NCBI RefSeq assembly: GCF_009856365.1
Contig: NZ_WMEX01000001.1
Span: 62,001-126,000, forward strand
Direction: 5' to 3'
Length of the DNA: 64,000 bases
Source of the DNA: Vreelandella halophila
GTDB lineage: Bacteria; Pseudomonadota; Gammaproteobacteria; Pseudomonadales; Oleiphilaceae
Part shown: positions 1 to 64,000 of the stretch, piece by piece
Layout of the letters: the number at the start of each line of letters is the position of its first letter
Position numbering within the stretch: position 1 is the first letter of the stretch
Position numbers and translations under genes: made by a program
Notes under the pieces: model-generated
Seen by the model: only the letters and a program-made list of their open reading frames with translations
Database searches by the model: none
What the model was told of the DNA's origin: nothing

Positions 1-332
1 AAGCCGCCGTGGTGGGCTGCCCGCACGAGATCAAGGGCCAGGGCATCTACGTCTATGTGACCCTGACCCACGGTCAGTCACCCAGCGACGAACTCGCCAA
101 GGAACTCAAGCAGCACGTGCGCAAGGAGATCGGCCCGATCGCCACGCCGGACGTCATCCAGTGGGCCGACGGCCTGCCCAAGACCCGTTCCGGCAAGATC
201 ATGCGCCGCATCCTGCGCAAGATCGCCGCGGACGAGTTCGACTCCCTTGGCGACACCTCCACGCTGGCGGACCCGAACGTGGTCGATGACCTCATCGAAG
301 GTCACCGCGTCGCAGCTGGTTCCAGCCAGTAA
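1..332 (+). CDS. acs: Acetyl-CoA synthetase, C-terminal fragment
   Basis: This is the last ~110 residues of an AMP-forming acetyl-CoA synthetase whose start lies before the window. The visible part is the mobile C-terminal domain of the ANL superfamily. It carries the signature [18 protein letters not shown], whose lysine completes adenylation and is the usual site of inhibitory acetylation by Pat-type acetyltransferases. The enzyme activates acetate to acetyl-CoA in the cytoplasm. The stop (TAA) is followed by a REP-like inverted pair and a GC-rich hairpin. The downstream CrbR-like regulator and the CrbS-like kinase at 2.7-6.2 kb suggest acetate-responsive control of this gene. Family call is firm; regulation is inferred. 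Confidence 0.93.
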
Positions 333-339
333 ACCACGC

Positions 340-397
340 TGTAGGAGCGAGCTTGCTCGCGATTGTTCATGGATCGCGAGCAAGCTCGCTCCTACAG
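340..397. repeat. REP-like inverted pair
   Basis: Two copies of the TAGGAGCGAGCTTGCTCGC unit face each other, giving a long near-perfect inverted repeat just after acs. As RNA it would form a strong stem-loop that could protect the 3' end of the acs message. Confidence 0.85.
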
Positions 398-440
398 AGT
401 CCACGGCTTATTGCGCAGCCGCTGAACACAGACTATCTTC

Positions 441-475
441 AACGGGGCACCGGCCTGGAGTCGCTGCCCCGTTTC
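441..475 (+). terminator. Possible terminator after acs
   Basis: A perfect 9-bp inverted repeat (AACGGGGCA at 441-449, TGCCCCGTT at 465-473, 15-nt loop) is followed by only a short T stretch. It sits between acs and the response regulator. It could be a weak intrinsic terminator or a leader structure of the downstream gene. Confidence 0.4.
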
Positions 476-507
476 CGTATGAAACCAGTGCCTATGACAC
501 CTGAATC

Positions 508-1164
508 ATGACCACCCTGATCGTCGCCGACGACCACCCGCTGTTCCGCTCCGCCCTGAAGGACGTGATCCGTCAGGAAGAGCCTGATGCCACCCTCGAA
601 GAGGCATCGGACTTCGGGGACCTGCAGTCGGTGATAACGCGGATCGGGGAGCCCTCACTGGTGCTCCTCGACCTCCACATGCCGGGCGCCCATGGTTTCA
701 GCGCACTGCTTTTCCTCACCGCCCACTACCCGGACATCCCGGTGCTGATGATCTCCGCCAACGAGCGCGACGACATCATCCGCCGTGCTGCCGACCACGG
801 CGCCGCTGGCTTCATCTCCAAGAGTGCCAGCATGGAAGCCATCGGCCAGGCCATCCGGAACGTGGCACGCGGTGACTTCTGCTTCCCGGACGGTGTTGAC
901 CTTGCCGTACCCGGCGTCAGCGAGGAGGAATCCGGCGTTGCGGATGCGCTTTCCGAGCTCACCCCGCAACAGTTCCGCGTTGCCACCATGATCAGCCAGG
1001 GGCTGCTCAACAAACAGATCGCCTACGAACTCAACGTCACGGAAGCCACGGTCAAGGCCCACGTCACCGAGATATTCCGCAAACTCGGCGTCCACTCCCG
1101 CACCCAGGCCGCCCTCAAGCTGGGCCAGCTGGACCTCGCCGACGTCTCCCAGGAAGAGTCCTGA
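508..1164 (+). CDS. crbR: LuxR/NarL-family response regulator, CrbR/ErdR-like
   Basis: A 218-residue two-domain response regulator. The receiver domain (about 3-120) has the acidic pair D8-D9, phospho-acceptor D55 in LLDLHMPG and K105. A linker leads to a LuxR-type helix-turn-helix (about 148-205) with LTPQQFRVATMISQG and the recognition helix around EATVKAHVTEIF. Full length and typical of NarL/FixJ regulators. CrbR of Vibrio and ErdR of Pseudomonas are regulators of this type that activate acs with the SSS-domain kinase CrbS/MxtR. Here acs lies directly upstream and a CrbS-like kinase 1.5 kb downstream, so the assignment rests on domain type plus this context. Confidence 0.75.
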   Translation: MTTLIVADDHPLFRSALKDVIRQEEPDATLEEASDFGDLQSVITRIGEPSLVLLDLHMPGAHGFSALLFLTAHYPDIPVLMISANERDDIIRRAADHGAAGFISKSASMEAIGQAIRNVARGDFCFPDGVDLAVPGVSEEESGVADALSELTPQQFRVATMISQGLLNKQIAYELNVTEATVKAHVTEIFRKLGVHSRTQAALKLGQLDLADVSQEES

Positions 1165-1222
1165 CCGATCCGGTTGTCGGATTGGTCAATTCCCACCCGT
1201 TAATCTTTGGTATCCTTCCCGG

Positions 1223-1427
1223 CGTCCACTAAAGAGTACGACCTGAGGCGGTGGGGTGTGCTCTGAGGGAAACTCAGTGGTCATGGATTCGTTCGCGCAG
1301 CGTCCAGAAAGGAGTTGGTTCGAGGGGGGCGGGGAATGCTCGGAGGGAAACTCGGTCGCCAGGGATGGCGACCGGTAGCCTACATGGAAGTACTTGTGGC
1401 GGTTCCCGGAGAGCATTCCCCGCCCCC
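1223..1427. repeat. Structured non-coding element: 78-bp direct repeat plus 17-bp inverted repeat
   Basis: The gap between the regulator and the PHA-synthase-family gene holds two imperfect copies of a ~58-bp unit starting at 1223 and 1301 (period 78). Both contain GAGGGAAACTC. The second copy opens a perfect 17-bp inverted repeat, GGGGGCGGGGAATGCTC (1325-1341) with its complement at 1411-1427. That repeat encloses a smaller hairpin (GGTCGCC 1354-1360, GGCGACC 1367-1373). No credible coding frame explains it. It may be a leader RNA, a small RNA or a protein-binding array. Several GGA triplets would be compatible with Csr/Rsm binding, but that is speculation. Confidence 0.6.
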
Positions 1428-1468
1428 GATGCAATAAGTTCCCAGTCTACAGGTACCCGGAGCCACTA

Positions 1469-2605
1469 ATGTCAGCACTCATGAATGACCCCATGGCCAG
1501 CTTTTACCGGATCACCCGCAATGCCCGCCAGCGCTTCCTCAACCCGGAAACCCTGGTGCAGGCCGAACAGACCCCCTACGAGGTCATCCACAGCGACGAC
1601 CTCGTGAACGTCCGCTACTACCCACCGCTGCGTGAAAACCACATTCCGGTCGGCGACGACGACACCCCCATGCCCGTCCAGCGCGATACCCACAAGGTCC
1701 CGCTGGTCCTGGTCGCCCCGCTCGCGGTCAACATGTCCATCTACGACCTGTTCCCCAACCGCAGCCTCGTCAAATACCTGCGCGCCAGCGGCTTTGAGCT
1801 CTACCTGATCGACTGGGGCACCCCCGGCTGGGACCACAACCACTTCGACATCGCCACCTACTTCGCGGACTACCTCCCCGAACTGCTGGACGAAGTCCGG
1901 AAACACAGTGGCGCCAGCGACGTCTCCCTCTACGGCTGGAGCTTCGGTGCCCTGTTCAGTTACTGCGCCGCAGCGCTGGACGAAGACAGACGCATCCGCA
2001 ACCTGGTCCTGATCGGCAGCCCCTGCGACTACCACGCCAACGGCAGCATCGGTAAGCAGTACCAGCTGATCTCAAAGTCCCTGAGCTTCCTCGAGAACAC
2101 CCTCGGATTCCGGGTCCACCAGACCAGGCGCCGCTTCTGGCGTTCCCCGGGCTGGGCCAACGCCACCGCCTTCAAGCTCACCTCGCCGATCAGCAGCCTG
2201 CGCAACTACCTGGACCTGGTGCGCAACCTGCATTCGGAAGAGTACGTGACCCGGAACGCCACCCAGGGGGCCTTCCTCAACGACATGGTGGCCTACCCCG
2301 GCGGCGTCATTCAGGACACTGTGCAGTACCTGTGGGTGGACAACTGCACGGCGCACGGGGATCTGCCCATGCACGACCCGGAGCACACCCTGAAGGACGT
2401 TACGTCGGACATCATGCTGGTGTACGGCGACAACGACCCGCTCGTCACCCCCGAATGCAGTCGTGCGCTCGTGGATCAGGTCTCAAGCCGCGAGATCGAG
2501 CAGGCTCTGGTACCGGGTGGGCACATGGGCATCCTTGCGGGCAGCGCTGCGCCCACGCACATCTGGCCAAAGGTGGTTGACTGGCTGGCGAAGCGCTCCG
2601 ACTGA
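1469..2605 (+). CDS. PHA synthase-family alpha/beta hydrolase with serine nucleophile
   Basis: A 378-residue alpha/beta-hydrolase-fold protein resembling class III PHA synthase subunits in length and in motifs such as LIDWGTPGWD (about 114-123). The nucleophile elbow reads GWSFG with S158. True PHA synthases use cysteine there (G-x-C-x-G). The rest of the triad is visible as D323 (or D321) in YGDNDPLVTP and H352 in PGGHMG. The ATG at 1469 is chosen because CGGAG lies 6 nt upstream; ATG 1481 is possible. With serine the protein may be a depolymerase, esterase or acyltransferase rather than a polymerase. No PhaE or phasin gene is nearby. It sits between the acs regulator and the kinase, fitting acetyl-CoA or storage metabolism by context only. 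Confidence 0.65.
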   Translation: MSALMNDPMASFYRITRNARQRFLNPETLVQAEQTPYEVIHSDDLVNVRYYPPLRENHIPVGDDDTPMPVQRDTHKVPLVLVAPLAVNMSIYDLFPNRSLVKYLRASGFELYLIDWGTPGWDHNHFDIATYFADYLPELLDEVRKHSGASDVSLYGWSFGALFSYCAAALDEDRRIRNLVLIGSPCDYHANGSIGKQYQLISKSLSFLENTLGFRVHQTRRRFWRSPGWANATAFKLTSPISSLRNYLDLVRNLHSEEYVTRNATQGAFLNDMVAYPGGVIQDTVQYLWVDNCTAHGDLPMHDPEHTLKDVTSDIMLVYGDNDPLVTPECSRALVDQVSSREIEQALVPGGHMGILAGSAAPTHIWPKVVDWLAKRSD

Positions 2606-2622
2606 CCCGCAGCGCCAGCACC

Positions 2623-2646
2623 TGTAGGAGCGAGCTTGCTCGCGAT
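2623..2646. repeat. Single REP-like unit
   Basis: One copy of TAGGAGCGAGCTTGCTCGC between the convergent ends of the hydrolase and the kinase gene. Confidence 0.75.
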
Positions 2647-2675
2647 AATGTTAGTGCCCTGAAACGCCCGCAGGC

Positions 2676-5600
2676 TCAGTGTCCGGGCCGGCGGCGCAGC
2701 AGGCGACGCAGCGTCAGCCGCAGTGATGCCGCATCCACCGGTTTGGCCAGGAAGCGGTAGCCCGCCTCGCGCACCGCGTTGCGGATGGGATCGCTGTCGT
2801 CGGCACTGATGATCAGAACCGGTACCTTCTCTTCCCAGTTGAGCGTCAGCGCCTGCGCCACCTCCACGCCGGTCTCCTGGTCCAGGTGATAATCGGCAAT
2901 CACCAGATCCGGCGCCTCGGCCGGCCGTTTCTGCATGGCCTCACCCAGGGACTTGGCGGTGGTGACCCGGCAGCCGAACTGGGTCAGAAGGGCCTGCAGA
3001 CCGGCGAGCAGGTGCGGCTCGTTATCAATGCAGATGACCTGAAGGCCGGTCAGCTGTGGATCCTCGGTCTGGGGCTGATCCCGGCGGGTCTGCTCCGGCG
3101 TGCCGCGCGGTGCGGTCAGTGCGAACATCGAGCCCTGCCCCTGGATGGATCGGCAGTCGATGGGATGCTCCAGCAGGCGGGCGATGCGCATGGCGATCGG
3201 CAGGCCCAGACCCAGCCCCTGGACCTCGCGTGTGGCGTCGGTATGGAGGCGCTCAAACTCATCAAAGATGCGCTGCTGGTCCGATTCGGCGATGCCCGGA
3301 CCGGTATCCCAGACCTGGATGCTGACCGACTGCGCGCTCTGGCGACAGCCCAGGACCACACGCCCTTCGCGGGTGTAGTTGATGGCGTTGCTCAGGAAGT
3401 TCTGGATCACACGCCGCAGCAGGTGGGGGTCGGTACGGATCCAGAGCGAACAGGGCACATAGTCGAGCCGTATTCCCTTGCGCTCGGCGGTCATGCGGAA
3501 CTCGTTGATGAGCTCCTCCAGGATGGCGCCCAGCTCCACATTGCGTACTTCCGGTTCCAGGCGCCCGGAATCCAGCCGGGAGATCTCGCGCAGGTGGCTG
3601 ATCAGGGTCTCGGCGGAGGCCAGCGCCGAATCAATGTGGCGCAGCTCCGGGGCCGCCTCATTGCCCTGCTGGCGCAGCAGGGTGGAAGACAGCAGGCGAG
3701 CCGCGTTGATCGGCTGCAGCAGGTCGTGGCTGGCACCGGCCAGGAAGCGGCTCTTACTGGCATGCACCTGGTGCAGCTCACGCTCGATCCGCGCCCTCAG
3801 CTCATTCTCGTTCTGGAGGGATTCGTTGGCGGCGGACAGTTCCCGTGTCCGTTCGGCCACCCGTTGCTCCAGGGTATCCCGGGCGTCCTCGAGTTCCGTC
3901 ATCACGCGGTGGTATTCGGAGACATCGTTGTACGCGGTCACATAGCCGCCGGAGGGGATGGGCTTGCCCCGGATCTCGATGACGCTGCCATCCGGCATAT
4001 GGCGCTCCAGCCGGTAGGGGCGGCCTGAGCGCAGCATCTCCAGGCGCCGCTCCACGGCGGCATTGATGTTGTTGTCGCGCACATCCGACAGCAGGCCACG
4101 GGCGGCGTTGTACTCATAGATCCGTGCGATGGGGCAGCCCACATAGAGAAGCCGTGGCGGGTAGTTGAACAGGTTCTCGTACTGGCTGTTCCAGGCCACC
4201 AGTTCCAGGTTGCGGTCCACCACGCTGATCCCCTGGGGGACGTTTTCCAGTGTGGTCTGAAGAAGGTGGCGCGAGAACTGGAGCTGCTCCGAGGTGCCGC
4301 CCATCAGATCCACGATGTCCTCCATCTGCAGGGGCGTCTGGCGCTCCAGCAGCCGGATGGCACGGTGCGCGGAAGCCGCCCCGATGACGGACCCCAGCTT
4401 GGACTCCGTCACCCGCACGGTGTAACGCGTGGCCTTGTCGAAGGGCAGCAGGCGCTGCTCCTGGCTCTGCTCCAGTTCCGCCCAGAGCCGGTCGGACTCC
4501 TCCTGGCCAAGGACGGGGCGGATCAGGCCGTGCAGCTGGTGCAGGGTGATCTCGGTGGCAGACAGGTCCTCGTCACTGAGACCGTGGCCGGGCATGGGGT
4601 CGATGAAGGCCAGGGCCTGGCGTTCATCCAGGGCTGTGGCCCTGGAAACCCGGGAGACCAGGGTCATGACCAGGATATTGAGGCCCAGGCTCCAGACCAC
4701 GCCATGGGTCAGGGGATCGAGGAAGTTCCCGAGACCCAGGAGGTTCTGCGGTTGCAGCCACCCCAGCCCCAGAGGCCCCTGGGTCAGCCAGCCATTGTCC
4801 GACTGGATGAGGACCGGCAGCAGCAGGGTATAGAGCCAGGTCAGCGTGCCCGTGAGCAGGCCGAGCAGGACACCGTTACGGTGGGCGCCGCGCCAGTAGA
4901 GCCCCGCCACCAGTGCCGGCATGAGCTGGGCGCAGGAGGTGAAGGCCAGCAGGCCCATGTAGGACAGCCCCTCGGTGAAGCGGGCCGCCTGCTCCAGTAT
5001 CCACCCCAGCAGCAGGATGCCCAGGATCGAGGCCTGGCGCACCTGGCGCAGCACCGCCCCCAGATCACTGCGTGGGCGGTCCAGGCGCTCCCGTATGCGC
5101 AGATACACCGGCATGAAGAGCTCGTTGGAGATCATCAGCGACAGGGCGATGGTGGCCACCAGCACCATGGCGGTGGCGGCCGACATGGCGCCCACAAAGG
5201 CCACCGCGGTCAGCCAGGAGTGGCCGGTGATCGCCGGAAGGGCAAGCACATAGCTGTCTCCGGGGATGGCCATGCCGGCCAGGTGATGGCGGGCCGCCTC
5301 CACCAGGGGCAGCACCATAATGGCGAACAGTGCCAGATAGAGCGGGAACATCCAGCGTGCGCAGCGGGCCGAGGCCTCGTCATGGTATTCCACCACCAGG
5401 ACATGGAACTGGCGTGGCAGGCAGACGATGGCGAGGGCGCTCACCAGGAGCTGGGTGTAGAAACCGGCATCACCGAAGGTGGAGAACGAGAATGGCGACG
5501 CCTCGCCCAGAGGCCGCATATCGGTCTCACCGGCCAGCAGCCAGATCGCGAAGCCGCCCAGCAGGATAAAGGCCAGCAGCTTGACCGCGGACTCTGCCGC

Positions 5601-6173
5601 CACCACGGCCAGAAGGCCCCGGTGGCGATTGGCGCCATCGATGATGCGGGTCCCGAAAGTGATCGCGAACCAGGCCAGAAAGAGGGCGGCGAAGAAACTG
5701 ACGTTGTTGCCCAGGGCGAAGGGCACCTGCCAGTCGGAGATGTTCGCCGAGCTCCAGGCCAGGGCAATGCCGCGCAGCTGCAGGGCGATGTAGGGCAGGG
5801 TGCCGATCAGCGCGACCATGGTCACGAGTGCCGCCAGCTTCTGGTCCTTGCCGAAGCGTGATCCGATGAAATCCGCGATGGAGGTCACCCGGTTGCGGCT
5901 GCCGGCCAGCAGAAGACGCCGGATGAAGGGCCAGGCGAAGACGAACATCAGGATGGGGCCGAGGTAGATCGGCAGGAAGGTCCAGCCGCTGTCCGCCGCA
6001 TTGCCCACGGCACCGAGAAAGGTCCAGGAACTGCAGTAGACGCCCAGCGACATCCCGTAGAGCAGGCCCCGCATGCGCTTCGGCCAGCCGCCGGTGCGCT
6101 CGGCCAGCCACGCCAGGGCCACAAGGATCAGTGCATACAGGCCGCCGAAAAGGATCAGCTCGTTACTCGCCAT
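2676..6173 (-). CDS. crbS: Sodium/solute symporter-histidine kinase hybrid, CrbS/MxtR-like
   Basis: An 1165-residue membrane sensor. Residues 1-510 form a sodium:solute symporter (SLC5/SSS) domain with about 12-13 transmembrane helices. A linker (510-635, where CrbS proteins carry a STAC domain) leads to a PAS domain (about 636-750), a coiled coil (755-805) and a HisKA domain with H816 in ASHDLLQP. The HATPase domain has DTGPG (956-960) and GLGLGLP. A C-terminal receiver carries D1094 and K1144. This is the CrbS/MxtR order. In Vibrio and Pseudomonas these kinases sense a short-chain carbon signal, probably acetate, and act through CrbR/ErdR on acs. The start is supported by AGGGAG just upstream. 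The terminal receiver may modulate phosphotransfer to the separate regulator at 508-1164. Confidence 0.82.
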   Translation of the reverse strand: MASNELILFGGLYALILVALAWLAERTGGWPKRMRGLLYGMSLGVYCSSWTFLGAVGNAADSGWTFLPIYLGPILMFVFAWPFIRRLLLAGSRNRVTSIADFIGSRFGKDQKLAALVTMVALIGTLPYIALQLRGIALAWSSANISDWQVPFALGNNVSFFAALFLAWFAITFGTRIIDGANRHRGLLAVVAAESAVKLLAFILLGGFAIWLLAGETDMRPLGEASPFSFSTFGDAGFYTQLLVSALAIVCLPRQFHVLVVEYHDEASARCARWMFPLYLALFAIMVLPLVEAARHHLAGMAIPGDSYVLALPAITGHSWLTAVAFVGAMSAATAMVLVATIALSLMISNELFMPVYLRIRERLDRPRSDLGAVLRQVRQASILGILLLGWILEQAARFTEGLSYMGLLAFTSCAQLMPALVAGLYWRGAHRNGVLLGLLTGTLTWLYTLLLPVLIQSDNGWLTQGPLGLGWLQPQNLLGLGNFLDPLTHGVVWSLGLNILVMTLVSRVSRATALDERQALAFIDPMPGHGLSDEDLSATEITLHQLHGLIRPVLGQEESDRLWAELEQSQEQRLLPFDKATRYTVRVTESKLGSVIGAASAHRAIRLLERQTPLQMEDIVDLMGGTSEQLQFSRHLLQTTLENVPQGISVVDRNLELVAWNSQYENLFNYPPRLLYVGCPIARIYEYNAARGLLSDVRDNNINAAVERRLEMLRSGRPYRLERHMPDGSVIEIRGKPIPSGGYVTAYNDVSEYHRVMTELEDARDTLEQRVAERTRELSAANESLQNENELRARIERELHQVHASKSRFLAGASHDLLQPINAARLLSSTLLRQQGNEAAPELRHIDSALASAETLISHLREISRLDSGRLEPEVRNVELGAILEELINEFRMTAERKGIRLDYVPCSLWIRTDPHLLRRVIQNFLSNAINYTREGRVVLGCRQSAQSVSIQVWDTGPGIAESDQQRIFDEFERLHTDATREVQGLGLGLPIAMRIARLLEHPIDCRSIQGQGSMFALTAPRGTPEQTRRDQPQTEDPQLTGLQVICIDNEPHLLAGLQALLTQFGCRVTTAKSLGEAMQKRPAEAPDLVIADYHLDQETGVEVAQALTLNWEEKVPVLIISADDSDPIRNAVREAGYRFLAKPVDAASLRLTLRRLLRRRPGH

Positions 6174-6205
6174 GATCTCCCTGGGTCAGAATGGACAGAC
6201 GGACA

Positions 6206-7063
6206 CTATGGCACAGGATGTCCAGTCATGCTGGCGTAGCCTTCCCGGAAGGTCGGGAACAGGAAGCGGTACCCCGCCTCCCGCAACCGGCTGCTGTCCA
6301 CACGCTTGGAGCCGACACGGCTGTCGCGCCGGGCATCCGGCCGGACCGGATCACAGCTCATGGTCTCCCGCACCCAGGCAACCACGTCGCCCAGCCGGGC
6401 CGGTTCGCAGTCACTGGCCAGGTAGCAGTCCGCGAGGTCGTCGCCGTCCAGCGTCCGGTTGACCAGGTGGCAGAGCGCACCCACCGCGTCGTCTTCGTGG
6501 ATGCGGTTGGTATAGCCGCTGTCCGGTTCGGGGGCGATGCTGCCATCGCGCATGCGCGAGAGCATGCCGTCCCGGTCGTTGCCGTAGATGCCGGAAAAAC
6601 GCACTACTGTGCCGGGGATCGGGCTCTCCCCGAGGCGCTGCTCAGCAGCGAGCAGAGCAGAACCATTGTAGCGCGGCGGCTCCGTGGGGCTGGTTTCATC
6701 CACCCATTCCCCCTGGTGCTGGCCATAGACCGCGGTGGAGGAGATGAAGAACACCCGTCGTGGTGGCCTGCTTGCGGCTTCCAGAACGGTCATGAGGTTG
6801 CTGGTGCCCTGCACAAAGGTCCGGTGGTAGCCCGTCTCGTCGTACTGGTCCGGTGTCAGGCAGATGATGGCGACGTCCACCTCCGGAACCCGCTCGCCCA
6901 GGCTGTCCGGGTCCAGCAGATCCCCCTGGATGGGCGTCAGGGGCAGGGGTACACGGCTGGCCTGACGCCTCAGACCGAATACCTGATGATGCTCGGCAAG
7001 GGCGGCGCCGATGCGCTGGCCGAGCCGGCCGCAGCCGGCCATGAGGATTCGTGCATCGCGCAT
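6206..7063 (-). CDS. NAD(P)-dependent epimerase/dehydratase-like SDR protein (YeeZ-like)
   Basis: A ~285-residue protein with an N-terminal Rossmann motif GCGRLGQRIG and an extended-SDR core (SSTAVYG, then a region where YxxxK is expected). The Tyr is present in PPRYNGSALL but the Lys four residues on is not, as in atypical SDRs of the YeeZ type, so classic dehydrogenase chemistry is uncertain. The ATG at 7063 is preferred over the one at 7081 because GGAGA lies about 8 nt before it. The gene is divergent from oxyR with under 70 bp between starts, so they probably share a regulatory region. No specific substrate can be assigned. Confidence 0.75.
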   Translation of the reverse strand: MRDARILMAGCGRLGQRIGAALAEHHQVFGLRRQASRVPLPLTPIQGDLLDPDSLGERVPEVDVAIICLTPDQYDETGYHRTFVQGTSNLMTVLEAASRPPRRVFFISSTAVYGQHQGEWVDETSPTEPPRYNGSALLAAEQRLGESPIPGTVVRFSGIYGNDRDGMLSRMRDGSIAPEPDSGYTNRIHEDDAVGALCHLVNRTLDGDDLADCYLASDCEPARLGDVVAWVRETMSCDPVRPDARRDSRVGSKRVDSSRLREAGYRFLFPTFREGYASMTGHPVP

Positions 7064-7131
7064 TGCGCTGTCTCCGCTCATTTCATATGCTGCAATAGAA
7101 AAATTTAATCATCACCGGCCCGGGAGTGGCC

Positions 7132-8097
7132 ATGACCCTTACCGAACTTCGCTACATCGTCACCCTGGCGCGGGAGAAGCACTTCGGCCATGCGGCGGAA
7201 CGCTGCCACGTCAGCCAGCCTACACTCAGCGTGGCCGTTAGAAAACTCGAGGATGAACTGGGTATTGCGCTTTTCGAGCGCAGCAAGAACAGTATCCAGG
7301 TCACCGAGATCGGCCAGCGCATTGTGGAGCAGGCCCAGCGCGTTCTGGACCAGGCCGGTGTGATCCATGATCTGGCCGAGGACGGCAAGAACCAGCTCAG
7401 TTCGCCGCTCAAGGTCGGTGCCATCTACACCATCGGCCCCTACCTGTTCCCCCAGCTTATGCCGAGCCTGCGGGAAGAAGCCCCGGAGATGTCCCTTTTC
7501 ATTGAGGAAGGCTATACCGGGGATCTGCGTCGCAAGCTCCGCCACTCAGAGCTGGATGCCATCATTGTGGCGCTCCCGTTCGAGGAACCCGAGGTGGTCA
7601 CCTTGCCCCTCTATGATGAACCATTCGTTGTGCTGATGCCTTCGGATCACTCTCTGGCGGAATGCGAGCACATCGACAGCAGCCAGCTTGCGGACCAGCC
7701 CCTGCTGCTGCTTGGCCCCGGTCACTGCTTCCGGGATCAGGTGCTGGAGTCCGTCCCGGAGCTGATCGACACCATCAACCAGCGCCGCGAGACCGCCGGC
7801 GGGGTGGTGACCGAGGGCAGCTCCCTGGAGACCATCCGCCACATGGTGGCCTCCGGTCTGGGGATTACGGTGCTGCCGCTGTCGGCGGCCACCGCCATGA
7901 ACTATCAGCCGGAACTGCTGGCCGTGCGGCCCTTTGTGGATCCGGTGCCTTCGCGGACCGTGGCGCTGGCCTGGCGGGTGACCTTCCCGCGACCCAAGGC
8001 GATCGATGCACTGGCCCACGCCGTGGCCCAGTGCCGTGACAGCAGTACCACCCAGGCGGCCTGTGGGCTGAGCCTGCGCGCACCCACCCGGGGCTGA
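7132..8097 (+). CDS. oxyR: OxyR-like LysR-family regulator lacking the second redox cysteine
   Basis: A 321-residue LysR-type regulator with an N-terminal winged helix (TLTELRYIVTLAREKHFG) and a substrate domain that aligns with OxyR in register. C199 is present in GPGHCFRDQ, the peroxidatic position of E. coli OxyR. Position 208 is valine (LESVPEL), whereas the resolving cysteine is C208 in E. coli and present in the Pseudomonas protein. Start 7132 is chosen because GGGAG precedes this ATG; a GTG at 7126 is also in frame. recG follows after 2 nt, as in pseudomonads, so the pair is probably co-transcribed. OxyR normally activates catalase and peroxiredoxin genes. Without C208, sensing would need another thiol or a sulfenic acid at C199. 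Confidence 0.86.
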   Translation: MTLTELRYIVTLAREKHFGHAAERCHVSQPTLSVAVRKLEDELGIALFERSKNSIQVTEIGQRIVEQAQRVLDQAGVIHDLAEDGKNQLSSPLKVGAIYTIGPYLFPQLMPSLREEAPEMSLFIEEGYTGDLRRKLRHSELDAIIVALPFEEPEVVTLPLYDEPFVVLMPSDHSLAECEHIDSSQLADQPLLLLGPGHCFRDQVLESVPELIDTINQRRETAGGVVTEGSSLETIRHMVASGLGITVLPLSAATAMNYQPELLAVRPFVDPVPSRTVALAWRVTFPRPKAIDALAHAVAQCRDSSTTQAACGLSLRAPTRG

Positions 8098-8099
8098 TT

Positions 8100-10178
8100 A
8101 TGGCGGATCCGGCCACAGTGGATGTGACCGTGCTCAAGGGGGTTGGCAGTAAACTGGCCGCCACCCTTGAGCGTCTGGGGATCACCAGCCTTCAGGACCT
8201 GTTGTTCCACCTGCCCCTGCGCTACGAGGATCGCACCCGTGTTCTGCCCATGGGCCAGCTTCGGGTGGGGGATTCCGGGGTGGTGGAAGGTGAGGTGGTG
8301 AGTGCGGACGTGGTGCAGGGGCGGCGCCGCAGCCTCCAGGTGACCCTCCGTGACCGCAGCGGTTTCGTGGCCCTGCGCTTTTTCCATTTCAGTGCCGCCC
8401 AGCAGCGCCAGTTCGCCCCGGGCACCCGCGTGCGCTGCTTTGGCGAGATCCGCCCCGGACGGGCCGGGCTCGAGATCTACCATCCCGAATACCAGACCAA
8501 CCCGGGGCCGTTGCCCACCGGCGACGAGGCCACGCTCACCCCGGTCTACCCGCTCACCGAGGGCATCCAGCAGCCCCGGCTGCGGCGCCTGTGCGAGCAG
8601 GCGGTGGCCATGCTGGAACGCCACCCGGTGCGCGAATGGTTGCCGGAATCCGTGCTCGGCGAGTACCAGCTACCGGAGATCAACCAGGCCCTGCGGATGC
8701 TGCACCAGCCACCGGCGAGTGCGGACCTGGCCGCCCTGATGGAGCAGCGCCATCCGGCCCGTGACCGGCTGGTGATGGAGGAACTGCTGGCCCATCATCT
8801 GAGCCTCCTGAAACTCCGCGCCCAGGTTCAGTCCTGGCAGGCTTTGGCGCTCAACACCGATGATGGCCGCCTGGTTTCCGGGTTCCTCGATGCCCTGCCA
8901 TTCGAGCTCACCGGCGCGCAGCGGCGCGTGACCGAGGAAGTCAGCCACGACCTGGCCCAGCCGGTGCCCATGCTGCGCCTGGTCCAGGGCGATGTGGGCT
9001 CGGGCAAGACGGTGGTGGCCGCCGTGGCCGCGCTGCAGGCCATCGAAGCCGGCGCCCAGGTGGCGTTGATGGCGCCCACCGAAATCCTGGCTGAACAGCA
9101 TTACCTGAGCTTCCGTGAGTGGCTGGCGCCCCTGGGCATTGAGCCGGGCTGGCTCTCGGGTAAGAGCCGCTCAAAACAGAAACAGGCTGTCCTGGCGCAG
9201 CTGGCCAGTGGCGAGTGCCCGCTGGTGATCGGCACCCACGCGCTCTTCCAGGAGGAGGTGGTGTTCAACCGGCTGGCGCTGGCGATCATCGACGAACAGC
9301 ACCGCTTCGGCGTCCACCAGCGCCTGGCCCTGCGGGAGAAGGGCGCCAATGCGGAGACGGTGCCCCACCAGCTGATCATGACCGCCACCCCCATCCCCCG
9401 CACGCTGGCCATGAGCGCCTATGCGGATCTGGACACGTCCGTGATCGATGAACTGCCGCCGGGTCGCCAGCCCATCGAGACCATCGCCCTGCCGGACTCG
9501 CGCCGGGGCGATGTGGTGGAGCGGGTACGCACGGCCTGCGCCGAGGGCCGCCAGGCGTACTGGGTCTGCACCCTGATCGAGGAATCCGAGGCCCTGCAGT
9601 GCCAGGCTGCCGAAGACACCGCGCAGCAGCTCCAGGCGGAGCTGTCGGAGCTGACCGTGGGGCTGGTGCACGGGCGCATGAAGGCGGCGGAGAAAGCGGA
9701 GGTGATGGAGGCCTTCAAGGAAGGGCGGATCGACCTTCTGGTGGCCACCACCGTGATCGAGGTGGGCGTGGATGTGCCCGAGGCCACGCTCATCATCATC
9801 GAGAACCCGGAGCGTCTGGGCCTGGCCCAGCTCCACCAGCTGCGTGGCCGGGTCGGGCGTGGCGAGCGGGCCAGCTACTGCGTGCTGCTGTACCACCCAC
9901 CGCTGTCGGACACCGCCAAGGCCCGTCTGAAGGCGCTGCGCGAGACCCAGGACGGCTTTGCCATCGCCCAGCGCGACCTGGAAATCCGCGGTCCGGGCGA
10001 GGTTCTGGGCACCCGTCAGACCGGGCTGATGGGGTTCCGTCTCGCGGACTGGGAGCAGGACGCCGGCTGGCTCGAGGAAGTGCACCGGATCGGACCCCGG
10101 TTGCTGCCGGAACCGGAACGGGTGGCCGCACTGATCGATCGATGGCTGGGGGAGCGTATCCGGTACGGGGATGTCTGA
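8100..10178 (+). CDS. recG: ATP-dependent DNA helicase RecG
   Basis: A 692-residue RecG of normal length. The N-terminal wedge with an OB-fold (about 1-220) binds branched DNA. The superfamily 2 helicase core follows, with Walker A GDVGSGKT, the DEQH box in IIDEQHRFGV, TATPIPRTLA and a C-terminal helicase domain with QLRGRVGRGERASYC. RecG regresses stalled replication forks and branch-migrates recombination intermediates. It starts 2 nt after the oxyR stop and so is likely in the same transcript. Confidence 0.97.
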   Translation: MADPATVDVTVLKGVGSKLAATLERLGITSLQDLLFHLPLRYEDRTRVLPMGQLRVGDSGVVEGEVVSADVVQGRRRSLQVTLRDRSGFVALRFFHFSAAQQRQFAPGTRVRCFGEIRPGRAGLEIYHPEYQTNPGPLPTGDEATLTPVYPLTEGIQQPRLRRLCEQAVAMLERHPVREWLPESVLGEYQLPEINQALRMLHQPPASADLAALMEQRHPARDRLVMEELLAHHLSLLKLRAQVQSWQALALNTDDGRLVSGFLDALPFELTGAQRRVTEEVSHDLAQPVPMLRLVQGDVGSGKTVVAAVAALQAIEAGAQVALMAPTEILAEQHYLSFREWLAPLGIEPGWLSGKSRSKQKQAVLAQLASGECPLVIGTHALFQEEVVFNRLALAIIDEQHRFGVHQRLALREKGANAETVPHQLIMTATPIPRTLAMSAYADLDTSVIDELPPGRQPIETIALPDSRRGDVVERVRTACAEGRQAYWVCTLIEESEALQCQAAEDTAQQLQAELSELTVGLVHGRMKAAEKAEVMEAFKEGRIDLLVATTVIEVGVDVPEATLIIIENPERLGLAQLHQLRGRVGRGERASYCVLLYHPPLSDTAKARLKALRETQDGFAIAQRDLEIRGPGEVLGTRQTGLMGFRLADWEQDAGWLEEVHRIGPRLLPEPERVAALIDRWLGERIRYGDV

Positions 10179-10179
10179 G

Positions 10180-10200
10180 GTATCCTTCCGGAACGGATAC
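10180..10200. other. Short inverted repeat after recG
   Basis: GTATCC (10180-10185) and GGATAC (10195-10200) flank a TTCCGGAA core directly after the recG stop. There is no T tract, so it could be an operator or a weak stem-loop instead of an intrinsic terminator. Confidence 0.35.
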
Positions 10201-10254
10201 AGAAAGCAGTAATCCCGGCCCCTGAAAAACGCTTGATATGGACAGGACGTACCG

Positions 10255-11622
10255 ATGACCACACCGCGACACCTGGAGGCCTTCCTCCGCACCGACGAGG
10301 GCGGGCTTACGCCGGAAAGCCTTAACAGCAGGGAGCCTGCTGCCGAACCACGCATCCGGACAGCGGTGCTGGCTGATGCTCTGGGCCGGGTCCAGGCCTT
10401 TTTCCGCGACGACAGCCTGCTCGACATCGACCACCTGAACCAGGCGCTGGCGCGGGAGCTGCGGGGGCTGCCCCTGCGCGAAATGGGGCGCCTGCGCCAG
10501 AAGTACCAGGTTCGCCAGATTCCGCCCCTGCCGGCAATGACCCATTTTGAGACGGCCGTGGACAACCGGATCGCTGAACTCGAGCAGGCACGCTTCTACA
10601 GCGGTCAGGGGGAAGAGGATCTGGCGCTGGCCATGGATGACTACAGGCGACTGCTCGGTGGCGCGCGCTGGCTGGCCATCTCCCGCCCGCTAACGGACAT
10701 CGCGGTCAACCATCTGTCACCGGAACAGGACGAGGTCCAGCTGCGCGAGGCGCTGCACAGCTTCACCGGCCTGCGCATCAAGCAGCGCCTGGACGACACC
10801 CTTGAGATCCCGCCGCTGCCGGAGACGGCCCAGCGCATCCTGCACCTGCGCATGAAGCCCAACGCCGAGATCGGGGATCTGGCGGATATTGTGGAGAACG
10901 ACCCAAGCCTCGCGGCCCAGGTGGTGAGTTGGGCCTCGTCTTCATTCTATGCGTCGCATACGCCGGTGAATTCCATCTACGATGCCATCCAGAGAGTGCT
11001 CGGGTTTGATCTGGTGATGAACCTGGCCATGGGCCTGTCCCTGGGGCGTACACTCAAACAGCCCACGGATCAGCCCGAGGGGTTCATCGGCTACTGGACC
11101 CAGGCCATCTGGATAGCCCAGGCGGTGAGCGTGATCATCAGCTGCATGCCCAGGCGCGAGCGGCCCACTTTCGGTCTGACCTATCTGTCGGGGCTGCTGC
11201 ACAACTTCGGCTACCTGGTCCTGGCCCATGTCTTTCCACCGCATTTCTCGCTGATCTGTCGTTACACCGAAGTGAACGCCCATGTGCCCCATGAACTGGT
11301 GGAGCATCATCTGATTGGCATTACGCGTGAGCAGATCGGCGGTGTGCTGATGGATCTGTGGAACATGCCGGAAGAGGTGGTCACTGCAATCCGCCACCAG
11401 AAGAACCCGGATTACGCGGGTGAGCATTCAGCCTACGCCAACGCACTCTACCTGGCGCGGGCGCTGCTGGTGGAGCGCGGGGTGCGTCTGGGGCCGGAGC
11501 TCCCGGTTCCGGAGGCCCTCTATGAACGCCTCAATGTGGCGCCCGGCCGGGTGGCCGAGGAAATGGACATCCTGGTGGAGAACAGTGATTCAGTCGCCAG
11601 TATGGCGGGTATGCTGAGCTGA
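10255..11622 (+). CDS. HDOD-domain signalling protein with YbaK-like remnant
   Basis: A 455-residue protein. The HDOD domain (about 180-395) includes LEIPPLPETAQRILHLRMKP and EIGDLADIVENDPSLAAQVV. HDOD proteins are non-catalytic relatives of HD phosphohydrolases that act in motility, biofilm and c-di-GMP networks. The stretch before it (about 95-150) looks like the tail of the aminoacyl-tRNA deacylase (YbaK) domain that precedes HDOD in related proteins. The expected N-terminal half of that domain is not recognisable, so it may be a degenerate version. Its 3' end overlaps the convergent GGDEF gene by 33 bp. The neighbouring GGDEF, EAL and HD-GYP genes fit a signalling role. Confidence 0.85.
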   Translation: MTTPRHLEAFLRTDEGGLTPESLNSREPAAEPRIRTAVLADALGRVQAFFRDDSLLDIDHLNQALARELRGLPLREMGRLRQKYQVRQIPPLPAMTHFETAVDNRIAELEQARFYSGQGEEDLALAMDDYRRLLGGARWLAISRPLTDIAVNHLSPEQDEVQLREALHSFTGLRIKQRLDDTLEIPPLPETAQRILHLRMKPNAEIGDLADIVENDPSLAAQVVSWASSSFYASHTPVNSIYDAIQRVLGFDLVMNLAMGLSLGRTLKQPTDQPEGFIGYWTQAIWIAQAVSVIISCMPRRERPTFGLTYLSGLLHNFGYLVLAHVFPPHFSLICRYTEVNAHVPHELVEHHLIGITREQIGGVLMDLWNMPEEVVTAIRHQKNPDYAGEHSAYANALYLARALLVERGVRLGPELPVPEALYERLNVAPGRVAEEMDILVENSDSVASMAGMLS

Positions 11623-13146
11623 ACGGCGCGCCTGTTTGTCCGCATACATGGCCTCGTCGGCACGCGCCAGCACCACGTCCGCATCCGCCACGTCTCCGGC
11701 CCGCCAGGTCACGACGCCGACGCTGGGGCCGTTGTACTCGATAGTGGTGCTCTCCAGTTCGTAGGTGCCACGGGTGCCCGTGCGCAGCCGCTCACTGATC
11801 ACGCTGCGTTCGTGCGCGGGGTCGCCGCCCGCGCCCGGCTTGCCAACGAACACGAACTCGTCACCCCCGTAGCGCGCCACCATGTCGCCCATGCGGGAAA
11901 GGTTGCGCAGCTGCACCGCGAACTGGCGCAGGAATTCATCACCGACCTCGTGGCCATGGGTGTCATTGATCCGCTTGAAACCGTCCAGGTCGATGAAGGC
12001 AACGTGAACGGCACCGTCAACGCGCTGCGCCTGTGCGAGCAGCCGTTCGAGTTCCTGGATCAGATAGCGCCGGTTGGGCAGGCCCGTGAGGGTGTCGTGC
12101 AGGGCGTTATGCTTGAGTTCGAGATTGGCCGCTTCCAGGCGGGCGTGGTCCAGGAGCCGATTCGCCAGCAGTGACAGCGCATTGGCAACGCTGTTCAGAA
12201 GCTGGCGCTCATCCGGTGAACGGTTCAGGTCGTGGGCGGAGAGGATCAGGATAGCAGCTTCGGCTTTCTCGTCCGACGTGATCACCAGAAGGGCGGCATC
12301 GCCATCCTCGGGAAGCGCCTCACGGCGGCGCTGCTCGCGGACCCATTGCATGTCCTCCGGAGGGAATATCAGGTGTTCGTGGTCACTGTGCAGCATGCCC
12401 TCGAGGTGCTCGGGATTGGCCTCCATCAGGGCATCCGCCAGCCGGGTCGCTTCCGGGTCCTTCTCGCCCAGGGTCCGGGCGTGGCCGTCATCCCTCAGGT
12501 ACAGCGGAATCACTCTCTCCCACAGGTGCGAGTGTTCGAGTCTGGCCGCTACTGCGGCCACGGCGTCATGAAGCCGGGAGGCGGACAGGCAGAGCCGGCT
12601 TACCTCCGAGATCAGCCCCATGCGCTGTATCTGCTGTTCCGCCTCCAGTGCCTGGCGGCGGACGCTGTGGGCGTGTTCCTCGCGCGTGATCTGGTGCGCG
12701 ATGAGGTCCGCGCAGAGTCTCAACGTGGCAAGGCTGGTGTCCGCGATCTCCACGCTCCGGGAGCTGGCGCCGCAGAGGGTGCCCAGAAGCCCGTCATCCA
12801 GCCGGCGCACGGGCACGGTTACGTAGGTCTGGATGCCCAGGCGCCGGGCTGCCAGGGAGTCGCCCCAGGTATTGGGTACATCCTGGGTGAGCAGGCGGTT
12901 TTCGGTCAGGGCGCGCCGGCACAGGGTGTCCTGCCAGGGGACGCGAAGGCCCTCCTTGAGCGTGAGTGCACCCGTATTACGGGCGTAGATGATCTCCTGG
13001 GAGTCATCCTCGGGCCGGTACATGGTCAGGTAGACCGAGTCCAGCCCGGTTGCCTGCTGGATCAGATCCAGCATGGGCCGGACGAGCCCCTCGAGCGAGA
13101 CCGCCGAGGCAACAGAGTGCGCAAGCTGGGAAAGGGCGGTTTCCAT
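11590..13146 (-). CDS. GAF-domain diguanylate cyclase
   Basis: A 518-residue soluble protein. A GAF domain fills about 10-155, a second less clear GAF-like region about 165-330, and a GGDEF domain about 345-505. The active-site loop is intact (GGDEF at 427-431, preceded by ARY). An inhibitory-site motif RxxD (RMGD, 418-421) lies five residues before it, so the enzyme should make c-di-GMP from GTP and be product-inhibited. No membrane segment or signal peptide is visible, so the GAF domains probably sense a cytoplasmic signal. The C-terminus overlaps the HDOD gene on the other strand. Confidence 0.92.
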   Translation of the reverse strand: METALSQLAHSVASAVSLEGLVRPMLDLIQQATGLDSVYLTMYRPEDDSQEIIYARNTGALTLKEGLRVPWQDTLCRRALTENRLLTQDVPNTWGDSLAARRLGIQTYVTVPVRRLDDGLLGTLCGASSRSVEIADTSLATLRLCADLIAHQITREEHAHSVRRQALEAEQQIQRMGLISEVSRLCLSASRLHDAVAAVAARLEHSHLWERVIPLYLRDDGHARTLGEKDPEATRLADALMEANPEHLEGMLHSDHEHLIFPPEDMQWVREQRRREALPEDGDAALLVITSDEKAEAAILILSAHDLNRSPDERQLLNSVANALSLLANRLLDHARLEAANLELKHNALHDTLTGLPNRRYLIQELERLLAQAQRVDGAVHVAFIDLDGFKRINDTHGHEVGDEFLRQFAVQLRNLSRMGDMVARYGGDEFVFVGKPGAGGDPAHERSVISERLRTGTRGTYELESTTIEYNGPSVGVVTWRAGDVADADVVLARADEAMYADKQARRSAQHTRHTGD

Positions 13147-13204
13147 CAGTGTCCCATTCCGGGAAGTGTGCTTTCTGCAAGCATAGGTCAGTTAGGGCGG
13201 GGTG

Positions 13205-13729
13205 TCATGGATGCAGTGTTGAACGGCCCGGGTCAACGGTGCGTGGCTCACCGGCGGAGGCGCTGACACTGCCGTCGAAGCGGTAGTAGCGGATCGCCAG
13301 CGCGGCTTCATGGATGGCCTCGGCGTGCTCCGCCTCAAGTGCGAACCGCTCCTGGTCCAGGCGCTGTATGAGCTTGGGGTCGGCCTGTTTGCGTGCCTCG
13401 TGGGTGGGCATGTGTTCCGTCTTCTCGTAGATGGTCTGGAAGACGTCGTAGGGGCGGTGGTTCAGCAGCTCCGGTTCCACATGGTCCAGGAGGCCCTTGA
13501 TGCGGATGCAGCCCTCGGAGGGCTCAACCTGTTCCTGTTCGAGCGTCATGGCGAGGATGCGGATGCTCTCGATCATGCTCTCGCGGCGCTCGGCCTGCAG
13601 TGCCCGTGTGCGCTCAATCGCGCGCTGGTGCTGGCGCAGGCGACGCCCCTTACGGAGGATGTACAGGCTCAGGCCGGCTATGGCGATGAGGCCGGCAATG
13701 ATGAGCATCCATTGCATATTCTGGGGCAT
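13205..13729 (-). CDS. DUF2489 membrane-anchored protein
   Basis: A 174-residue protein with one N-terminal transmembrane helix (about 8-25, WMLIIAGLIAIAGLSLYIL) followed by a basic, coiled-coil-like segment and a helical cytoplasmic domain. The stretch ESIRILAMTLEQEQVEPSEG is typical of DUF2489, a gammaproteobacterial family of unknown function. AGGAG lies 5 nt before the ATG. It starts 15 nt after the copper-chaperone-like gene ends on the same strand, so the two may be co-transcribed. Confidence 0.8.
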   Translation of the reverse strand: MPQNMQWMLIIAGLIAIAGLSLYILRKGRRLRQHQRAIERTRALQAERRESMIESIRILAMTLEQEQVEPSEGCIRIKGLLDHVEPELLNHRPYDVFQTIYEKTEHMPTHEARKQADPKLIQRLDQERFALEAEHAEAIHEAALAIRYYRFDGSVSASAGEPRTVDPGRSTLHP

Positions 13730-13744
13730 GATGACTCCTGGTGA

Positions 13745-14188
13745 TCAGTGGCTGTTATGGCCGGCTGTGCCGTCCGGGGCCCGGATGTCCAGCTGGGCCT
13801 CACGGGTTTCGCCGTTGCGGAATTCGAGGGTCAGCGACCTTGTGTCGCCTTCGGTCAGTGGCTCATCCAGCCCCTTGATCATGAGATGGAGGCCCATGGG
13901 CGCGAGTTCAACCGCCGCGCCCGGCTCCAGTGTCAGCCCCTCGGGCAGGGCCTGCATCCGCATCTGGCCGTCCACCTCCCGGGATTCGTGGATCTCGACG
14001 CTGTCCGCCCAGTCCGCTGTTCCGCCGGTCAGGGTGCGGGCCTGTTTGCCGTCGTTGTGCAGTGTCATGTAACCGGCGCCCCGGTCGATCCCGGGCGGGG
14101 TGGCGCGGGCCCAGGGGGTCTCGATGCGGATCTCCGCGGAGGCGGCGCTGGCGCCCGCCGCCAGCATCAATACCAGAAACGCGAGCAT
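13745..14188 (-). CDS. Periplasmic copper chaperone PCu(A)C (DUF461)
   Basis: A ~147-residue secreted protein. A signal peptide (MLAFLVLMLAAGASAASA) precedes a cupredoxin-like domain with the PCu(A)C copper pattern, seen as HESREVDGQMRMQAL followed about 20 residues later by MGLHLMIKG. Such proteins bind Cu(I) in the periplasm and pass it to cytochrome oxidase (CuA site), often with a Sco protein; no sco gene is here. The frame stays open upstream through three REP-like units, but that extension only encodes repeat. The ATG at 14188, just before the signal peptide, is therefore the credible start. The repeats end about 8 bp before this start, so little room is left for a native ribosome site. 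Confidence 0.85.
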   Translation of the reverse strand: MLAFLVLMLAAGASAASAEIRIETPWARATPPGIDRGAGYMTLHNDGKQARTLTGGTADWADSVEIHESREVDGQMRMQALPEGLTLEPGAAVELAPMGLHLMIKGLDEPLTEGDTRSLTLEFRNGETREAQLDIRAPDGTAGHNSH

Positions 14189-14195
14189 ACCGTTA

Positions 14196-14326
14196 CTGTA
14201 GGAGCGAGCCTCGCTCGCGATACTTTCGGACCGACTATGCCAGGGGTATCCGTTGTGATCGCGAGCGGGGCTCGCTCCTACGTTGTAAGGGTGCCTGTGG
14301 TGATCGCGAGCAGGGCTCGCTCCTAC
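14196..14326. repeat. Cluster of three REP-like units
   Basis: Three units (about 14196-14222, 14256-14283, 14301-14326) of the GTAGGAGCGAGC type, first in one orientation and then twice in the other, fill the gap between the copper-chaperone gene and the REC-GGDEF-EAL gene. They lie upstream of the former's start and so replace its normal leader. Confidence 0.85.
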
Positions 14327-14350
14327 GGTGTTCAGCAGTGATGTCATTGT

Positions 14351-16129
14351 TCAGGCTCCAAAGTGCCAGTCCGGCGGCTGCCGGCAGATCTGTTCAAACT
14401 GTGCCGCCTGCATGGGGCGGGCGAACCAGAATCCCTGGGCCAGCTCGCATCCCAGCTCCAGAAGGGTCCGCGCCTGATCGGGCGCCTCGATGCCTTCCGC
14501 CACCACGGCGCATCCGAAATTATGGGCCATGGCGATGACGGTGCGAACCAGGTTCTGGTCCTGCTGGTGTTCGCCCATGGCGTTGATGAAGGTGCGGTCG
14601 ATCTTGAGCGTGCTCACCGGCAGGTCCTTGAGGTAGGCCAGGGAGGAGTAGCCGGTGCCGAAATCATCAATGGCAACGCTCACCCCGGCATCGGCCAGCT
14701 GCTTCAGCTGCCGGCGGGCCTGCTCCATATCCTCCATCAGGCCGGACTCGGTGACCTCGACTTCCAGGCAGTGGCTGGGCAGGCCGTGTTCCGTCAGCAG
14801 TGCCAGGATCTCCTCGGCCAGGTCCGGGCGCGTCAGCTGGCGCGCCGCCACATTCACCGCCATACGGCAGTGGCCACCGGTGAGGCCGGCCCGGTACCAC
14901 TGAGCGGTCTGGCGGATGGTCTCCTCCAGCACCCAGCGCCCCAGGGTCAGGATCTCACCACTGCCTTCGGCCAGGGGGATGAAATCGCCGGGCGAGACCT
15001 GACCCAGGCGCGGATTGTACCAGCGCAGCAGGGTCTCGGCACCGGCGAGGGCGCCCGTGGCGAGATTGATCTTGGGCTGGAACATCAGTGACAGTTCATG
15101 GTTGCTGACCGCATTGCGCAGCTCGTGCTCAATCTCGCCGCGTCGGCGCAGGCTCTGTTCCAGGCTGGCATCAAACTGGCGGATAGCGGTGCCATCGTGC
15201 CGCGGCAGTGCCAGGGCCGCGTAGCGCACGAGCTGCTCGGCGTCGTTGCCGTCCCGGTCGCTGCGGCTCATGCCGATGCGCAGGCCTGTGTTGAGGCGCA
15301 GGTCACCGATCTGGAAAGTGCGGGTCAGCTCCTCAACCACGGCGACCAGGTCCTGTTCAAGTTGCCGCCCTGTTCCGTGTTCCCGGCGGAAGCAGACAAA
15401 CTCGGCGTTGCCCCAGCACCCCACCTCCGCTTCTTCCAGCTTGCGGTTAAGCAGGCGCGCGACCAACCGCAGCAGCTGCTCCATGGCGGGGTAGCCGTGC
15501 AGGTGAGCGATCTCCTCCAGGTCGCTCAGGGCGATGAAGGCCACCGCCAGTGTGTCACCCTGCTCCAGATGCTCCGCCATACCGGCGAGGATGGCGCGCC
15601 GGTTGGGCATCCCGGTGATCGGCTCCTGGAGCGCCAGTCGTTCCAGCTCACGGGTCCGCTCCGCCACCATCTGTTCCAGCGTGCGCGCCTCGGAGACCCG
15701 CTCGAGATACTGGGAATGGCTGCTCAGGCTGTTGTGGATGCGCTGCAGTGCCTCGCGCTGGTCAAAGGGCTTGGTCAGGAAATCCCGGGCGCCGGCCCCC
15801 AGGGCCCGGTCCCGGGTCTCCTCATCGGTCTGTGCGGTCAGCACGATCACTGGTGGGCACTGGTCCTCCCAGCGTTCCACCAGGCGCCGCAGCAGCTTGT
15901 GGCCGTCCGGCTCGGGCATGCGGATGTCGAGCAGGATCAGCTGCGGCAGTGCCCGCTCACACCGGGGCTCAACCTGTTTCGGGTCCGAGAGGCCAATGAG
16001 GTTGCTGTAACCGGCATCCTCCAGCATCTCGCAGAGCAGTTCCACGTTCGCCGGGTTGTCGTCGACGACCATGATGGTCGCATCGGCGTGTGGGGTCTGG
16101 GTCTCCCCGATGGGGTTATTCCGGGTCAT
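14351..16129 (-). CDS. Response regulator with degenerate GGDEF and active-looking EAL domain
   Basis: A ~592-residue three-domain protein. The receiver domain (about 15-140) has VVDDNPAN and LILLDIRMPEPDG with the phospho-acceptor Asp. The GGDEF domain (about 160-320) has lost its signature, reading GCWGNAEF. The EAL domain (about 335-580) keeps ETLLRW, EVTES, DDFGTGYSSL, LKIDRTFI and EGIEAPDQ, so it should hydrolyse c-di-GMP. The ATG at 16129 is preferred; it overlaps the end of the upstream hybrid kinase by 14 bp, implying translational coupling. An in-frame TTG at 16156 is less likely. The kinase is the obvious partner for phosphorylating this regulator. Confidence 0.9.
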   Translation of the reverse strand: MTRNNPIGETQTPHADATIMVVDDNPANVELLCEMLEDAGYSNLIGLSDPKQVEPRCERALPQLILLDIRMPEPDGHKLLRRLVERWEDQCPPVIVLTAQTDEETRDRALGAGARDFLTKPFDQREALQRIHNSLSSHSQYLERVSEARTLEQMVAERTRELERLALQEPITGMPNRRAILAGMAEHLEQGDTLAVAFIALSDLEEIAHLHGYPAMEQLLRLVARLLNRKLEEAEVGCWGNAEFVCFRREHGTGRQLEQDLVAVVEELTRTFQIGDLRLNTGLRIGMSRSDRDGNDAEQLVRYAALALPRHDGTAIRQFDASLEQSLRRRGEIEHELRNAVSNHELSLMFQPKINLATGALAGAETLLRWYNPRLGQVSPGDFIPLAEGSGEILTLGRWVLEETIRQTAQWYRAGLTGGHCRMAVNVAARQLTRPDLAEEILALLTEHGLPSHCLEVEVTESGLMEDMEQARRQLKQLADAGVSVAIDDFGTGYSSLAYLKDLPVSTLKIDRTFINAMGEHQQDQNLVRTVIAMAHNFGCAVVAEGIEAPDQARTLLELGCELAQGFWFARPMQAAQFEQICRQPPDWHFGA

Positions 16130-19097
16130 TGCGGATCCACTCGTCCAGGTGTTCAAACAGGTAGTTCATGTCCACCGGCTTGGTCAGGTAATCCACGAAA
16201 CCGGACTCCATGCCACGGCGGATGTCTTCCCGCATGGCGTTGGCCGAAACCGCTACCACGGGGATGGGGCGGGTGACGGGATCGTCCCGCAGTTCGCCCA
16301 GGGCGCTTTCCCCGTCCATGCCGGGCAGGTTGAGGTCCATGAAGACCAGGTCCGGCAGCTGGGAGCGGACCATGTCCAGGCCCAGTTCCGCGCTGTGCAC
16401 ACAGACCAGCTCCAGCTCAGTGTACTCCTCGAAGGCCTCCTGCATCAGGCGCTGGTTGGCCGGGTTGTCCTCAACATAGAGGATGCGTCGCCGGCCGCTC
16501 TGGTTCTCGGGCCGGGCTGCTGCTGCTGTGGCTTCCTCCGGGTCCGTCGCGTCTGTGGCCGGTGTTTCCGCAAGCGCCAGATGCACCCGGAAGTCGGAGC
16601 CCACGCCGGGTTCGCTGACACAGTCGATCCAGCCGCCCATGGCCTCGACCAGGCGGCGGGTGAGCGCGAGCCCGATGCCGGTGCCCTCGATGCTGTGATC
16701 CGCGCCGAGCCGGTCAAAGGGGTTGAACAGCTGCTCGAGTTTGCCGGTGTCGATGCCCATGCCGGTGTCCTCACAGTGCAGCACCGCCCAGTCCCCCTCA
16801 AGGGTCCAGAACAGCCGCAGCTGACCTTCGGGGCGGTTGTACTTGATAGCGTTGGAGATCAGGTTGAGCAGCACCTGCTTGAGGCGGGTGAAATCCGCAT
16901 GCACCCGCGGCCACTGGCTGGGCTGCCCGTGCAGGTGGGCTTCGATGCCGTGGGTTTCCGCCATACCGGCGATGGTGTCCAGTGCCTCCCGGGCTGTTTC
17001 GCCACTGCACAGCGCTTCCATGGAAAGCTGGATGCGCCCGGATTCCACGCGCGCCAGGTCCAGGATCTCGTTGATCAATTCCAGCAGGTGCTGGCCGCTG
17101 CGCTGGATCTGGCCCACCTGGCGCTGCTGGCGTTCGTCCAGGTGGGAACGCTGGCTGTTCTCCAGAAGCTGGGCGAAGCCGAGGATGGAGTTCAGCGGCG
17201 TGCGCAGTTCATGGCTCATGGCTGAGAGGAAGTGGCTCTTGGCCCTGCTGGCTTTCTCGGCCTGGTCACGGGCCTGTGCCAGTTCCCGGGTGAAACGGTC
17301 ACGCTCCTCGAAGTGGCGGCTCAGGTTGATCAGCAGGGCACAGGTGGCGGTGAACGGCTCCAGCCATTCCAGCACGGCGTCGTCGTAGTCGTATGCCCCG
17401 TTGGCGATCGCGAACATGCCGATGACTTCGCCGTTGTGGCGGATGGGCACGCCCATGTAACTGTACAGCGGCGGGTGGCCCTCGGGCAGCCCGGCGCCCC
17501 GCTTGTCCTGCATGGGGGCGCTGGAGATGATGGTCTCGCCGTGGGCAAAGACCTTGCCCAGCAGGCTGTCCGGGGTGCTGAGTGTCATGTCGCCGGCGCG
17601 CAGCTGCTCCATGAGTTCCCGGGATTCCGGGCTCCAGGACAGGTCCGTGATGGCATGGATCTTGAGCGCAGGTGTGTCCTGCTCGTTGGTGATCACCTCA
17701 CCGATCAGGCCGTAGTCGCTGCCGGTCAGCTCCCTGAGCGCATCCAGGAGAAAGGTCCAGAGCCGGTCGCCGGACATCAGGGCCTCGTAGTCGGTCAGCC
17801 CCCGGTGCAATACCTGAAGCAGCTGGCTCTGGCGGTCCCGTTCGCGTTCACGTTCACGCAGTGCCTCGTTCATCTGCAGGTATTCGGTCACATCGTGCGC
17901 CACGCTCACAATGCCGTGGATGGCATCATTGGCGTCGAACAGGGGCGCCTTGCTGATGCGGAAACAGCGGCCGTCGGAGTTGTTGAATGTCAGCGCCTCC
18001 GGGCGCCCCGTGGCGAGGAGCCGTTCATTGGCCGCCTCGGCCTCCTCAAGGATTTCCTGCGGGTAGAGATCGCGGGCGGTCAGGCCTTCAACCTGATTCT
18101 GGCCCAGCTCCCGTGCCAGGATCCCGCTGGCTTTATTCGCCAGCAGATAGGTCCCTTCCCGATTCTTCACATAGATCGGGTCCTGGCTCGCATCGATGAT
18201 CGAGCGCAGAAAGGCCCGCTCCCGGCGGGATTCCGCTTCGGCTTCACGGATGTCGCTGAGATCCGTGAGCACCACCATGAACTCGCTGCTGCTGTCGTCC
18301 GCCAGCGAGACCCGGTTCAGTGTGGCCTGGACCGGCACGCCGCCTCCGTTCCGGGTCAGGGCGCCGGTCTCCCGGGTGATCTGCGGCTGGTCCGCGTGAT
18401 CAAGGTGGAACTCCGGTAGGACCCGCTGCAGGGAGAGGTTCTGGAGACTGGCTCCGGTATGACCGAGCAGTGACAGGGCAAAAGGATTGGCGTCCTGGAT
18501 CAGGCCCTCACTGTTGACGCGGATGATGCCCACGGAAGCGCCGGCGATCAGGGCCCCGTAGCGGGCATTGGAGACCAGCGCCTGGTAGTGCTCCTTTTCC
18601 TGCTCCCGTCGCGCCAGCTGGAAGCGCAGCAGCTCTTCCGCCTGCTGGGCCAGGCGCGTCAGTGTCCACTGGTCGGATTCGGAAAGGCTGTGCGGGGCAA
18701 CATCCAGGATGCACAGGCTGCCCACGATGGCGTCGCCTTCAGGGCGCAGTGGAATGCCGGCGTAGAACCGGATGCCCGGCTCGCCGCGGACCAAAGGCTT
18801 GTCCCGGAAGCGGGGCTCGAGAGAGGCGTCCTCACAGATCAGGGGCGCGTTGTCGGCAATCAGCTCAGTGCAGAAGCTCTCCTCACGGGGACTGTCCGTG
18901 AGGGGATCCGCTCCCGAGCAGGATTTGACCCACTGGCGCTCGGCTCCGACCAGGGTGATCAGGGCGAGGCGTGTGCCGAAGAGGTGTCGGGCCAGTTCCG
19001 TCAGCCGGTCATAGGCCGTTTCCGGGGCCGTGCCCATCAGGCCAAGCCGGTCAATGGCGGCCAGCCGACTGTTCTCATCGGGATACGGCGTAGCCAT
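16116..19097 (-). CDS. GAF/PAS hybrid sensor histidine kinase
   Basis: A 993-residue soluble hybrid kinase. Domains in order: GAF (about 25-160), PAS (175-285), PAS (290-410), GAF (430-595), HisKA with H629 in AMSHELRTP, HATPase (about 735-845; N box NLISNAIKY, DTGMGID, GTGIGLAL) and a C-terminal receiver with D921 and K973. No transmembrane segment is seen, so it senses an internal signal through its PAS/GAF modules. The stop overlaps the start of the c-di-GMP phosphodiesterase gene, suggesting a phosphorelay that tunes c-di-GMP. The gene is divergent from the minor pilin operon, fitting control of surface behaviour; this link is inferred. Confidence 0.92.
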   Translation of the reverse strand: MATPYPDENSRLAAIDRLGLMGTAPETAYDRLTELARHLFGTRLALITLVGAERQWVKSCSGADPLTDSPREESFCTELIADNAPLICEDASLEPRFRDKPLVRGEPGIRFYAGIPLRPEGDAIVGSLCILDVAPHSLSESDQWTLTRLAQQAEELLRFQLARREQEKEHYQALVSNARYGALIAGASVGIIRVNSEGLIQDANPFALSLLGHTGASLQNLSLQRVLPEFHLDHADQPQITRETGALTRNGGGVPVQATLNRVSLADDSSSEFMVVLTDLSDIREAEAESRRERAFLRSIIDASQDPIYVKNREGTYLLANKASGILARELGQNQVEGLTARDLYPQEILEEAEAANERLLATGRPEALTFNNSDGRCFRISKAPLFDANDAIHGIVSVAHDVTEYLQMNEALRERERERDRQSQLLQVLHRGLTDYEALMSGDRLWTFLLDALRELTGSDYGLIGEVITNEQDTPALKIHAITDLSWSPESRELMEQLRAGDMTLSTPDSLLGKVFAHGETIISSAPMQDKRGAGLPEGHPPLYSYMGVPIRHNGEVIGMFAIANGAYDYDDAVLEWLEPFTATCALLINLSRHFEERDRFTRELAQARDQAEKASRAKSHFLSAMSHELRTPLNSILGFAQLLENSQRSHLDERQQRQVGQIQRSGQHLLELINEILDLARVESGRIQLSMEALCSGETAREALDTIAGMAETHGIEAHLHGQPSQWPRVHADFTRLKQVLLNLISNAIKYNRPEGQLRLFWTLEGDWAVLHCEDTGMGIDTGKLEQLFNPFDRLGADHSIEGTGIGLALTRRLVEAMGGWIDCVSEPGVGSDFRVHLALAETPATDATDPEEATAAAARPENQSGRRRILYVEDNPANQRLMQEAFEEYTELELVCVHSAELGLDMVRSQLPDLVFMDLNLPGMDGESALGELRDDPVTRPIPVVAVSANAMREDIRRGMESGFVDYLTKPVDMNYLFEHLDEWIRNDPE

Positions 19098-19276
19098 GGC
19101 TCCCCACCTCTGACGCGGATGCTGTGTTCATCATTATGGCTGTCTGTCTGCTTGCGCTGAATTTTTGTTCAATCTTTTACATTCGTGGCCGTTTCGGCCA
19201 ATTCCTCCCCTACCACACCTTGATAACGTCAGATCAGGGCAAAGTGCCACGTGATCCGTTGTTGTAAGGAGGCCGG

Positions 19277-19795
19277 GTGCAGCGGGGTCTGACATTGATC
19301 GAGCTCATAGTGACCATGGCTCTCATGGCGCTGATTCTGGGTATGGCCATTCCGGTCAGCCGCAGCATCATGGCGTCCAGCGAGCTGACGGCCACCACAA
19401 ACGCCATGGTGGGGGTACTGAACGAAGCCCGTGTCCAGGGCATACGTCGCAACCGCACCGTCTGGATCTCTCCCGGAGTGGGTGAAAACGGCACCACGGC
19501 GTGGCAGAACGGGATCCATGCCACTGTCGGCGCTCCGGAGGAGTTTCTGGAACAGACAGTGTTCCTCAGGGCGGTCAGCACCATCGATGGCCGACTGGAG
19601 GTCAGTGTTGACGGCGCCGATGCCACCCAGGACGCCTTTGGTTTCAGCCCGGAAGGGTACCTGCTCAATGCGGATCGAGTGGACTTTGTGCTGTGCAACA
19701 GCATCACGCCCTCGGACAGCCGGCGAGTGCGGATCAACCTGGGTGGCCAGATCGAGACCACGACCATCGAGCGCGGGGAGTGTGACGGGGCATGA
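19277..19795 (+). CDS. fimT: Type IV minor pilin, FimT/GspH family
   Basis: A 172-residue prepilin with a very short leader (MQRG) cut before LTLIE; the Glu at mature position 5 is present, followed by a hydrophobic helix (LIVTMALMALILGMA). The globular part matches the GspH/FimT pattern. The start is GTG, supported by a strong TAAGGAG about 6 nt upstream. First gene of the minor pilin operon; pilV overlaps its stop by 4 bp (ATGA). Minor pilins prime assembly of the type IV pilus in the inner membrane and sit at the tip. Confidence 0.92.
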   Translation: MQRGLTLIELIVTMALMALILGMAIPVSRSIMASSELTATTNAMVGVLNEARVQGIRRNRTVWISPGVGENGTTAWQNGIHATVGAPEEFLEQTVFLRAVSTIDGRLEVSVDGADATQDAFGFSPEGYLLNADRVDFVLCNSITPSDSRRVRINLGGQIETTTIERGECDGA

Positions 19796-20250
19796 GACAC
19801 CAGCGTGGCCTGACCCTTCTGGAGGTGCTGATCTCCGTTCTGCTGCTCTCGCTTGGGATCCTGGGGGTGGCCGGGCTCCAGCTGCACGCGCTGCGTTCGT
19901 CCACGGAGGCGGACCTGCGTACCCAGGCGCGACTGCACGTGCGCGACATGATTGAGCGGATCCGCATGACCCCGGAGGATCGTGAAGCGTTTGAGGTTAC
20001 CGGGAACAGCTGCGCGGCGGACAGCTTACCGGGTGGCAGCGGTTTCGTGGCGAATGAGGTCAACAACTGGTGCCGCGCCGTCGCGAACGGGCTGCCCGGC
20101 GGGCGTGGCCTGATCAGTGTGGATGGCACCGATATCCGGGTGCAGGTGAGCTGGCTGGAGCGCGCGGCCCCGGATTCCCAGGATTTCAGCCAGGATGAGC
20201 GCGAGCGTACTGAGTACGGACTGGATGCAACCGCACGGGAGAACGGCTGA
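19792..20250 (+). CDS. pilV: Type IV minor pilin PilV
   Basis: A 152-residue prepilin with leader MRHQRG cut before LTLLEVLISVLLLSLGILG, the usual PilV N-terminus, including Glu5. The ATGA overlap with fimT and the 1-bp overlap with pilW indicate one tightly coupled operon. Forms part of the tip-priming complex of the type IV pilus. Confidence 0.92.
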   Translation: MRHQRGLTLLEVLISVLLLSLGILGVAGLQLHALRSSTEADLRTQARLHVRDMIERIRMTPEDREAFEVTGNSCAADSLPGGSGFVANEVNNWCRAVANGLPGGRGLISVDGTDIRVQVSWLERAAPDSQDFSQDERERTEYGLDATARENG

Positions 20251-21350
20251 TGCCCGGGCAGGCCGGCAGCATGAAGGCGCAGGGCGGCATGACCCTGGTG
20301 GAGGTCATGATCGCCATGGTTCTGGGACTGTTGGTGCTGATGGCGATCGTCCAGATCTTTGTCGGCCAGCGCCAGACGTTCGCGCTGGCCGAGGCTACCA
20401 ACCAGGTCCAGGAAACCGGTCGGATCGCCGTGGAGTTTCTGTCCCGGGCGGGGCGTAACACTGATTACTGGGGGTGTCTCCAGGATGCCTCCGGACTGGA
20501 GAGCAACCTCAATGCGGGCAACGGCCAGTCCGTGGCTTTTGACTTCAGCCGCGGGCTCGGCGTCTACAGCGGCCCCATGGACGATATGGATGACCTCAAC
20601 CCCGTGGCGGATTCGCATGTGCTGGTTTTCCGTGGCGCGAAGGGCGGCGATTCCGCCCGGGTGGATGCGACGGCCAGCAACAGTGGCGGCCTGAGGAGTG
20701 ATTCCGGGCGCGACCTGACGCGTTACTTCAAGCCCGGGGATCTGATGGTGGTCGCAGACTGCGGGGGTGGCGAGATCTTCCAGGCGACATCCGTGCAGCA
20801 GCACCAGGTCCGCCACCAGCCGAGTGCCAATGTGACCCCGGGTAACAGAAACAACCAGCTGCAGACCGACCCGGGCGCCGGCGCCCGGATGATGGGCGTC
20901 AGCACCCAGCGTTTCTTCGTTGCTGAGCAGGGTGAGGGCCGTTACTCACTGATGATCCAGGAGATCACCGGAACCACGACCGGTGGTGGTCCGGGCGGCG
21001 GTGGTAGCACCACGGCTGAGCTCGGCCCGCCGCGCGAGGTGGTTTCCGGGGTGCGTGCCATGCGCGTACGGCTGGGCCTGGATACGGACGGTGATGACGC
21101 GGTTGATGCCTGGGAGGCGCCCCCTGCGCAGGGCGGCGATGAATCCGTTCTCGATGAGGCCATCGGGCTGCGCATCAGCCTTCTGGTGCGCTCGCCGGGC
21201 GGGGAAGTGACCGAGGAGCCGCAGTCCTTCTGCTTCCCGGCATGGCGGGACTGCACCGACAGCGGCGAAGGCCTGGTCAGTGCGCAGGACCGCCACCTCT
21301 ACCGGGTGTACTCGACGTCGATGACCATCCGCAACCGGCTGACGGAGTGA
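20250..21350 (+). CDS. pilW: Type IV minor pilin PilW
   Basis: A 366-residue prepilin. The leader ends in KAQGG before MTLVEVMIAMVLGLLVLMA, with Glu5 present. The start at 20250 is supported by GGAG about 8 nt upstream; an internal ATG at 20271 would give a shorter leader. A glycine-rich stretch near residues 245-252 interrupts the globular domain. The TGATG junction with pilV implies coupled translation. Confidence 0.92.
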   Translation: MPGQAGSMKAQGGMTLVEVMIAMVLGLLVLMAIVQIFVGQRQTFALAEATNQVQETGRIAVEFLSRAGRNTDYWGCLQDASGLESNLNAGNGQSVAFDFSRGLGVYSGPMDDMDDLNPVADSHVLVFRGAKGGDSARVDATASNSGGLRSDSGRDLTRYFKPGDLMVVADCGGGEIFQATSVQQHQVRHQPSANVTPGNRNNQLQTDPGAGARMMGVSTQRFFVAEQGEGRYSLMIQEITGTTTGGGPGGGGSTTAELGPPREVVSGVRAMRVRLGLDTDGDDAVDAWEAPPAQGGDESVLDEAIGLRISLLVRSPGGEVTEEPQSFCFPAWRDCTDSGEGLVSAQDRHLYRVYSTSMTIRNRLTE

Positions 21351-21353
21351 GGT

Positions 21354-21911
21354 ATGCAGGCGAGCAGCGGAATGCAGCAACAGCAGGGCGCCACACTGAT
21401 CATGACCCTGCTGGTGTTGCTGGTGGTGTCGCTGCTGGCGATCAGCAGTGCCGAAAGGGCCACCCTGCAGGATCGTATGGTGGGCAGCCAGCGGGATGCG
21501 GATATCGCTTTTGAGATGGCCGAGGAGGCCCTCAATGAGGCGGAAACCCTGCTCGAGACCGGCCAGGTGACGCCCGCGGATTTCAGCGCCCAGGGCCCCT
21601 TCTACAGCCAGGGTGAGGCCCCGGACCCCTTCGAGCATGCCACCTGGGAACCCGGCGGCGGCAGCCGCGAGGCCACGGCAACCCATAACCGCTGGGTGCA
21701 GGAGTACAGCGACGCCACCATTCCCCGGTTCATCATCGAACGCATCGGGCGGATCGGCGACGGCGGCGAGGGCAGCGTTATGGTCGGTGGCCGACAGCAG
21801 CTGGCCGCCGGCGGGCAGATGGAAGGCTATCGGATCATCGTGCGCTCACGGGGTGCCACGGGACACAGTGACCGGATCCTTGAAGGCTATTTCGCGGCGG
21901 ATCTGAGGTGA
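21354..21911 (+). CDS. pilX: Type IV minor pilin PilX
   Basis: A 185-residue prepilin with leader ending in QQQQG before ATLIMTLLVLLVVSLLAIS. The mature N-terminus lacks the usual Glu5 (Met instead), which is common for PilX, and the segment ERATLQDRMVGSQRDADIAFEMAEEAL is typical of the family. It starts 3 nt after pilW. PilX works with PilY1 at the pilus tip. Confidence 0.9.
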   Translation: MQASSGMQQQQGATLIMTLLVLLVVSLLAISSAERATLQDRMVGSQRDADIAFEMAEEALNEAETLLETGQVTPADFSAQGPFYSQGEAPDPFEHATWEPGGGSREATATHNRWVQEYSDATIPRFIIERIGRIGDGGEGSVMVGGRQQLAAGGQMEGYRIIVRSRGATGHSDRILEGYFAADLR

Positions 21912-21959
21912 GCCGGTGGCATCGAACACAAGAAGAACAATGGGCAGGAGCAGGCAATC

Positions 21960-24900
21960 ATGGCGGTAACCGCAGTACGGGACAGGATCCTGACGTATCT
22001 GCTCGGAGTCAGTCTGCTGGTTCCGGTGGTGGCAGCGGGGGCGGAAAACAGTGGCTTTGCCCAGTCACCGCTGTTCCTGAATGAGCCGGCGGCGGACAGC
22101 ATGGCGTTTGTGCTGGACGATTCCGCCAGCGCGGATTTTGAGCTGCAGGTTCCCGGCACCCGGCAGGGGGCCCTGGAGAGGGATGGCTTCAGCCGCTGGC
22201 TGGGGGAGCTTCTGGACGGCAGCGATGTGAATCTGTTCGAGTCGATCGCCCAGCCGCTGCTCCGCGATATCCGCTATGGGTACCTGTTCGAGCCGGGCCT
22301 GGCCGACACCTACGACGGCCGCCGCATCAATCCGGAATACCACGTCGTGCCCCCACTGGCGAAGTTCGGGTTCCTGCGCTCCGCAGCCTGGAACCCCCAG
22401 TTCTACAACCCCGGGGTGGATTACGAGCCCTGGCCCTACCCGGTTCCGGACGGAATGCACACAATGCCTCCGGCCAGCACCAGCGACCCGAAGCTGGACC
22501 CGCTGTATGGGCAGCGGATGAGCGAGATGCGCTCGGACAGCGGTTTCGCCAACTGGCTCAGGGATGGCGCTGATTTCCTCAGTGATGTGGAGTGCTTCCT
22601 GACCTCCTGGTTCACCGACTGTGAGGCGAACCGGCCCATGCTCGATGTGCAGTACCGGCCCTTCACGGTATCCGGTGAGCTGCGTGATGCGGTCAAGGGC
22701 GTACTGGACTCGGCGGGCACCTCGATCAAGGAGAGCACGCTGGGCCTCAGTCCCGGCTCGACATTCCTTGACCGGAGCGCCTGTGCGATTGATGAATTCC
22801 GCAATGACTTCGGCACCGTTGTGGGCGAAGAGACCCTGTTCAACCAGAACAGCGTCTGTATGCCGCATGTGCAGGCGAGTTACTACGTGCCCCAGAAGAC
22901 CGGCTCCTACCGCTGGGAGGGCGACCTTTTCGGTGTTCTCGGAGAAGGGGAGTGCGGCAGCCGGCAAAGTGATGACTTTGTTGAGTTCATCGAGAACTTT
23001 GACCAGGAGGCACTGCGGTTCGAGGACGCGCAGGGTAACCAGTTCCCCGGAGCCCTGGCTCCTGACGGCACCTGCCTGCGGCGGGTGAACCTGAGCGATC
23101 CGGATGCCGTCCGGGACCTTGTGCAGGAACGCTACGGCCGCACCTACGAGGAAGAACTCCAGAACTTCGCCAACTGGTTCACCTACCACCGGCGCCGCCA
23201 CCAGTCCCTGAGGGCGGCACTGGGGGAGACAGCGGTGCGGGTGGATAACCTGCGTGGGATGCCGGTGCTCACCAACAGCGCCTCCGGGGACCTGCCCCTT
23301 TACGACCTGCAGGACCGTTCCGGGAACGGCGGGCTGGACCGGTTCCTGGCGCAGATCTACACGGGTTATAACGGCGCTACGGATGAGCGGACAGCGCCCC
23401 TGCGCAGCACCCTCAATCACGTCGGGGAGCAGTTTGAGCGCAGCGACGACAATGCCCCTGTGACCGCCTCCTGCCAGCAGAACATCGCGGGCCTGTATTC
23501 GGACGGCTACAGCACCGATGGCACAGTCAGTGCCGTGGGCAATGCCGATGGCGGCGCTGGTGGGCCCTTTTCCGACGGGGCCAGGGGAACCCTGGCCGAC
23601 GTTGCCTGGAACTATTACGACGAGCTTGAGGTCCCCGGCCTGGAAAACGGCAATGTGCCGGTTCCGGATGCCTGCAGTGAGCGTAACCCAGCGGGCTGGC
23701 TGGACTGCAACCGCGACCTCCACCTCAACACCTTCGGGGTGACCACCGGCCACCAGGGCGCCAATGTCTGGGGCTGGCCGATGCCCGGCACGGACGATGG
23801 CTATGAGCGGCGCAGGGATGCGCACCAACAGCCACCCCAGTGGTGGCCGGTCTCCACGGATCGCCCGGGAGATAACCCCGGCAGCGCCGCCCAGCGGGAT
23901 GATCTCTATCACGCTGCGACCAATGGTTTCGGGGAACTGTTCAGTGCGGATGATGCCGTGAACGCAGCCTCTTCGCTCAACAATGCCCTCAACCGCCCCA
24001 GCACCCTCAACGCCTGGGAGTCCGCCGCAACGCCCGAGGCGGTTGAGATCTCGCAGCGCGAAGGGCTGGTCTACAGCGCCTCCTTCAATCCCCGTGACTG
24101 GGAAGGTCGACTGACCGCCCGGCGCGCGGATCTCACCGCGACGGACAGTGACGACCCGCAGGACCAGGTCCTGGGGGAGGTCCTGTGGGATGCGGGCACG
24201 GTCCTGGATGAGCGCAATCTCCAGAGCAACCCGCGTACCATCCTCACGGCCGGTGCCGACGGGGAACCCGTGGCGTTTGAGCCGGACAACCTTGATCAGC
24301 TGCCCGATGAGGCCCGGGCCGATCTGAGCGCTGGCGGCGACCGTGCCACCGCCGAGGATCGCATTGCGTACCTGGCGGGCCGGCGCAACCTTGAGGGGGA
24401 ACGGTTCCGCGAGCGCGGCGGCCGTCTGGGCGATATTGTCCACTCGAATCCGGTCCATGTGGGGCGGCCCGCCATGGGGTGGCCGGACGAGGCCCCCTAC
24501 GGCACGGAAGATGACCGCTACTCGGATTACCTGGCCGCCCAGAGGGACCGGGAGCGCACCATCTACGCGGGTGCCAATGACGGCATGCTGCACGCCTTTG
24601 ACGGCACCCCGGATGACTCCGGCGGTGGCGAGCGCTTTGCCTATATCCCGTCCTTCGCCTTTGATGACGCGGAAAGCCGCGGCTTCAGCTACCTCACGTC
24701 ACCGCAATACCAGCACCGCTACAGCGTGGATCTGGCGCCGGCGGTCTCCGATGCCCACATCCAGACGGATCCGGATGCCGGCCCTGAATGGCACTCGGTG
24801 CTGGTGGGCGGCATGCGCACCGGTGGCCGGGGCCTGTTCGCACTGGATGTCACGGATCCCGATGTGGCCAGCTCCGACTCGCCCGAGGACCTGCTCCTGT

Positions 24901-25964
24901 GGGAGTTCCAGCATCAGGACCTGGGGACCCTGAACAAGCCCGTGAACATCGTGCTCATGCCCTGGGATGACGGCCACGAGTGGGTGGCCGTGTTCGGCAA
25001 CGGCTACAACGCGCCCAGTGGCCGTTCCGGCGTCTTCATGCTGCGGCTGGAGGGCGGCCTGGACGGCGAATGGAGCCGGGGCACGGATTACCGCTTCATC
25101 GAGACCGGCGGCGATGGGCTGCCGGGCGTGACCTCGGACGTGACGCCAGTGGATACCGATCGCGACCGGGTTCCGGACCGGCTCTATGCCAGCGACCGCG
25201 AGGGCCGTATCTGGGTCCTGGTGGAGAACAGTGGCAGCTGGGTCGCGAAAGACGAGCCCCTGTTCCGCACTCCGGGAGGCCAGCCGATCACCACCGGCGT
25301 GACGGTGACCGGCAACCGCTTTGTGCCGGACGAGGACAGCAATGCCCCGAACCTGCTGGTGTTCTTCGGCACCGGCCAGTACCTGAGCACCGGTGACCTG
25401 AGCGACACCACCACCCAGTCCTTCTACGGGGTCTGGGACCATGGCGGGACAGGGATCAACGCGGATCAGCTGCAGGTGCAGGATCTGACCGAATCCGTGG
25501 CCGGGCAGACCCGCACCCGCAGCCTCAGCGGCGATGAAGTGGCCTGGGGCCGGAATCCCACGGATGACCACGGCTGGTACTTTGATTTCGATACCCGCAT
25601 CGGTGAACGGGTGGTGGAGCGGCCAAGGCTGCGCAACGGTCAGCTGCGGTTCAATACCACCATACCGGAGACGGATCCCTGTTCCGCCGGTGGCAGCAGC
25701 TTCCGCATGTTCGTGGACCTGGACGGCTCCAACCCGGACGAGCCGAACGTGGACGATGACAATGACGGGGAGCTGGAGGATGAGCCCAGCGCGGGTACCG
25801 AGCATGATGACGGCCTGCTCAGCGGTGGCAGTGGCCTGCTGGACGTGCAGGTGGACAATGCCACGGATGAGGAAAAGGATGAGGAGACCCGGATCACCCG
25901 GACCAGCGAACCCGCCATCCGGCGTGGCCGGCTGGGCTGGCAGGAGCTGGTGCGCCCGCGCTGA
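21960..25964 (+). CDS. pilY1: Type IV pilus tip adhesin PilY1
   Basis: A 1334-residue secreted protein. A signal peptide (about 1-28) leads into a variable N-terminal half. The C-terminal half (about 830-1260) is the PilC/PilY1 beta-propeller, with repeated blocks such as YAGANDGMLHAFDG and WVAVFGNGYNAPSG. A calcium-binding loop is visible as DTDRDRVPDRLYASD (about 1064-1078), which in Pseudomonas PilY1 controls extension and retraction. Another acidic Asp-rich run lies near 1260-1285. No clear von Willebrand A domain was recognised in the N-terminal half. It ends the minor pilin operon; no pilE follows. It acts at the pilus tip and outer membrane in adhesion and surface sensing. Confidence 0.92.
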   Translation: MAVTAVRDRILTYLLGVSLLVPVVAAGAENSGFAQSPLFLNEPAADSMAFVLDDSASADFELQVPGTRQGALERDGFSRWLGELLDGSDVNLFESIAQPLLRDIRYGYLFEPGLADTYDGRRINPEYHVVPPLAKFGFLRSAAWNPQFYNPGVDYEPWPYPVPDGMHTMPPASTSDPKLDPLYGQRMSEMRSDSGFANWLRDGADFLSDVECFLTSWFTDCEANRPMLDVQYRPFTVSGELRDAVKGVLDSAGTSIKESTLGLSPGSTFLDRSACAIDEFRNDFGTVVGEETLFNQNSVCMPHVQASYYVPQKTGSYRWEGDLFGVLGEGECGSRQSDDFVEFIENFDQEALRFEDAQGNQFPGALAPDGTCLRRVNLSDPDAVRDLVQERYGRTYEEELQNFANWFTYHRRRHQSLRAALGETAVRVDNLRGMPVLTNSASGDLPLYDLQDRSGNGGLDRFLAQIYTGYNGATDERTAPLRSTLNHVGEQFERSDDNAPVTASCQQNIAGLYSDGYSTDGTVSAVGNADGGAGGPFSDGARGTLADVAWNYYDELEVPGLENGNVPVPDACSERNPAGWLDCNRDLHLNTFGVTTGHQGANVWGWPMPGTDDGYERRRDAHQQPPQWWPVSTDRPGDNPGSAAQRDDLYHAATNGFGELFSADDAVNAASSLNNALNRPSTLNAWESAATPEAVEISQREGLVYSASFNPRDWEGRLTARRADLTATDSDDPQDQVLGEVLWDAGTVLDERNLQSNPRTILTAGADGEPVAFEPDNLDQLPDEARADLSAGGDRATAEDRIAYLAGRRNLEGERFRERGGRLGDIVHSNPVHVGRPAMGWPDEAPYGTEDDRYSDYLAAQRDRERTIYAGANDGMLHAFDGTPDDSGGGERFAYIPSFAFDDAESRGFSYLTSPQYQHRYSVDLAPAVSDAHIQTDPDAGPEWHSVLVGGMRTGGRGLFALDVTDPDVASSDSPEDLLLWEFQHQDLGTLNKPVNIVLMPWDDGHEWVAVFGNGYNAPSGRSGVFMLRLEGGLDGEWSRGTDYRFIETGGDGLPGVTSDVTPVDTDRDRVPDRLYASDREGRIWVLVENSGSWVAKDEPLFRTPGGQPITTGVTVTGNRFVPDEDSNAPNLLVFFGTGQYLSTGDLSDTTTQSFYGVWDHGGTGINADQLQVQDLTESVAGQTRTRSLSGDEVAWGRNPTDDHGWYFDFDTRIGERVVERPRLRNGQLRFNTTIPETDPCSAGGSSFRMFVDLDGSNPDEPNVDDDNDGELEDEPSAGTEHDDGLLSGGSGLLDVQVDNATDEEKDEETRITRTSEPAIRRGRLGWQELVRPR

Positions 25965-25967
25965 GCC

Positions 25968-27089
25968 TCAGCCGTAGCCCCAGAGCAGGGCCAGGTTCAG
26001 TGACGGCAGCATGTCCGGCACCAGGGTGGTGCGGACGCGGTAGTCCTCCACGCTGGTGTCGCGCCGCAGTGGTCCCAGGTAGCGCTTGCCCTGGGCATTG
26101 AACACCGCCTGGGCAATGGGCGAGCGCGGGGTGCGGCGCCGGTGGGTGACCAGCCCCGTCTCACCATTGGCCAGCTGCACCAGCACGCCCGGCGGGTAGG
26201 GTGTGAGCTGCCGGAAAACCGCCTCATAGACCATCTGGTGGGGGTCCTCCGCCATGGACTCCAGGATTTCATCCATGGCGTGATCCGCCCGGTAGCGGTT
26301 GCGGTAGGCGCGCTTGGTGATCATGGCGGTATAGCGCTCCGCCAGGGACAGCACCTTGGCCTCCACCAGCAGCTCACTGCCGCTCAGTCCCTTGGGGTAG
26401 CCCCCGCCGTCAAAGCGCTCATGGTGCTGCTCCACGATCGTCAGCAGCACCTCCTGGTTGATGCCGGCCTTGCGCAGGGCACTGGCGCTGAGTTCCGGGT
26501 GTTTCTCGATCACCCGGCGCTGCTCGTCGGTCAGCTTCCGGTTGGAGTTGTTGAGCTTATCCAGGTACGGCAGCAGGGTGATGTTCGCGGTCAGCGCGGC
26601 CTGAAGCAGCAGCAGGGTCCGGGTGTCGTCCAGTTCGAAGTGGTAGGCCGCCAGCCAGCAGATGATGGCGTAGAACAGGGTCTGCTCATAGGCCGTGGGT
26701 TCCACCGCATAGACGTGCACCAGGCCGATGCAGGCGTCCGCGTCCTGCTGGCACAGGCTCTGGATGCGCCGGGCCAGGTGTTCCAGGCGCTCACTGGCGC
26801 GGGCATCCGCGTTCATGATCCGCTCCAGGGCCTGCTCCAGTTCGTACAGCAGGATCGAATACTCCGCGAAGGGGCTGAAGCGCGGCGTGGCATCGTCCTT
26901 CTGGCGCTTCTCCGCCTGACGCTGGGGCGGCTCGTACATGCCCCGCTCATAGAGCCGCTCAAGCTGCCATTCGTTCTGGATGACATACCCCTGGGCCACC
27001 AGCAGGTTGCCGGTTTCGTCATAGACTGGCCAGGGCAGTGGCTTACCCACGGTCAGCAGCCCCGGAGCGAGCCGTACCAGATCGGACAT
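25968..27089 (-). CDS. Degenerate HD-GYP domain protein
   Basis: A 373-residue protein related to HD-GYP c-di-GMP phosphodiesterases. The GYP part is intact: QHHERFDGGGYPKGLSG (221-237) followed by LAERYTAMITKRAYR. The metal-binding HD signature expected 50-60 residues earlier (HDIGK type) is missing; that region reads LLLLQAALTANITLLPYL (160-177). Catalysis is therefore doubtful and the protein may bind c-di-GMP or partners instead. The start is supported by GAGG upstream. It ends 4 bp from the pilY1 stop, convergently. The adjacent c-di-GMP and pilus genes suggest a role in surface signalling. Confidence 0.82.
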   Translation of the reverse strand: MSDLVRLAPGLLTVGKPLPWPVYDETGNLLVAQGYVIQNEWQLERLYERGMYEPPQRQAEKRQKDDATPRFSPFAEYSILLYELEQALERIMNADARASERLEHLARRIQSLCQQDADACIGLVHVYAVEPTAYEQTLFYAIICWLAAYHFELDDTRTLLLLQAALTANITLLPYLDKLNNSNRKLTDEQRRVIEKHPELSASALRKAGINQEVLLTIVEQHHERFDGGGYPKGLSGSELLVEAKVLSLAERYTAMITKRAYRNRYRADHAMDEILESMAEDPHQMVYEAVFRQLTPYPPGVLVQLANGETGLVTHRRRTPRSPIAQAVFNAQGKRYLGPLRRDTSVEDYRVRTTLVPDMLPSLNLALLWGYG

Positions 27090-27163
27090 CGAATACCTCG
27101 TCGGAATACGTCAGGTGTGACAATAAAGCACAGAGGCAATAAAGCACAGACCGACGCCGGATT

Positions 27164-28636
27164 TTATGCCTCACAGGTTGGCCGGGTTCTCAGTCTCAGC
27201 CAGGCCCGGATCCGGCGTGACAGGGCATCCACCCCGATGTTGAGCAGGGCCGTGATCAGGATCAGCACCATGGCCCGGTCAAAACGGATCTCCTGGATGG
27301 CGCCCTCCACGTAGAAGCCCAGTGTGGTGATGCCGAGAATGCCCAGGATGGCCGTTTCGCGCATGATGATCTCCCAGCGGTAGAACAGGAACGCCAGGAA
27401 GGGGGGATAGACCCTGGGGACCAGCTCCCAGGCATAGCGGTTGAAGCCGATGGGCGCGCCCTTGCGCAGGGGCACCTCATCGCTCATGCGGCCCACCAGA
27501 TGGCCGATGATGCCACCGTTGTGCAGGGCCAGCGCCACAACTGCGGGCAGCATGGAGGGGCCCCAGAGCTGGAGCAGGAGATAGGCCAGCATGTACTCCG
27601 GTGTGGAACGGGCAATGACCAGCAGCACATGGCCGCTGGTACGCCGTACCGGCCCGGTGAAATGCGTGGAAATCAGCGGGAAAGCCAGCAGTGCCAGAAC
27701 GCCCGTGGCCACCAGTGCCATCTGGGTCAGCAGCAGGGTGTTCCAGATGCCGGGCAGGGCCTGGTTGGCCAGTATCTCCGTGAGCCAGGGCTGGAGCCCC
27801 TCCCAGCCTTCACCCTCGCGCAGGGGGCGGGGCACGATGTCCTGGGTCACGAAGCGGGTCACGTTGCCCCAGATGATGGGCAGCCCCTCCCCCAGGAAGA
27901 ACGGGGCAGCCAGCAGGTAGACGGGCACCAGCCGCGGCCGGAGCCAGAGCCGCATGGTGGCGATCAGCACATAGAACACCAGCAGCAGCGCGCCCACCTG
28001 GGAGTAATACCCCTGGGAGAACGCCGCCTCCAGGTGGAAGCCCAGTGTGGGCAGCCCAATGAAGCCGAGTATGGCGGATGAGCGCAGGCCACACTCCAGG
28101 CGGTAGGCGGTGTAGGTGCGCAGGTGTGGCCAGGCCTCGGGCACCTGGGTGAAGAAATAGCGCAGCAGGCGGCGGGTGTTCTTCGGAGCCGCCCTCGCCG
28201 GCAATGGGTCCGCCTCATCGATGATCTCCGAATAGACCTTGGCGAAGATCCCGGCAAAGGGAATGGCGATGGCCAGAACCCCGGACAGCGGGTGGATCCC
28301 AAAGCACTGCAGGAAGATCAGCGCCCAGAAGATCTCATGGATCGAGCGGATGAAGGCGCAGAACGCCCGCACCAGACGGGAGGAGAAAAGGGTGGTCAGC
28401 AGGAAGCCGATCACCGCGCCCAGCGCGACCCCGGTAAAGGCGTAGGCCAGGGTGCGTGTGAACGCGGTGAACAGCTCGTTCGTGGCCGTGAGATCCGGTG
28501 TGACCAGCCCGTACAGCAGCCGCTGCAGCTCCTGCCAGGGGTTGAGCGTGGTGATCGCCAGGTCCGAGAACGGCAGGCAGGCCAGGGCCACGCCGATGAA
28601 TGCCAGGGTTGTGAGGCCGGTGCGGGATCGAAGCAT
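27164..28636 (-). CDS. ABC transporter permease, two fused PhnE-like domains
   Basis: A 490-residue inner-membrane protein with about 12 helices made of two binding-protein-dependent permease domains in tandem (about 20-260 and 285-485). Coupling-loop regions are recognisable near IPFAGIFAKVYSEIIDEADP and GGIIGHLVGRMSDEVPL. This fusion of two PhnE-type units in one chain differs from the usual homodimeric PhnE. It starts 1 nt after the ATPase gene and is the last gene of the substrate-binding protein-ATPase-permease operon. The divergent selenium genes suggest the substrate is a selenium oxyanion instead of phosphonate. Confidence 0.85.
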   Translation of the reverse strand: MLRSRTGLTTLAFIGVALACLPFSDLAITTLNPWQELQRLLYGLVTPDLTATNELFTAFTRTLAYAFTGVALGAVIGFLLTTLFSSRLVRAFCAFIRSIHEIFWALIFLQCFGIHPLSGVLAIAIPFAGIFAKVYSEIIDEADPLPARAAPKNTRRLLRYFFTQVPEAWPHLRTYTAYRLECGLRSSAILGFIGLPTLGFHLEAAFSQGYYSQVGALLLVFYVLIATMRLWLRPRLVPVYLLAAPFFLGEGLPIIWGNVTRFVTQDIVPRPLREGEGWEGLQPWLTEILANQALPGIWNTLLLTQMALVATGVLALLAFPLISTHFTGPVRRTSGHVLLVIARSTPEYMLAYLLLQLWGPSMLPAVVALALHNGGIIGHLVGRMSDEVPLRKGAPIGFNRYAWELVPRVYPPFLAFLFYRWEIIMRETAILGILGITTLGFYVEGAIQEIRFDRAMVLILITALLNIGVDALSRRIRAWLRLRTRPTCEA

Positions 28637-28637
28637 G

Positions 28638-29288
28638 TCAGTAGAGCGGCTGCAGGTCGGCGGCTGTCAGTCGGGCGCTGGGTTCATCCAGGGCGATGTG
28701 GCCGTCCTGTATACCGATGATCCGGTCGGAGAAGGCCAGGGCCAGCTCCACATCGTGCAGAGCGATCACCGACGTGGGGTAAGCCTCTGTCAGGGCCGCC
28801 ATGACGCGCCGTGCCAGCGGGCCGTCCAGCGCGGAGACCGGCTCGTCCGCCAGCAGCAGGCTGCCCTGCTGGTAAAGCGCCCGTGCCACCGCCACGCGCT
28901 GGCGCTGGCCACCGGACAGTTCACCGGCGGGTTCGCGCAGCTTATCCCCGAGCCCGAGCCTATCCAGGATACCCTGAACCTCGCCCCTGGGCTTTTTCAG
29001 GGGGAACAGCAGGTTGCAGAGGCTGTAGAGGGTGGTGTGGCGGTCCAGCTGCCCCATGTAGACGTTGTGGAATACCGACAGCGTATCCACCAGCCCAAGG
29101 TCCTGGGGCATGTAGGCCGTGCCGGATTCCGCCTCGTCGTAGAGCAGGCTGAGCAGTGTGGACTTGCCGGCACCGCTGCGGCCAACCAGCGCTACACGCT
29201 CCCCGGATGCCAGGCTGAGTGAGAGCGGGCCGAGAACCCGCTCTCCTCCATAGCTGGCGGAAAGGTCATTGACGGCCAGTATCGCCAT
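28638..29288 (-). CDS. ABC transporter ATP-binding protein, PhnC-like
   Basis: A 216-residue ABC ATPase with Walker A GRSGAGKST, signature LSGGQRQRVAVARAL, Walker B LLADEPVSALD and the H-loop VIALHDVELAL. Shorter than many PhnC proteins but complete. It overlaps the stop of the binding-protein gene by 1 nt (TGATG) and is followed after 1 nt by the permease, so the three are one translationally coupled unit. It powers import of the substrate delivered by the binding protein. Confidence 0.92.
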   Translation of the reverse strand: MAILAVNDLSASYGGERVLGPLSLSLASGERVALVGRSGAGKSTLLSLLYDEAESGTAYMPQDLGLVDTLSVFHNVYMGQLDRHTTLYSLCNLLFPLKKPRGEVQGILDRLGLGDKLREPAGELSGGQRQRVAVARALYQQGSLLLADEPVSALDGPLARRVMAALTEAYPTSVIALHDVELALAFSDRIIGIQDGHIALDEPSARLTAADLQPLY

Positions 29289-30145
29289 CAGTCGAGCAGA
29301 CCCGTTTCCCTGCCAACCCGCTTGATGGTCGCGTAATCGTCGTTGCTGGCGGGGATGAACGAGGAGCGCGGGAAGCTTTCCAGCAGCTCCGGATCCTCCA
29401 TGTTCAGCAGCGCCTGCTGGACCCGGTCGCTGAAGCCATCGCCGAAACGTTCATCGACGTCACCCCGGATGGTCCACTGGTAATCCGGATAGGTGGGCGA
29501 TTTCCAGATCACCTGGACGTCGTCGGTATCAATCTCACCGTTCTCGACCATTTCTTCCCAGACGCTGTAGTTCAGCGCGCCCACCAGGTAGGAGCCGGAT
29601 TCCACCAGGCGTGCGGTGCGGGTATGGTTACCGCTGAAGCCGACGCGACTGAAGACCTCTCCCGGCGCCTGGTTGAAGCGTTCGCGGATATAGTGCTCCG
29701 GCATCAGGCGCCCGGAGGTGGAACCGCGTGAACCGAAGGTCAGGGTCTTGCCCTTCACCGCTTCCGGGAGCTTGCCGTCGGAGGGTTCAATGCCGGTGCT
29801 TTCATGGGCGATGAAATAGCTGCGGAACTCCTGGTCTTCCGCCCCCTGGGCGATGGCCTTCGAGCCCGGCACTGCTTCGCGGGCACGCACGCCGGAAAGG
29901 CCGCCGAACCATGCCAGCTGCACCTGGTTGTTGCGGAAGGTGGTTACTGAGGCCGCGTAGGATTTGACCGGGACGAACTGCACCGGTACGTCCAGCTCCG
30001 ACTCCAGATAGTTCGCGACTTTGGAAAAACGTTCTTCCAGGCTGGTTTCGTCCTGGTCCGGGATGGCGGTGAAGTACAGTGTCGGCGCCGCCATGGCCGG
30101 CGTTGCCATAATCAGGGCCGTAAGCAGGCCGGTTATCCATCGCAT
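29288..30145 (-). CDS. PhnD-type periplasmic binding protein, putative selenium oxyanion transporter
   Basis: A 285-residue periplasmic binding protein. A signal peptide (MRWITGLLTALIMATPAMAA) precedes a PhnD-like type 2 fold with FTAIPDQDETSLEERF near the N-terminus and the ligand loop FGSRGSTSGRLMPEHY. A strong AAGGAGA lies before this ATG; the open frame extends far upstream through repeats and the antisense of senB, which is not coding. From memory, NCBI distinguishes a PhnD-like family called putative selenate ABC transporter substrate-binding protein, often next to selD and senB-type genes. Here it diverges from senB, so selenate or selenite uptake is the best guess. A phosphonate role is less likely because no phn catabolic gene is present. 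Confidence 0.78.
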   Translation of the reverse strand: MRWITGLLTALIMATPAMAAPTLYFTAIPDQDETSLEERFSKVANYLESELDVPVQFVPVKSYAASVTTFRNNQVQLAWFGGLSGVRAREAVPGSKAIAQGAEDQEFRSYFIAHESTGIEPSDGKLPEAVKGKTLTFGSRGSTSGRLMPEHYIRERFNQAPGEVFSRVGFSGNHTRTARLVESGSYLVGALNYSVWEEMVENGEIDTDDVQVIWKSPTYPDYQWTIRGDVDERFGDGFSDRVQQALLNMEDPELLESFPRSSFIPASNDDYATIKRVGRETGLLD

Positions 30146-30235
30146 TGTTCTGTCTCCTTGATTACTGTCGTGTCGAAGGTAACGTAAGGTTCTACGTGTG
30201 GCGCGATACCAGCGTTCATCGGCGCCCCCACTAAT

Positions 30236-30324
30236 CTGTAGGAGCGGCCATGGCCGCGATCCCGTTACCCAGAGCCACAAGCCCCGGCACGGGCTCGCGC
30301 TCGCGGCCATGGCCGCTCCTACAG
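30236..30324. repeat. REP-like inverted pair, GGCCATGGCC variant
   Basis: Left arm TAGGAGCGGCCATGGCCGCG and its inverted copy enclose about 43 bp between the divergent transporter and senB starts. The right arm ends only about 16 bp before the senB start, immediately before its ribosome site, so the senB leader begins in or passes through the repeat. Confidence 0.85.
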
Positions 30325-30340
30325 CAGGAGGTCGAGTATC

Positions 30341-31321
30341 TTGCACATCACGCTGATCACCCCCGCCCCGCGCGGTTCCCGCGCGGGCAACCGGGCCACC
30401 GCCGAACGCTGGGCCCGCCTGCTGCGGGCCTCCGGGCACCGGACGCGCATTATAACGGAATACGACGCCGAACCCACGGACCTGCTGGTGGCTCTCCACG
30501 CCTGGCGCAGCAGTGAGTCGGTGCGCCAATACCGGGCGCATACCCCCTCGGGGCCCCTGATTGTGGCGCTCACCGGCACGGATATCTACCGCTTCCAGCA
30601 GACACACCCGGAGGCCACCCGTTACAGCATGGCCGAGGCGGATGCCCTGATCGGGCTGCATGAGCGGGTTGCGGATGACATCCCGAGAGAATTCCATAAT
30701 CGTCTCCATACCATCTTTCAATCGGCGGAACCACTGCCCAGCCGCAGGGCTCCGGTACAGTCCCGGTTCGACGTGGTGGTTATCGGCCACCTGCGTGACG
30801 AGAAGGACTCCCTGCGCACCGCCTGGGCCGCCCGCCAGCTGCCGCAGGAGTCGCGGCTCAACGTGATCCAGCTCGGCCGGGCTCATGATGACGAGTGGCA
30901 GGCCCTGGCGGAGCAGGAAGCCCGGGAGAATCCGCGCTTCGACTGGAAGGGGGAGCTGCCCCGCTGGCAGGTGCGCCGGCACATGGCGAAGGCGCGGCTG
31001 ATGGTGATCAGTTCGGTGATGGAAGGCGGTGCCAATGTGGTCTCCGAGGCCTGCGTGGCCGGCCTGCCGGTGATCGCCTCGGATATTCCCGGCAACGTGG
31101 GGCTGCTCGGCGGGGACTATCCCGGGACCTATCCAGTGGAGGACACCACCGCGCTGCGCGAGCAGCTTCTGCGCGCCGAAAACGAGCCGGAATTCCTGGC
31201 GGCTCTGCAGGGCCGCGTTGAGGCCCGGGCGCCCCTGTTCCGGCCGGAAGCCGAACAGGCTGCCCTGGAACGGGTGGTCAATGCGGTCATGGACCAATAC
31301 GGTAAAGAGAATCAAACGTAA
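30341..31321 (+). CDS. senB: Selenosugar synthase SenB (glycosyltransferase fold)
   Basis: A 326-residue GT-B fold protein of the family previously annotated only as a putative glycosyltransferase near selD. The N-terminus TPAPRGSRAGNRATAERWA is the hallmark of SenB. The C-terminal half carries a GT4-like motif, SSVMEGGANVVSEACVAG. SenB was shown in the selenoneine pathway to form a C-Se bond between selenophosphate and a UDP-sugar, giving a selenosugar donor. The start codon is TTG at 30341, chosen because AGGAGG sits 9 nt upstream. Neighbours are the C-Se synthase, its methyltransferase and SelD, which together make the assignment strong. Cytoplasmic. Confidence 0.9.
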   Translation: MHITLITPAPRGSRAGNRATAERWARLLRASGHRTRIITEYDAEPTDLLVALHAWRSSESVRQYRAHTPSGPLIVALTGTDIYRFQQTHPEATRYSMAEADALIGLHERVADDIPREFHNRLHTIFQSAEPLPSRRAPVQSRFDVVVIGHLRDEKDSLRTAWAARQLPQESRLNVIQLGRAHDDEWQALAEQEARENPRFDWKGELPRWQVRRHMAKARLMVISSVMEGGANVVSEACVAGLPVIASDIPGNVGLLGGDYPGTYPVEDTTALREQLLRAENEPEFLAALQGRVEARAPLFRPEAEQAALERVVNAVMDQYGKENQT

Positions 31322-31345
31322 CCGCCTGGGTGATGCAACATACCC

Positions 31346-31418
31346 CTGTAGGAGCGCCCCTCGCGCGCGATAGTCTGCGCGATCCGGGGCGCGATCGCGA
31401 GCAGGGCTCGCTCCTACA
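31346..31418. repeat. REP-like inverted pair between senB and the C-Se synthase gene
   Basis: A GTAGGAGCGCCCCTCGCGCGCGAT arm variant (about 31348-31371) and an opposed GATCGCGAGCAGGGCTCGC arm (31393 onward) lie in the senB-ovsA gap. Confidence 0.8.
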
Positions 31419-31453
31419 ACACAACACGCGATCATTGACGGAGAACGCACGGG

Positions 31454-32800
31454 ATGAACGACCGCGAAAGCCTGATCCACGCCCTACACCATACCCGGGA
31501 CCGCGTTAAGGACCTGGTCTGCAGCCTGCGCGAGGACCAGCTCAGCGTTCCCTACCACCCGGGCGTGAACCCGCCCGTCTGGGAAATGGGCCACTCGACC
31601 TTCTTCTACGAGGTGTTCGTCCTCAACTGGCTGGACGGCACGCCCAGCTACGATCCCTCAATGGACGAGCTCTGGGACTCCTTCCACATGGACCACGAGG
31701 ACCGCTGGTCGAAGACGCTGTTCCCTTCGCGCGAGGACACGCTCACCTACATGGACACCATCATCCAGCGCATGGAGGACCGCATCCGCAACCAGCCGCT
31801 CACGGATGAGGCGCTGTACCTGTACCGCTACGCCATCTACCACCAGAACATGCACGTGGAGTCCATGACCTGGTGCCGCCAGACCGTGGGTTACCCGGCA
31901 CCGCCGTTCGCGGAGCCCAAAGGGCTGACCGGGGAAGGCGTTGACCAGGATGCGCGCGGCGACGTCACCATTCCCGCCGGCCGCTACCTCATTGGCCTGC
32001 CGGCGAACCGGGATTCGGACGCCTACGCCACCGAGGACTTCGGCTTCGACAACGAAAAGCCCGCCTTTGAGGTGGACATGCCGGAGTTCAGCATCTCCCG
32101 GACCCTGGTGACCAACGGTGAGTTCCAGAAGTTCGTGGAAGAGGGCGGTTACGAGCGCCCTGAGTTCTGGAGCCAGGGGGGACGCAAGTGGCTGGAGCGT
32201 GAGATCAACCTGAACTTCGGCACTGGCGAGCCGCCGCTGATGGGCACCCAGACGCAGCCGTTCCACTGGCGCAAGCGCGATGGCCGCTGGTACGAGCGGG
32301 TCTTTGACCAGTGGCTGCCGCTGGAGCCGGGGCATCCGGTGAAGCAGATCAGTTACTGGGAGGCGGAGGCGTTCTGCGCCTGGGCCGGGCGGCGGCTGCC
32401 GAGCGAGTACGAGTGGGAAGTGGCAGCCCTCGCCAACAAGCCGGGGGAGGAACGCCGGCGTTATCCGTGGGGTAATGAGATGGATCCGGCGAAGCTGGAT
32501 ATGGACCAGCGCTACATGGGCCGTGTGCCGGTGACGGCGTTCCCGGCGGGTGAGAGTCCCTTCGGGTGCCGGCAGATGCTGGGCACGGTCTGGGAGTGGA
32601 CGGGCAACCATTTCATGCCCTATGACGGTTTCTCGGTGGATATGTATCCGTTCATGTCGACGCTGCAGTTCGCGACGCACAAGACCACCAAGGGGGGTGG
32701 TTGTGCGGCGTCGTCCATGCTGATCCGTGGGACTTACCGGCAGGCGTATCATCCGGATCGGTGTGATGTTTATACCGGCTTTCGTACCTGCGCTCTGTAG
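31454..32800 (+). CDS. ovsA: Non-heme iron C-Se bond-forming synthase, OvsA/SenA-like
   Basis: A 448-residue protein of the EgtB/OvoA/SenA superfamily. An N-terminal DinB-like helical domain (about 5-150) supplies an iron-binding three-His set, visible as H47 (EMGHST), H130 and H134 (YHQNMHVE). A C-terminal formylglycine-generating-enzyme-like domain (about 168-448) ends GFRTCAL. Cysteines lie at 372, 417, 437 and 446. SenA puts selenium on hercynine (giving selenoneine), whereas OvsA puts selenium directly on histidine (giving ovoselenol). Ovoselenol is favoured because a separate OvoA-type methyltransferase follows and no EgtD histidine methyltransferase is seen. The final CTG-TAG comes from a REP-like unit that starts there. 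GGAG lies about 10 nt before the ATG. Confidence 0.8.
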   Translation: MNDRESLIHALHHTRDRVKDLVCSLREDQLSVPYHPGVNPPVWEMGHSTFFYEVFVLNWLDGTPSYDPSMDELWDSFHMDHEDRWSKTLFPSREDTLTYMDTIIQRMEDRIRNQPLTDEALYLYRYAIYHQNMHVESMTWCRQTVGYPAPPFAEPKGLTGEGVDQDARGDVTIPAGRYLIGLPANRDSDAYATEDFGFDNEKPAFEVDMPEFSISRTLVTNGEFQKFVEEGGYERPEFWSQGGRKWLEREINLNFGTGEPPLMGTQTQPFHWRKRDGRWYERVFDQWLPLEPGHPVKQISYWEAEAFCAWAGRRLPSEYEWEVAALANKPGEERRRYPWGNEMDPAKLDMDQRYMGRVPVTAFPAGESPFGCRQMLGTVWEWTGNHFMPYDGFSVDMYPFMSTLQFATHKTTKGGGCAASSMLIRGTYRQAYHPDRCDVYTGFRTCAL

Positions 32801-32875
32801 GAGCGTTTGTTCCTCCTGTAGGAGCTTGCTTGCAAGCGATACCCGAGACCATCGCGAGCGAGCTCGCTCCTACAG
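32795..32875. repeat. REP-like group overlapping the ovsA stop
   Basis: A unit beginning CTGTAGGAGC supplies the last codon and TAG stop of the preceding gene. It is followed by TAGGAGCTTGCTTGCAAGC and an opposed TCGCGAGCGAGCTCGCTCC arm, filling most of the gap before the methyltransferase. Confidence 0.85.
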
Positions 32876-32904
32876 ATTGACCGCATTGATTTTGGGGTTT
32901 CTGG

Positions 32905-33648
32905 ATGACGGATTTCTACGAGACGGATGAACAACTGGGCCAGTACATGGACTTCCATTACGGCCCAAAGCACTTCGGCGTACCGAACTTCCCGAAAGCC
33001 TGTGCCGAGCGCTGTCTGCAAGCCAAGCCCCGGGGCGAGCGCGCCCTGGACCTGGGCTGTGCCACCGGGCGCAGTACCCTGGAGCTGGCCAGAGGGTTTG
33101 GGCATGTGCTGGGCATGGACCTCTCGCACCGGTTTATTGATGCGGCGGAGCGGCTGCGCCGGGATGGGGAGCTGAGCTACCAGCTGGTGGATGAAGGCGA
33201 GATCGGTCACCAGGAGACCGCGTCCCTGGCCGAGCTCGGGCTGGCCGGGGAAGCCGCGCGGGTGTCGTTCGAGGAGGGCGATGCGGGCAATCTGGGGCCG
33301 GAGTACAGCGGCTATGACCTGATCTTCGCTGGCAACCTGATCGACCGCATGCCGAATCCGGGGCCGTTTCTCGGTGGGCTTAGGGCGCGCCTGAATCCGG
33401 GCGGGGTGCTGGTGGTGACGTCGCCCTACACGCTGTTGGCCGAGTTCACGCCGCGCGACAGCTGGATCGGTGGGTACTACGGTGCCGATGGTGAGCCGGT
33501 GACGGTGCTGGATGGCATGCGGGCCCACCTTGAGCCTGGCATGCGGCTGGCCGCCGAGCCCGAGGACGTCCCCTTCGTGATCCGCGAAACGCGGCGCAAG
33601 CACCAGCATACCCTGGCCCAGTTGACTGTCTGGGGGCGGATGGATTGA
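32905..33648 (+). CDS. ovsM: OvoA C-terminal-type methyltransferase, OvsM-like
   Basis: A 247-residue class I SAM methyltransferase with motif I DLGCATGRST (about 49-58). The N-terminal signature YGPKHFGVPNFPKACAERC matches the C-terminal domain of OvoA, the 4-mercaptohistidine N1-methyltransferase of ovothiol synthesis. Here it is a stand-alone protein and the upstream synthase lacks a fused copy. In the ovoselenol pathway a methyltransferase of this kind methylates the imidazole of selenohistidine. The neighbours senB, ovsA and selD support that substrate over a thiol. Weak ribosome site (GGGG). The next gene is convergent after 6 bp. Confidence 0.82.
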   Translation: MTDFYETDEQLGQYMDFHYGPKHFGVPNFPKACAERCLQAKPRGERALDLGCATGRSTLELARGFGHVLGMDLSHRFIDAAERLRRDGELSYQLVDEGEIGHQETASLAELGLAGEAARVSFEEGDAGNLGPEYSGYDLIFAGNLIDRMPNPGPFLGGLRARLNPGGVLVVTSPYTLLAEFTPRDSWIGGYYGADGEPVTVLDGMRAHLEPGMRLAAEPEDVPFVIRETRRKHQHTLAQLTVWGRMD

Positions 33649-33654
33649 GTCCGC

Positions 33655-34236
33655 TCAGAAAGGCCAGTTCGTAACCAGAAGGTAGAGGGCCCCGGCGGCC
33701 GCGAGGCCGGCCCCGATGATGACAAGCCCGTCGCGGGTGCTGATGCCGATGGCGGCCAGGGAGATCGCCAGTGCGGGAGCGGCGGCCGCGAAGGGGATCA
33801 GTTCCAGCGGGATCATCGTCAGCCCGGACACCGCGCAGGCCAGGAAGATGAGGCTGTTGGCCCAGGGGTGGGTGAGCAGTGACAGTCGGTGTGAGAACAG
33901 GCGGTCGATCCGGCGGGTCACGGGCTGGGCCCGGTCGATGGCGCGGATCAGGTTCTGCCTGTGGATGCTGAGTTCGCGCAGACGCCGGGGCACCCAGGGG
34001 GAGCGCCGGCCCAGGCTGCCCTGAATGGCGATCAGGAAGATCAGGATGCCGCAGACGCTGGGTACGCCCGGTATCGCGCCGGTGGGCAGGAGCGCGAGCA
34101 GTGCCGGGGCCAGCAGCAGTGGACCGAAGCCGCGGGATTCCAGGGCGGTGATGAGCGTGTCCACCGGCACCTGTTCCGTGGTCGTCTGCTCACGGACCCT
34201 CAGGAGGACATCCGTGATCCCCATTGATTGGCTCAT
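33655..34236 (-). CDS. ExoD-family membrane protein
   Basis: A 193-residue protein with about four hydrophobic segments and the ExoD pattern (GPLLLAPALLALLPTGAIPGVPS, then a loop and two further helices). ExoD was named from exopolysaccharide and alkali-sensitivity phenotypes in rhizobia; its biochemical role is unknown. It lies between the methyltransferase and selD but on the minus strand, and no mechanistic link to selenium is evident. Two ATGs (34236, 34224) are possible, neither with a good ribosome site. Confidence 0.82.
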   Translation of the reverse strand: MSQSMGITDVLLRVREQTTTEQVPVDTLITALESRGFGPLLLAPALLALLPTGAIPGVPSVCGILIFLIAIQGSLGRRSPWVPRRLRELSIHRQNLIRAIDRAQPVTRRIDRLFSHRLSLLTHPWANSLIFLACAVSGLTMIPLELIPFAAAAPALAISLAAIGISTRDGLVIIGAGLAAAGALYLLVTNWPF

Positions 34237-34322
34237 GCCGGCAACCGTGCTCCACCCCAGTGACTATGCGGGAATCCTACACGTTTTGGATCGCCGGAGC
34301 ATGAGTGGTCCATTAACAGCCC

Positions 34323-36596
34323 TCAGGGATTGAGAAGGATCGGCTCCAGCGCCTCGCCCTGTTCCTTTACTCGGCCGATGATGGCCGTCTCCGGGTACCC
34401 CAGGGCCTTCAGTTCGGCCACACAGGCGTCCGCCTGGTCCGCCGGCACGCTCGCCAGCAGGCCGCCGGCGGTCTGGGGGTCGAAGGCCAGCGGGTAGCGA
34501 GGATGGTTCACCACCTCCTCCTGGTTGCGGATGGCGCGGCGCAGGCGCACGTTGGCCGGCTGCAGTGAGCTCAGGATGCCGGAGGCGGCGGTTTCCTCGG
34601 CGCCGGGCAGCACCGGTATGGCGCTCAGGTCCAGCTCCGCGTCCACGCCCGAGGGGCGGGTCATTTCCACCAGGTGGCCGAGCAGGCCGAAGCCGGTCAC
34701 ATCGGTGCAGGCCTGGGCGCCGTGTTCATGGATGCAGCGGGCGGCCTTCTGGTTGGAGACGAGCATGGAAGCCAGGGCCGAATCGATCCAGCGCCCCTTG
34801 GCCTCCAGGCGTGGATGGGCCGCGAACAGGGTGCCGGTGCCGACGGGCTTGGTCAGGATCAGCACGTCGCCGGGCTTCATGCCGCCCTTGCTCATGACGG
34901 TGTCCGGGTCGATGTAGCCGTTGGCGGCGAAACCCAGCGCCAGCTCCTTGCCCTCGCCGGTGTGACCGCCCACCAGCGCACAGCCGGCCTCGTTCAGGGT
35001 CTCCACGGCGCCGGCCATCATCTGGTAGACCACGTCCTCCACCTTGGATTCCAGCCCGTAGGGCACCGTGGCCACGGCGGTGGCGCTCTGGGCCTCGGCG
35101 CCCATGGCAAAGAGGTCCCCGAGGCTGTGGTTGGCGGCGACCTGGCCGAAGATGTAGGGGTCGTCGATGAAGGCGCGGAAGAAGTCCACGGTGTGCACCA
35201 TGGCCATGCCGTCCGGTACCCGCACCACGGCGGCGTCGTCCGGCGCATGGAGGCCCACCAGGACGTCGTCGCGCTCAATGGGCTGGAGGCTGTTCAGGGC
35301 TCGCGAGAGCACGGTGCTGCCGACCTTGGCACCGCAGCCGCCGCAGCGCATGGCCACGGCGGAGATGGCCTGCTGGGCCTCTTCACTGCTCAGTGCGATG
35401 CCCGAGGTGGGGTCGTCCTTGCTGTCCTCGCTCATGGCCGGGAGGTTGTTGAACTTCGCCATGAAGCGCCGGTCGATCCAGTCCTTCCAGCGCCAGACCC
35501 ACTCGCCCGCAACCCCGAAGGACCCGCGCGAGGCCACGGCGTACTGGTCGCCGGTGCTGATCAGGGCCAGCCACTGTTTCTGCGGGTGGTAGTCCTTCAG
35601 TGCCTTGCCATGCACGGCCCGCCGCAGGTTCTCGGCCAGCGGTTTGCCCTGGCGCACGGCAAAGACCCCTGCCTTCTCGCGCGGGTGATTGACCATGGTG
35701 GCGATGTCGCCGGCGGCGAAGATGTTGGGGTCCGTCACCGTCTGCAGGGTGTCGCGAACCCGGATGAAACCGCCGTCGTCGAGTTCCAGCCCGGTGCCGG
35801 TCAGCCATTCCGCGCCGCCGGCCTGGGTGACCCAGAGGACTTCGTCCGCCTCGAAGGTCGCGCCGCTGGAAGCCACCAGCTGGCGGTCGTTAACCTGCTC
35901 AATCCGCGTTCGTTCGTGAACATTCACGCCCCTTTCCTGCAGAACGGACTCGAAACGGCGGCGAACGCTGCTGTTGTGCGTGGGCAGGAGCTGATCAGAA
36001 GCATTGAAGAGGTGGAAACGGGCTGCCTCCGGGTCCTTGCCCATGGCGCCCAGCTCATTGCGCAGGCGGTACTGCATGGCCAGCGTCAGTTCCACGCCCC
36101 CGGCACCGCCGCCAACCACGGCCACATTGAGCTCGCCCTCGTGGTTCTCCATGCGTTCGAGCAGGGTCTGCCAGCGGTTGTTGAAGCGGTTGATGGGCTT
36201 GACCGGGACGCTGTGGTCCTCGGCCCCGGCGACCTGGTCGACCCGTGGTGTGGAGCCGATGTTGATGGAGAGCAGGTCGTAGGGAATGGCCGGGCGGTCG
36301 CGACAGATGACGCGCTGGTTGGTGCGGTCGATGTCGATGGCTTCGCTGCGGTAGAAACGGGCACCGGCGAATTCGGCCAGGCGGCTGAGGTCGATGTGGA
36401 CGTCGTCGTAGCTGTAGTGGCCGGCGATGTAGCCGGGGAGCATGCCGGAGTAGGGGGTGTGGGTGTCGCGGCAGATGAGGTTGAGGCGCACGCCCGGGAT
36501 GGGGTTCATGGCGAAGTTGCGCAGTACGCCGACGTGGCTGTGGCCACCTCCGATGAGGACGATGTCGCGGAGTACTGGCTGGTCTGGTTGGTCCAT
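34323..36596 (-). CDS. selD: Selenide, water dikinase fused to an FAD-dependent oxidoreductase (SelD/SenC)
   Basis: A 757-residue fusion. Residues 1-385 form an NDH-2-like pyridine nucleotide-disulfide oxidoreductase with FAD motif IVLIGGGHSHVG (12-23), a second dinucleotide motif VVGGGAGGVEL (160-170) and IFAAGDIATM. Residues 412-757 are SelD: C421 and K424 in CGGCGAK are the usual Cys/Lys pair, with APDDAAVV, GGHTGEGKEL and FDPQTAGGLLAS. It makes selenophosphate from selenide and ATP; the oxidoreductase half may generate or channel selenide. The ATG at 36596 is chosen for AGAGGT upstream; the longer open frame runs into repeats. It is convergent with the sen/ovs genes and probably serves them (SenC role). 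No selA, selB or mnmH lies in the window. Confidence 0.92.
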   Translation of the reverse strand: MDQPDQPVLRDIVLIGGGHSHVGVLRNFAMNPIPGVRLNLICRDTHTPYSGMLPGYIAGHYSYDDVHIDLSRLAEFAGARFYRSEAIDIDRTNQRVICRDRPAIPYDLLSINIGSTPRVDQVAGAEDHSVPVKPINRFNNRWQTLLERMENHEGELNVAVVGGGAGGVELTLAMQYRLRNELGAMGKDPEAARFHLFNASDQLLPTHNSSVRRRFESVLQERGVNVHERTRIEQVNDRQLVASSGATFEADEVLWVTQAGGAEWLTGTGLELDDGGFIRVRDTLQTVTDPNIFAAGDIATMVNHPREKAGVFAVRQGKPLAENLRRAVHGKALKDYHPQKQWLALISTGDQYAVASRGSFGVAGEWVWRWKDWIDRRFMAKFNNLPAMSEDSKDDPTSGIALSSEEAQQAISAVAMRCGGCGAKVGSTVLSRALNSLQPIERDDVLVGLHAPDDAAVVRVPDGMAMVHTVDFFRAFIDDPYIFGQVAANHSLGDLFAMGAEAQSATAVATVPYGLESKVEDVVYQMMAGAVETLNEAGCALVGGHTGEGKELALGFAANGYIDPDTVMSKGGMKPGDVLILTKPVGTGTLFAAHPRLEAKGRWIDSALASMLVSNQKAARCIHEHGAQACTDVTGFGLLGHLVEMTRPSGVDAELDLSAIPVLPGAEETAASGILSSLQPANVRLRRAIRNQEEVVNHPRYPLAFDPQTAGGLLASVPADQADACVAELKALGYPETAIIGRVKEQGEALEPILLNP

Positions 36597-36682
36597 TGGT
36601 ACCTCTTGAGTGATGGTCTGTTGCCTGTACCGCGCTGCTTTGTACGGTGAGAAGTGATTACCGGTTTCGCGGGGCCACACCC

Positions 36683-36787
36683 CGTAGGAGCGAGCTTGCT
36701 CGCGATAAAGTCCACGCATCGCTTGCAAGCAAGCTCCTACGGCCCCTGCAAACCGCTGCCCTGTAGGAGCGAACTTGCTCGCGATAA
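36683..36787. repeat. REP-like group upstream of selD
   Basis: A TAGGAGCGAGCTTGCTCGC unit, its GCTTGCAAGCAAGCTCCTAC partner and a further single unit fill much of the 290-bp gap between the divergent selD and outer-membrane protein genes. No clear promoter was recognised in the rest of the gap. Confidence 0.85.
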
Positions 36788-36886
36788 TCTGGCCTGATTC
36801 CTGGCACTGTTAAAAGCGCCACGGAATCACCAAGCGCGCTATGGTATCAATGCCCCTCGCGATACAGCGACAGGGAGAGATATCGC

Positions 36887-37621
36887 ATGAGGCAGGCCTT
36901 TTCAGCGGTGGCTGTGCTGATCCTGCTGGTGCTGGCGACACCACTGCAGGCGCAAAGTTACTACATCGGTGTGAACGGTGGCTATTCCGATTTCCGGGAT
37001 ACGCGCTTCGCCTATGGTGACGGCGGGGACACCCGTGTGATCGGCTCCTATGAAGGGGGTGAGACGGTGTCGGTGAGTATCGGGCGGGCGTCTGAGGGCA
37101 GTGGGACCTTCAATGGCCGGACGGAGCTTGAGCTCGGCTTCCAGAGGGATCGTGTGAGCGGCATGGTCTTTGATGACACCACGAACGAGGAGCCCGCGGT
37201 TGATGATGATCCGGTGGTGGATGAGGAAACCGGCGACGTCGAGGAGGAGGGCAGTCGCGATCGGGTGAGTGATGTGTCGGGTCAGTCCGAGGCGGCGTTC
37301 GGGTTTGCCAATGCCATCGGGGACTTCAGTCTGACCAGCAGTACGGCGCTGGTTGGCGGCTTCGGGTTTGGCCTGGCGGAGGTGAATTTTGATCAGCACA
37401 GCGCACGGGGTCGAGGCGTTGTGATGGATGAGAATGACATCACCTATGGCTACCAGCTGATCGGCGGTCTGGTCTGGCAGCCGTTCAGTGTACTGGATCT
37501 GGAAGTGTCCTACCGCTACCGCTCCTGGGAGGACATCAGCCTGGAGGCGACCAATGGGGTCAAAAGCAATCTCTCGATGCGCTCGCATAATCTGATCGGG
37601 AGTCTGCGGCTGCGGTTTTAA
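36887..37621 (+). CDS. Outer-membrane beta-barrel protein
   Basis: A 244-residue protein with a signal peptide (about 1-22, LILLVLATPLQAQS), alternating beta strands and a C-terminal aromatic end (LRLRF) typical of outer-membrane barrels. Residues about 96-125 are highly acidic (Glu/Asp-rich), which may be an extracellular loop. Length and pattern suggest a small 8- to 10-stranded barrel, OmpW/opacity-like. No specific family was recognised. A GGGAG precedes the ATG. Confidence 0.75.
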   Translation: MRQAFSAVAVLILLVLATPLQAQSYYIGVNGGYSDFRDTRFAYGDGGDTRVIGSYEGGETVSVSIGRASEGSGTFNGRTELELGFQRDRVSGMVFDDTTNEEPAVDDDPVVDEETGDVEEEGSRDRVSDVSGQSEAAFGFANAIGDFSLTSSTALVGGFGFGLAEVNFDQHSARGRGVVMDENDITYGYQLIGGLVWQPFSVLDLEVSYRYRSWEDISLEATNGVKSNLSMRSHNLIGSLRLRF

Positions 37622-37676
37622 TCCGGGCGGGAACTGCTAGTCTGGAGAGCAGTATCCGCAAACCGGAAGGATGGTC

Positions 37677-38096
37677 ATGGTCTGGCTCAAGTCGTTTGTT
37701 GCTGCATTCCTCGCAACCCTGGTGTTCCATCAGGGAGTGTTGGGTCTGATGTATCTCGCCGAGATGGTTCCTGCCGCGCCCTACAACATGGAGCCGAGGG
37801 CGCCTCTGGGCGTGCCGGCGGTGGTCTCGCTGGCGTTCTGGGGTGGACTCTGGGGCCTGCCGCTCTGGGCGGTGGTCCGCAGCATGGGCACGCTGGGCTA
37901 CTGGGGTGTCTCGCTGGTGTTCGGGGCGGTGCTGCCCACGGCTGTCGCCATGCTGGTGGTTTTCCCGCTCAAGGGGCTGGATGTATCCGCTTCCACCTGG
38001 GCTGGAGGGCTTATCCTCAACGGCGCCTGGGGCATCGGAACCGCGCTGTTCATGATCCTGATGGGTGCTCGCCGCAAACCAGCAGATACCCTGTAG
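37677..38096 (+). CDS. Small four-helix membrane protein of unknown function
   Basis: About 139 residues with four hydrophobic segments (near 5-25, 43-62, 70-95 and 105-130). The ATG at 37677 is preferred over 37671 because GGAAGG is then 6 nt away. It ends LTL-stop style with CTG-TAG, where the final codons are the beginning of a REP-like unit. The family was not recognised; integral membrane location is the only firm statement. Confidence 0.65.
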   Translation: MVWLKSFVAAFLATLVFHQGVLGLMYLAEMVPAAPYNMEPRAPLGVPAVVSLAFWGGLWGLPLWAVVRSMGTLGYWGVSLVFGAVLPTAVAMLVVFPLKGLDVSASTWAGGLILNGAWGIGTALFMILMGARRKPADTL

Positions 38097-38150
38097 GAGC
38101 GAGCTTGCTCGCGATGGGTTTCCGGAATCGCCTGCAAGCAGGCTCCTACG
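38091..38150. repeat. REP-like pair overlapping a stop codon
   Basis: CTGTAGGAGCGAGCTTGCTC begins on the last codon of the upstream membrane protein gene, with the partner CTGCAAGCAGGCTCCTACG. The TAG in the repeat is that gene's stop. Confidence 0.85.
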
Positions 38151-38153
38151 GGC

Positions 38154-38468
38154 CTACCGCGCGCACCGGTAGGCCGTACCACTGACCTCCGGCGTGATGC
38201 TGGTCTCGTCGTGCTGCCAGACCACATGGGTGGCATCCCGCCTCGCGGCACTCTCCAGCGCATGGTTGCGGGCAGCGGCCATGGCTTCACCCTGGGACCA
38301 GTGGAATCCCGAGGAACTGCCGTAGACGGAGCCCACAGGCTCACAGCCCTCCACCTCGGAAGGGTGCGCCTCCACAATCCGCGCCGCCTCCGGGCTGGGA
38401 TTGGCGGCGCAGCCGGCCAGCATCCCAGTGGCTGTGACCAGTGCCGTCAGTTGTCGCGCTATTCCCAT
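38154..38468 (-). CDS. DUF4156-like lipoprotein
   Basis: A 104-residue predicted lipoprotein with lipobox LAGC (around residue 20) and a small domain with HWSQGEAMAAARNHALESA and THVVW, resembling DUF4156, a family of short enterobacterial-type lipoproteins of unknown function. Likely membrane-anchored in the periplasm. Its stop is only a few bases from a REP-like unit and its start is close to another. Confidence 0.75.
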   Translation of the reverse strand: MGIARQLTALVTATGMLAGCAANPSPEAARIVEAHPSEVEGCEPVGSVYGSSSGFHWSQGEAMAAARNHALESAARRDATHVVWQHDETSITPEVSGTAYRCAR

Positions 38469-38480
38469 TCAGATCTCCCG

Positions 38481-38504
38481 CTGTAGGAGCGGCCATGGCC
38501 GCGA
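38481..38504. repeat. Single REP-like unit, GGCCATGGCC variant
   Basis: One CTGTAGGAGCGGCCATGGCC unit just upstream of the lipoprotein start on the minus strand. Confidence 0.75.
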
Positions 38505-38617
38505 TCCGTCACTCTCACGCGCAGGCCGGTGGCCCGCATCACTGCTGCCTTGATAACACGTTTCCCGGCAGAGCCGCTATGCTGACAGTAATACAGTAAC
38601 CGAGTCAGGAGTGCAGG

Positions 38618-39751
38618 ATGACGCATACCGGCGTGGTACTGACCGGCGGCGGCGCCCGGGCCGCCTATCAGGTGGGCGTATTACGGGCGATCTCGGATAT
38701 GTATCCCGGCAGCGGTTACCCGTTTGACGTGGTGGTTGGCACTTCGGCGGGGGCCATCAACGCCGCGGCCCTGGCCGGGGGCGGCAGTATCTTCCGGCAC
38801 AACGTGAGTCAGCTGGAAAACATCTGGGCGAACCTGAGCGTGGATCAGGTCTACCATGCCGGCTCCTTTGCCATCATGCGCAACATGAGCCGGGTGGCGC
38901 GCAAGCTGATCTCCGGTGGTGAACAGCGTCACAGCCTGTCCCTGCTGAACAATGAGCCGCTGCGCCGGCTCCTGGAGAAGGAGCTGGACTTTGATGCCAT
39001 CCACCAGACCATCGAACAGGGGCACCTGCGCGCGCTCGGGCTCAACGCCTGCGGCTACACCACGGGCCGCAACCTGTGCTTCTTCGAAGGGAGCACGGAC
39101 GTCACCAGCTGGAGCAACGGGCAGCGCGCCGGCTCACGCACAGAGCTGACGCTGGATCACGTGATGGCCTCATCCGCGATTCCCACGCTGTTCGAACCGG
39201 TGCACATCAACCGGGAATACTTCGGCGATGGTGTGACCCGGCAGATCGCCCACATCAGTCCGGCGATCCGCCTGGGCGCGGAAAAGGTGGTCATCATCGG
39301 CGTCAGCGGCAACAGCCAGACCGAGCCCAAGCGCCCGGAGCATCCGGCAATCCCCACTTTCGGGCAGATCATGAGCCATGTGTTCAACGGGCTCTTCCTG
39401 GACACCCTGGATTACGACATCGAACGCCTGGACCTGATCAACCAGCTGGTCGAGCTGATCCCGCAGGAGGCGCTGACCGGGGCGGGCTTGGATCTCAAGC
39501 CGATCGAGCTGCTGGACATCTCACCCAGCCAGCCGCTGGAGGACATTGCGGAGCAGTACATGGACGGTCTGCCCACCATCCTGAGAACCCTCGCGGGGGT
39601 GCCGGAGGACGGGAACGTCTCCGGCGCCAGCCTGGGCAGCTACCTGCTGTTCGATCACCGTTTCTGCCGGGACCTGATCGAACTGGGCTACAAGGATGCC
39701 CAGGCCCAGAGCGACGAGATCGCCCAGTTCTTCGGCTCCGGCAACCTGTAG
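38618..39751 (+). CDS. Patatin-like phospholipase
   Basis: A 377-residue patatin-family protein. The oxyanion hole GGGARAAYQVG (10-20) and nucleophile elbow GTSAG with S43 are clear, and the dyad aspartate is D204 in YFGDGV (DGV in place of the usual DGG/DGA). Patatins hydrolyse acyl chains from phospholipids or neutral lipids. No signal peptide is visible, so it is probably cytoplasmic or membrane-associated. AGGAG lies before the ATG. The stop TAG is provided by an adjoining REP-like unit. Confidence 0.9.
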   Translation: MTHTGVVLTGGGARAAYQVGVLRAISDMYPGSGYPFDVVVGTSAGAINAAALAGGGSIFRHNVSQLENIWANLSVDQVYHAGSFAIMRNMSRVARKLISGGEQRHSLSLLNNEPLRRLLEKELDFDAIHQTIEQGHLRALGLNACGYTTGRNLCFFEGSTDVTSWSNGQRAGSRTELTLDHVMASSAIPTLFEPVHINREYFGDGVTRQIAHISPAIRLGAEKVVIIGVSGNSQTEPKRPEHPAIPTFGQIMSHVFNGLFLDTLDYDIERLDLINQLVELIPQEALTGAGLDLKPIELLDISPSQPLEDIAEQYMDGLPTILRTLAGVPEDGNVSGASLGSYLLFDHRFCRDLIELGYKDAQAQSDEIAQFFGSGNL

Positions 39752-39820
39752 GAGCGGCCATGGCCGCGATCCGAGCATGGTTCATGGCCGCGACAATCGC
39801 CGCTGTAGCGGCTCCTACGA
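39746..39820. repeat. REP-like pair overlapping the patatin stop
   Basis: CTGTAGGAGCGGCCATGGCC starts on the last sense codon of the patatin gene and provides its TAG. An opposed, decayed arm (CGCTGTAGCGGCTCCTACG) follows before the end of the enoyl-CoA hydratase gene. Confidence 0.8.
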
Positions 39821-40588
39821 GAACCGGGAAAAGTCCGGTGCCCGTTTCTCACTGAAGGCCTTGAAGGCCTCCGCCGCTTCGGGTGACTGCAGGCGTTCGG
39901 CAAACCGCTGGCCCTCGCGTGTCATGGCCCCGGAGACCTCTTCCGCTGTTGCGGCGTTCATCAATTCCTTGGTGGCGCGCAGGGCGGCCGGCGGGAGGGC
40001 GGCCAGCTCCAGGCAGGCGTTCCAGGCGTTGGTTTCAGTCTCGGAGGGATCGCAGACGCCGTTGATCAGCCCGTAGCGCTCAGCTTTCTCCGCATCGAAG
40101 GGGCGCCCGAGCAGCAGCAGTTCGCCGGCGCGTGCACGGCCGAGCCAGCGCGGCAGCAACAGGCTGGAGGCGCCCTCTGCGCAAAGGCCCAGGTTGGTGA
40201 AGGGCATGCGGAAAGTGGTGTTGCTGCCGGCCCAGGCGAGGTCGCAGTGCAGCAGCAGGGTGGTTCCGATGCCCACGGCGGGGCCGTTGGCGGCGGCGAC
40301 AACCGGTTTGGTGGCTTCCGCCAGCCCGAACAGGAAACGGCCAACCGGGGTATGCTGGAATTCGTCCGGCATGCCGTTGGCGAATTCGGAGAGGTCGTTG
40401 CCGGCGGTGAAGCATTCGGTGTTGCCGGTGATCAGGATGGCGCGGATGTCCGGGTCGTTATGGCCCTCGGCCAGGCCGTCCGCCAGGGCGGTGTACATGG
40501 CGTGGGTGAGGGCGTTTTTCTGGTCCGGGCGGTTGATGCGCAGGATCAGGATCTGGTGGCTTTTTTCCTGGATGATGTTGTCGGTCAT
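39815..40588 (-). CDS. Enoyl-CoA hydratase/isomerase family protein
   Basis: A 257-residue crotonase-fold protein. Oxyanion-hole elements are seen in TAGNDLSEFANG and GPAVGIGTTLLLHCDLA, and the catalytic-type Glu in GLCAEGASS. It resembles PaaG/YfcX-like single-domain hydratase/isomerases of fatty or aromatic acid degradation. The ATG at 40588 has GGGGAAG upstream; the upstream open frame is repeat sequence. No other beta-oxidation gene is adjacent, so the substrate is unknown. Confidence 0.9.
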   Translation of the reverse strand: MTDNIIQEKSHQILILRINRPDQKNALTHAMYTALADGLAEGHNDPDIRAILITGNTECFTAGNDLSEFANGMPDEFQHTPVGRFLFGLAEATKPVVAAANGPAVGIGTTLLLHCDLAWAGSNTTFRMPFTNLGLCAEGASSLLLPRWLGRARAGELLLLGRPFDAEKAERYGLINGVCDPSETETNAWNACLELAALPPAALRATKELMNAATAEEVSGAMTREGQRFAERLQSPEAAEAFKAFSEKRAPDFSRFS

Positions 40589-40619
40589 TGTTCTTCCCCG
40601 AAAGTGGTTGATGCGCGCA

Positions 40620-40753
40620 CTGTAGGAGCGAGCTTGCTCGCGATACCCGGATCGCCTGCAAGGCAGGCTCCTACAGCCGTAGCCGCAATTCCTGTGCCCT
40701 GTAGGAGCGAGCCTTGCTCGCGATATTCGGATCGCTTGCAAGCAAGCTCCTAC
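40620..40753. repeat. Two REP-like pairs
   Basis: Pairs at about 40620-40675 and 40699-40753, each a TAGGAGCGAGCTTGCTCGC-type head with a GCTTGCAAGCAAGCTCCTAC-type tail, occupy much of the 320-bp gap between the divergent hydratase and radical SAM genes. The remainder of this gap shows no other feature I can support. Confidence 0.85.
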
Positions 40754-40908
40754 GGGGAGTCTGAATACCGCAGGCAATGGTCACTGTTGGCCGAAATGGC
40801 TTGATCGCAGAGTATAACGGCCCGCATCGATTCTGTAACATCATGGTCCACACGCTGTCTGGTGCGTATCAGAAACAAGAGAAGTCGGTAACAGGACAGG
40901 AATCGATA

Positions 40909-41865
40909 ATGGAAGAGACCGTAGCCCAACCCCTGAAGCTTCTGGATCCACGCAAGTTCCGGGATCCGTGGACGACTGCGGATGGCGAGCCGCGGGCGAG
41001 TGTGCACCTGAAAAAGCTGGAAACGCTCTGGTTCTGCACCGGCACCCTGTGCAACCTCACCTGCGAGCACTGCTACATCGAGTCCTCACCCAGTAACGAC
41101 AGCTTGGTCTACATCAGCGTGGGTGAGGTAGCGGCGTATCTGGATGAGATTGAGCGGGAAGGGTTCGGGACGACGACCATTGCGTTCACCGGCGGTGAGC
41201 CGTTCATGAACCCGGACATGGTGCCGATCCTGGATGAGGTGCTGCGCCGGGGCTATGAGGCGCTGGTGCTGACCAATGCCATGAAGCCGATGATGAAGGT
41301 GAGCGAGCCGCTGCTGGAAGTGCATCAGCAGTACGGCGACCGCCTGACCATGCGCATCTCCATCGACCACTACAGCAAGGACGTGCACGAGCAGGAACGC
41401 GGTAAGCGCTCCTGGGATCCGGCGATCCAGGGCATGCAGTGGCTCAGTGAGCACGGCTTCAACCTCGACATCGCCGGACGGCTGTTTTCGGGGGAAACGG
41501 AGGAGCAGATGCGCGCCGGCTTTGCGCGGCTGTTCGAGCGCGAAGGCATCGGCATGGACGCCCGCGACCCGCACCAGGTGGTCCTGTTCCCGGAAATGGA
41601 CGAGAAGGTGGATGTGCCGGAGATCACCACCTCCTGCTGGAGCAAGCTCCAGGTCTCACCGGATGCCCAGATGTGCGCCAGCTCCCGGATGGTGATTAAA
41701 CGCAAGGGCGCTAACCACCCCGTTGTTGTGCCGTGCACCCTGCTGCCGTACCAGCCCGAGTTCGAGCTGGGCCAGACCCTGAGCGAGAGCTTCCAGGAAG
41801 TCCCCCTGAACCACCCCCACTGCGCCAGGTTCTGCGTCCTCGGCGGCGCCAGCTGCTCCGGCTGA
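40909..41865 (+). CDS. Radical SAM protein with cysteine-rich C-terminus
   Basis: A 318-residue radical SAM enzyme. The iron-sulfur motif CX3CX2C is C48, C52 and C55 in TLCNLTCEHCYIE, followed by the SAM-binding GGEP in AFTGGEPFMNPD. The C-terminal part holds many cysteines (SCWSK, QMCASS, PCTLL, HCARFCVLGGASC), suggesting one or more auxiliary clusters as in SPASM/twitch proteins. The ATG at 40909 has AGGA about 8 nt upstream; earlier in-frame ATGs lack this. Substrate not recognised. It converges on a PfkB-family kinase gene with a terminator between. Confidence 0.82.
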   Translation: MEETVAQPLKLLDPRKFRDPWTTADGEPRASVHLKKLETLWFCTGTLCNLTCEHCYIESSPSNDSLVYISVGEVAAYLDEIEREGFGTTTIAFTGGEPFMNPDMVPILDEVLRRGYEALVLTNAMKPMMKVSEPLLEVHQQYGDRLTMRISIDHYSKDVHEQERGKRSWDPAIQGMQWLSEHGFNLDIAGRLFSGETEEQMRAGFARLFEREGIGMDARDPHQVVLFPEMDEKVDVPEITTSCWSKLQVSPDAQMCASSRMVIKRKGANHPVVVPCTLLPYQPEFELGQTLSESFQEVPLNHPHCARFCVLGGASCSG

Positions 41866-41873
41866 GGTCACCG

Positions 41874-41943
41874 CTGTAGGAGCGGCCAAGGCCGCGATCC
41901 CTCTCCTGGCCAGGGCAGGATCGCAGCTGTAGCTGCTCCTACG
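41874..41943. repeat. REP-like pair, GGCCAAGGCC variant
   Basis: A CTGTAGGAGCGGCCAAGGCC unit and an opposed, diverged arm just after the radical SAM stop. Confidence 0.75.
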
Positions 41944-41958
41944 GTTTCTGCAACCAAA

Positions 41959-41983
41959 AATGCCCGGCGCAGGGCCGGGCATT
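41959..41983 (-). terminator. Rho-independent terminator for the PfkB kinase gene
   Basis: A perfect 10-bp stem (AATGCCCGGC, 5-nt loop, GCCGGGCATT) is preceded on the + strand by AAAAA, which gives a T tract on the minus strand. It therefore fits termination of the minus-strand kinase gene that ends at 42026. Confidence 0.75.
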
Positions 41984-41990
41984 CTCAAGC

Positions 41991-42013
41991 GTAGGAGCGG
42001 CCATGGCCGCGAT
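41991..42013. repeat. Single REP-like unit
   Basis: One GTAGGAGCGGCCATGGCCGC unit between the terminator hairpin and the kinase stop codon. Confidence 0.75.
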
Positions 42014-42025
42014 CACGACTGGCGA

Positions 42026-42958
42026 TCAGTCCAGCGCCACACCAAACGCATCCTTGAACTGCTTCGCGAACTCATCACGCGTCAGCGAATGGTTCTGCGG
42101 GCCAGTGCTGGCAACCTTGATGGAGCCCATCAGGGACGCCATGCGGCCTGCGGTCTTCCAGTCCTTGCCTTCGCTCAGACCGGTCAGCAGGGCAGCGCGA
42201 TACGCATCGCCGCAACCCGTCGGGTCCTTGATGGCGGCCGGCTTGACCGGTTCCACGTGCACTTCCTCGTCGGCGTAGATCACGGAGCCTTCACCGCCCA
42301 GGGTCACGATCAGGGCTTCAACCTTCTCGCCGATCTGCTGGCGGCTCAGGCCGGTCTTCTCTTCCAGCATGCCCGCTTCATAGTCGTTCACGGCAACCCA
42401 GGTCGCCTTATCAATGAACCACTCCAGGTCATTACCGTCGAACATCGGCAGGCCCTGACCCGGATCGAACATGAAGGGAATGCCCGCATCCGCGAACTGG
42501 CGTGCGTGCTCGATCATGCCGTCGCGGCCGTCCGGCGCGACAATGCCCATTTTGATGCCTTCGTCGGTCGGCACGCTCTGGGTGTGGGCGTGGTTCATGG
42601 CGCCCGGGTGGAAGGCCGTGATCTGGTTGTCTTCCATGTCCGTGGTGATGTACGCCTGGGCGCAGTACTCGGAATCGATGGTCTTCACGTACTTGTCGTT
42701 GATGCCGTGCTTGTTGAGCCACTCGCGGTAGCCGCCAAAGTCCGCGCCAACGGTGGCCATGGCGAGGCCGTCGCCGCCGAGCAGTTTCATGTTGTAGGCA
42801 ATGTTGCCGGCGGTGCCGCCGAAGTTGCGCTGCAGCTCCGGTACCAGGAAAGCCACGTTCAGCATGTGAACGCGGTCAGGCATGATATGGTCCTTGAACT
42901 TGCCGTCAAAGGTCATGATGGTGTCGTAAGCGAACGATCCACAGATCAGTGCTGTCAT
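42026..42958 (-). CDS. PfkB-family carbohydrate/nucleoside kinase
   Basis: A 310-residue ribokinase-superfamily protein. The N-terminal substrate region has NFGGTAGNIAYNMKLLG, and the C-terminal signature KDPTGCGDAYRAALLTGL contains the catalytic Asp (GCGD). Resembles the adenosine-kinase-like branch of PfkB proteins; the phosphate acceptor is not certain. AGGAGA precedes the ATG at 42958. A clear intrinsic terminator follows, implying a single-gene transcript. Confidence 0.88.
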   Translation of the reverse strand: MTALICGSFAYDTIMTFDGKFKDHIMPDRVHMLNVAFLVPELQRNFGGTAGNIAYNMKLLGGDGLAMATVGADFGGYREWLNKHGINDKYVKTIDSEYCAQAYITTDMEDNQITAFHPGAMNHAHTQSVPTDEGIKMGIVAPDGRDGMIEHARQFADAGIPFMFDPGQGLPMFDGNDLEWFIDKATWVAVNDYEAGMLEEKTGLSRQQIGEKVEALIVTLGGEGSVIYADEEVHVEPVKPAAIKDPTGCGDAYRAALLTGLSEGKDWKTAGRMASLMGSIKVASTGPQNHSLTRDEFAKQFKDAFGVALD

Positions 42959-43190
42959 AGGTAGTCTCCTGTGTTCTGCCAACGGTGCACGGGTAAACAG
43001 GCTGTTTACCGCCATGCGGCGTCAGTCATGGAGTGAGGCCGTGCTGGAAGCGTGTTTGTCGTGTGATTGGGGCTTCCGGCCCCACGGTCGCCTTGCAGGC
43101 TACCTTTGTCTGGCCTCTGTTTCAAATCGGAAACGGGTGGCTGCAACAGGAAAATTGCGTAACCCACTGTTGAGACGGGAGTAACCGGAA

Positions 43191-44465
43191 ATGGAGCGCC
43201 AGTTCTGGGTATCGATCACCGCGCTGATGTTCTCGATCGGCGTTCTGCTGCTGGGCGTGGGGCTCATGGGGACCCTGCTCAGTGTGCGCCTGAGCTTCGA
43301 GGATATGAGCGGGCAGGCGAAGGGGCTGGTCCTCTCCGCCTATTACATTGGTCTGGTGATCGGCTCCCAGAAAGGCGGCTGGGTGATCCGCCAGGCCGGC
43401 CATATCCGGGCCTTTGCCATCTTCGCGGCGCTGTGCACCGTGGCCATACTGCTGCAGGGGCTCTATGTGACCGGGGTGAGCTGGTTCCTGCTGCGGATCC
43501 TGATCGGCTTTTCCACCTCCGGCATCTACATGGTGGTGGAGAGCTGGCTGAACGAGCGGGCCGAGCCTTCCAACCGGGGCACCGTTTTCTCCGCCTACCA
43601 GATCATCACCTACGCCGGCATCGGCATGGGGCAGTTCCTGATGCACCTGGGTGACCCGCAGGGGCCGGAACTGTTCATGATTGTGGGCGTGCTGTTTGCC
43701 CTGTGCCTGGTGCCCGTGGCCCTGAGCCGTGCCAGCAACCCGCCCGAGCCCCTGGCGCAGGCGCGCATGGCTCTGGGCCAGACCTGGCGGGACTCGCACC
43801 TGGCGGTGATCACCTGCCTGGGCGCGGGGCTGCTCAGTGGCGCGGTCTACACGCTGATCCCGCTGGCAGCGCTGCGCATGAACCTGGCGGTTTCCGATGT
43901 GGCGCCGTTGATGGCGGGGCTGGTTCTGGGCGGTGTGGCCCTCCAGTGGCCGATCGGGCACTTCTCTGACCGCTTCGGGCGGCGCCCGCTGATCCTTCTG
44001 GTGGCGGCCGCCACAACCCTGATCACGGCTGCCATGATGGCAGCGGCGGGCCGTGTTCCGCTCTGGCCGCTGGTCGGGCTTTCCGCGCTGCTGGGCGGGT
44101 TTGTGTTCACGCTCTATCCGCTGTCCGTGGCTCTGGCGAACGACAGCCAGGACGAGGGCGATTTCGTCGGGGTATCCGCGGCGCTGATCTTCCTCTGGGG
44201 CATTGGCGCGGCCATCAGCCCCATCCTCGGGGGGTCCATACTGGCGCGCACACCGCCGGGTGGGGTATTCATCTACATGGGGGTAATCAGTGCGCTGGTG
44301 GCAGTCGCCGCCCTGGTGCAGCGCCGCCACTTCGAGCGCATCCGCAGCCCCTTCCGGATGATGACACGCAGCGCGCCCACGCTCGTGGAACTGGACCCGC
44401 GAGCGTATGAGGAGGAAGACGCTGGCCCGGAGACAGAACCAGAGCCCCCGGAGTGGTACCGCTGA
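43191..44465 (+). CDS. MFS transporter, YcaD-like
   Basis: A 424-residue membrane protein with about 12 transmembrane helices and an MFS-type loop after helix 2 (IGSQKGGWVIRQAG) and after helix 8 (HFSDRFGRRPLILL). It resembles the YcaD group of inner-membrane permeases of unknown substrate. The C-terminal tail (about 395-424) is acidic and probably cytoplasmic. GGGAG lies upstream of the ATG. It ends close to a REP-like group. Confidence 0.88.
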   Translation: MERQFWVSITALMFSIGVLLLGVGLMGTLLSVRLSFEDMSGQAKGLVLSAYYIGLVIGSQKGGWVIRQAGHIRAFAIFAALCTVAILLQGLYVTGVSWFLLRILIGFSTSGIYMVVESWLNERAEPSNRGTVFSAYQIITYAGIGMGQFLMHLGDPQGPELFMIVGVLFALCLVPVALSRASNPPEPLAQARMALGQTWRDSHLAVITCLGAGLLSGAVYTLIPLAALRMNLAVSDVAPLMAGLVLGGVALQWPIGHFSDRFGRRPLILLVAAATTLITAAMMAAAGRVPLWPLVGLSALLGGFVFTLYPLSVALANDSQDEGDFVGVSAALIFLWGIGAAISPILGGSILARTPPGGVFIYMGVISALVAVAALVQRRHFERIRSPFRMMTRSAPTLVELDPRAYEEEDAGPETEPEPPEWYR

Positions 44466-44471
44466 ACGCCC

Positions 44472-44574
44472 CTGTAGGAGCGAGCTTGCTCGCGATAAAG
44501 CCCACGCATCGCTTGCAAGCAAGCTCCTACAAATCCGGCAACCCTTCCTGTGTAGGAGCGAGCTCGCTCGCGAT
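44472..44574. repeat. REP-like pair plus single unit
   Basis: A pair (44472-44530) and a single TAGGAGCGAGCTCGCTCGC unit (44551-44574) lie between the convergent MFS and DUF2452-like genes. Confidence 0.85.
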
Positions 44575-44577
44575 CAG

Positions 44578-45156
44578 TTATGTCGCGTCAGCCCCGGAAT
44601 CATCCGGCAGCTGCGCCTGGGCCTCGCGGTAGGACAGCGCCTGGATCCCCGAGCCCTGCATGGAGGCGCGCAGGGAATGGGCCAGGGCGAAGGCATAGGC
44701 GCGCTGGTAGAACGGCATCTGACCCTGATAGCGGGGCAGGGCGTCCTCCACCGTCTCGGACTCCTCCATGGCCTCCTCGAACGATTCCCAGCGCTGCTCC
44801 AGGCTGGCCATCAGCTGCGGATCAGCTGCTGCCTCCTCGCACATCTCCAGCGACCAGGTCATGTCCTCGTGCAGCTCACACTCGCCGATGTAGCGGCCGT
44901 AAACGTCCTCGCTCCACTCATCCGGATGGATGGGCGAGAGCCAGAAACGGCCGTTCTTCTGGTAGAGCCAGTAGGTATTCCCGCGCACAGGCTTGAACTT
45001 GAAATCGCTCTCCAGAACGAACAGCGACGTGAACAGCTCCAGTGAAATCTGCTTGATCTGCTTGGGCTGGGCCATGAGCGCCGGCGCGCGGCTCTCCTCA
45101 AGGAAAGCCAGAACCGGCCGCAGACCCTTGCCCTGGGGGTTTGGATTCTCAGGCAT
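44578..45156 (-). CDS. DUF2452-like conserved protein
   Basis: A 192-residue soluble, acidic protein starting MPENPNPQGKGLRPVLAFLE, a start typical of DUF2452, a conserved family with no known function. No catalytic motif, signal or membrane segment is visible; the C-terminal third is helical and rich in Glu/Ala. Family assignment is from memory of the N-terminal motif. Confidence 0.6.
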   Translation of the reverse strand: MPENPNPQGKGLRPVLAFLEESRAPALMAQPKQIKQISLELFTSLFVLESDFKFKPVRGNTYWLYQKNGRFWLSPIHPDEWSEDVYGRYIGECELHEDMTWSLEMCEEAAADPQLMASLEQRWESFEEAMEESETVEDALPRYQGQMPFYQRAYAFALAHSLRASMQGSGIQALSYREAQAQLPDDSGADAT

Positions 45157-45185
45157 GTGGCGTACCTTACCACAAAGATCTCCTT

Positions 45186-45244
45186 CTGTAGGAGGAGCTT
45201 GCTCGCAAGCGACACGGGGATATCGCGAGCAAGCTCGCTCCTAC
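45186..45244. repeat. REP-like pair
   Basis: A TAGGAGGAGCTTGCTCGCAAG head and an opposed TCGCGAGCAAGCTCGCTCC tail lie in the gap upstream of the Crp/Fnr regulator and the DUF2452-like gene. Confidence 0.8.
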
Positions 45245-45372
45245 ATTGAAGGGAAGCGTCTTACCCATTTGGGGATAGCCTGCTCAGCCATCAGGGCAAG
45301 AGGCAGACCCCCTTATCCATTGATAAAGTGCATATTGGACAATAACGTTATAGCTTACGATGATTCCCTGGT

Positions 45373-46116
45373 ATGAATGACTGCATGAGCGACGACATCC
45401 AGACCCTTGCGCGGGAAGATGACGAGCGGTGCCAGAACCCGGGCTCCGGCATGGCGCTGCTGGGCCAGCATCCGCTGTTCAATGGCCTGTCGCGTCGGGA
45501 TTTTGAGGATCTCGGGGAAAGCATCCGTCTGCTCAAGCTGCGTCGGGGGCAGGTGCTGTACAAGCAGGATTCACCGGCCTACGAGTTCTTCTATGTGGTG
45601 AGCGGGCGGCTGCGCCTGTACCGGCTGGACACCACCGGCCAGGAACGCACCCTGGACAGTCACGGCCCGGGGGAGGTGTTCGCGGATGTGATGATCTACG
45701 CGGACCCGGCCCGCTATGTGGCCTACGCCGAACCGCTGCGCCGGACCGAGCTTCTGGCTATTCCCACGGATCGTTTCCGGGCGATCCTCGAACGGAACCC
45801 GGCCTACAGCCAGCTGCTGCTGCGCCAGTATGCCTCACGCATGGTCCAGCGGTTCCGGGATCTGGAGGTGATGACGGTGCGGCGGGGCGTGCAGCGGGTG
45901 ATGCGCTACCTGTTGGAATTCGTGCCGGACGACCAGCGTTACAACATCGAGGTGGAGCTGCCCCTGCCCCAGAACCAGATCGCCACACGCCTGGCCATGC
46001 AGCCGGAAACCCTCTCCCGGCTGATGCGGGACATGGCCGAGGAGGGTGTATTCGAGCTGCGCCGCGGCCGCCTGTTTATCCCGGACCGCCGGGCACTGGA
46101 AGAGCGCTGCCTGTAA
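45373..46116 (+). CDS. Crp/Fnr-family transcriptional regulator
   Basis: A 247-residue regulator: a cyclic-nucleotide-binding-type beta-roll (about 30-150), a long dimer helix (150-175) and a C-terminal winged helix (175-240) with recognition region AMQPETLSRLMRDMAEEG. The N-terminus has only C4 and C20 and no FNR-type four-cysteine cluster, so it is not an oxygen-sensing FNR; a Dnr-like or other ligand-sensing role is possible. ATG 45385 is an alternative start; neither has a strong ribosome site. Confidence 0.87.
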   Translation: MNDCMSDDIQTLAREDDERCQNPGSGMALLGQHPLFNGLSRRDFEDLGESIRLLKLRRGQVLYKQDSPAYEFFYVVSGRLRLYRLDTTGQERTLDSHGPGEVFADVMIYADPARYVAYAEPLRRTELLAIPTDRFRAILERNPAYSQLLLRQYASRMVQRFRDLEVMTVRRGVQRVMRYLLEFVPDDQRYNIEVELPLPQNQIATRLAMQPETLSRLMRDMAEEGVFELRRGRLFIPDRRALEERCL

Positions 46117-46118
46117 CC

Positions 46119-46478
46119 TCAGGCGGCGCCCAGCGCCTGCATCACCTCATCGCAGCTGCAGTCGATGATGCTGACATTCCGGAACCCCAGCCGCTCAAGC
46201 GCTTCCGCAGCCAGCGCGGCACGGCCACCGGTGGCGCAGTGCAGGAAGATGGGGGTGTCCGGGTCAGTGGTGTACTCCGGAATCTTCATCTCCAGAATGC
46301 CCCGGGGCAGGTTGATGGTACCCGCCGCCTGCTTCTCGCTCACCTCGCCCGGCTCGCGCACATCAATCACCAGCGCATTCGGCTCGTCCTCAAGCATGCT
46401 GCGGGCGGCTTCCGGCGTGAGGCAGTGAAGATTGGCCTTGGTTTCGGCAACGATTTCGGGGAGGGTGCGGATGCTCAT
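46119..46478 (-). CDS. Single-domain rhodanese
   Basis: A 119-residue rhodanese with the active-site loop CATGGRA; C81 is the sulfur-carrying residue. Such proteins move sulfane sulfur, and some can carry selenium in vitro, but nothing here ties this one to the selenium genes 10 kb away. AAGGAG precedes the ATG. It converges on the Crp/Fnr gene with 2 bp between stops. Confidence 0.88.
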   Translation of the reverse strand: MSIRTLPEIVAETKANLHCLTPEAARSMLEDEPNALVIDVREPGEVSEKQAAGTINLPRGILEMKIPEYTTDPDTPIFLHCATGGRAALAAEALERLGFRNVSIIDCSCDEVMQALGAA

Positions 46479-46542
46479 GGTAGTGGCTCCTTATGGTCTG
46501 GTGCGGGATGAGCGTCGCCCATAATAACCCCTTTTCCCCTAA

Positions 46543-46671
46543 CTGTAGGAGCGGGCCCTGCTCGGGATGATCCAGGTATCGCTTGCAAGCAAGCTCCTAC
46601 AACCCAAGCTTCTGTAGGAGCGAGCCCCGCTCGCGATGGATCCAGATATCGCTTGCGAGGCAAGCTCCTAC
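46543..46671. repeat. Two REP-like pairs
   Basis: Pairs at 46543-46600 and 46612-46671 with heads like TAGGAGCGAGCCCCGCTCGC and tails like GCTTGCAAGCAAGCTCCTAC fill the gap between the rhodanese start and the DUF2333 stop. Confidence 0.85.
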
Positions 46672-46684
46672 GGGGTCATGCGGC

Positions 46685-47737
46685 TCAGCCGTCCCGCAGC
46701 AGGCTGATGATATTGATCAGCCCGGCATTGGCGCGGGTCAGATAGGACGACATCGTCAGCGAATAGTTCGGAACCATCCCGAACTGGGAACCATTGAGCA
46801 CCATCGGGCTGGTCAGCGAGCGCTGGGTGTATTCCAGCTCCCGGATGATCTGGTCCAGGCTGACCATGGCGTTCTTGTCCTCAAGCACACTGCGGAAGTC
46901 GCGCTTGATGGCCTTGAGATAGACCAGCATCGCCCAGGTGGTGCCGCGGGCCTGGTAGAACACATTGTCCACCTGCATCCAGGGCGTCTGGCTCACCTGC
47001 TCCACTGGCTGGGCCTTGGCGGCAGTCGCGCTGGGGTCATTGGCCAGCATTGTTGCCCGGCGCTTCTCCGCCACGCTGGCCGCCAGGTTCTGGGACATGC
47101 TGCCCAGGCGCTTGTTCATCAGGTCCAGGATCGTGGCCAGGTTGTCCGCACGGGCGTAGAAATCCCCGCGGGCGGTGTCCGGATCCGCCAGGTCATCCCG
47201 GTACGCCCTGAGTTCCTCAATGGCGTCGTTGTACTTGCCCTCGGCGGAGGGGAAGATCCAGCGCTCGCTGTCGTTGTTCAGCAGGATCTGGGCCTGGACC
47301 AGGTTGGGGTTCTCGTTCGACTGTGACTGGGAGCGCGAGACGTCATTGCGCAGCGCCAGTGACAGATCCCGCGCCTGGCGGATCGCGCCCGTCTCCCAGG
47401 CCGCGATGTTGTCCATCAGCACAAAGGGCGGCAGCACGTCGTTGGAAAGGAAGCCGCCGCGCTTGTTGACGATAACGTCCAGGGAACGGATCAGCGACTC
47501 GGTGGTGTAATAGCCCACGGGCGGCTTGTCCTGATCGGACTCGGCCGTGAAGGCCTCCTCAATGGCATCCTGTTTCGGCGCCTCCGGGCTGCTGTCGGGC
47601 CAGAACGAGATCACAAACAGCGCCATCGCAATGGCCAGCCCCACCACCAGCGGCGTCATAATCATGCCCCGGGCGCGCAGCCTCGGCATCCGGATCCGGT
47701 TGGTCATCGCCCGCATCTTCCGTCTTATCGTTCCCAT
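46685..47737 (-). CDS. DUF2333 family membrane-anchored protein
   Basis: A 350-residue protein with one N-terminal transmembrane helix (about 28-45) and a large, probably periplasmic domain. The stretch GGFLSNDVLPPFVLMDN, the ARDLSLALRNDVSRSQSQS segment and IFPSAEGKYNDAI are typical of DUF2333, a conserved gammaproteobacterial family of unknown function. AAGGGA precedes the ATG. Confidence 0.85.
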   Translation of the reverse strand: MGTIRRKMRAMTNRIRMPRLRARGMIMTPLVVGLAIAMALFVISFWPDSSPEAPKQDAIEEAFTAESDQDKPPVGYYTTESLIRSLDVIVNKRGGFLSNDVLPPFVLMDNIAAWETGAIRQARDLSLALRNDVSRSQSQSNENPNLVQAQILLNNDSERWIFPSAEGKYNDAIEELRAYRDDLADPDTARGDFYARADNLATILDLMNKRLGSMSQNLAASVAEKRRATMLANDPSATAAKAQPVEQVSQTPWMQVDNVFYQARGTTWAMLVYLKAIKRDFRSVLEDKNAMVSLDQIIRELEYTQRSLTSPMVLNGSQFGMVPNYSLTMSSYLTRANAGLINIISLLRDG

Positions 47738-47834
47738 AGGGGTCCCTTCATCGTTGATTACCGCACAGCCGCAAGGATAACTGACTTCCCGCGATCCCGG
47801 AATCCGTCAGGGTGGCTGGCGCGATCATCACCCC

Positions 47835-48019
47835 CTGTAGGAGCGAGCCCTGCTCGCGAAACCCCAGGGATCGCTTGCAGGGCAAGCTCCTACAGTCTCG
47901 GGGCCCTCGTCATCTGTAGGAGCGAGCCCTGCTCGCGATAGGCCGGGATCGCTTGCGAGGCAAGCTCCTACAGTCTTGGAATCCTCGTCCCCCCGTAGGA
48001 GCGAGCCCCGCTCGCGATA
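47835..48019. repeat. Array of REP-like units, the last before the polysaccharide cluster
   Basis: Two head-tail pairs (47835-47895, 47914-47973) and a final single head (47993-48019) fill the 376-bp gap upstream of the WbpM-like gene. No further units were found from here to the end of the window. Confidence 0.85.
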
Positions 48020-48075
48020 TTACAGAAAAGTGACCAATGGAACCGACGCAGGTTCGAGGCAAAATTCGGGGTTAC

Positions 48076-48084
48076 TGGTACACT
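48076..48084 (+). promoter_or_regulatory. Possible extended -10 promoter of the polysaccharide cluster
   Basis: TGGTACACT is an extended -10 element (TGnTAnnnT) about 30 bp before the WbpM-like start; no good -35 is visible at the normal distance. Confidence 0.35.
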
Positions 48085-48113
48085 CTTGTGAATTAGTCAC
48101 AGGACCGGGCCCC

Positions 48114-50093
48114 ATGTTCAGACGCATCACTTACCTGTTCAGGCATGTCTTTTCACAGTTCGCCGCGCTGGATCGGCCACAGAAGCGTCTGGTTTCCGCC
48201 ATATCGGATGCCGTGTTTATCATGCTCTCGCTTTGGGCGGCTTTTTCGTTGCGGTTGGAGACCTTCTTTCGCCCTGAAGACCCCGGTTACTGGGTGCTGT
48301 TTCCCGCGATTGCCATCGTCACCGTATTCCTGTTTGGCAGACTTGGACTTTACCGGGCCATCATCCGGTACCTCAGTGAGCGTGCCCTGCTTACCGTCCT
48401 TGCGGGGGTGACAGGCTCCGCTCTGCTTCTGATCGCCGGTGCTTTCATGCTGCGGGTCGAGCTGCCCCGCTCGGTCCCATTCCTCTATGGCGCCTTCACC
48501 TTCCTGTTTGTGACAGGGACCCGCTTCGGTGTTCGCCGGTTGCTCAACCGTCCCAGACACTTCGGGAAAATGCCTGTACTCATCGTGGGCGCAGGCGAAA
48601 CCGGTTTTCAGCTGGCTTCCGCGCTCAATCAGGGCATTGAGTACCGGCCGGTGGCTTTCATTACCCTGGAGCCGGACAATCACAAGACCACGATCAATGG
48701 TCTGCCCGTCTACGATCTGGAACATGTCCGCAAGGCCGTCGCCAAGCATCAGGTCAAGCGGATCCTGCTCGCCATTGATGAAAACGCCACGGTGGAGCGG
48801 CGTGAGATTCTCCGCGATCTTGAAGGCCTCCCGGTGCCCGTCCAAACGGTTCCCCCGGTCACGGAACTGGTGACAGACAGGGCGCGTATCACTGATGTGC
48901 GTGATCTTGATGTTGAGGATCTACTGGGCCGTGAGCCCGTTCGCTACCGCAATGAGCACTTGGCGGAGTCGTTGAGTGGGCGAGTGGTCATGGTCACTGG
49001 TGCGGGCGGCTCCATCGGCTCTGAGCTGTGCCGACAGATCCTCCGCCAGGGCCCTGCTGGCCTGGTCCTTTTCGAGCAGTCTGAATACGCGCTCTACCGT
49101 ATTGAGCGAGAACTCCAGAGTATCCGTGATAAAGAGCATATCGCGGTATCCATTCACCCGTTGCTGGGCAGTGTTATCCACCGGCGGCGGTGTGAAAGTG
49201 TGATCCGCGCTCTGGGGGTCAGTGTTGTTTACCACGCGGCAGCTTACAAACATGTGCCGCTGGTGGAGCAGAACGTTATCGAGAGTGTACAGAACAACGT
49301 GTTCGGTACCTGGTATACGGCGGAGGCTGCCATTGCCGCTGGGGTGGAGAAGTTTGTGCTTGTTTCCACGGATAAGGCCGTAAGGCCCACCAACATCATG
49401 GGAGCAAGCAAGCGGCTGGCGGAACTCGTTCTGCAGGGGCTGGCCCAACGTCAGGGTAAGACGGTCTTTTCCATCGTGCGCTTCGGGAACGTGCTTGGCT
49501 CGTCTGGTTCCGTCGTCCCGCTGTTCCGGGAACAGATCCGTAATGGTGGCCCTGTGACCGTTACCCACCCGGATATCACCCGCTATTTCATGACGATCCC
49601 TGAGGCAAGCCAGCTTGTACTGCAGGCGGGAACCATGGGTGAGGGTGGTGAAGTGTTCGTGCTGGATATGGGGCAACCCGTGCGCATTGCGGAACTGGCG
49701 CGGCGGATGATCCATCTCATGGGGCTGACCGAGAAGAGCGAGGATAACGAGCACGGCGACATTGAGATCATTTTCAGTGGCCTGCGCCACGGCGAGAAGC
49801 TCCACGAAGAGCTTTTAATTGGTGATGATCCCCGGGGCACGGAGCACCCGCGCGTTATGAAGGCTCGCGAGAGCTCGATGGAATGGTCCCAGCTCGAAGA
49901 ACTACTGGAAGAACTGATGCTGGCCAGTCAGGGTTTTGACTGCCACCGTGTTGTAGAGCTTCTGAAGGCCGCTCCAACGGGGTACCAGCCCAATCACGAC
50001 GTGCAGGACATCGTATGGTCTAATGGTGGCAATGCCCTTCCCATGAGTAATGCAGCTGACATCAGCGACACCATCCGCCGCATCTTCGGGTGA
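48114..50093 (+). CDS. WbpM/CapD-type nucleotide-sugar 4,6-dehydratase
   Basis: A 659-residue membrane enzyme. Four transmembrane helices (about 28-140) lead to a first Rossmann-like domain (VLIVGAGETGFQLASAL, about 154-170) and a catalytic extended-SDR domain with TGAGGSIGSEL (about 293-303) and STDKAVRPTNIMGASKR, the modified active site of WbpM-type UDP-GlcNAc C6-dehydratases. It starts synthesis of deoxy-amino sugars for O-antigen or capsule. The start at 48114 is chosen over earlier in-frame codons that lie in repeat DNA; AGGA is about 11 nt upstream. First gene of the polysaccharide cluster. Confidence 0.9.
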   Translation: MFRRITYLFRHVFSQFAALDRPQKRLVSAISDAVFIMLSLWAAFSLRLETFFRPEDPGYWVLFPAIAIVTVFLFGRLGLYRAIIRYLSERALLTVLAGVTGSALLLIAGAFMLRVELPRSVPFLYGAFTFLFVTGTRFGVRRLLNRPRHFGKMPVLIVGAGETGFQLASALNQGIEYRPVAFITLEPDNHKTTINGLPVYDLEHVRKAVAKHQVKRILLAIDENATVERREILRDLEGLPVPVQTVPPVTELVTDRARITDVRDLDVEDLLGREPVRYRNEHLAESLSGRVVMVTGAGGSIGSELCRQILRQGPAGLVLFEQSEYALYRIERELQSIRDKEHIAVSIHPLLGSVIHRRRCESVIRALGVSVVYHAAAYKHVPLVEQNVIESVQNNVFGTWYTAEAAIAAGVEKFVLVSTDKAVRPTNIMGASKRLAELVLQGLAQRQGKTVFSIVRFGNVLGSSGSVVPLFREQIRNGGPVTVTHPDITRYFMTIPEASQLVLQAGTMGEGGEVFVLDMGQPVRIAELARRMIHLMGLTEKSEDNEHGDIEIIFSGLRHGEKLHEELLIGDDPRGTEHPRVMKARESSMEWSQLEELLEELMLASQGFDCHRVVELLKAAPTGYQPNHDVQDIVWSNGGNALPMSNAADISDTIRRIFG

Positions 50094-50131
50094 CGATTTC
50101 TCCACGTGACGGTCAGCCGCCTGGGTTGTCC

Positions 50132-50159
50132 TTGCGGTCTGTGTTCTGTGACGTACAAT
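50132..50159 (+). promoter_or_regulatory. Candidate sigma-70 promoter
   Basis: TTGCGG (50132-50137) and TACAAT (50154-50159) with a 16-bp spacer lie about 45 bp before the first glycosyltransferase start. Confidence 0.45.
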
Positions 50160-50204
50160 TGCGCTCCACTCCTACAGGGCACTGTTGACGGACCCCATTC
50201 GCTG

Positions 50205-51347
50205 ATGCGAGTTCTCCAGTTCTATCGTACCTATCTCCCGGACACCCATGGCGGCGTAGAAGAGGCCATTCACCAGATCTGCCTGGCCACCGGTGAGCTG
50301 GGGGTGGAGCATCGAATCGTGACCATGGCCCCGGTCAGGGAAGTCGAAATACTGGAGCGACCGGAAGCGACCGTCATCCGCGTGCCCATACAGGCAGAAC
50401 CCGCATCCTGTTCCATGGGGCTGGAGGCCTTCAGGGTCTACCGTGAGCAGGCAGAGTGGGCGGATCTGATCCAGATTCATTATCCTTGGCCCTTCGCCGA
50501 CCTTGTCCATCTGCTGTCCGGCTGCCGCAAACCAGTGGTGGTCACCTATCATTCGGATATCATCCGCCAGAGGGCGCTGGAGCGACTCTATGCCCCGTTG
50601 CGGTGGCTTTTTTTCAGGCACGTGGCGCGGTTTGTAGCGACCTCGCCGGATTACGCCGGCAGCAGCCGGCTGTTGCAGCGCGCTAAGCAGCCCGTCGAGG
50701 TGATCCCGCTCGGACTCTGTCCAGAAAGCTATCCACCGGCCTCTGCGGAGGCACTGGCGCAAGTCGAGAGTGACTTTGGCAGTGACTTCTTCCTGTTCAT
50801 TGGCGTGCTGCGCTATTATAAAGGGTTGCGGTATCTGGTGGAGGCTGCGGCAGAAACAGGGCTCCCCGTGGTGATCGCAGGGCGCGGGCCCGAGGAAAAG
50901 CGGCTCCGGGAGCAGGCAGATGCCCTTGGTGCTGACAACCTGATGTTCGCGGGTTTTGTCAGTGACGAAGTCAAACAGGGGCTTATGGCGAAAGCGCGGG
51001 CCATCGTCTTCCCTTCCTGTGAACGCTCAGAGGCTTTTGGGGTTACGCTTCTGGAAGGGCAGCTTCACAGCCTGCCGCTGATCACCTGTGACATCGGCAC
51101 GGGCACAAGCTATGTTAACCGCCATGGTGAAACCGGCTTGGTGGTCCCGCCCTGTGATCCCCACGCGCTGGCCCAGGCCATGCGCAACCTTGAACAGGCC
51201 CCGGAGCAGGCCCGCGACATGGGCAAGGCCGGGCGTGAGCGCCTGGACAACGTATTTGCCGGCAGTCAGGTGGGTGCGCACTATCTGGCACTCTACCAAC
51301 AGCTGCTTGGCTCAGAACCCGTACAAAACCCGACAAATAACAGGTAA
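50205..51347 (+). CDS. Family 4 glycosyltransferase
   Basis: A 380-residue GT-B enzyme. The N-terminal half has FYRTYLPDTHGGVEEAI, and the C-terminal donor domain has FIGVLRYYKGLRYLVEA and the EX7E-type SCERSEAFGVTLLEGQ, placing it in GT4. Donor and acceptor are unknown; mannose is plausible given manC next door. The ATG at 50205 fits the family N-terminus, though the ribosome site is weak. Confidence 0.87.
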   Translation: MRVLQFYRTYLPDTHGGVEEAIHQICLATGELGVEHRIVTMAPVREVEILERPEATVIRVPIQAEPASCSMGLEAFRVYREQAEWADLIQIHYPWPFADLVHLLSGCRKPVVVTYHSDIIRQRALERLYAPLRWLFFRHVARFVATSPDYAGSSRLLQRAKQPVEVIPLGLCPESYPPASAEALAQVESDFGSDFFLFIGVLRYYKGLRYLVEAAAETGLPVVIAGRGPEEKRLREQADALGADNLMFAGFVSDEVKQGLMAKARAIVFPSCERSEAFGVTLLEGQLHSLPLITCDIGTGTSYVNRHGETGLVVPPCDPHALAQAMRNLEQAPEQARDMGKAGRERLDNVFAGSQVGAHYLALYQQLLGSEPVQNPTNNR

Positions 51348-51355
51348 CCGTCTCC

Positions 51356-52780
51356 ATGCAGGACGCATCCATTCTCCCCGTTCTCCTGGCCGGTGGCACC
51401 GGCTCACGGCTCTGGCCGCTCTCACGAAGCCTCATGCCGAAGCAGTTCATCCGGTTAACCGGTGATCAGACCATGCTGCAACAGACCCTGCAGCGTGCTG
51501 CCGGGGTTAACGCACAGGCCCCCGTCGTGGTCTGCAACGAAGAGCACCGGTTCATCGTGGCCGAACAGGCCCGCCAGGCAGACATGGCGCTCGACCGGAT
51601 CATGCTTGAGCCCTTTGGGCGTAATACCGCCCCTGCGGTGGCGATGGTCGCCATGCAGCAGCGCGCGCGTAACGCGGACCCGCTGCTGCTTGTGCTTCCT
51701 TCCGACCACCTGATCGATGACGATGAGCGCTTTACCACGCTTATTCAACAGGGCGCTGAGGCTGCGGCGGACGGTCAACTGGTTACCTTCGGGGTGGTGC
51801 CTACCGGCCCGGAGACCGGCTTTGGTTACATCGAGGCCGGCGCTCCGTTGAGTGAGGGCAGCAATGCGCTTGCCGTGAGCCGTTTCGTGGAGAAGCCGGA
51901 TCAGGCAACCGCTGAGCAGTTCCTGGCCGCAGGCAATTTCTACTGGAACAGTGGCATGTTCATGTTCCGCGCCTCCGCGTACCTGGAAGAGCTGCGCAAC
52001 AACCGGCCGGACATCTATGAAGCCTGCGAGCGGACAGTAGCGGCCATGCCACAGGACCCGGAGTTCGATCGGGTTCCGGCGGAAGTCTTCGAGGCATGCC
52101 CGGACGAATCCATCGACTATGCGGTCATGGAGCATACCCAAAAGGCCGCTGTTGTGCCCTTCGATGCCAGCTGGAGCGATCTTGGCTCCTGGTCCGCACT
52201 CTGGGAAGCGGAGCCCAGGGATGAGGACGACAATGTCTGCATTGGTGATGTGGTAACCCACGGAACGCGTAACTCCTACGTGCGTGGCGAGAGCCGGCTG
52301 GTCGCCGCCGTTGGGATGGAGAATGCCGTGATCGTGGAGACGGCGGATGCCGTGCTGGTAGCAAACCGGGATCGGGTTCAGGATGTCAAGAAAGTGGTGG
52401 AAGCCATCAAGAATGGCGACCGGACCGAGCATCACGCCCATGCCCGGGTCTTCCGCCCCTGGGGTGATTACCAGTCCATTGACGGTGGGCACCGGTTCCA
52501 GGTTAAGCGCATCACGGTCAAACCCGGCGAGAAGCTCTCCCTGCAGATGCATTATCACCGTGCCGAGCACTGGGTGGTGGTCAAAGGGACTGCCATTGTC
52601 GAGTGCAACGGCGAGGAGAAGCTTCTGACGGAAAACCAGTCCACCTACATCCCCATTGGCGCCACTCACCGGCTCAGCAACCCAGGCCAGGTTCCGCTGG
52701 AGCTGGTGGAAGTGCAGTCCGGCGCCTACGTGGGCGAGGATGACATTGTACGATTTGAGGATACCTATGGGCGCTCTTAA
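51356..52780 (+). CDS. manC: Mannose-1-phosphate guanylyltransferase/mannose-6-phosphate isomerase
   Basis: A 474-residue bifunctional ManC/AlgA-type enzyme. The nucleotidyltransferase signature LAGGTGSRLWPLSRSLMPKQ (11-30) and FVEKP are intact, and the C-terminal cupin (about 370-470) carries QMHYHRAEHW, the type II phosphomannose isomerase site. It makes GDP-mannose for the polysaccharide. The next gene starts within its last codons (14-bp overlap), so expression is coupled to export genes. Confidence 0.95.
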   Translation: MQDASILPVLLAGGTGSRLWPLSRSLMPKQFIRLTGDQTMLQQTLQRAAGVNAQAPVVVCNEEHRFIVAEQARQADMALDRIMLEPFGRNTAPAVAMVAMQQRARNADPLLLVLPSDHLIDDDERFTTLIQQGAEAAADGQLVTFGVVPTGPETGFGYIEAGAPLSEGSNALAVSRFVEKPDQATAEQFLAAGNFYWNSGMFMFRASAYLEELRNNRPDIYEACERTVAAMPQDPEFDRVPAEVFEACPDESIDYAVMEHTQKAAVVPFDASWSDLGSWSALWEAEPRDEDDNVCIGDVVTHGTRNSYVRGESRLVAAVGMENAVIVETADAVLVANRDRVQDVKKVVEAIKNGDRTEHHAHARVFRPWGDYQSIDGGHRFQVKRITVKPGEKLSLQMHYHRAEHWVVVKGTAIVECNGEEKLLTENQSTYIPIGATHRLSNPGQVPLELVEVQSGAYVGEDDIVRFEDTYGRS

Positions 52781-53558
52781 GGCACTCTGGGCCTATCGGG
52801 GCTTCATCCTCGGCAGTGTGAAGCGCGAGTTCCAGTCCCGGTATCTCAACTCCCTGCTCGGGGCTATCTGGACGGTGATCCAGCCCCTGTCGATGATCGT
52901 GGTCTACACGGTCATATTTTCGCAGATCCTGCAGGCCAAGCTTCCGGGGGTAGAGCACAGCTTCGGTTACAGCATCTATCTGTGCTCGGGTATAATCACA
53001 TGGGGTCTCTTTCTAGATATCATTAACCGTGGGCAAAATATCTTCCTGGCGCATGGGGATTTGCTGAAAAAACTTAGTTTTCCGCGCCTTTGCCTTCCGG
53101 CAACCGTTGGGCTGACTGCTCTTTTGGACTTCGCCATCATCTTCGCCCTTTTTACGGCTTTTCTGGTTGTCACCGGCACCTTCCCGGGACTCGTGTACTT
53201 TGCAGTTATTCCTGTTCTGATCGTACAGCTTGTTTTTTCGATGGGGCTGGGCATCACGCTCGGCGTGCTGAATGTGTTTTTCCGGGATGTAGGCCAGGCG
53301 ATGGGCGTTATCCTGCAGTTCTGGTTCTGGCTCACGCCAATCGTCTACCCCGCTAATATTGTGCCTGAGTCTGCGCGAGAGCTCTTGGCGTACAACCCTA
53401 TGGTCGGCCTTATGGGAGCCTACCAGACCATTTTTGCGAGGGCAGAACTACCAGACTGGCATGCATTGATCCCGGTTATTCTGCTTGGCGTGTTCTTCTG
53501 TGTGGCGGGTATGCGCCTGTTCCGTAAACACTCCGGTGAAATTGTGGATGAGCTCTGA
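52767..53558 (+). CDS. wzm: Polysaccharide ABC exporter permease Wzm
   Basis: A 263-residue ABC-2 permease with six predicted helices and the family loop FQSRYLNSLLGAIWTVIQPL near the N-terminus. It moves undecaprenyl-linked polysaccharide across the inner membrane with Wzt. GAGG lies 7 nt before the ATG at 52767, which overlaps manC; wzt follows with a 1-nt overlap. Confidence 0.93.
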   Translation: MGALKALWAYRGFILGSVKREFQSRYLNSLLGAIWTVIQPLSMIVVYTVIFSQILQAKLPGVEHSFGYSIYLCSGIITWGLFLDIINRGQNIFLAHGDLLKKLSFPRLCLPATVGLTALLDFAIIFALFTAFLVVTGTFPGLVYFAVIPVLIVQLVFSMGLGITLGVLNVFFRDVGQAMGVILQFWFWLTPIVYPANIVPESARELLAYNPMVGLMGAYQTIFARAELPDWHALIPVILLGVFFCVAGMRLFRKHSGEIVDEL

Positions 53559-54778
53559 TGGGTCAGATCACAGTACAGGGCTTGGGCAAAGCCTATAAAA
53601 AGTATCCTAACGAATGGGCCCGTTTGGCAGAGTGGGTGCTTCCGGGTCACAGGCAGAGGCATAAGCTCATCTGGGTGTTGCAGAACATCAGCTTCACCGT
53701 CAGCCCCGGTGAGGCTGTGGGCATCGCCGGTATGAACGGCGCGGGTAAGAGTACGCTGCTCAAGCTGATCACCGGCACTGCCATGCCCACAACGGGTTCG
53801 GTGGAAATGACGGGCCGGGTTGCAGCCCTGCTTGAACTCGGCATGGGGTTTGATGACGACTTTACCGGACGACAGAACGCCTACATGTCCGCACAGCTTC
53901 TGGGCCATTCGGTTGAGGAAATCGAGCAAATGATGCCGGAAATCGAAGCCTTTGCCGAGATAGGTGATTATATGGACCGGCCTGTCCGGATGTATTCCAG
54001 CGGCATGCAGATGCGTTTAGCTTTCAGTGTCGCCACGGCAAGGAGGCCGGATATACTCATTGTAGACGAAGCACTCTCCGTGGGAGATGCCTACTTTCAG
54101 CACAAAAGTTTTGATCGTATACGGGATTACACTGAACAGGGAACTACACTGTTGCTTGTGTCCCATGACAAGGCAGCTATCCAGTCGATCTGTGATCGGG
54201 CAGTACTCTTGAGTGAAGGTAAACTCGCCATGGAGGGAGAGCCAGAATCAGTTATGGATTTCTACAATGCGCTTTTGGCTGAAAGGGAAAACTACAAGGT
54301 TGAACAGACCGTACAGGAAGATGGTAAAACACAGACCATTTCGGGGACTGGCGATGTCACGCTGCTTTCCGCTGAACTCTTGGATAGCGATGAGCAAGCG
54401 ATTGAAGTTGGTTCCGTAGGTCAATCTGTATCCCTGCGGATACGCGCAAGGTGCGTCTATAGTATTGAAAACTTGGTCGTTGGGTACCTGATTAAGGATC
54501 GCTTAGGTCAGCCAGTTTTCGGTACTAATACCTTCCATCATAAGTCAGTTTTGAACCATCTCGATAAAGGGCAAGATATAACCATAGACTTTGCTTTCGG
54601 GCTATGTATTGGGGAGGGGAGTTATTCCGTGACTATCGCTTTTCATGCAGGCGATACTCACGTAGCGAAAAGTTATGAGTGGCGAGATCGTGTTCTTGTT
54701 TTCTCTGTCATCAATACCTCGAAAGAACCGTTCGTCGGTGTTGCTTGGCTCCCTCCGAAGGTCAGGTGGCTTCCATGA
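53558..54778 (+). CDS. wzt: Polysaccharide ABC exporter ATPase Wzt with carbohydrate-binding domain
   Basis: A 406-residue Wzt. The ATPase part (about 1-245) has Walker A GMNGAGKST (58-66), signature YSSGMQMRLAF and Walker B ILIVDEALSVGD. The C-terminal ~150 residues form a jelly-roll carbohydrate-binding domain, as in Wzt proteins that recognise a modified chain end before export. Base composition drops toward AT around 54.0 kb, within the gene near the end of the ATPase part, suggesting that the specificity half was exchanged. The downstream methyltransferase overlaps by 4 bp and could make the capped end this domain reads. Confidence 0.93.
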   Translation: MGQITVQGLGKAYKKYPNEWARLAEWVLPGHRQRHKLIWVLQNISFTVSPGEAVGIAGMNGAGKSTLLKLITGTAMPTTGSVEMTGRVAALLELGMGFDDDFTGRQNAYMSAQLLGHSVEEIEQMMPEIEAFAEIGDYMDRPVRMYSSGMQMRLAFSVATARRPDILIVDEALSVGDAYFQHKSFDRIRDYTEQGTTLLLVSHDKAAIQSICDRAVLLSEGKLAMEGEPESVMDFYNALLAERENYKVEQTVQEDGKTQTISGTGDVTLLSAELLDSDEQAIEVGSVGQSVSLRIRARCVYSIENLVVGYLIKDRLGQPVFGTNTFHHKSVLNHLDKGQDITIDFAFGLCIGEGSYSVTIAFHAGDTHVAKSYEWRDRVLVFSVINTSKEPFVGVAWLPPKVRWLP

Positions 54779-56016
54779 CAGATGACTTCTATCGAGCATT
54801 TGAGGAAAAGTATCGTGGTTCAAGGGAAGATATTCAGGAAAAACTGAGTGCCTACCAACCTTTTCTCCTTCCTTTTTTGAAAATTTGGGAATGCCCATCG
54901 GCTGTAGATTTTGGATGCGGCAGGGGCGAGTGGCTTGAATATCTCTCCAATCTTGGCTTTTCCGCCAGTGGAGTCGATCTTGATGAGGGGATGCTTGCAG
55001 CTTGCCAAGAATTACAGCTGCGAGCTGAGAAAGGGGATATGATCGAGTACATTAGAGGTCTGCCGGATGAATCAGAAGTGGTTCTTTCCGCGTTTCATGT
55101 AGTCGAACATATTTCTTTCGATGATTTGCGTAGCTTTATCGATGAGGCAATACGGGTTTTAAAGCCTGGAGGTGTTCTGATCATGGAAACACCTAATCCT
55201 GAAAATATTAAGGTCGCTACCTACAGCTTTCACTTTGATCCAACCCATAATAAACCAATCCCTCCAGAGCTTCTATCGTTTGTCGCCGAATACTATGGTT
55301 TTCATAGCACTAAAACGCTTAGGCTTCATGAGCCGAAAGACCTATCGATGGGAGATGATGTCAGTGTTCAGCAGTGGCTGGAAGGAGTTAGTCCAGACTA
55401 TGCAATAGTCGCTCAGAAAGGCGGCGAGTCATCGGTTCTGGAGCACTTCAGGGCAGCTTTTGGCCACGAGTATGGGGTTAGTCTGAACGATCTTACCAGT
55501 CGATTGGATAATAGACTCAACGCACTGGAAGACCGAACGGACAAAAATATAGATATCTCTTACAGAGCAGAAGAACGGGCGAGAAATGCTGAACGCAAAG
55601 TTAATGACGCCGAAAAAAGAGCAGCAGAGGCCGAGGAAAGGGTGGATGCTGAACAGCGTAAGATGGAAGCGTTGAAAAACAGTACCTCTTGGAGAATTAC
55701 TGCACCACTAAGGTTTCTAAGTGAGTCGAGAGGTCAGTTGAGATCTTTAAAAGAAAGTGAGAAGCCAGCACTGATTCTTCGGCATGCACTTCTTTACGTG
55801 AACCGTCGACCTCGATTGAAAAGGATTATTGAGAAAATCCTGACTTTGTCGCCGCGCTTGCGTACACGGTTAATCAGAATTGCCGCTGCGCATAGGGGAT
55901 CGCCTGTTGCATCTGAGGATATTCCTCCTGAACTGGCGCACCTCAATCCGCAGGCTAGGCAAATATACCAAGATCTGAAAGCCTATTCTGTGGAGAAAGA
56001 TAAGGAGCGAGAATAA
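54775..56016 (+). CDS. SAM methyltransferase with coiled coil, possible chain-terminating enzyme
   Basis: A 413-residue protein. A class I methyltransferase domain (about 30-215) has VDFGCGRGEWLEYL and FHVVEHI. A long charged coiled coil (about 235-305, RNAERKVNDAEKRAAEAEER) and a helical C-terminal region follow, with the SWRITAPLRFL motif often found in polysaccharide enzymes. The order recalls WbdD, whose methyl/phosphate cap and coiled-coil ruler set O-antigen length, though no kinase domain is present here. The ATGA overlap with wzt supports a shared role in termination and export; that role is inferred. Confidence 0.78.
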   Translation: MTDDFYRAFEEKYRGSREDIQEKLSAYQPFLLPFLKIWECPSAVDFGCGRGEWLEYLSNLGFSASGVDLDEGMLAACQELQLRAEKGDMIEYIRGLPDESEVVLSAFHVVEHISFDDLRSFIDEAIRVLKPGGVLIMETPNPENIKVATYSFHFDPTHNKPIPPELLSFVAEYYGFHSTKTLRLHEPKDLSMGDDVSVQQWLEGVSPDYAIVAQKGGESSVLEHFRAAFGHEYGVSLNDLTSRLDNRLNALEDRTDKNIDISYRAEERARNAERKVNDAEKRAAEAEERVDAEQRKMEALKNSTSWRITAPLRFLSESRGQLRSLKESEKPALILRHALLYVNRRPRLKRIIEKILTLSPRLRTRLIRIAAAHRGSPVASEDIPPELAHLNPQARQIYQDLKAYSVEKDKERE

Positions 56017-56019
56017 GTA

Positions 56020-59000
56020 ATGCGCATTGTCATCGATATGCAGGGCGCGCAGACGGAAGTTCAGTCAAACGGAGCTGGCCATCAGGCAATGGCATTTGCC
56101 CAAGCGGTGGTGCGCAATCGGGGGAAGAATGATGTCATCCTTGCGCTAAATGGGCTTCTATCTCACACAATTGAACCCATAAGGGCGGCTTTCGATGACG
56201 TGCTTCCACAGGAGAAAATCCGAATCTGGTATGGGCCGCTGGAGCCTCTAAGCGGTGAGGGGAGGGAGAGTGACGTTCGGCGGAACGTTGCTGAACTCGT
56301 GCGCGAGGCATTTTTGGCAAGCTTGGATCCGGATTTAGTTCATATCAGTAGTTTCTCCCTTATTGAAGAGGGTAACGCTGTTGCGAGCATCGGTCGGTTC
56401 GATACAACGACTCCGGTCAGTGTAATGTTGTCTCGGACCGATTTCTTTGCAGCTTCAGATAAATCTGAAAACTCACGTTTAAATTATGATCGGTTTGCCC
56501 CTGACAAACTACAGCAGCTGAAGGGGTGTGCTATATGTACGACCCTCTCAGAGGCAGGCGGTGAGTCGTCACTTTCTGAGGCTCTATTGGAGGACCCGCA
56601 TGTCAGGATACTTGAGCTTTCTACTAATACGAACCAGGCCGCAGAGTTAGATACACAGCCTCAGAAATTGGGAAGCAATTATTGGGAGCGCATAAGTCAC
56701 GCCTTTAGGTCTGCCGTTGAACAGGCGCTAGCGGCATGGGAGTCGTTAGTTCAAGGAAATGTAGTGAGCAAGATGCGGGAATCGGACGCTAAACCCCGTA
56801 TGGCTTATGTGTCACCGCTCCCACCTGAAGGGACGGGCATTGCGGATTACAGCGCGGAATTACTGCCTGCGTTAGCAGAGCATTACGATATTACGGCGAT
56901 AACAGCTGAAGAAAATCTTGATACCTCACGAGTCGATGGACAGCGTGTGAGCGTTAGGGGGGTAGCCTGGTTTCGGCGTCATGCTTCAGAAATGGATAGA
57001 GTAATTTACCATCTAGGTAATTCCGTTTTTCACAGCCATATGTTCTCCTTAATAAGAGAGATACCAGGAACGGTCATTCTACATGACTTCTATCTGGGTG
57101 ATTTGATGTATTGGCTCGAAGAAAAAGGTGGATTCGAGAGGGTATGGAGCCGAGCACTTTATCAGGATCATGGTTACAAAGCTTTTAGGGCAGGAAGCTA
57201 CGATGTTCATGCAGGCGTTAAAGATTACCCTGTTAACTTTGAGTTTCTAAAAAAGGCAGTTGGTATTATTTCTCACTCCGAGTATTCAAAGGAGCTTGCA
57301 GGCAAATGGTATCAAGAATCGGTGACGGAGAATTGGAGCGTAATACCACATCTACGGTCAGCAATTCCAAAAATTGAAAACGGTAAGCGGGATGCAAAGA
57401 CTAAGCTGGGATTTTCAGAGCAAGATTTGGTTGTCTGCTGTTTTGGAGTTATTGGCCCCACAAAGTGTAATAAAGCTGTTGTCGAGAGTTGGCTAAATGC
57501 AAATTTGGCGAACGATCCCAAAAAATATCTAATTTTTGTAGGTCAAGATAATGATGATAGATATTCTAGAGAGTTAAAACAGATTATTAAGAAAAATGGA
57601 TTGAAAGACAAGGTACGAATTACAGGGTTTGCATCCCATAATCTTTTTCATCAATATCTTGACGCAGCAGATTTGGCCGTTCAGCTCCGTACGCTTTCCC
57701 GTGGAGAAACCTCTGGTACAGTACTTGACTGTATGAATCATGGAGTGCCCGTCGTCGTTAACGCTAATGGGTCTATGAGTGAACTTGATCAAGATAGTGT
57801 TTGGATGCTACCCGACGACTTCGGCCAGGGTCAGCTACAAGATGCATTGATGGTGCTAATAGATGACGAGCAGCGGCGGGAAGCAATGGTTGAGCGCGCT
57901 CGAGAAGTATTAGTAGAACAACATGACCCAAAGAAGTGTGCAGGCCTTTACCATCAAGCTATCGAGCAATTTTATGGAAAAAAATGGGATGTACTAGAAT
58001 CTTTAATTAGACGGGTAAGTGAGGCGAAAGATTCTGACGAGGTTGGTGGAGTTGAATTAACCGAAATAGCAGAGTCGATTGCATGGAGTCTTCCCGAGAA
58101 AAAGCCTTGTTCGACATTATATGTAGATATAAGTGCCACCTGTCGCAATGATCTTGGGACTGGAATAGAAAGAGTAGCGCGGGCACTCGTTTTGGCAATG
58201 TTCGAAATTAGTGAAAATGATGTCAGGGTTGAGCCAGTATATTTGGACTTCGTTAATGGGCAATGGCGGCATCGTTTGGCCAGTCGGTACACTTTAAATC
58301 TTATCGAATGCCCATGGAAAGCTGGCAACGACGAAATCATTTCACCTCAATCAGGAGACGTTCTGGTTGGTTTGGATCTTTGCGGAATTGAGTTGGTTCA
58401 AGCACAGAAACAAGGCCTGTTCGACAACTATCGTGACTTAGGTATTCCTGTGTATTTTATGGTTCACGACTTATTACCCGTTAGAATGCCTGAGGTTTTC
58501 CCGAAAGGGGCAGGTGAGGTGCATGAAGAATGGCTTTACTCTTTATCAACTTTTGATGGAATCATTGGTGTTACAGAAACTGTGGCGGAAGACTATTCGC
58601 AATGGTTGCAGGAGCATGGAATCGAATATTCAGGCAGGCGGCCATTTTTAATATTCTCATCACATCACGGCGCAGACGTCGGTAGTTCTGCGCCCAGCCG
58701 TGGTCTAGCAAGGGATGCGGGAGAAAAGCTTGCCAAGATCACTGCAAGGCCGAGTTTTCTTATGGTAGGGACAATTGAGCCACGAAAGGGGTGTTTGGAG
58801 GTTATTAACGCGTTTTCCTCTTTGTGGGAGCAAGGAGTAGAAGCCAACTTGGTCATTGTTGGCAATGAAGGCTGGAAAGAATTACCGGAAGAAGAGCGGA
58901 GGGATATCCCGGAAACCATACGATGCTTGAGAAATCACCCGGAGACTGACCGACACTTGTTCTGGCTTGAAGGGATTAGTGATGAGTATTTGGAAGAGGT

Positions 59001-59346
59001 GTATGCTGCCAGTAGCTGCCTTATCGCGGCGTCTTATGGGGAAGGGTTTGGGCTTCCGCTGATTGAAGCGGCGCAACACGGAATGCCTATAATAGCGCGT
59101 AATATTCGAGTTTTCAGGGAGGTTGCCGGGAATCACGCTTTTTATTTCAATAATAATGGTTCTGAAGAGCTCGCCGATGCGATCAAGGAATGGCTAGAAC
59201 TTTATCAAGAAGGTGGCCATCCGCGCTCGGATGAGATGCCGTGGCGAACTTGGAAAAAGAGCGCACAAAATCTTATGGAAATTGCTTTGCATAAAAAGAA
59301 GAATAGTAGTGGTTTAAAAAAGGTAAGAAATAAAGAGGTGCAATGA
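56020..59346 (+). CDS. Large multi-domain glycosyltransferase (two GT4 domains)
   Basis: An 1108-residue protein. An N-terminal region (1-255) resembles a partial GT-B N-lobe (MRIVIDMQGAQTEVQSNGAGHQ). A first complete GT4 module spans about 262-650 (PLPPEGTGIADYSAELLPAL, then RGETSGTVLDCMNHGVPVVV) and a second about 695-1090 (GTIEPRKGCLEVI and SYGEGFGLPLIEAAQ). Tandem GT4 enzymes of this kind, such as WbdA, build the repeating unit by alternating linkages. It starts 3 nt after the methyltransferase stop. AT-rich compared with genes upstream of 54 kb. Confidence 0.85.
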   Translation: MRIVIDMQGAQTEVQSNGAGHQAMAFAQAVVRNRGKNDVILALNGLLSHTIEPIRAAFDDVLPQEKIRIWYGPLEPLSGEGRESDVRRNVAELVREAFLASLDPDLVHISSFSLIEEGNAVASIGRFDTTTPVSVMLSRTDFFAASDKSENSRLNYDRFAPDKLQQLKGCAICTTLSEAGGESSLSEALLEDPHVRILELSTNTNQAAELDTQPQKLGSNYWERISHAFRSAVEQALAAWESLVQGNVVSKMRESDAKPRMAYVSPLPPEGTGIADYSAELLPALAEHYDITAITAEENLDTSRVDGQRVSVRGVAWFRRHASEMDRVIYHLGNSVFHSHMFSLIREIPGTVILHDFYLGDLMYWLEEKGGFERVWSRALYQDHGYKAFRAGSYDVHAGVKDYPVNFEFLKKAVGIISHSEYSKELAGKWYQESVTENWSVIPHLRSAIPKIENGKRDAKTKLGFSEQDLVVCCFGVIGPTKCNKAVVESWLNANLANDPKKYLIFVGQDNDDRYSRELKQIIKKNGLKDKVRITGFASHNLFHQYLDAADLAVQLRTLSRGETSGTVLDCMNHGVPVVVNANGSMSELDQDSVWMLPDDFGQGQLQDALMVLIDDEQRREAMVERAREVLVEQHDPKKCAGLYHQAIEQFYGKKWDVLESLIRRVSEAKDSDEVGGVELTEIAESIAWSLPEKKPCSTLYVDISATCRNDLGTGIERVARALVLAMFEISENDVRVEPVYLDFVNGQWRHRLASRYTLNLIECPWKAGNDEIISPQSGDVLVGLDLCGIELVQAQKQGLFDNYRDLGIPVYFMVHDLLPVRMPEVFPKGAGEVHEEWLYSLSTFDGIIGVTETVAEDYSQWLQEHGIEYSGRRPFLIFSSHHGADVGSSAPSRGLARDAGEKLAKITARPSFLMVGTIEPRKGCLEVINAFSSLWEQGVEANLVIVGNEGWKELPEEERRDIPETIRCLRNHPETDRHLFWLEGISDEYLEEVYAASSCLIAASYGEGFGLPLIEAAQHGMPIIARNIRVFREVAGNHAFYFNNNGSEELADAIKEWLELYQEGGHPRSDEMPWRTWKKSAQNLMEIALHKKKNSSGLKKVRNKEVQ

Positions 59347-59415
59347 GCAATATGTATTGGCTAGCCAGGAGCCTCGGATATAAAACCTTCTTGAGTATAT
59401 GCCGATGGGGGATGC

Positions 59416-60555
59416 GTGAACGTCATACTCTCGGTTGAACCCGTTCGGTTCCCCCTGACCGGCATTGGCCGTTATACCTATGAGCTGGCGAAAGGGTTGC
59501 AGGAAAGTGAGGACCTTGAGTCCCTGAAGCTGTTCTCCGGCACACGGTTCATGGATCACCTCCCGGTACCCTCCCACGAGTCCACCAGCTCCCATGGACT
59601 AAAGCGCCTGATCCAGAGAAGTGGAACGGCGATGGAACTGTATCGCCGCCTTATGCCGCTGATTCGGGCTTACTCACTGCGTGGACATGAGGATTTCATC
59701 TACCACGGCCCCAACTTTTCGCTGCCGCCGTTTCCAGGCCGGAAGGTTGCGACGATCCACGATCTATCAGCGTTCAAGTGGCCGGAAACACAGGATCCGA
59801 TCAAAGTAAGATATCTCCAGAAGGAGCTGGGAAAAACACTGGATTCGGCGGATGCATTGATTACGCCTTCAGAGTTCATCCGCCGGGAACTCGCTGAGTT
59901 TGCCGCGTGGCCGCTGGAGAAGATTCATGCCGTGCCGCTGGCTGCGGGCCCTGAGTTCCGGCCTCGAGGAGAGGAAGAACTGCAGCCCTTCCTTAAACGC
60001 CACGGCTTGAGCTATCAGGGTTACACGCTTTTTGTGGGAACCATTGAGCCCCGTAAGAACCTGGAAAGTCTTCTGGACGCGTATCGGCAGCTACCAAAAG
60101 CAGTGCGCCAACGCTGGCCACTGGTACTGAGCGGTTACTGGGGGTGGCAGAGCGATGACATACACGCACGCATCAAGGATGCGGAACGGGAAGGGTGGGC
60201 CAAGTACCTGGGCTTTCTGCCTGCTCAGGATCTACCCCTTCTGTATTCTGGAGCACGGCTGTTCGCATTTCCGTCTCTCTATGAGGGTTTTGGGCTGCCT
60301 ATTCTGGAAGCGATGCAGTCCGGGGTGCCAGTGGTCTGTTCAGATGCGGCGTCGTTGCCAGAGGTCGCGGGGGACGCTGCGTTATGCCAGAAAGTGGAGG
60401 ATGTCCCTGGGCTGGCTGATGGGGTTCGTTCCGTTCTCGAAGAGCAAGTCCTGCGCAACCGGCTCATCAGTGATGGCAGCGCACGAAGCGAATGTTTTAG
60501 TTGGGCTGAGTGTATTGCTGGAACCCGGATGGCGTACCATGCCACACAGCCTTGA
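59416..60555 (+). CDS. Family 4 glycosyltransferase with host-like base composition
   Basis: A 379-residue GT4 enzyme with VEPVRFPLTGIGRYTYELAK at the N-terminus and GTIEPRKNLESLLDAY and LYEGFGLPILEAMQ in the donor domain. The start is taken as GTG at 59416 with a G-rich stretch before it. Its GC content looks like that of the genes before 54 kb and unlike both neighbours, so it may be an older resident or a separate insertion in the cluster. Confidence 0.86.
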   Translation: MNVILSVEPVRFPLTGIGRYTYELAKGLQESEDLESLKLFSGTRFMDHLPVPSHESTSSHGLKRLIQRSGTAMELYRRLMPLIRAYSLRGHEDFIYHGPNFSLPPFPGRKVATIHDLSAFKWPETQDPIKVRYLQKELGKTLDSADALITPSEFIRRELAEFAAWPLEKIHAVPLAAGPEFRPRGEEELQPFLKRHGLSYQGYTLFVGTIEPRKNLESLLDAYRQLPKAVRQRWPLVLSGYWGWQSDDIHARIKDAEREGWAKYLGFLPAQDLPLLYSGARLFAFPSLYEGFGLPILEAMQSGVPVVCSDAASLPEVAGDAALCQKVEDVPGLADGVRSVLEEQVLRNRLISDGSARSECFSWAECIAGTRMAYHATQP

Positions 60556-60599
60556 CTGCAATGCTGTATAAGAACAATCCGTTTAACAGGAGTGAAGTT

Positions 60600-61547
60600 G
60601 TGAAGCTGATAATCCAGATCCCTTGCTATAACGAGGCGGGGACTCTAGCTGTTGCGCTTTCTGCTCTCCCAAGGGAAGTCGAAGGCTTTGATGAAGTCGA
60701 GTGGCTGATAATTGACGATGGCAGTACCGATGAAACTGCGAGCATTGCTCGCGAAAATGGTGTCGATCATATTGTGCGGCATACTAGAAACCAAGGGTTG
60801 GCTAAAGGCTTCATGAGCGGGATGGACGCCTGCTTGCATCTGGGTGCGGATGTGATCGTTAACACCGATGCCGATAATCAGTATAACGCCGATGATATTC
60901 CTGCGCTCACTGCCCCTGTTCTAGAGGGAAGCTCCGACATTGTTGTGGGGGCTCGTCCTATAGAAGATATCGAACACTTTTCTCCGATAAAGAAGCTTCT
61001 TCAGAAGATTGGGAGTGGAGTTGTTCGAATGGCCAGCAACACTGATATTCCGGATGCGCCCAGCGGTTTCCGGGCTATGAGTCGTCGTGCAGCCCAACAA
61101 TTGATGGTTTTCAACGATTACACTTATACTCTTGAAACCATAATCCAAGCTGGGCAGAAAAACATGGCGATCTCCTCGGTTCCGGTTCGAGTGAATGAAG
61201 ACCTGCGCCCTTCAAGGCTTTTCAAAAGCATTCCTTCTTATATTAAACGAAGTATTTTTACTATCATCCGTATCTTTGTAATTTACCGTCCATTTCGGTT
61301 TTTTGGAACTATTGGCGGTATTCTTTTTGGCTTGGGCTTCCTCATAGGGCTGCGGTTTATGGGGTATTACATGATAGGCGACGGAGAGGGGCATGTGCAG
61401 TCTCTGATCCTAGCAGCGGCACTGCTTATCATGGGGTTTCAAACGATACTAGTAGCTTTTTTGGCCGATTTATTGGCTGCAAACAGAAAGCTGTCAGAAG
61501 AGATTCGCTACCGACTGAATAGCGATAACAAAAGAACGAAATCATAA
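60600..61547 (+). CDS. Family 2 glycosyltransferase with C-terminal membrane helices
   Basis: A ~315-residue GT-A enzyme. The N-terminal catalytic domain has IQIPCYNEAGTL, DDGSTDETASIA and NTDADNQYN (the DxD metal site); two or three C-terminal helices (about 230-300) anchor it in the membrane, like dolichol-phosphate mannose synthase or ArnC relatives that load sugar onto a lipid carrier. The start is taken as GTG at 60600 because AGGAG lies 7 nt upstream; an ATG at 60561 is in frame. Confidence 0.87.
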   Translation: MKLIIQIPCYNEAGTLAVALSALPREVEGFDEVEWLIIDDGSTDETASIARENGVDHIVRHTRNQGLAKGFMSGMDACLHLGADVIVNTDADNQYNADDIPALTAPVLEGSSDIVVGARPIEDIEHFSPIKKLLQKIGSGVVRMASNTDIPDAPSGFRAMSRRAAQQLMVFNDYTYTLETIIQAGQKNMAISSVPVRVNEDLRPSRLFKSIPSYIKRSIFTIIRIFVIYRPFRFFGTIGGILFGLGFLIGLRFMGYYMIGDGEGHVQSLILAAALLIMGFQTILVAFLADLLAANRKLSEEIRYRLNSDNKRTKS

Positions 61548-61568
61548 ATGTGCGGGGTTTAGGCTAAG

Positions 61569-62204
61569 ATGAAAGTTTCTGGCGGTCTCACTGAAGACGG
61601 TGTTGTTATTGGAAATACGTTCGATAAATATGGAACAAAAAATCCAATAGCACGGAAATTGATGCGCGGGTTTGATCAGACCTTATCGGAGCTTGTTGAT
61701 AAGTCCAGGCCTGAGTCAATACACGAGGTTGGCTGTGGCGAAGGGTTTTGGGTTCTGCGTTGGCATGAGCAAGGAATGCAAGTCCGTGGAACCGATTTTT
61801 CGTCGAAAATTATTGATATGGCAATTCAAAATGCTAACAAAAAGGGGATCTCGGATACCCTTTTTGAACAGCTTAGCGTTTACGACCTGAAAGCCGATCG
61901 GGATCAAGCAGATTTGGTTGTTTGCTGTGAAGTCATGGAGCACCTTGATAACCCTGAAGCGGCGTTAGAAGCGCTTCAGGGTATCGTGAAAGGGCACCTT
62001 ATTGTCAGTGTACCGCGAGAACCTATTTGGAGAGTCCTTAATTTAGCCCGAGGGAAGTATATAACAGAGCTAGGGAATACGCCGGGGCATCTTCAACATT
62101 GGTCGACGAAGAAGTTTGTCGGACTGGTTTCGAGGTTTTTTCAAGTAGAAGAAATTCGGACCCCCTTGCCCTGGACTATGTTGCTCTGTAGGGCGAAGAT
62201 CTGA
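61569..62204 (+). CDS. Class I SAM-dependent methyltransferase
   Basis: A 211-residue methyltransferase with motif I HEVGCGEGFWVLRWHE (about 52-67), LVVCCEVMEHLDNPEAAL and a post-core strand SVPREPIW. Small-molecule or glycan methylation is likely from its place in the cluster; the substrate is unknown. A weak ribosome site precedes the ATG. Confidence 0.83.
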   Translation: MKVSGGLTEDGVVIGNTFDKYGTKNPIARKLMRGFDQTLSELVDKSRPESIHEVGCGEGFWVLRWHEQGMQVRGTDFSSKIIDMAIQNANKKGISDTLFEQLSVYDLKADRDQADLVVCCEVMEHLDNPEAALEALQGIVKGHLIVSVPREPIWRVLNLARGKYITELGNTPGHLQHWSTKKFVGLVSRFFQVEEIRTPLPWTMLLCRAKI

Positions 62205-62205
62205 A

Positions 62206-63084
62206 TTGCTTCAATCAATCGGTAAGAACCAATTAAAGAAGTTTCTGCGATGGGCAGGAACATTAATCGCCGTTGGGGCGATTATATTTGTTGGTTCACG
62301 GTTGTGGGAGTTTGGAGGCAAAGTAGACTTCGAGAGGTTCGAAAGCTCTGATTGGTTAGTCATTGCTTTGTCTTCAGTGATTTATGGAGCCGCCAACCTT
62401 CTCCTTGGCTATGGTTGGGGCTGCATTCTTTTGAGGTTTGATAAAAGTGTTTCTTTTCATTGGGCCCAAAGAGTATACGGCATTTCTCAACTTGCTAAGT
62501 ATATGCCCGGCAACATCTTCCAGTTCGCCGGGCGCCAGGCAATGGCCATGGCCGGGGGGGTCGACGGGTTTCTTCTTGCAAAATCCGTTGGTTGGGAACT
62601 GAGTCTGCTATCCCTATCTGGCGCTCTTTTTGGTATTGTTGTTGTCTCTATTTTTTTTCCGGCTATCCCTTATTGGCTTCTCTTATTTTTTCTGGGGTTG
62701 GCTATACTTCTAGTAAGTATATTCCTGAATCATCTCTTTGATCGCCATATTTCTAACGCATTTCGAGCTTATTCCGCCTTTTTGGCGGTCTCCGGTTCGT
62801 TATTTGTGGTTGTCTTGGAGTTGGTCTCTGATGGCTACCCCACTCAAAGTGAAATACCTTGGATTCCCGTATGCGGAGCTTACATATTAGCTTGGTTGGC
62901 CGGGTTAGTAACACCAGGATCTCCGGCCGGTTTAGGGGTACGGGAGGTCGTATTACTTTATCTTGTCGGTGGGATTGTAAATGAGCCTGCGCTCATACTC
63001 GCGGTATTAATCGGGCGCATGGTGACGATTTTGGGAGATATTTTATATTTTCTGTCGAGTTACTTTATCGGGGGTAAGGAATGA
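62206..63084 (+). CDS. Flippase-like integral membrane protein (UPF0104/AglD family)
   Basis: A 292-residue membrane protein with about seven to eight helices and the family motifs AKYMPGNIFQFAGRQAM (about 95-111) and TPGSPAGLGVREVVLLYL near the C-terminus, shared with lysylphosphatidylglycerol synthase TM domains and AglD-type proteins. It begins with TTG right after the methyltransferase stop. Such proteins are often found with GT2 enzymes that form lipid-linked sugars, as here; flipping of a lipid-linked sugar is an inference. Confidence 0.78.
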   Translation: MLQSIGKNQLKKFLRWAGTLIAVGAIIFVGSRLWEFGGKVDFERFESSDWLVIALSSVIYGAANLLLGYGWGCILLRFDKSVSFHWAQRVYGISQLAKYMPGNIFQFAGRQAMAMAGGVDGFLLAKSVGWELSLLSLSGALFGIVVVSIFFPAIPYWLLLFFLGLAILLVSIFLNHLFDRHISNAFRAYSAFLAVSGSLFVVVLELVSDGYPTQSEIPWIPVCGAYILAWLAGLVTPGSPAGLGVREVVLLYLVGGIVNEPALILAVLIGRMVTILGDILYFLSSYFIGGKE

Positions 63085-64000
63085 GTAGTTCTGTTAAGTT
63101 GCCAGTTCTAGTGGTGGCAGTATCGTTCATTCTCCTCGTTTACGGTGCGATTCCATTTTTAGGAGTTCCTGCCTTAGGGATCCCTGTCTGGAGTATGGGA
63201 TTTGCCATGTCCTTCGTAAATGACTCCTTATTTTCGATCTATGCAACTAATTTTGGAATGCCTGAGCCAGCTCCTATGGCATTCGGTCTCGCTGGAGCTT
63301 TGCCGACGTCTTGGTTTATCCGGATGGGGCTTAGTCCTGGAGATGCGTATTCAGCCATGGCCGCTGTTTGGCTTTTATTATCTTTTTATGCGGCAATGAA
63401 GATCAGTTATTTATTTGGGAGTGGGTTTTATCGAGCAATTTTAGCGGGGGTCGTTTGGTTAACCATGCCTGTCGTTTGGGCCCACGCCGGCTATGCGATG
63501 TTGTCTCTCGGTTTTGCTCTGCTTCCATTATACTTCTGGGCAGCGATCAAATTGTTTTTGCAGCATCAACAAAACAATTCATCGTTTTTTGTTAGGTCCT
63601 TGTTTTATTGTTTGGTTTGCATTCTGGCTGTATTTATGGATGGATACAGTTTCATGATGTTTGCTTGTGGATCTAGCTTTCTGGTTATTTCACGGTTTAT
63701 TCTGAACCCAGAAGACCGGGCTTATCTGTTAAAGCGTGCTGTCTGGATACATGTTGCGGGCTTTGGAATCGCCTATCTTCTATATGCTTTGTATATTGGA
63801 AAAACCCAATTCCAGGCTTACCCAATGGACTTTTTCCGAGGGTGGGGCGCGGACCTGATCTTCTTTGCTTTGCCTACCCAAGGAATTCACTGGATTCCAG
63901 ATCTTTTAGGTCTGAGCGTTACTCGGTCAGGAAATGAGTATTTCGGCGATTCAAGTGTTTGGAAAACGACCTTTTCCTTGCCGATTTTTTTAGCCGCATT
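63081..64000 (+). CDS. Polytopic membrane protein, possible GT-C glycosyltransferase (partial)
   Basis: At least 306 residues open to the end of the window. The ATG overlaps the previous stop (ATGA) and has TAAGGA before it. Many hydrophobic helices alternate with short loops (for example SVKLPVLVVAVSFILLVYG, then LPTSWFIRMGLSPGDAYSAM). The layout suggests a GT-C-type glycosyltransferase or related large membrane enzyme that uses lipid-linked sugars, in line with the upstream GT2 and flippase-like genes. No firm family assignment is possible from this part. Confidence 0.6.
   Translation, partial: MSSSVKLPVLVVAVSFILLVYGAIPFLGVPALGIPVWSMGFAMSFVNDSLFSIYATNFGMPEPAPMAFGLAGALPTSWFIRMGLSPGDAYSAMAAVWLLLSFYAAMKISYLFGSGFYRAILAGVVWLTMPVVWAHAGYAMLSLGFALLPLYFWAAIKLFLQHQQNNSSFFVRSLFYCLVCILAVFMDGYSFMMFACGSSFLVISRFILNPEDRAYLLKRAVWIHVAGFGIAYLLYALYIGKTQFQAYPMDFFRGWGADLIFFALPTQGIHWIPDLLGLSVTRSGNEYFGDSSVWKTTFSLPIFLAA

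Follow-up and report, generated by a model that had tools for sequence, protein, structure and literature searches.

The ovoselenol pathway of OvsA and OvsM, reportedly set out by Kayrouz et al. in Nat Chem in 2024, is represented by solved structures (PDB 8u41, 8u42, 8ux5 and 9bxh). Two other systems are close to it: the selenoneine pathway (SenA, SenB and SenC/SelD; PDB 8k5i, 8ryz, 8fbx) and the ovothiol pathway (OvoA, PDB 8khq; OvoM, 9bxl), the latter with the same 5-position chemistry on histidine as in ovoselenol. Ovoselenol itself is already referred to in print as a compound that has been characterised in bacteria. Since OvsA and OvsM already have structures solved under those names, the original prediction overrated the novelty of the pathway. 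Text searches for OvsA and OvsM in the papers covered returned nothing on the enzymes.

In the window, the whole 64,000-nucleotide stretch of Vreelandella halophila DNA analysed here, no essential difference from the OvsA/OvsM pathway was seen. The window carries uptake genes, senB, ovsA, ovsM and selD in one 9.4-kb block (27164-36596); the pathway genes are often scattered in other genomes, and mostly so in Marinobacter. The genes are as follows.

27164..28636, minus strand: phnE-like ABC permease (490 aa, two PhnE-type stretches in one chain); TIGR01097 210.7 bits, just under the cut-off of 216.7
28638..29288, minus strand: phnC-like ABC ATPase; PF00005 3e-24; best NCBIfam model TIGR02315, 165.2 bits, below the cut-off of 266.1
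29288..30145, minus strand: periplasmic binding protein (sbp), putatively selenite-binding; TIGR04553 404.6 bits (cut-off 250); PF12974
30341..31321, plus strand: senB, selenosugar synthase (Se-glycosyltransferase); TIGR04348 420.5 bits (cut-off 300); solved relative 8fbx SenB, E 1.3e-46
31454..32800, plus strand: ovsA, putative selenoxide synthase (C-Se bond on histidine); 8/448 differences from PDB 8u41 OvsA; OvsA clade
32905..33648, plus strand: ovsM, 5-selenohistidine N-methyltransferase; TIGR04345 276.9 bits (cut-off 170); best solved relative 9bxh OvsM, E 4.9e-88
33655..34236, minus strand: exoD-family membrane protein, between ovsM and selD; PF06055
34323..36596, minus strand: NADH-dehydrogenase-like/SelD fusion, selenide,water dikinase; TIGR03169 532.5 bits (cut-off 310); TIGR00476 301.5 bits (cut-off 125)

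The phnE-phnC-sbp genes diverge from senB-ovsA-ovsM, which in turn converge with exoD and the selD fusion; 104 bases separate ovsA from ovsM. The original prediction had described a selenometabolite locus with a divergent PhnDCE-like transporter, SenB, a C-Se synthase, a methyltransferase and a convergent selD, and each of these genes lies at that place and on those strands. Two small amendments apply: sbp most likely starts at the ATG at 30145, ahead of a signal-peptide-like stretch, and the exoD-family gene has to be added between ovsM and selD. The eight-gene order is found again in V. utahensis (L099) and Halovibrio salipaludis (L100), indicating that the locus reflects more than chance. 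Across 80 other OvsA loci, the exoD-family gene was detected at just 2, and a role for its product in the ovoselenol pathway is doubtful. A common operator in the gap between sbp and senB was rejected, since a four-genome alignment of this gap shows little apart from the start of senB and a stretch resembling GGAGG. Across the whole window, Rfam at gathering score gave 0 matches and no tRNA was found; within the locus, neither a selenite reductase nor a selenoxide-cleaving enzyme was seen.

The window synthase, composed of DinB_2 (PF12867) and FGE-sulfatase (PF03781) domains, aligns to 8u41 and 8u42 across all 448 residues and is 98% identical to 8u41. The same eight residues, letter for letter, separate it from 8u41 and from the protein of Vreelandella (Halomonas) utahensis. 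In a tree, the window synthase and nine other OvsA rows form one group (support 100/98), outside the 22-row SenA-like group (81/83) and apart from the EgtB (7 rows, 100/100) and OvoA (2 rows, 100/100) rows, so that the clustering with EgtB or OvoA that would have argued against the original prediction was not seen. Three histidines, H47, H130 and H134, which we take to be the ligands of a three-histidine iron site, are conserved in all 41 aligned rows. M401, Q430 and A431, on the other hand, are present in 10/10 OvsA rows and 0/29 SenA-like and EgtB rows, and the solved variant 8ux5 is changed relative to 8u41 at exactly these three sites, to Y/N/F. By its sequence the window synthase is thus an OvsA, predicted to form the C5-Se bond on histidine; it is the only match to the synthase query in its own genome.

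A selenoneine locus, in which the synthase would be a SenA placing selenium onto C2 of hercynine, shares SenB, SelD and the two-domain DinB_2/FGE synthase with this one. SenB and SelD are markers common to both pathways, and the transporter-senB-selD module is found beside SenA-like synthases elsewhere (L189, L190, L193, L199). The synthase also passes the SenA equivalog model NF041186 (427 bits, cut-off 420), so a formal annotation would read selenoneine, a misnaming: the same cut-off is passed by 7 of the 9 OvsA proteins whose score was read, and NF041186 therefore fails to separate SenA from OvsA. The synthase is only 39-44% identical to the SenA-like rows, has M/Q/A where these have Y, N or T, and F or Y, and, with 259.7 bits against a cut-off of 360, fails the EgtB model TIGR03440. 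The absence of egtD, on which the original prediction had relied, was borne out by a PF10017 search of the window's own assembly (0 matches), which is 96.86% complete, so a missed egtD is still conceivable. With an additional OvsM-like methyltransferase adjoining the synthase, a selenoneine product is highly improbable.

The methyltransferase, which belongs to the OvoA C-terminal family, raises the alternative of an ovothiol-type sulfur pathway, in which the synthase would use cysteine and the methyltransferase would make ovothiol. OvsM and OvoM are related, and the ovothiol pathway has this methyltransferase family in common with the window. Among solved proteins, however, the methyltransferase is closest to OvsM (9bxh, 298 bits), followed by OvoA (256) and OvoM (9bxl, 222). 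OvoA is a single fused chain, distant in the tree and a distant match to the window synthase (94.6 bits), whereas here synthase and methyltransferase are two separate genes; the synthase fails the ovoA_Nterm model TIGR04344 (115.9 bits, cut-off 400), and the locus also carries senB and selD. An ovothiol pathway is, if anything, even less probable than a selenoneine one, both readings being set aside on the tree, the active-site letters, egtD and the methyltransferase match.

Linkage of the two genes varies: ovsM adjoins ovsA at 33 of 80 OvsA loci, and at the other 47 no OvsM lies within the stretch examined around OvsA. A TIGR04345 methyltransferase over the cut-off was found in 50/50 genomes searched, 47 of them without a linked ovsM. 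In 46 of these 47 the match lies in a frame of less than 350 aa; in the remaining one (G423), only an OvoA-type 740-aa frame matches. We rejected the general reading that OvsA without OvsM yields 5-selenohistidine only, because all 47 genomes carry such a methyltransferase elsewhere.

The locus very probably serves to make ovoselenol (N-methyl-5-selenohistidine) and is of the type seen in Vreelandella utahensis and Halovibrio. The original prediction had named this product because the OvoA-C-type methyltransferase stands alone and egtD is lacking; near-identity to a solved OvsA, the best match to OvsM and the place in the OvsA clade now make it well supported, for a pathway already described and not new. 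In the proposed route, selenite would be imported by the PhnDCE-type transporter and reduced to selenide elsewhere than at the locus. From what is known of their families, SelD would then supply selenophosphate, and SenB would form a selenosugar by joining selenium and a UDP-sugar. OvsA, with an activity suggested by the PDB name of its near-identical relative, would attach the selenosugar to histidine C5 through a selenoxide intermediate, a chemistry that we presume to be that of OvsA. Loss of the sugar would leave 5-selenohistidine, and OvsM would methylate a ring nitrogen; the resulting ovoselenol is presumably a redox buffer.

The selD fusion stays under the cut-off of the 'fusion, not SelD' model TIGR04369 (472.5 bits, cut-off 700). 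Profile searches of the same genome found selU, and nothing over the cut-off for selB; selenophosphate is probably also used here for tRNA 2-selenouridine, not for selenocysteine.

According to two reviews, the later from May 2026, a (specific) high-affinity system for selenium transport has yet to be identified in prokaryotes. The phnE-phnC-sbp transporter, a putative selenite importer with predicted selenite binding, may be this long-missing dedicated selenium importer and is a candidate for it: its binding protein is over the cut-off of TIGR04553, taken here as a model of putative selenium-oxyanion binding proteins, with selD in the same locus. Among 369 Gammaproteobacteria, 15 have a TIGR04553 protein over the cut-off and all 15 have selD, which is present in 87 of the 369 (hypergeometric 1.4e-10, kinship ignored). 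Among 38 relatives, 15 again have one over the cut-off, all with selD and selU over the cut-off and all with the gene at most about 5 kb from selD, senB or selU. Linkage in the class sample of 369 is looser, contradicting the notion that the transporter is always linked: in 8 of 15 the gene is no more than about 10 kb from selD or senB (G000, G107, G126, G154, G209, G218, G266, G333), one (G247) is about 12 kb away and three (G137, G224, G272) are more than 100 kb away. In G038, G162 and G346, selD and senB are on contigs other than that of the TIGR04553 gene, so distance cannot be judged there. Of the 23 genomes with senB in the same sample, 13 lack a TIGR04553 protein that passes the cut-off.

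These 6 of 15 that are far from, or on another contig than, selD and senB are consistent with a transporter for phosphite, phosphonate or phosphate whose place next to the pathway would be fortuitous or have some other cause. The nearest solved relatives, 7s6g and 5lq5, bind phosphite, and phosphate more weakly (PMC10284923; PMC8786288). The pocket is uninformative on substrate, since its residues are common to more distant, sub-cut-off binding proteins (Y44, the STS motif and H156 in 18/18, Y204 in 16/18, D203 in 12/18), and for 17 of these 18 the few kilobases examined showed none of the selenium genes; we thus rejected the argument that the pocket residues prove selenium binding. Against a phosphorus substrate stand the co-occurrence with selD in the class sample and the tight linkage in the relatives, and we consider it unlikely, if a serious contender.

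In Prochlorococcus and marine Synechococcus, an orphan PhnDCE is ubiquitous and unresponsive to phosphorus, and most strains lack a phosphite pathway. Its binding protein PhnD1 (PDB 7s6g, 5lq5) passes TIGR04553 over the stretches tested, with 337.6 and 300.8 bits, and has the same phosphite-pocket residues as the window protein. Unlike the window protein, PhnD1 has been published as a phosphorus binder, and the conserved neighbour of PhnDCE is tesA; the main text of the PhnD1 paper has 0 mentions of 'selen'. In a tree of the binding proteins, PhnD1 attaches along the branch that connects the selenium-linked clade to the more distant proteins, at a distance of 0.97 changes per column from that clade (bootstrap not settled), and is sister to the clade under the midpoint root only. 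L194, L195 and L201 are over the cut-off yet on the distant side, and L215 and L216 are sub-cut-off yet inside the main clade on very long branches. The tree thus does not support TIGR04553 as one selenium clade that includes PhnD1. L216 adjoins a selU gene.

We tentatively entertain a joint reading, in which the substrate of the importer would be selenite, a relative of phosphite in shape, and not the selenate of the NCBIfam name, while the orphan picocyanobacterial PhnDCE would likewise import selenite, its phosphite binding being fortuitous, and would feed an NADH-dehydrogenase-like/SelD fusion and 2-selenouridine synthase. In the tree, PhnD1 does not group firmly with the selenium-linked clade but sits between it and the other proteins; this lowers the odds of the joint reading, which we rate as less likely than not.

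The window thus adds a compact, complete locus to the already described ovoselenol pathway. Because the NCBIfam SenA model accepts OvsA too, selenoneine makers counted by that name would be overcounted. The transporter is the weightier part, as one candidate importer for selenium from genome evidence, and the question of selenite versus phosphite binding also bears on the orphan transporter of very abundant marine photosynthetic cells.

The selenium locus spans 9.4 kb of the window. The minus strand carries phnE, phnC and the periplasmic binding protein gene (sbp) at the left end of the locus. Next come senB, ovsA and ovsM on the plus strand and, at the right end and again on the minus strand, an ExoD-family gene followed by an NADH-dehydrogenase-like/SelD fusion. 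The genes and strands are those of the original prediction, in which a PhnDCE-like transporter diverges from senB, synthase and methyltransferase genes, with selD convergent. The phnE and phnC genes are 1 base apart and phnC and sbp overlap by 1 base, and the senB–ovsA and ovsA–ovsM spacings are 132 and 104 bases. The sbp start is probably at 30145, ahead of a signal-peptide-like stretch. The assembly comprises 3.34 Mb in 19 contigs. Features of the window are:

21960–25964: gene encoding 1334 aa, including a PilY1 beta-propeller domain (PF05567)
25968–27089, strand opposite to the adjoining PilY1-domain gene: HD-domain gene (PF13487)
27164–36596, both strands: selenium locus
31454–32800, plus strand: ovsA
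33655–34236, minus strand: ExoD-family gene, between ovsM and selD
~48000–63100: glycosyltransferase, methyltransferase and export-type ABC ATPase genes
~48000–63100: mannose-1-phosphate guanylyltransferase/isomerase gene

The last region, in which G+C falls from ~0.65 to 0.46–0.50 beyond 54000, looks like a surface-polysaccharide locus, perhaps an acquired one.

The top solved match of the window synthase is "Selenoxide synthase OvsA" (PDB 8u41/8u42), in an alignment covering all 448 residues. The window protein differs from 8u41 at 8 sites, and from the V. utahensis protein at the same 8 sites with the same letters, indicating that the crystallised OvsA is the V. utahensis protein or one with identical letters. 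The phylogeny proposed with the original prediction, run on 41 rows with groups set beforehand from identity and open-frame length, placed the synthase in a single OvsA group (10 rows, 100/98), separate from EgtB (7 rows, 100/100), OvoA (2 rows, 100/100) and SenA-like proteins (22 rows, 81/83). Met401, Gln430, and Ala431 are shared by all ten OvsA rows and by none of the 29 SenA-like or EgtB rows. PDB 8ux5 is OvsA altered at exactly these sites, to Y, N, and F, a change we interpret as making the pocket more SenA/EgtB-like. Judged by sequence, the window synthase is OvsA. It nevertheless scores 427 bits against the SenA model NF041186 (cut-off 420), which is passed by 7 of the 9 OvsA proteins with a score read (the window protein, L081, L082, L083, L091, L092, and L093; V. 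utahensis is not among the 9), with L086 and L004 slightly below. Annotation by NF041186 would call the passing proteins selenoneine synthase.

The window methyltransferase scores 298 bits against OvsM (9bxh), ahead of 256 bits against OvoA (8khq) and 222 bits against OvoM (9bxl), and the window SenB and SelD pass curated cut-offs. Within the window genome, the synthase query has a single match and the search for EgtD (PF10017) returned none. An ovoselenol pathway, originally predicted from the stand-alone methyltransferase and missing egtD, is thus upheld by the OvsA grouping, the OvsM match and the PF10017 result. Going by its PDB name, OvsM would methylate 5-selenohistidine; this step and the selenoxide chemistry of OvsA are presumed from the PDB names and are those reportedly described in the 2024 ovoselenol paper, which is cited in PMC13188914. 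We are highly confident that this is an ovoselenol locus, essentially the characterised one. The genome also contains selU and no selB over cut-off (top match 185.3 bits vs. 242.25), suggesting that selenophosphate goes into ovoselenol and probably into tRNA but not into selenocysteine.

Scanning contigs with an alignment of ten OvsA rows returned 114 relatives; 80 were retained, and all of these were examined, using flanks of up to 10 kb (some contigs being shorter) and bit thresholds of our choosing. Within these flanks, OvsM accompanies OvsA in 33/80 loci, a SelD match in 8/80, senB in 6/80, and the transporter in 4/80, so the full window-type block is rare in this set. The ExoD-family gene is present in V. 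utahensis and H. salipaludis and was undetected in the other 78 loci. In Marinobacter ATCH36, M. changyiensis, and Tamilnaduibacter salinus, transporter, senB and selD share one site and ovsA–ovsM lies elsewhere. In four loci of symbiont and other uncultured gammaproteobacteria (L150, 10001–13831; L165; L171; L172), OvsA adjoins a second synthase ~39% identical to it, which in the L150 genome (row L073) has Y/N/F at the three OvsA sites. These clusters possibly combine selenoneine and ovoselenol chemistry. In L150 a stand-alone SelD sits between OvsA and the second, SenA-like synthase. OvsM adjoins none of the four, and is ~23 kb off in the L150 genome.

Among 38 relatives, TIGR04553 is over cut-off in 15, selD is present in 26, selU in 27, senB in 11, and selB in 2. 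All 15 TIGR04553 relatives contain selD (hypergeometric 5e-4, kinship ignored) and selU, 10 contain senB, and selB exceeds its cut-off in none of them; in every one of the 15 the TIGR04553 gene is within ~5 kb of selD, senB or selU. In a sixteenth relative (G370), two fragments of the gene lie at contig ends, and one of them neighbors senB. In the class-wide sample of 369 genomes (both samples include the window genome), TIGR04553 occurs in 15, selD in 87, and senB in 23. The 15 again all contain selD (hypergeometric 1.4e-10, kinship ignored), 10 contain senB (Fisher 2.5e-10, kinship ignored), and in 8 the TIGR04553 gene is within ~10 kb of selD or senB. The transporter adjoins senA-like synthases with senB and selD in four loci (L189, L190, L193, and L199), and also ovsA, and elsewhere selD without senB, so it tracks selenium use rather than one product. 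Two reviews, among them PMC9312934, describe a specific high-affinity selenium transport system in prokaryotes as not identified. In locus L216 (3696–5589), a long-branched binding protein under the TIGR04553 cut-off directly adjoins selU. The model may cover only part of the selenium-linked family.

The nearest solved relatives of the window binding protein are PhnD1 of Synechococcus and Prochlorococcus, both passing the TIGR04553 cut-off. In the tree, PhnD1 attaches between a clade of 28 selenium-linked rows and the side that holds the distant proteins and PtxB, and its substrate therefore cannot be assigned by kinship alone. The PhnD1 phosphate ligands Tyr44, Ser124, Thr125, Ser126, His156, Asp203, and Tyr204 are kept in 15/15 selD-linked proteins, except that Asp203 is Asn in three. 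Selenite closely resembles phosphite, both being oxyanions with three oxygens, and this favors selenite over selenate as the substrate. Four Synechococcus PhnD1 proteins prefer phosphite to phosphate, binding it 6- to 52-fold more tightly, and the same D/N exchange is seen in picocyanobacteria (PMC10284923). Since the phosphite-pocket residues are also kept in more distant binding proteins, the pocket supports, without proving, selenite rather than selenate as the putative substrate.

That TIGR04553 transporters, including the orphan PhnDCE of Prochlorococcus and marine Synechococcus, import selenite is a tentative prediction, which we consider possible though somewhat improbable. Prochlorococcus PhnDCE is ubiquitous, shows neither a phosphorus response nor linkage to phosphite genes, and has an in vivo function given as "unknown" (PMC5700983). 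The SelD homolog of both genera has an NADH-dehydrogenase-like N-terminal extension, and organisms with ybbB (selU), cyanobacteria included, all contain selD (PMC1273633). The NCBIfam name for TIGR04553 already implies selenate. Against the extension, three Prochlorococcus genomes are listed with SelD and without other selenium traits (PMC5029168), and tesA, the conserved phnD1 neighbor, is not a selenium gene (PMC10284923). The latter authors, who report PhnD1 in all 97 Cyanorak strains, revert to a phosphate role; "selen" has 0 occurrences in their main text, and the open-access literature searched gave no published link of picocyanobacterial PhnDCE to selenium. The chemistry of the window's ovoselenol locus is ordinary; its value is the complete block, and its testable remainder is the importer.
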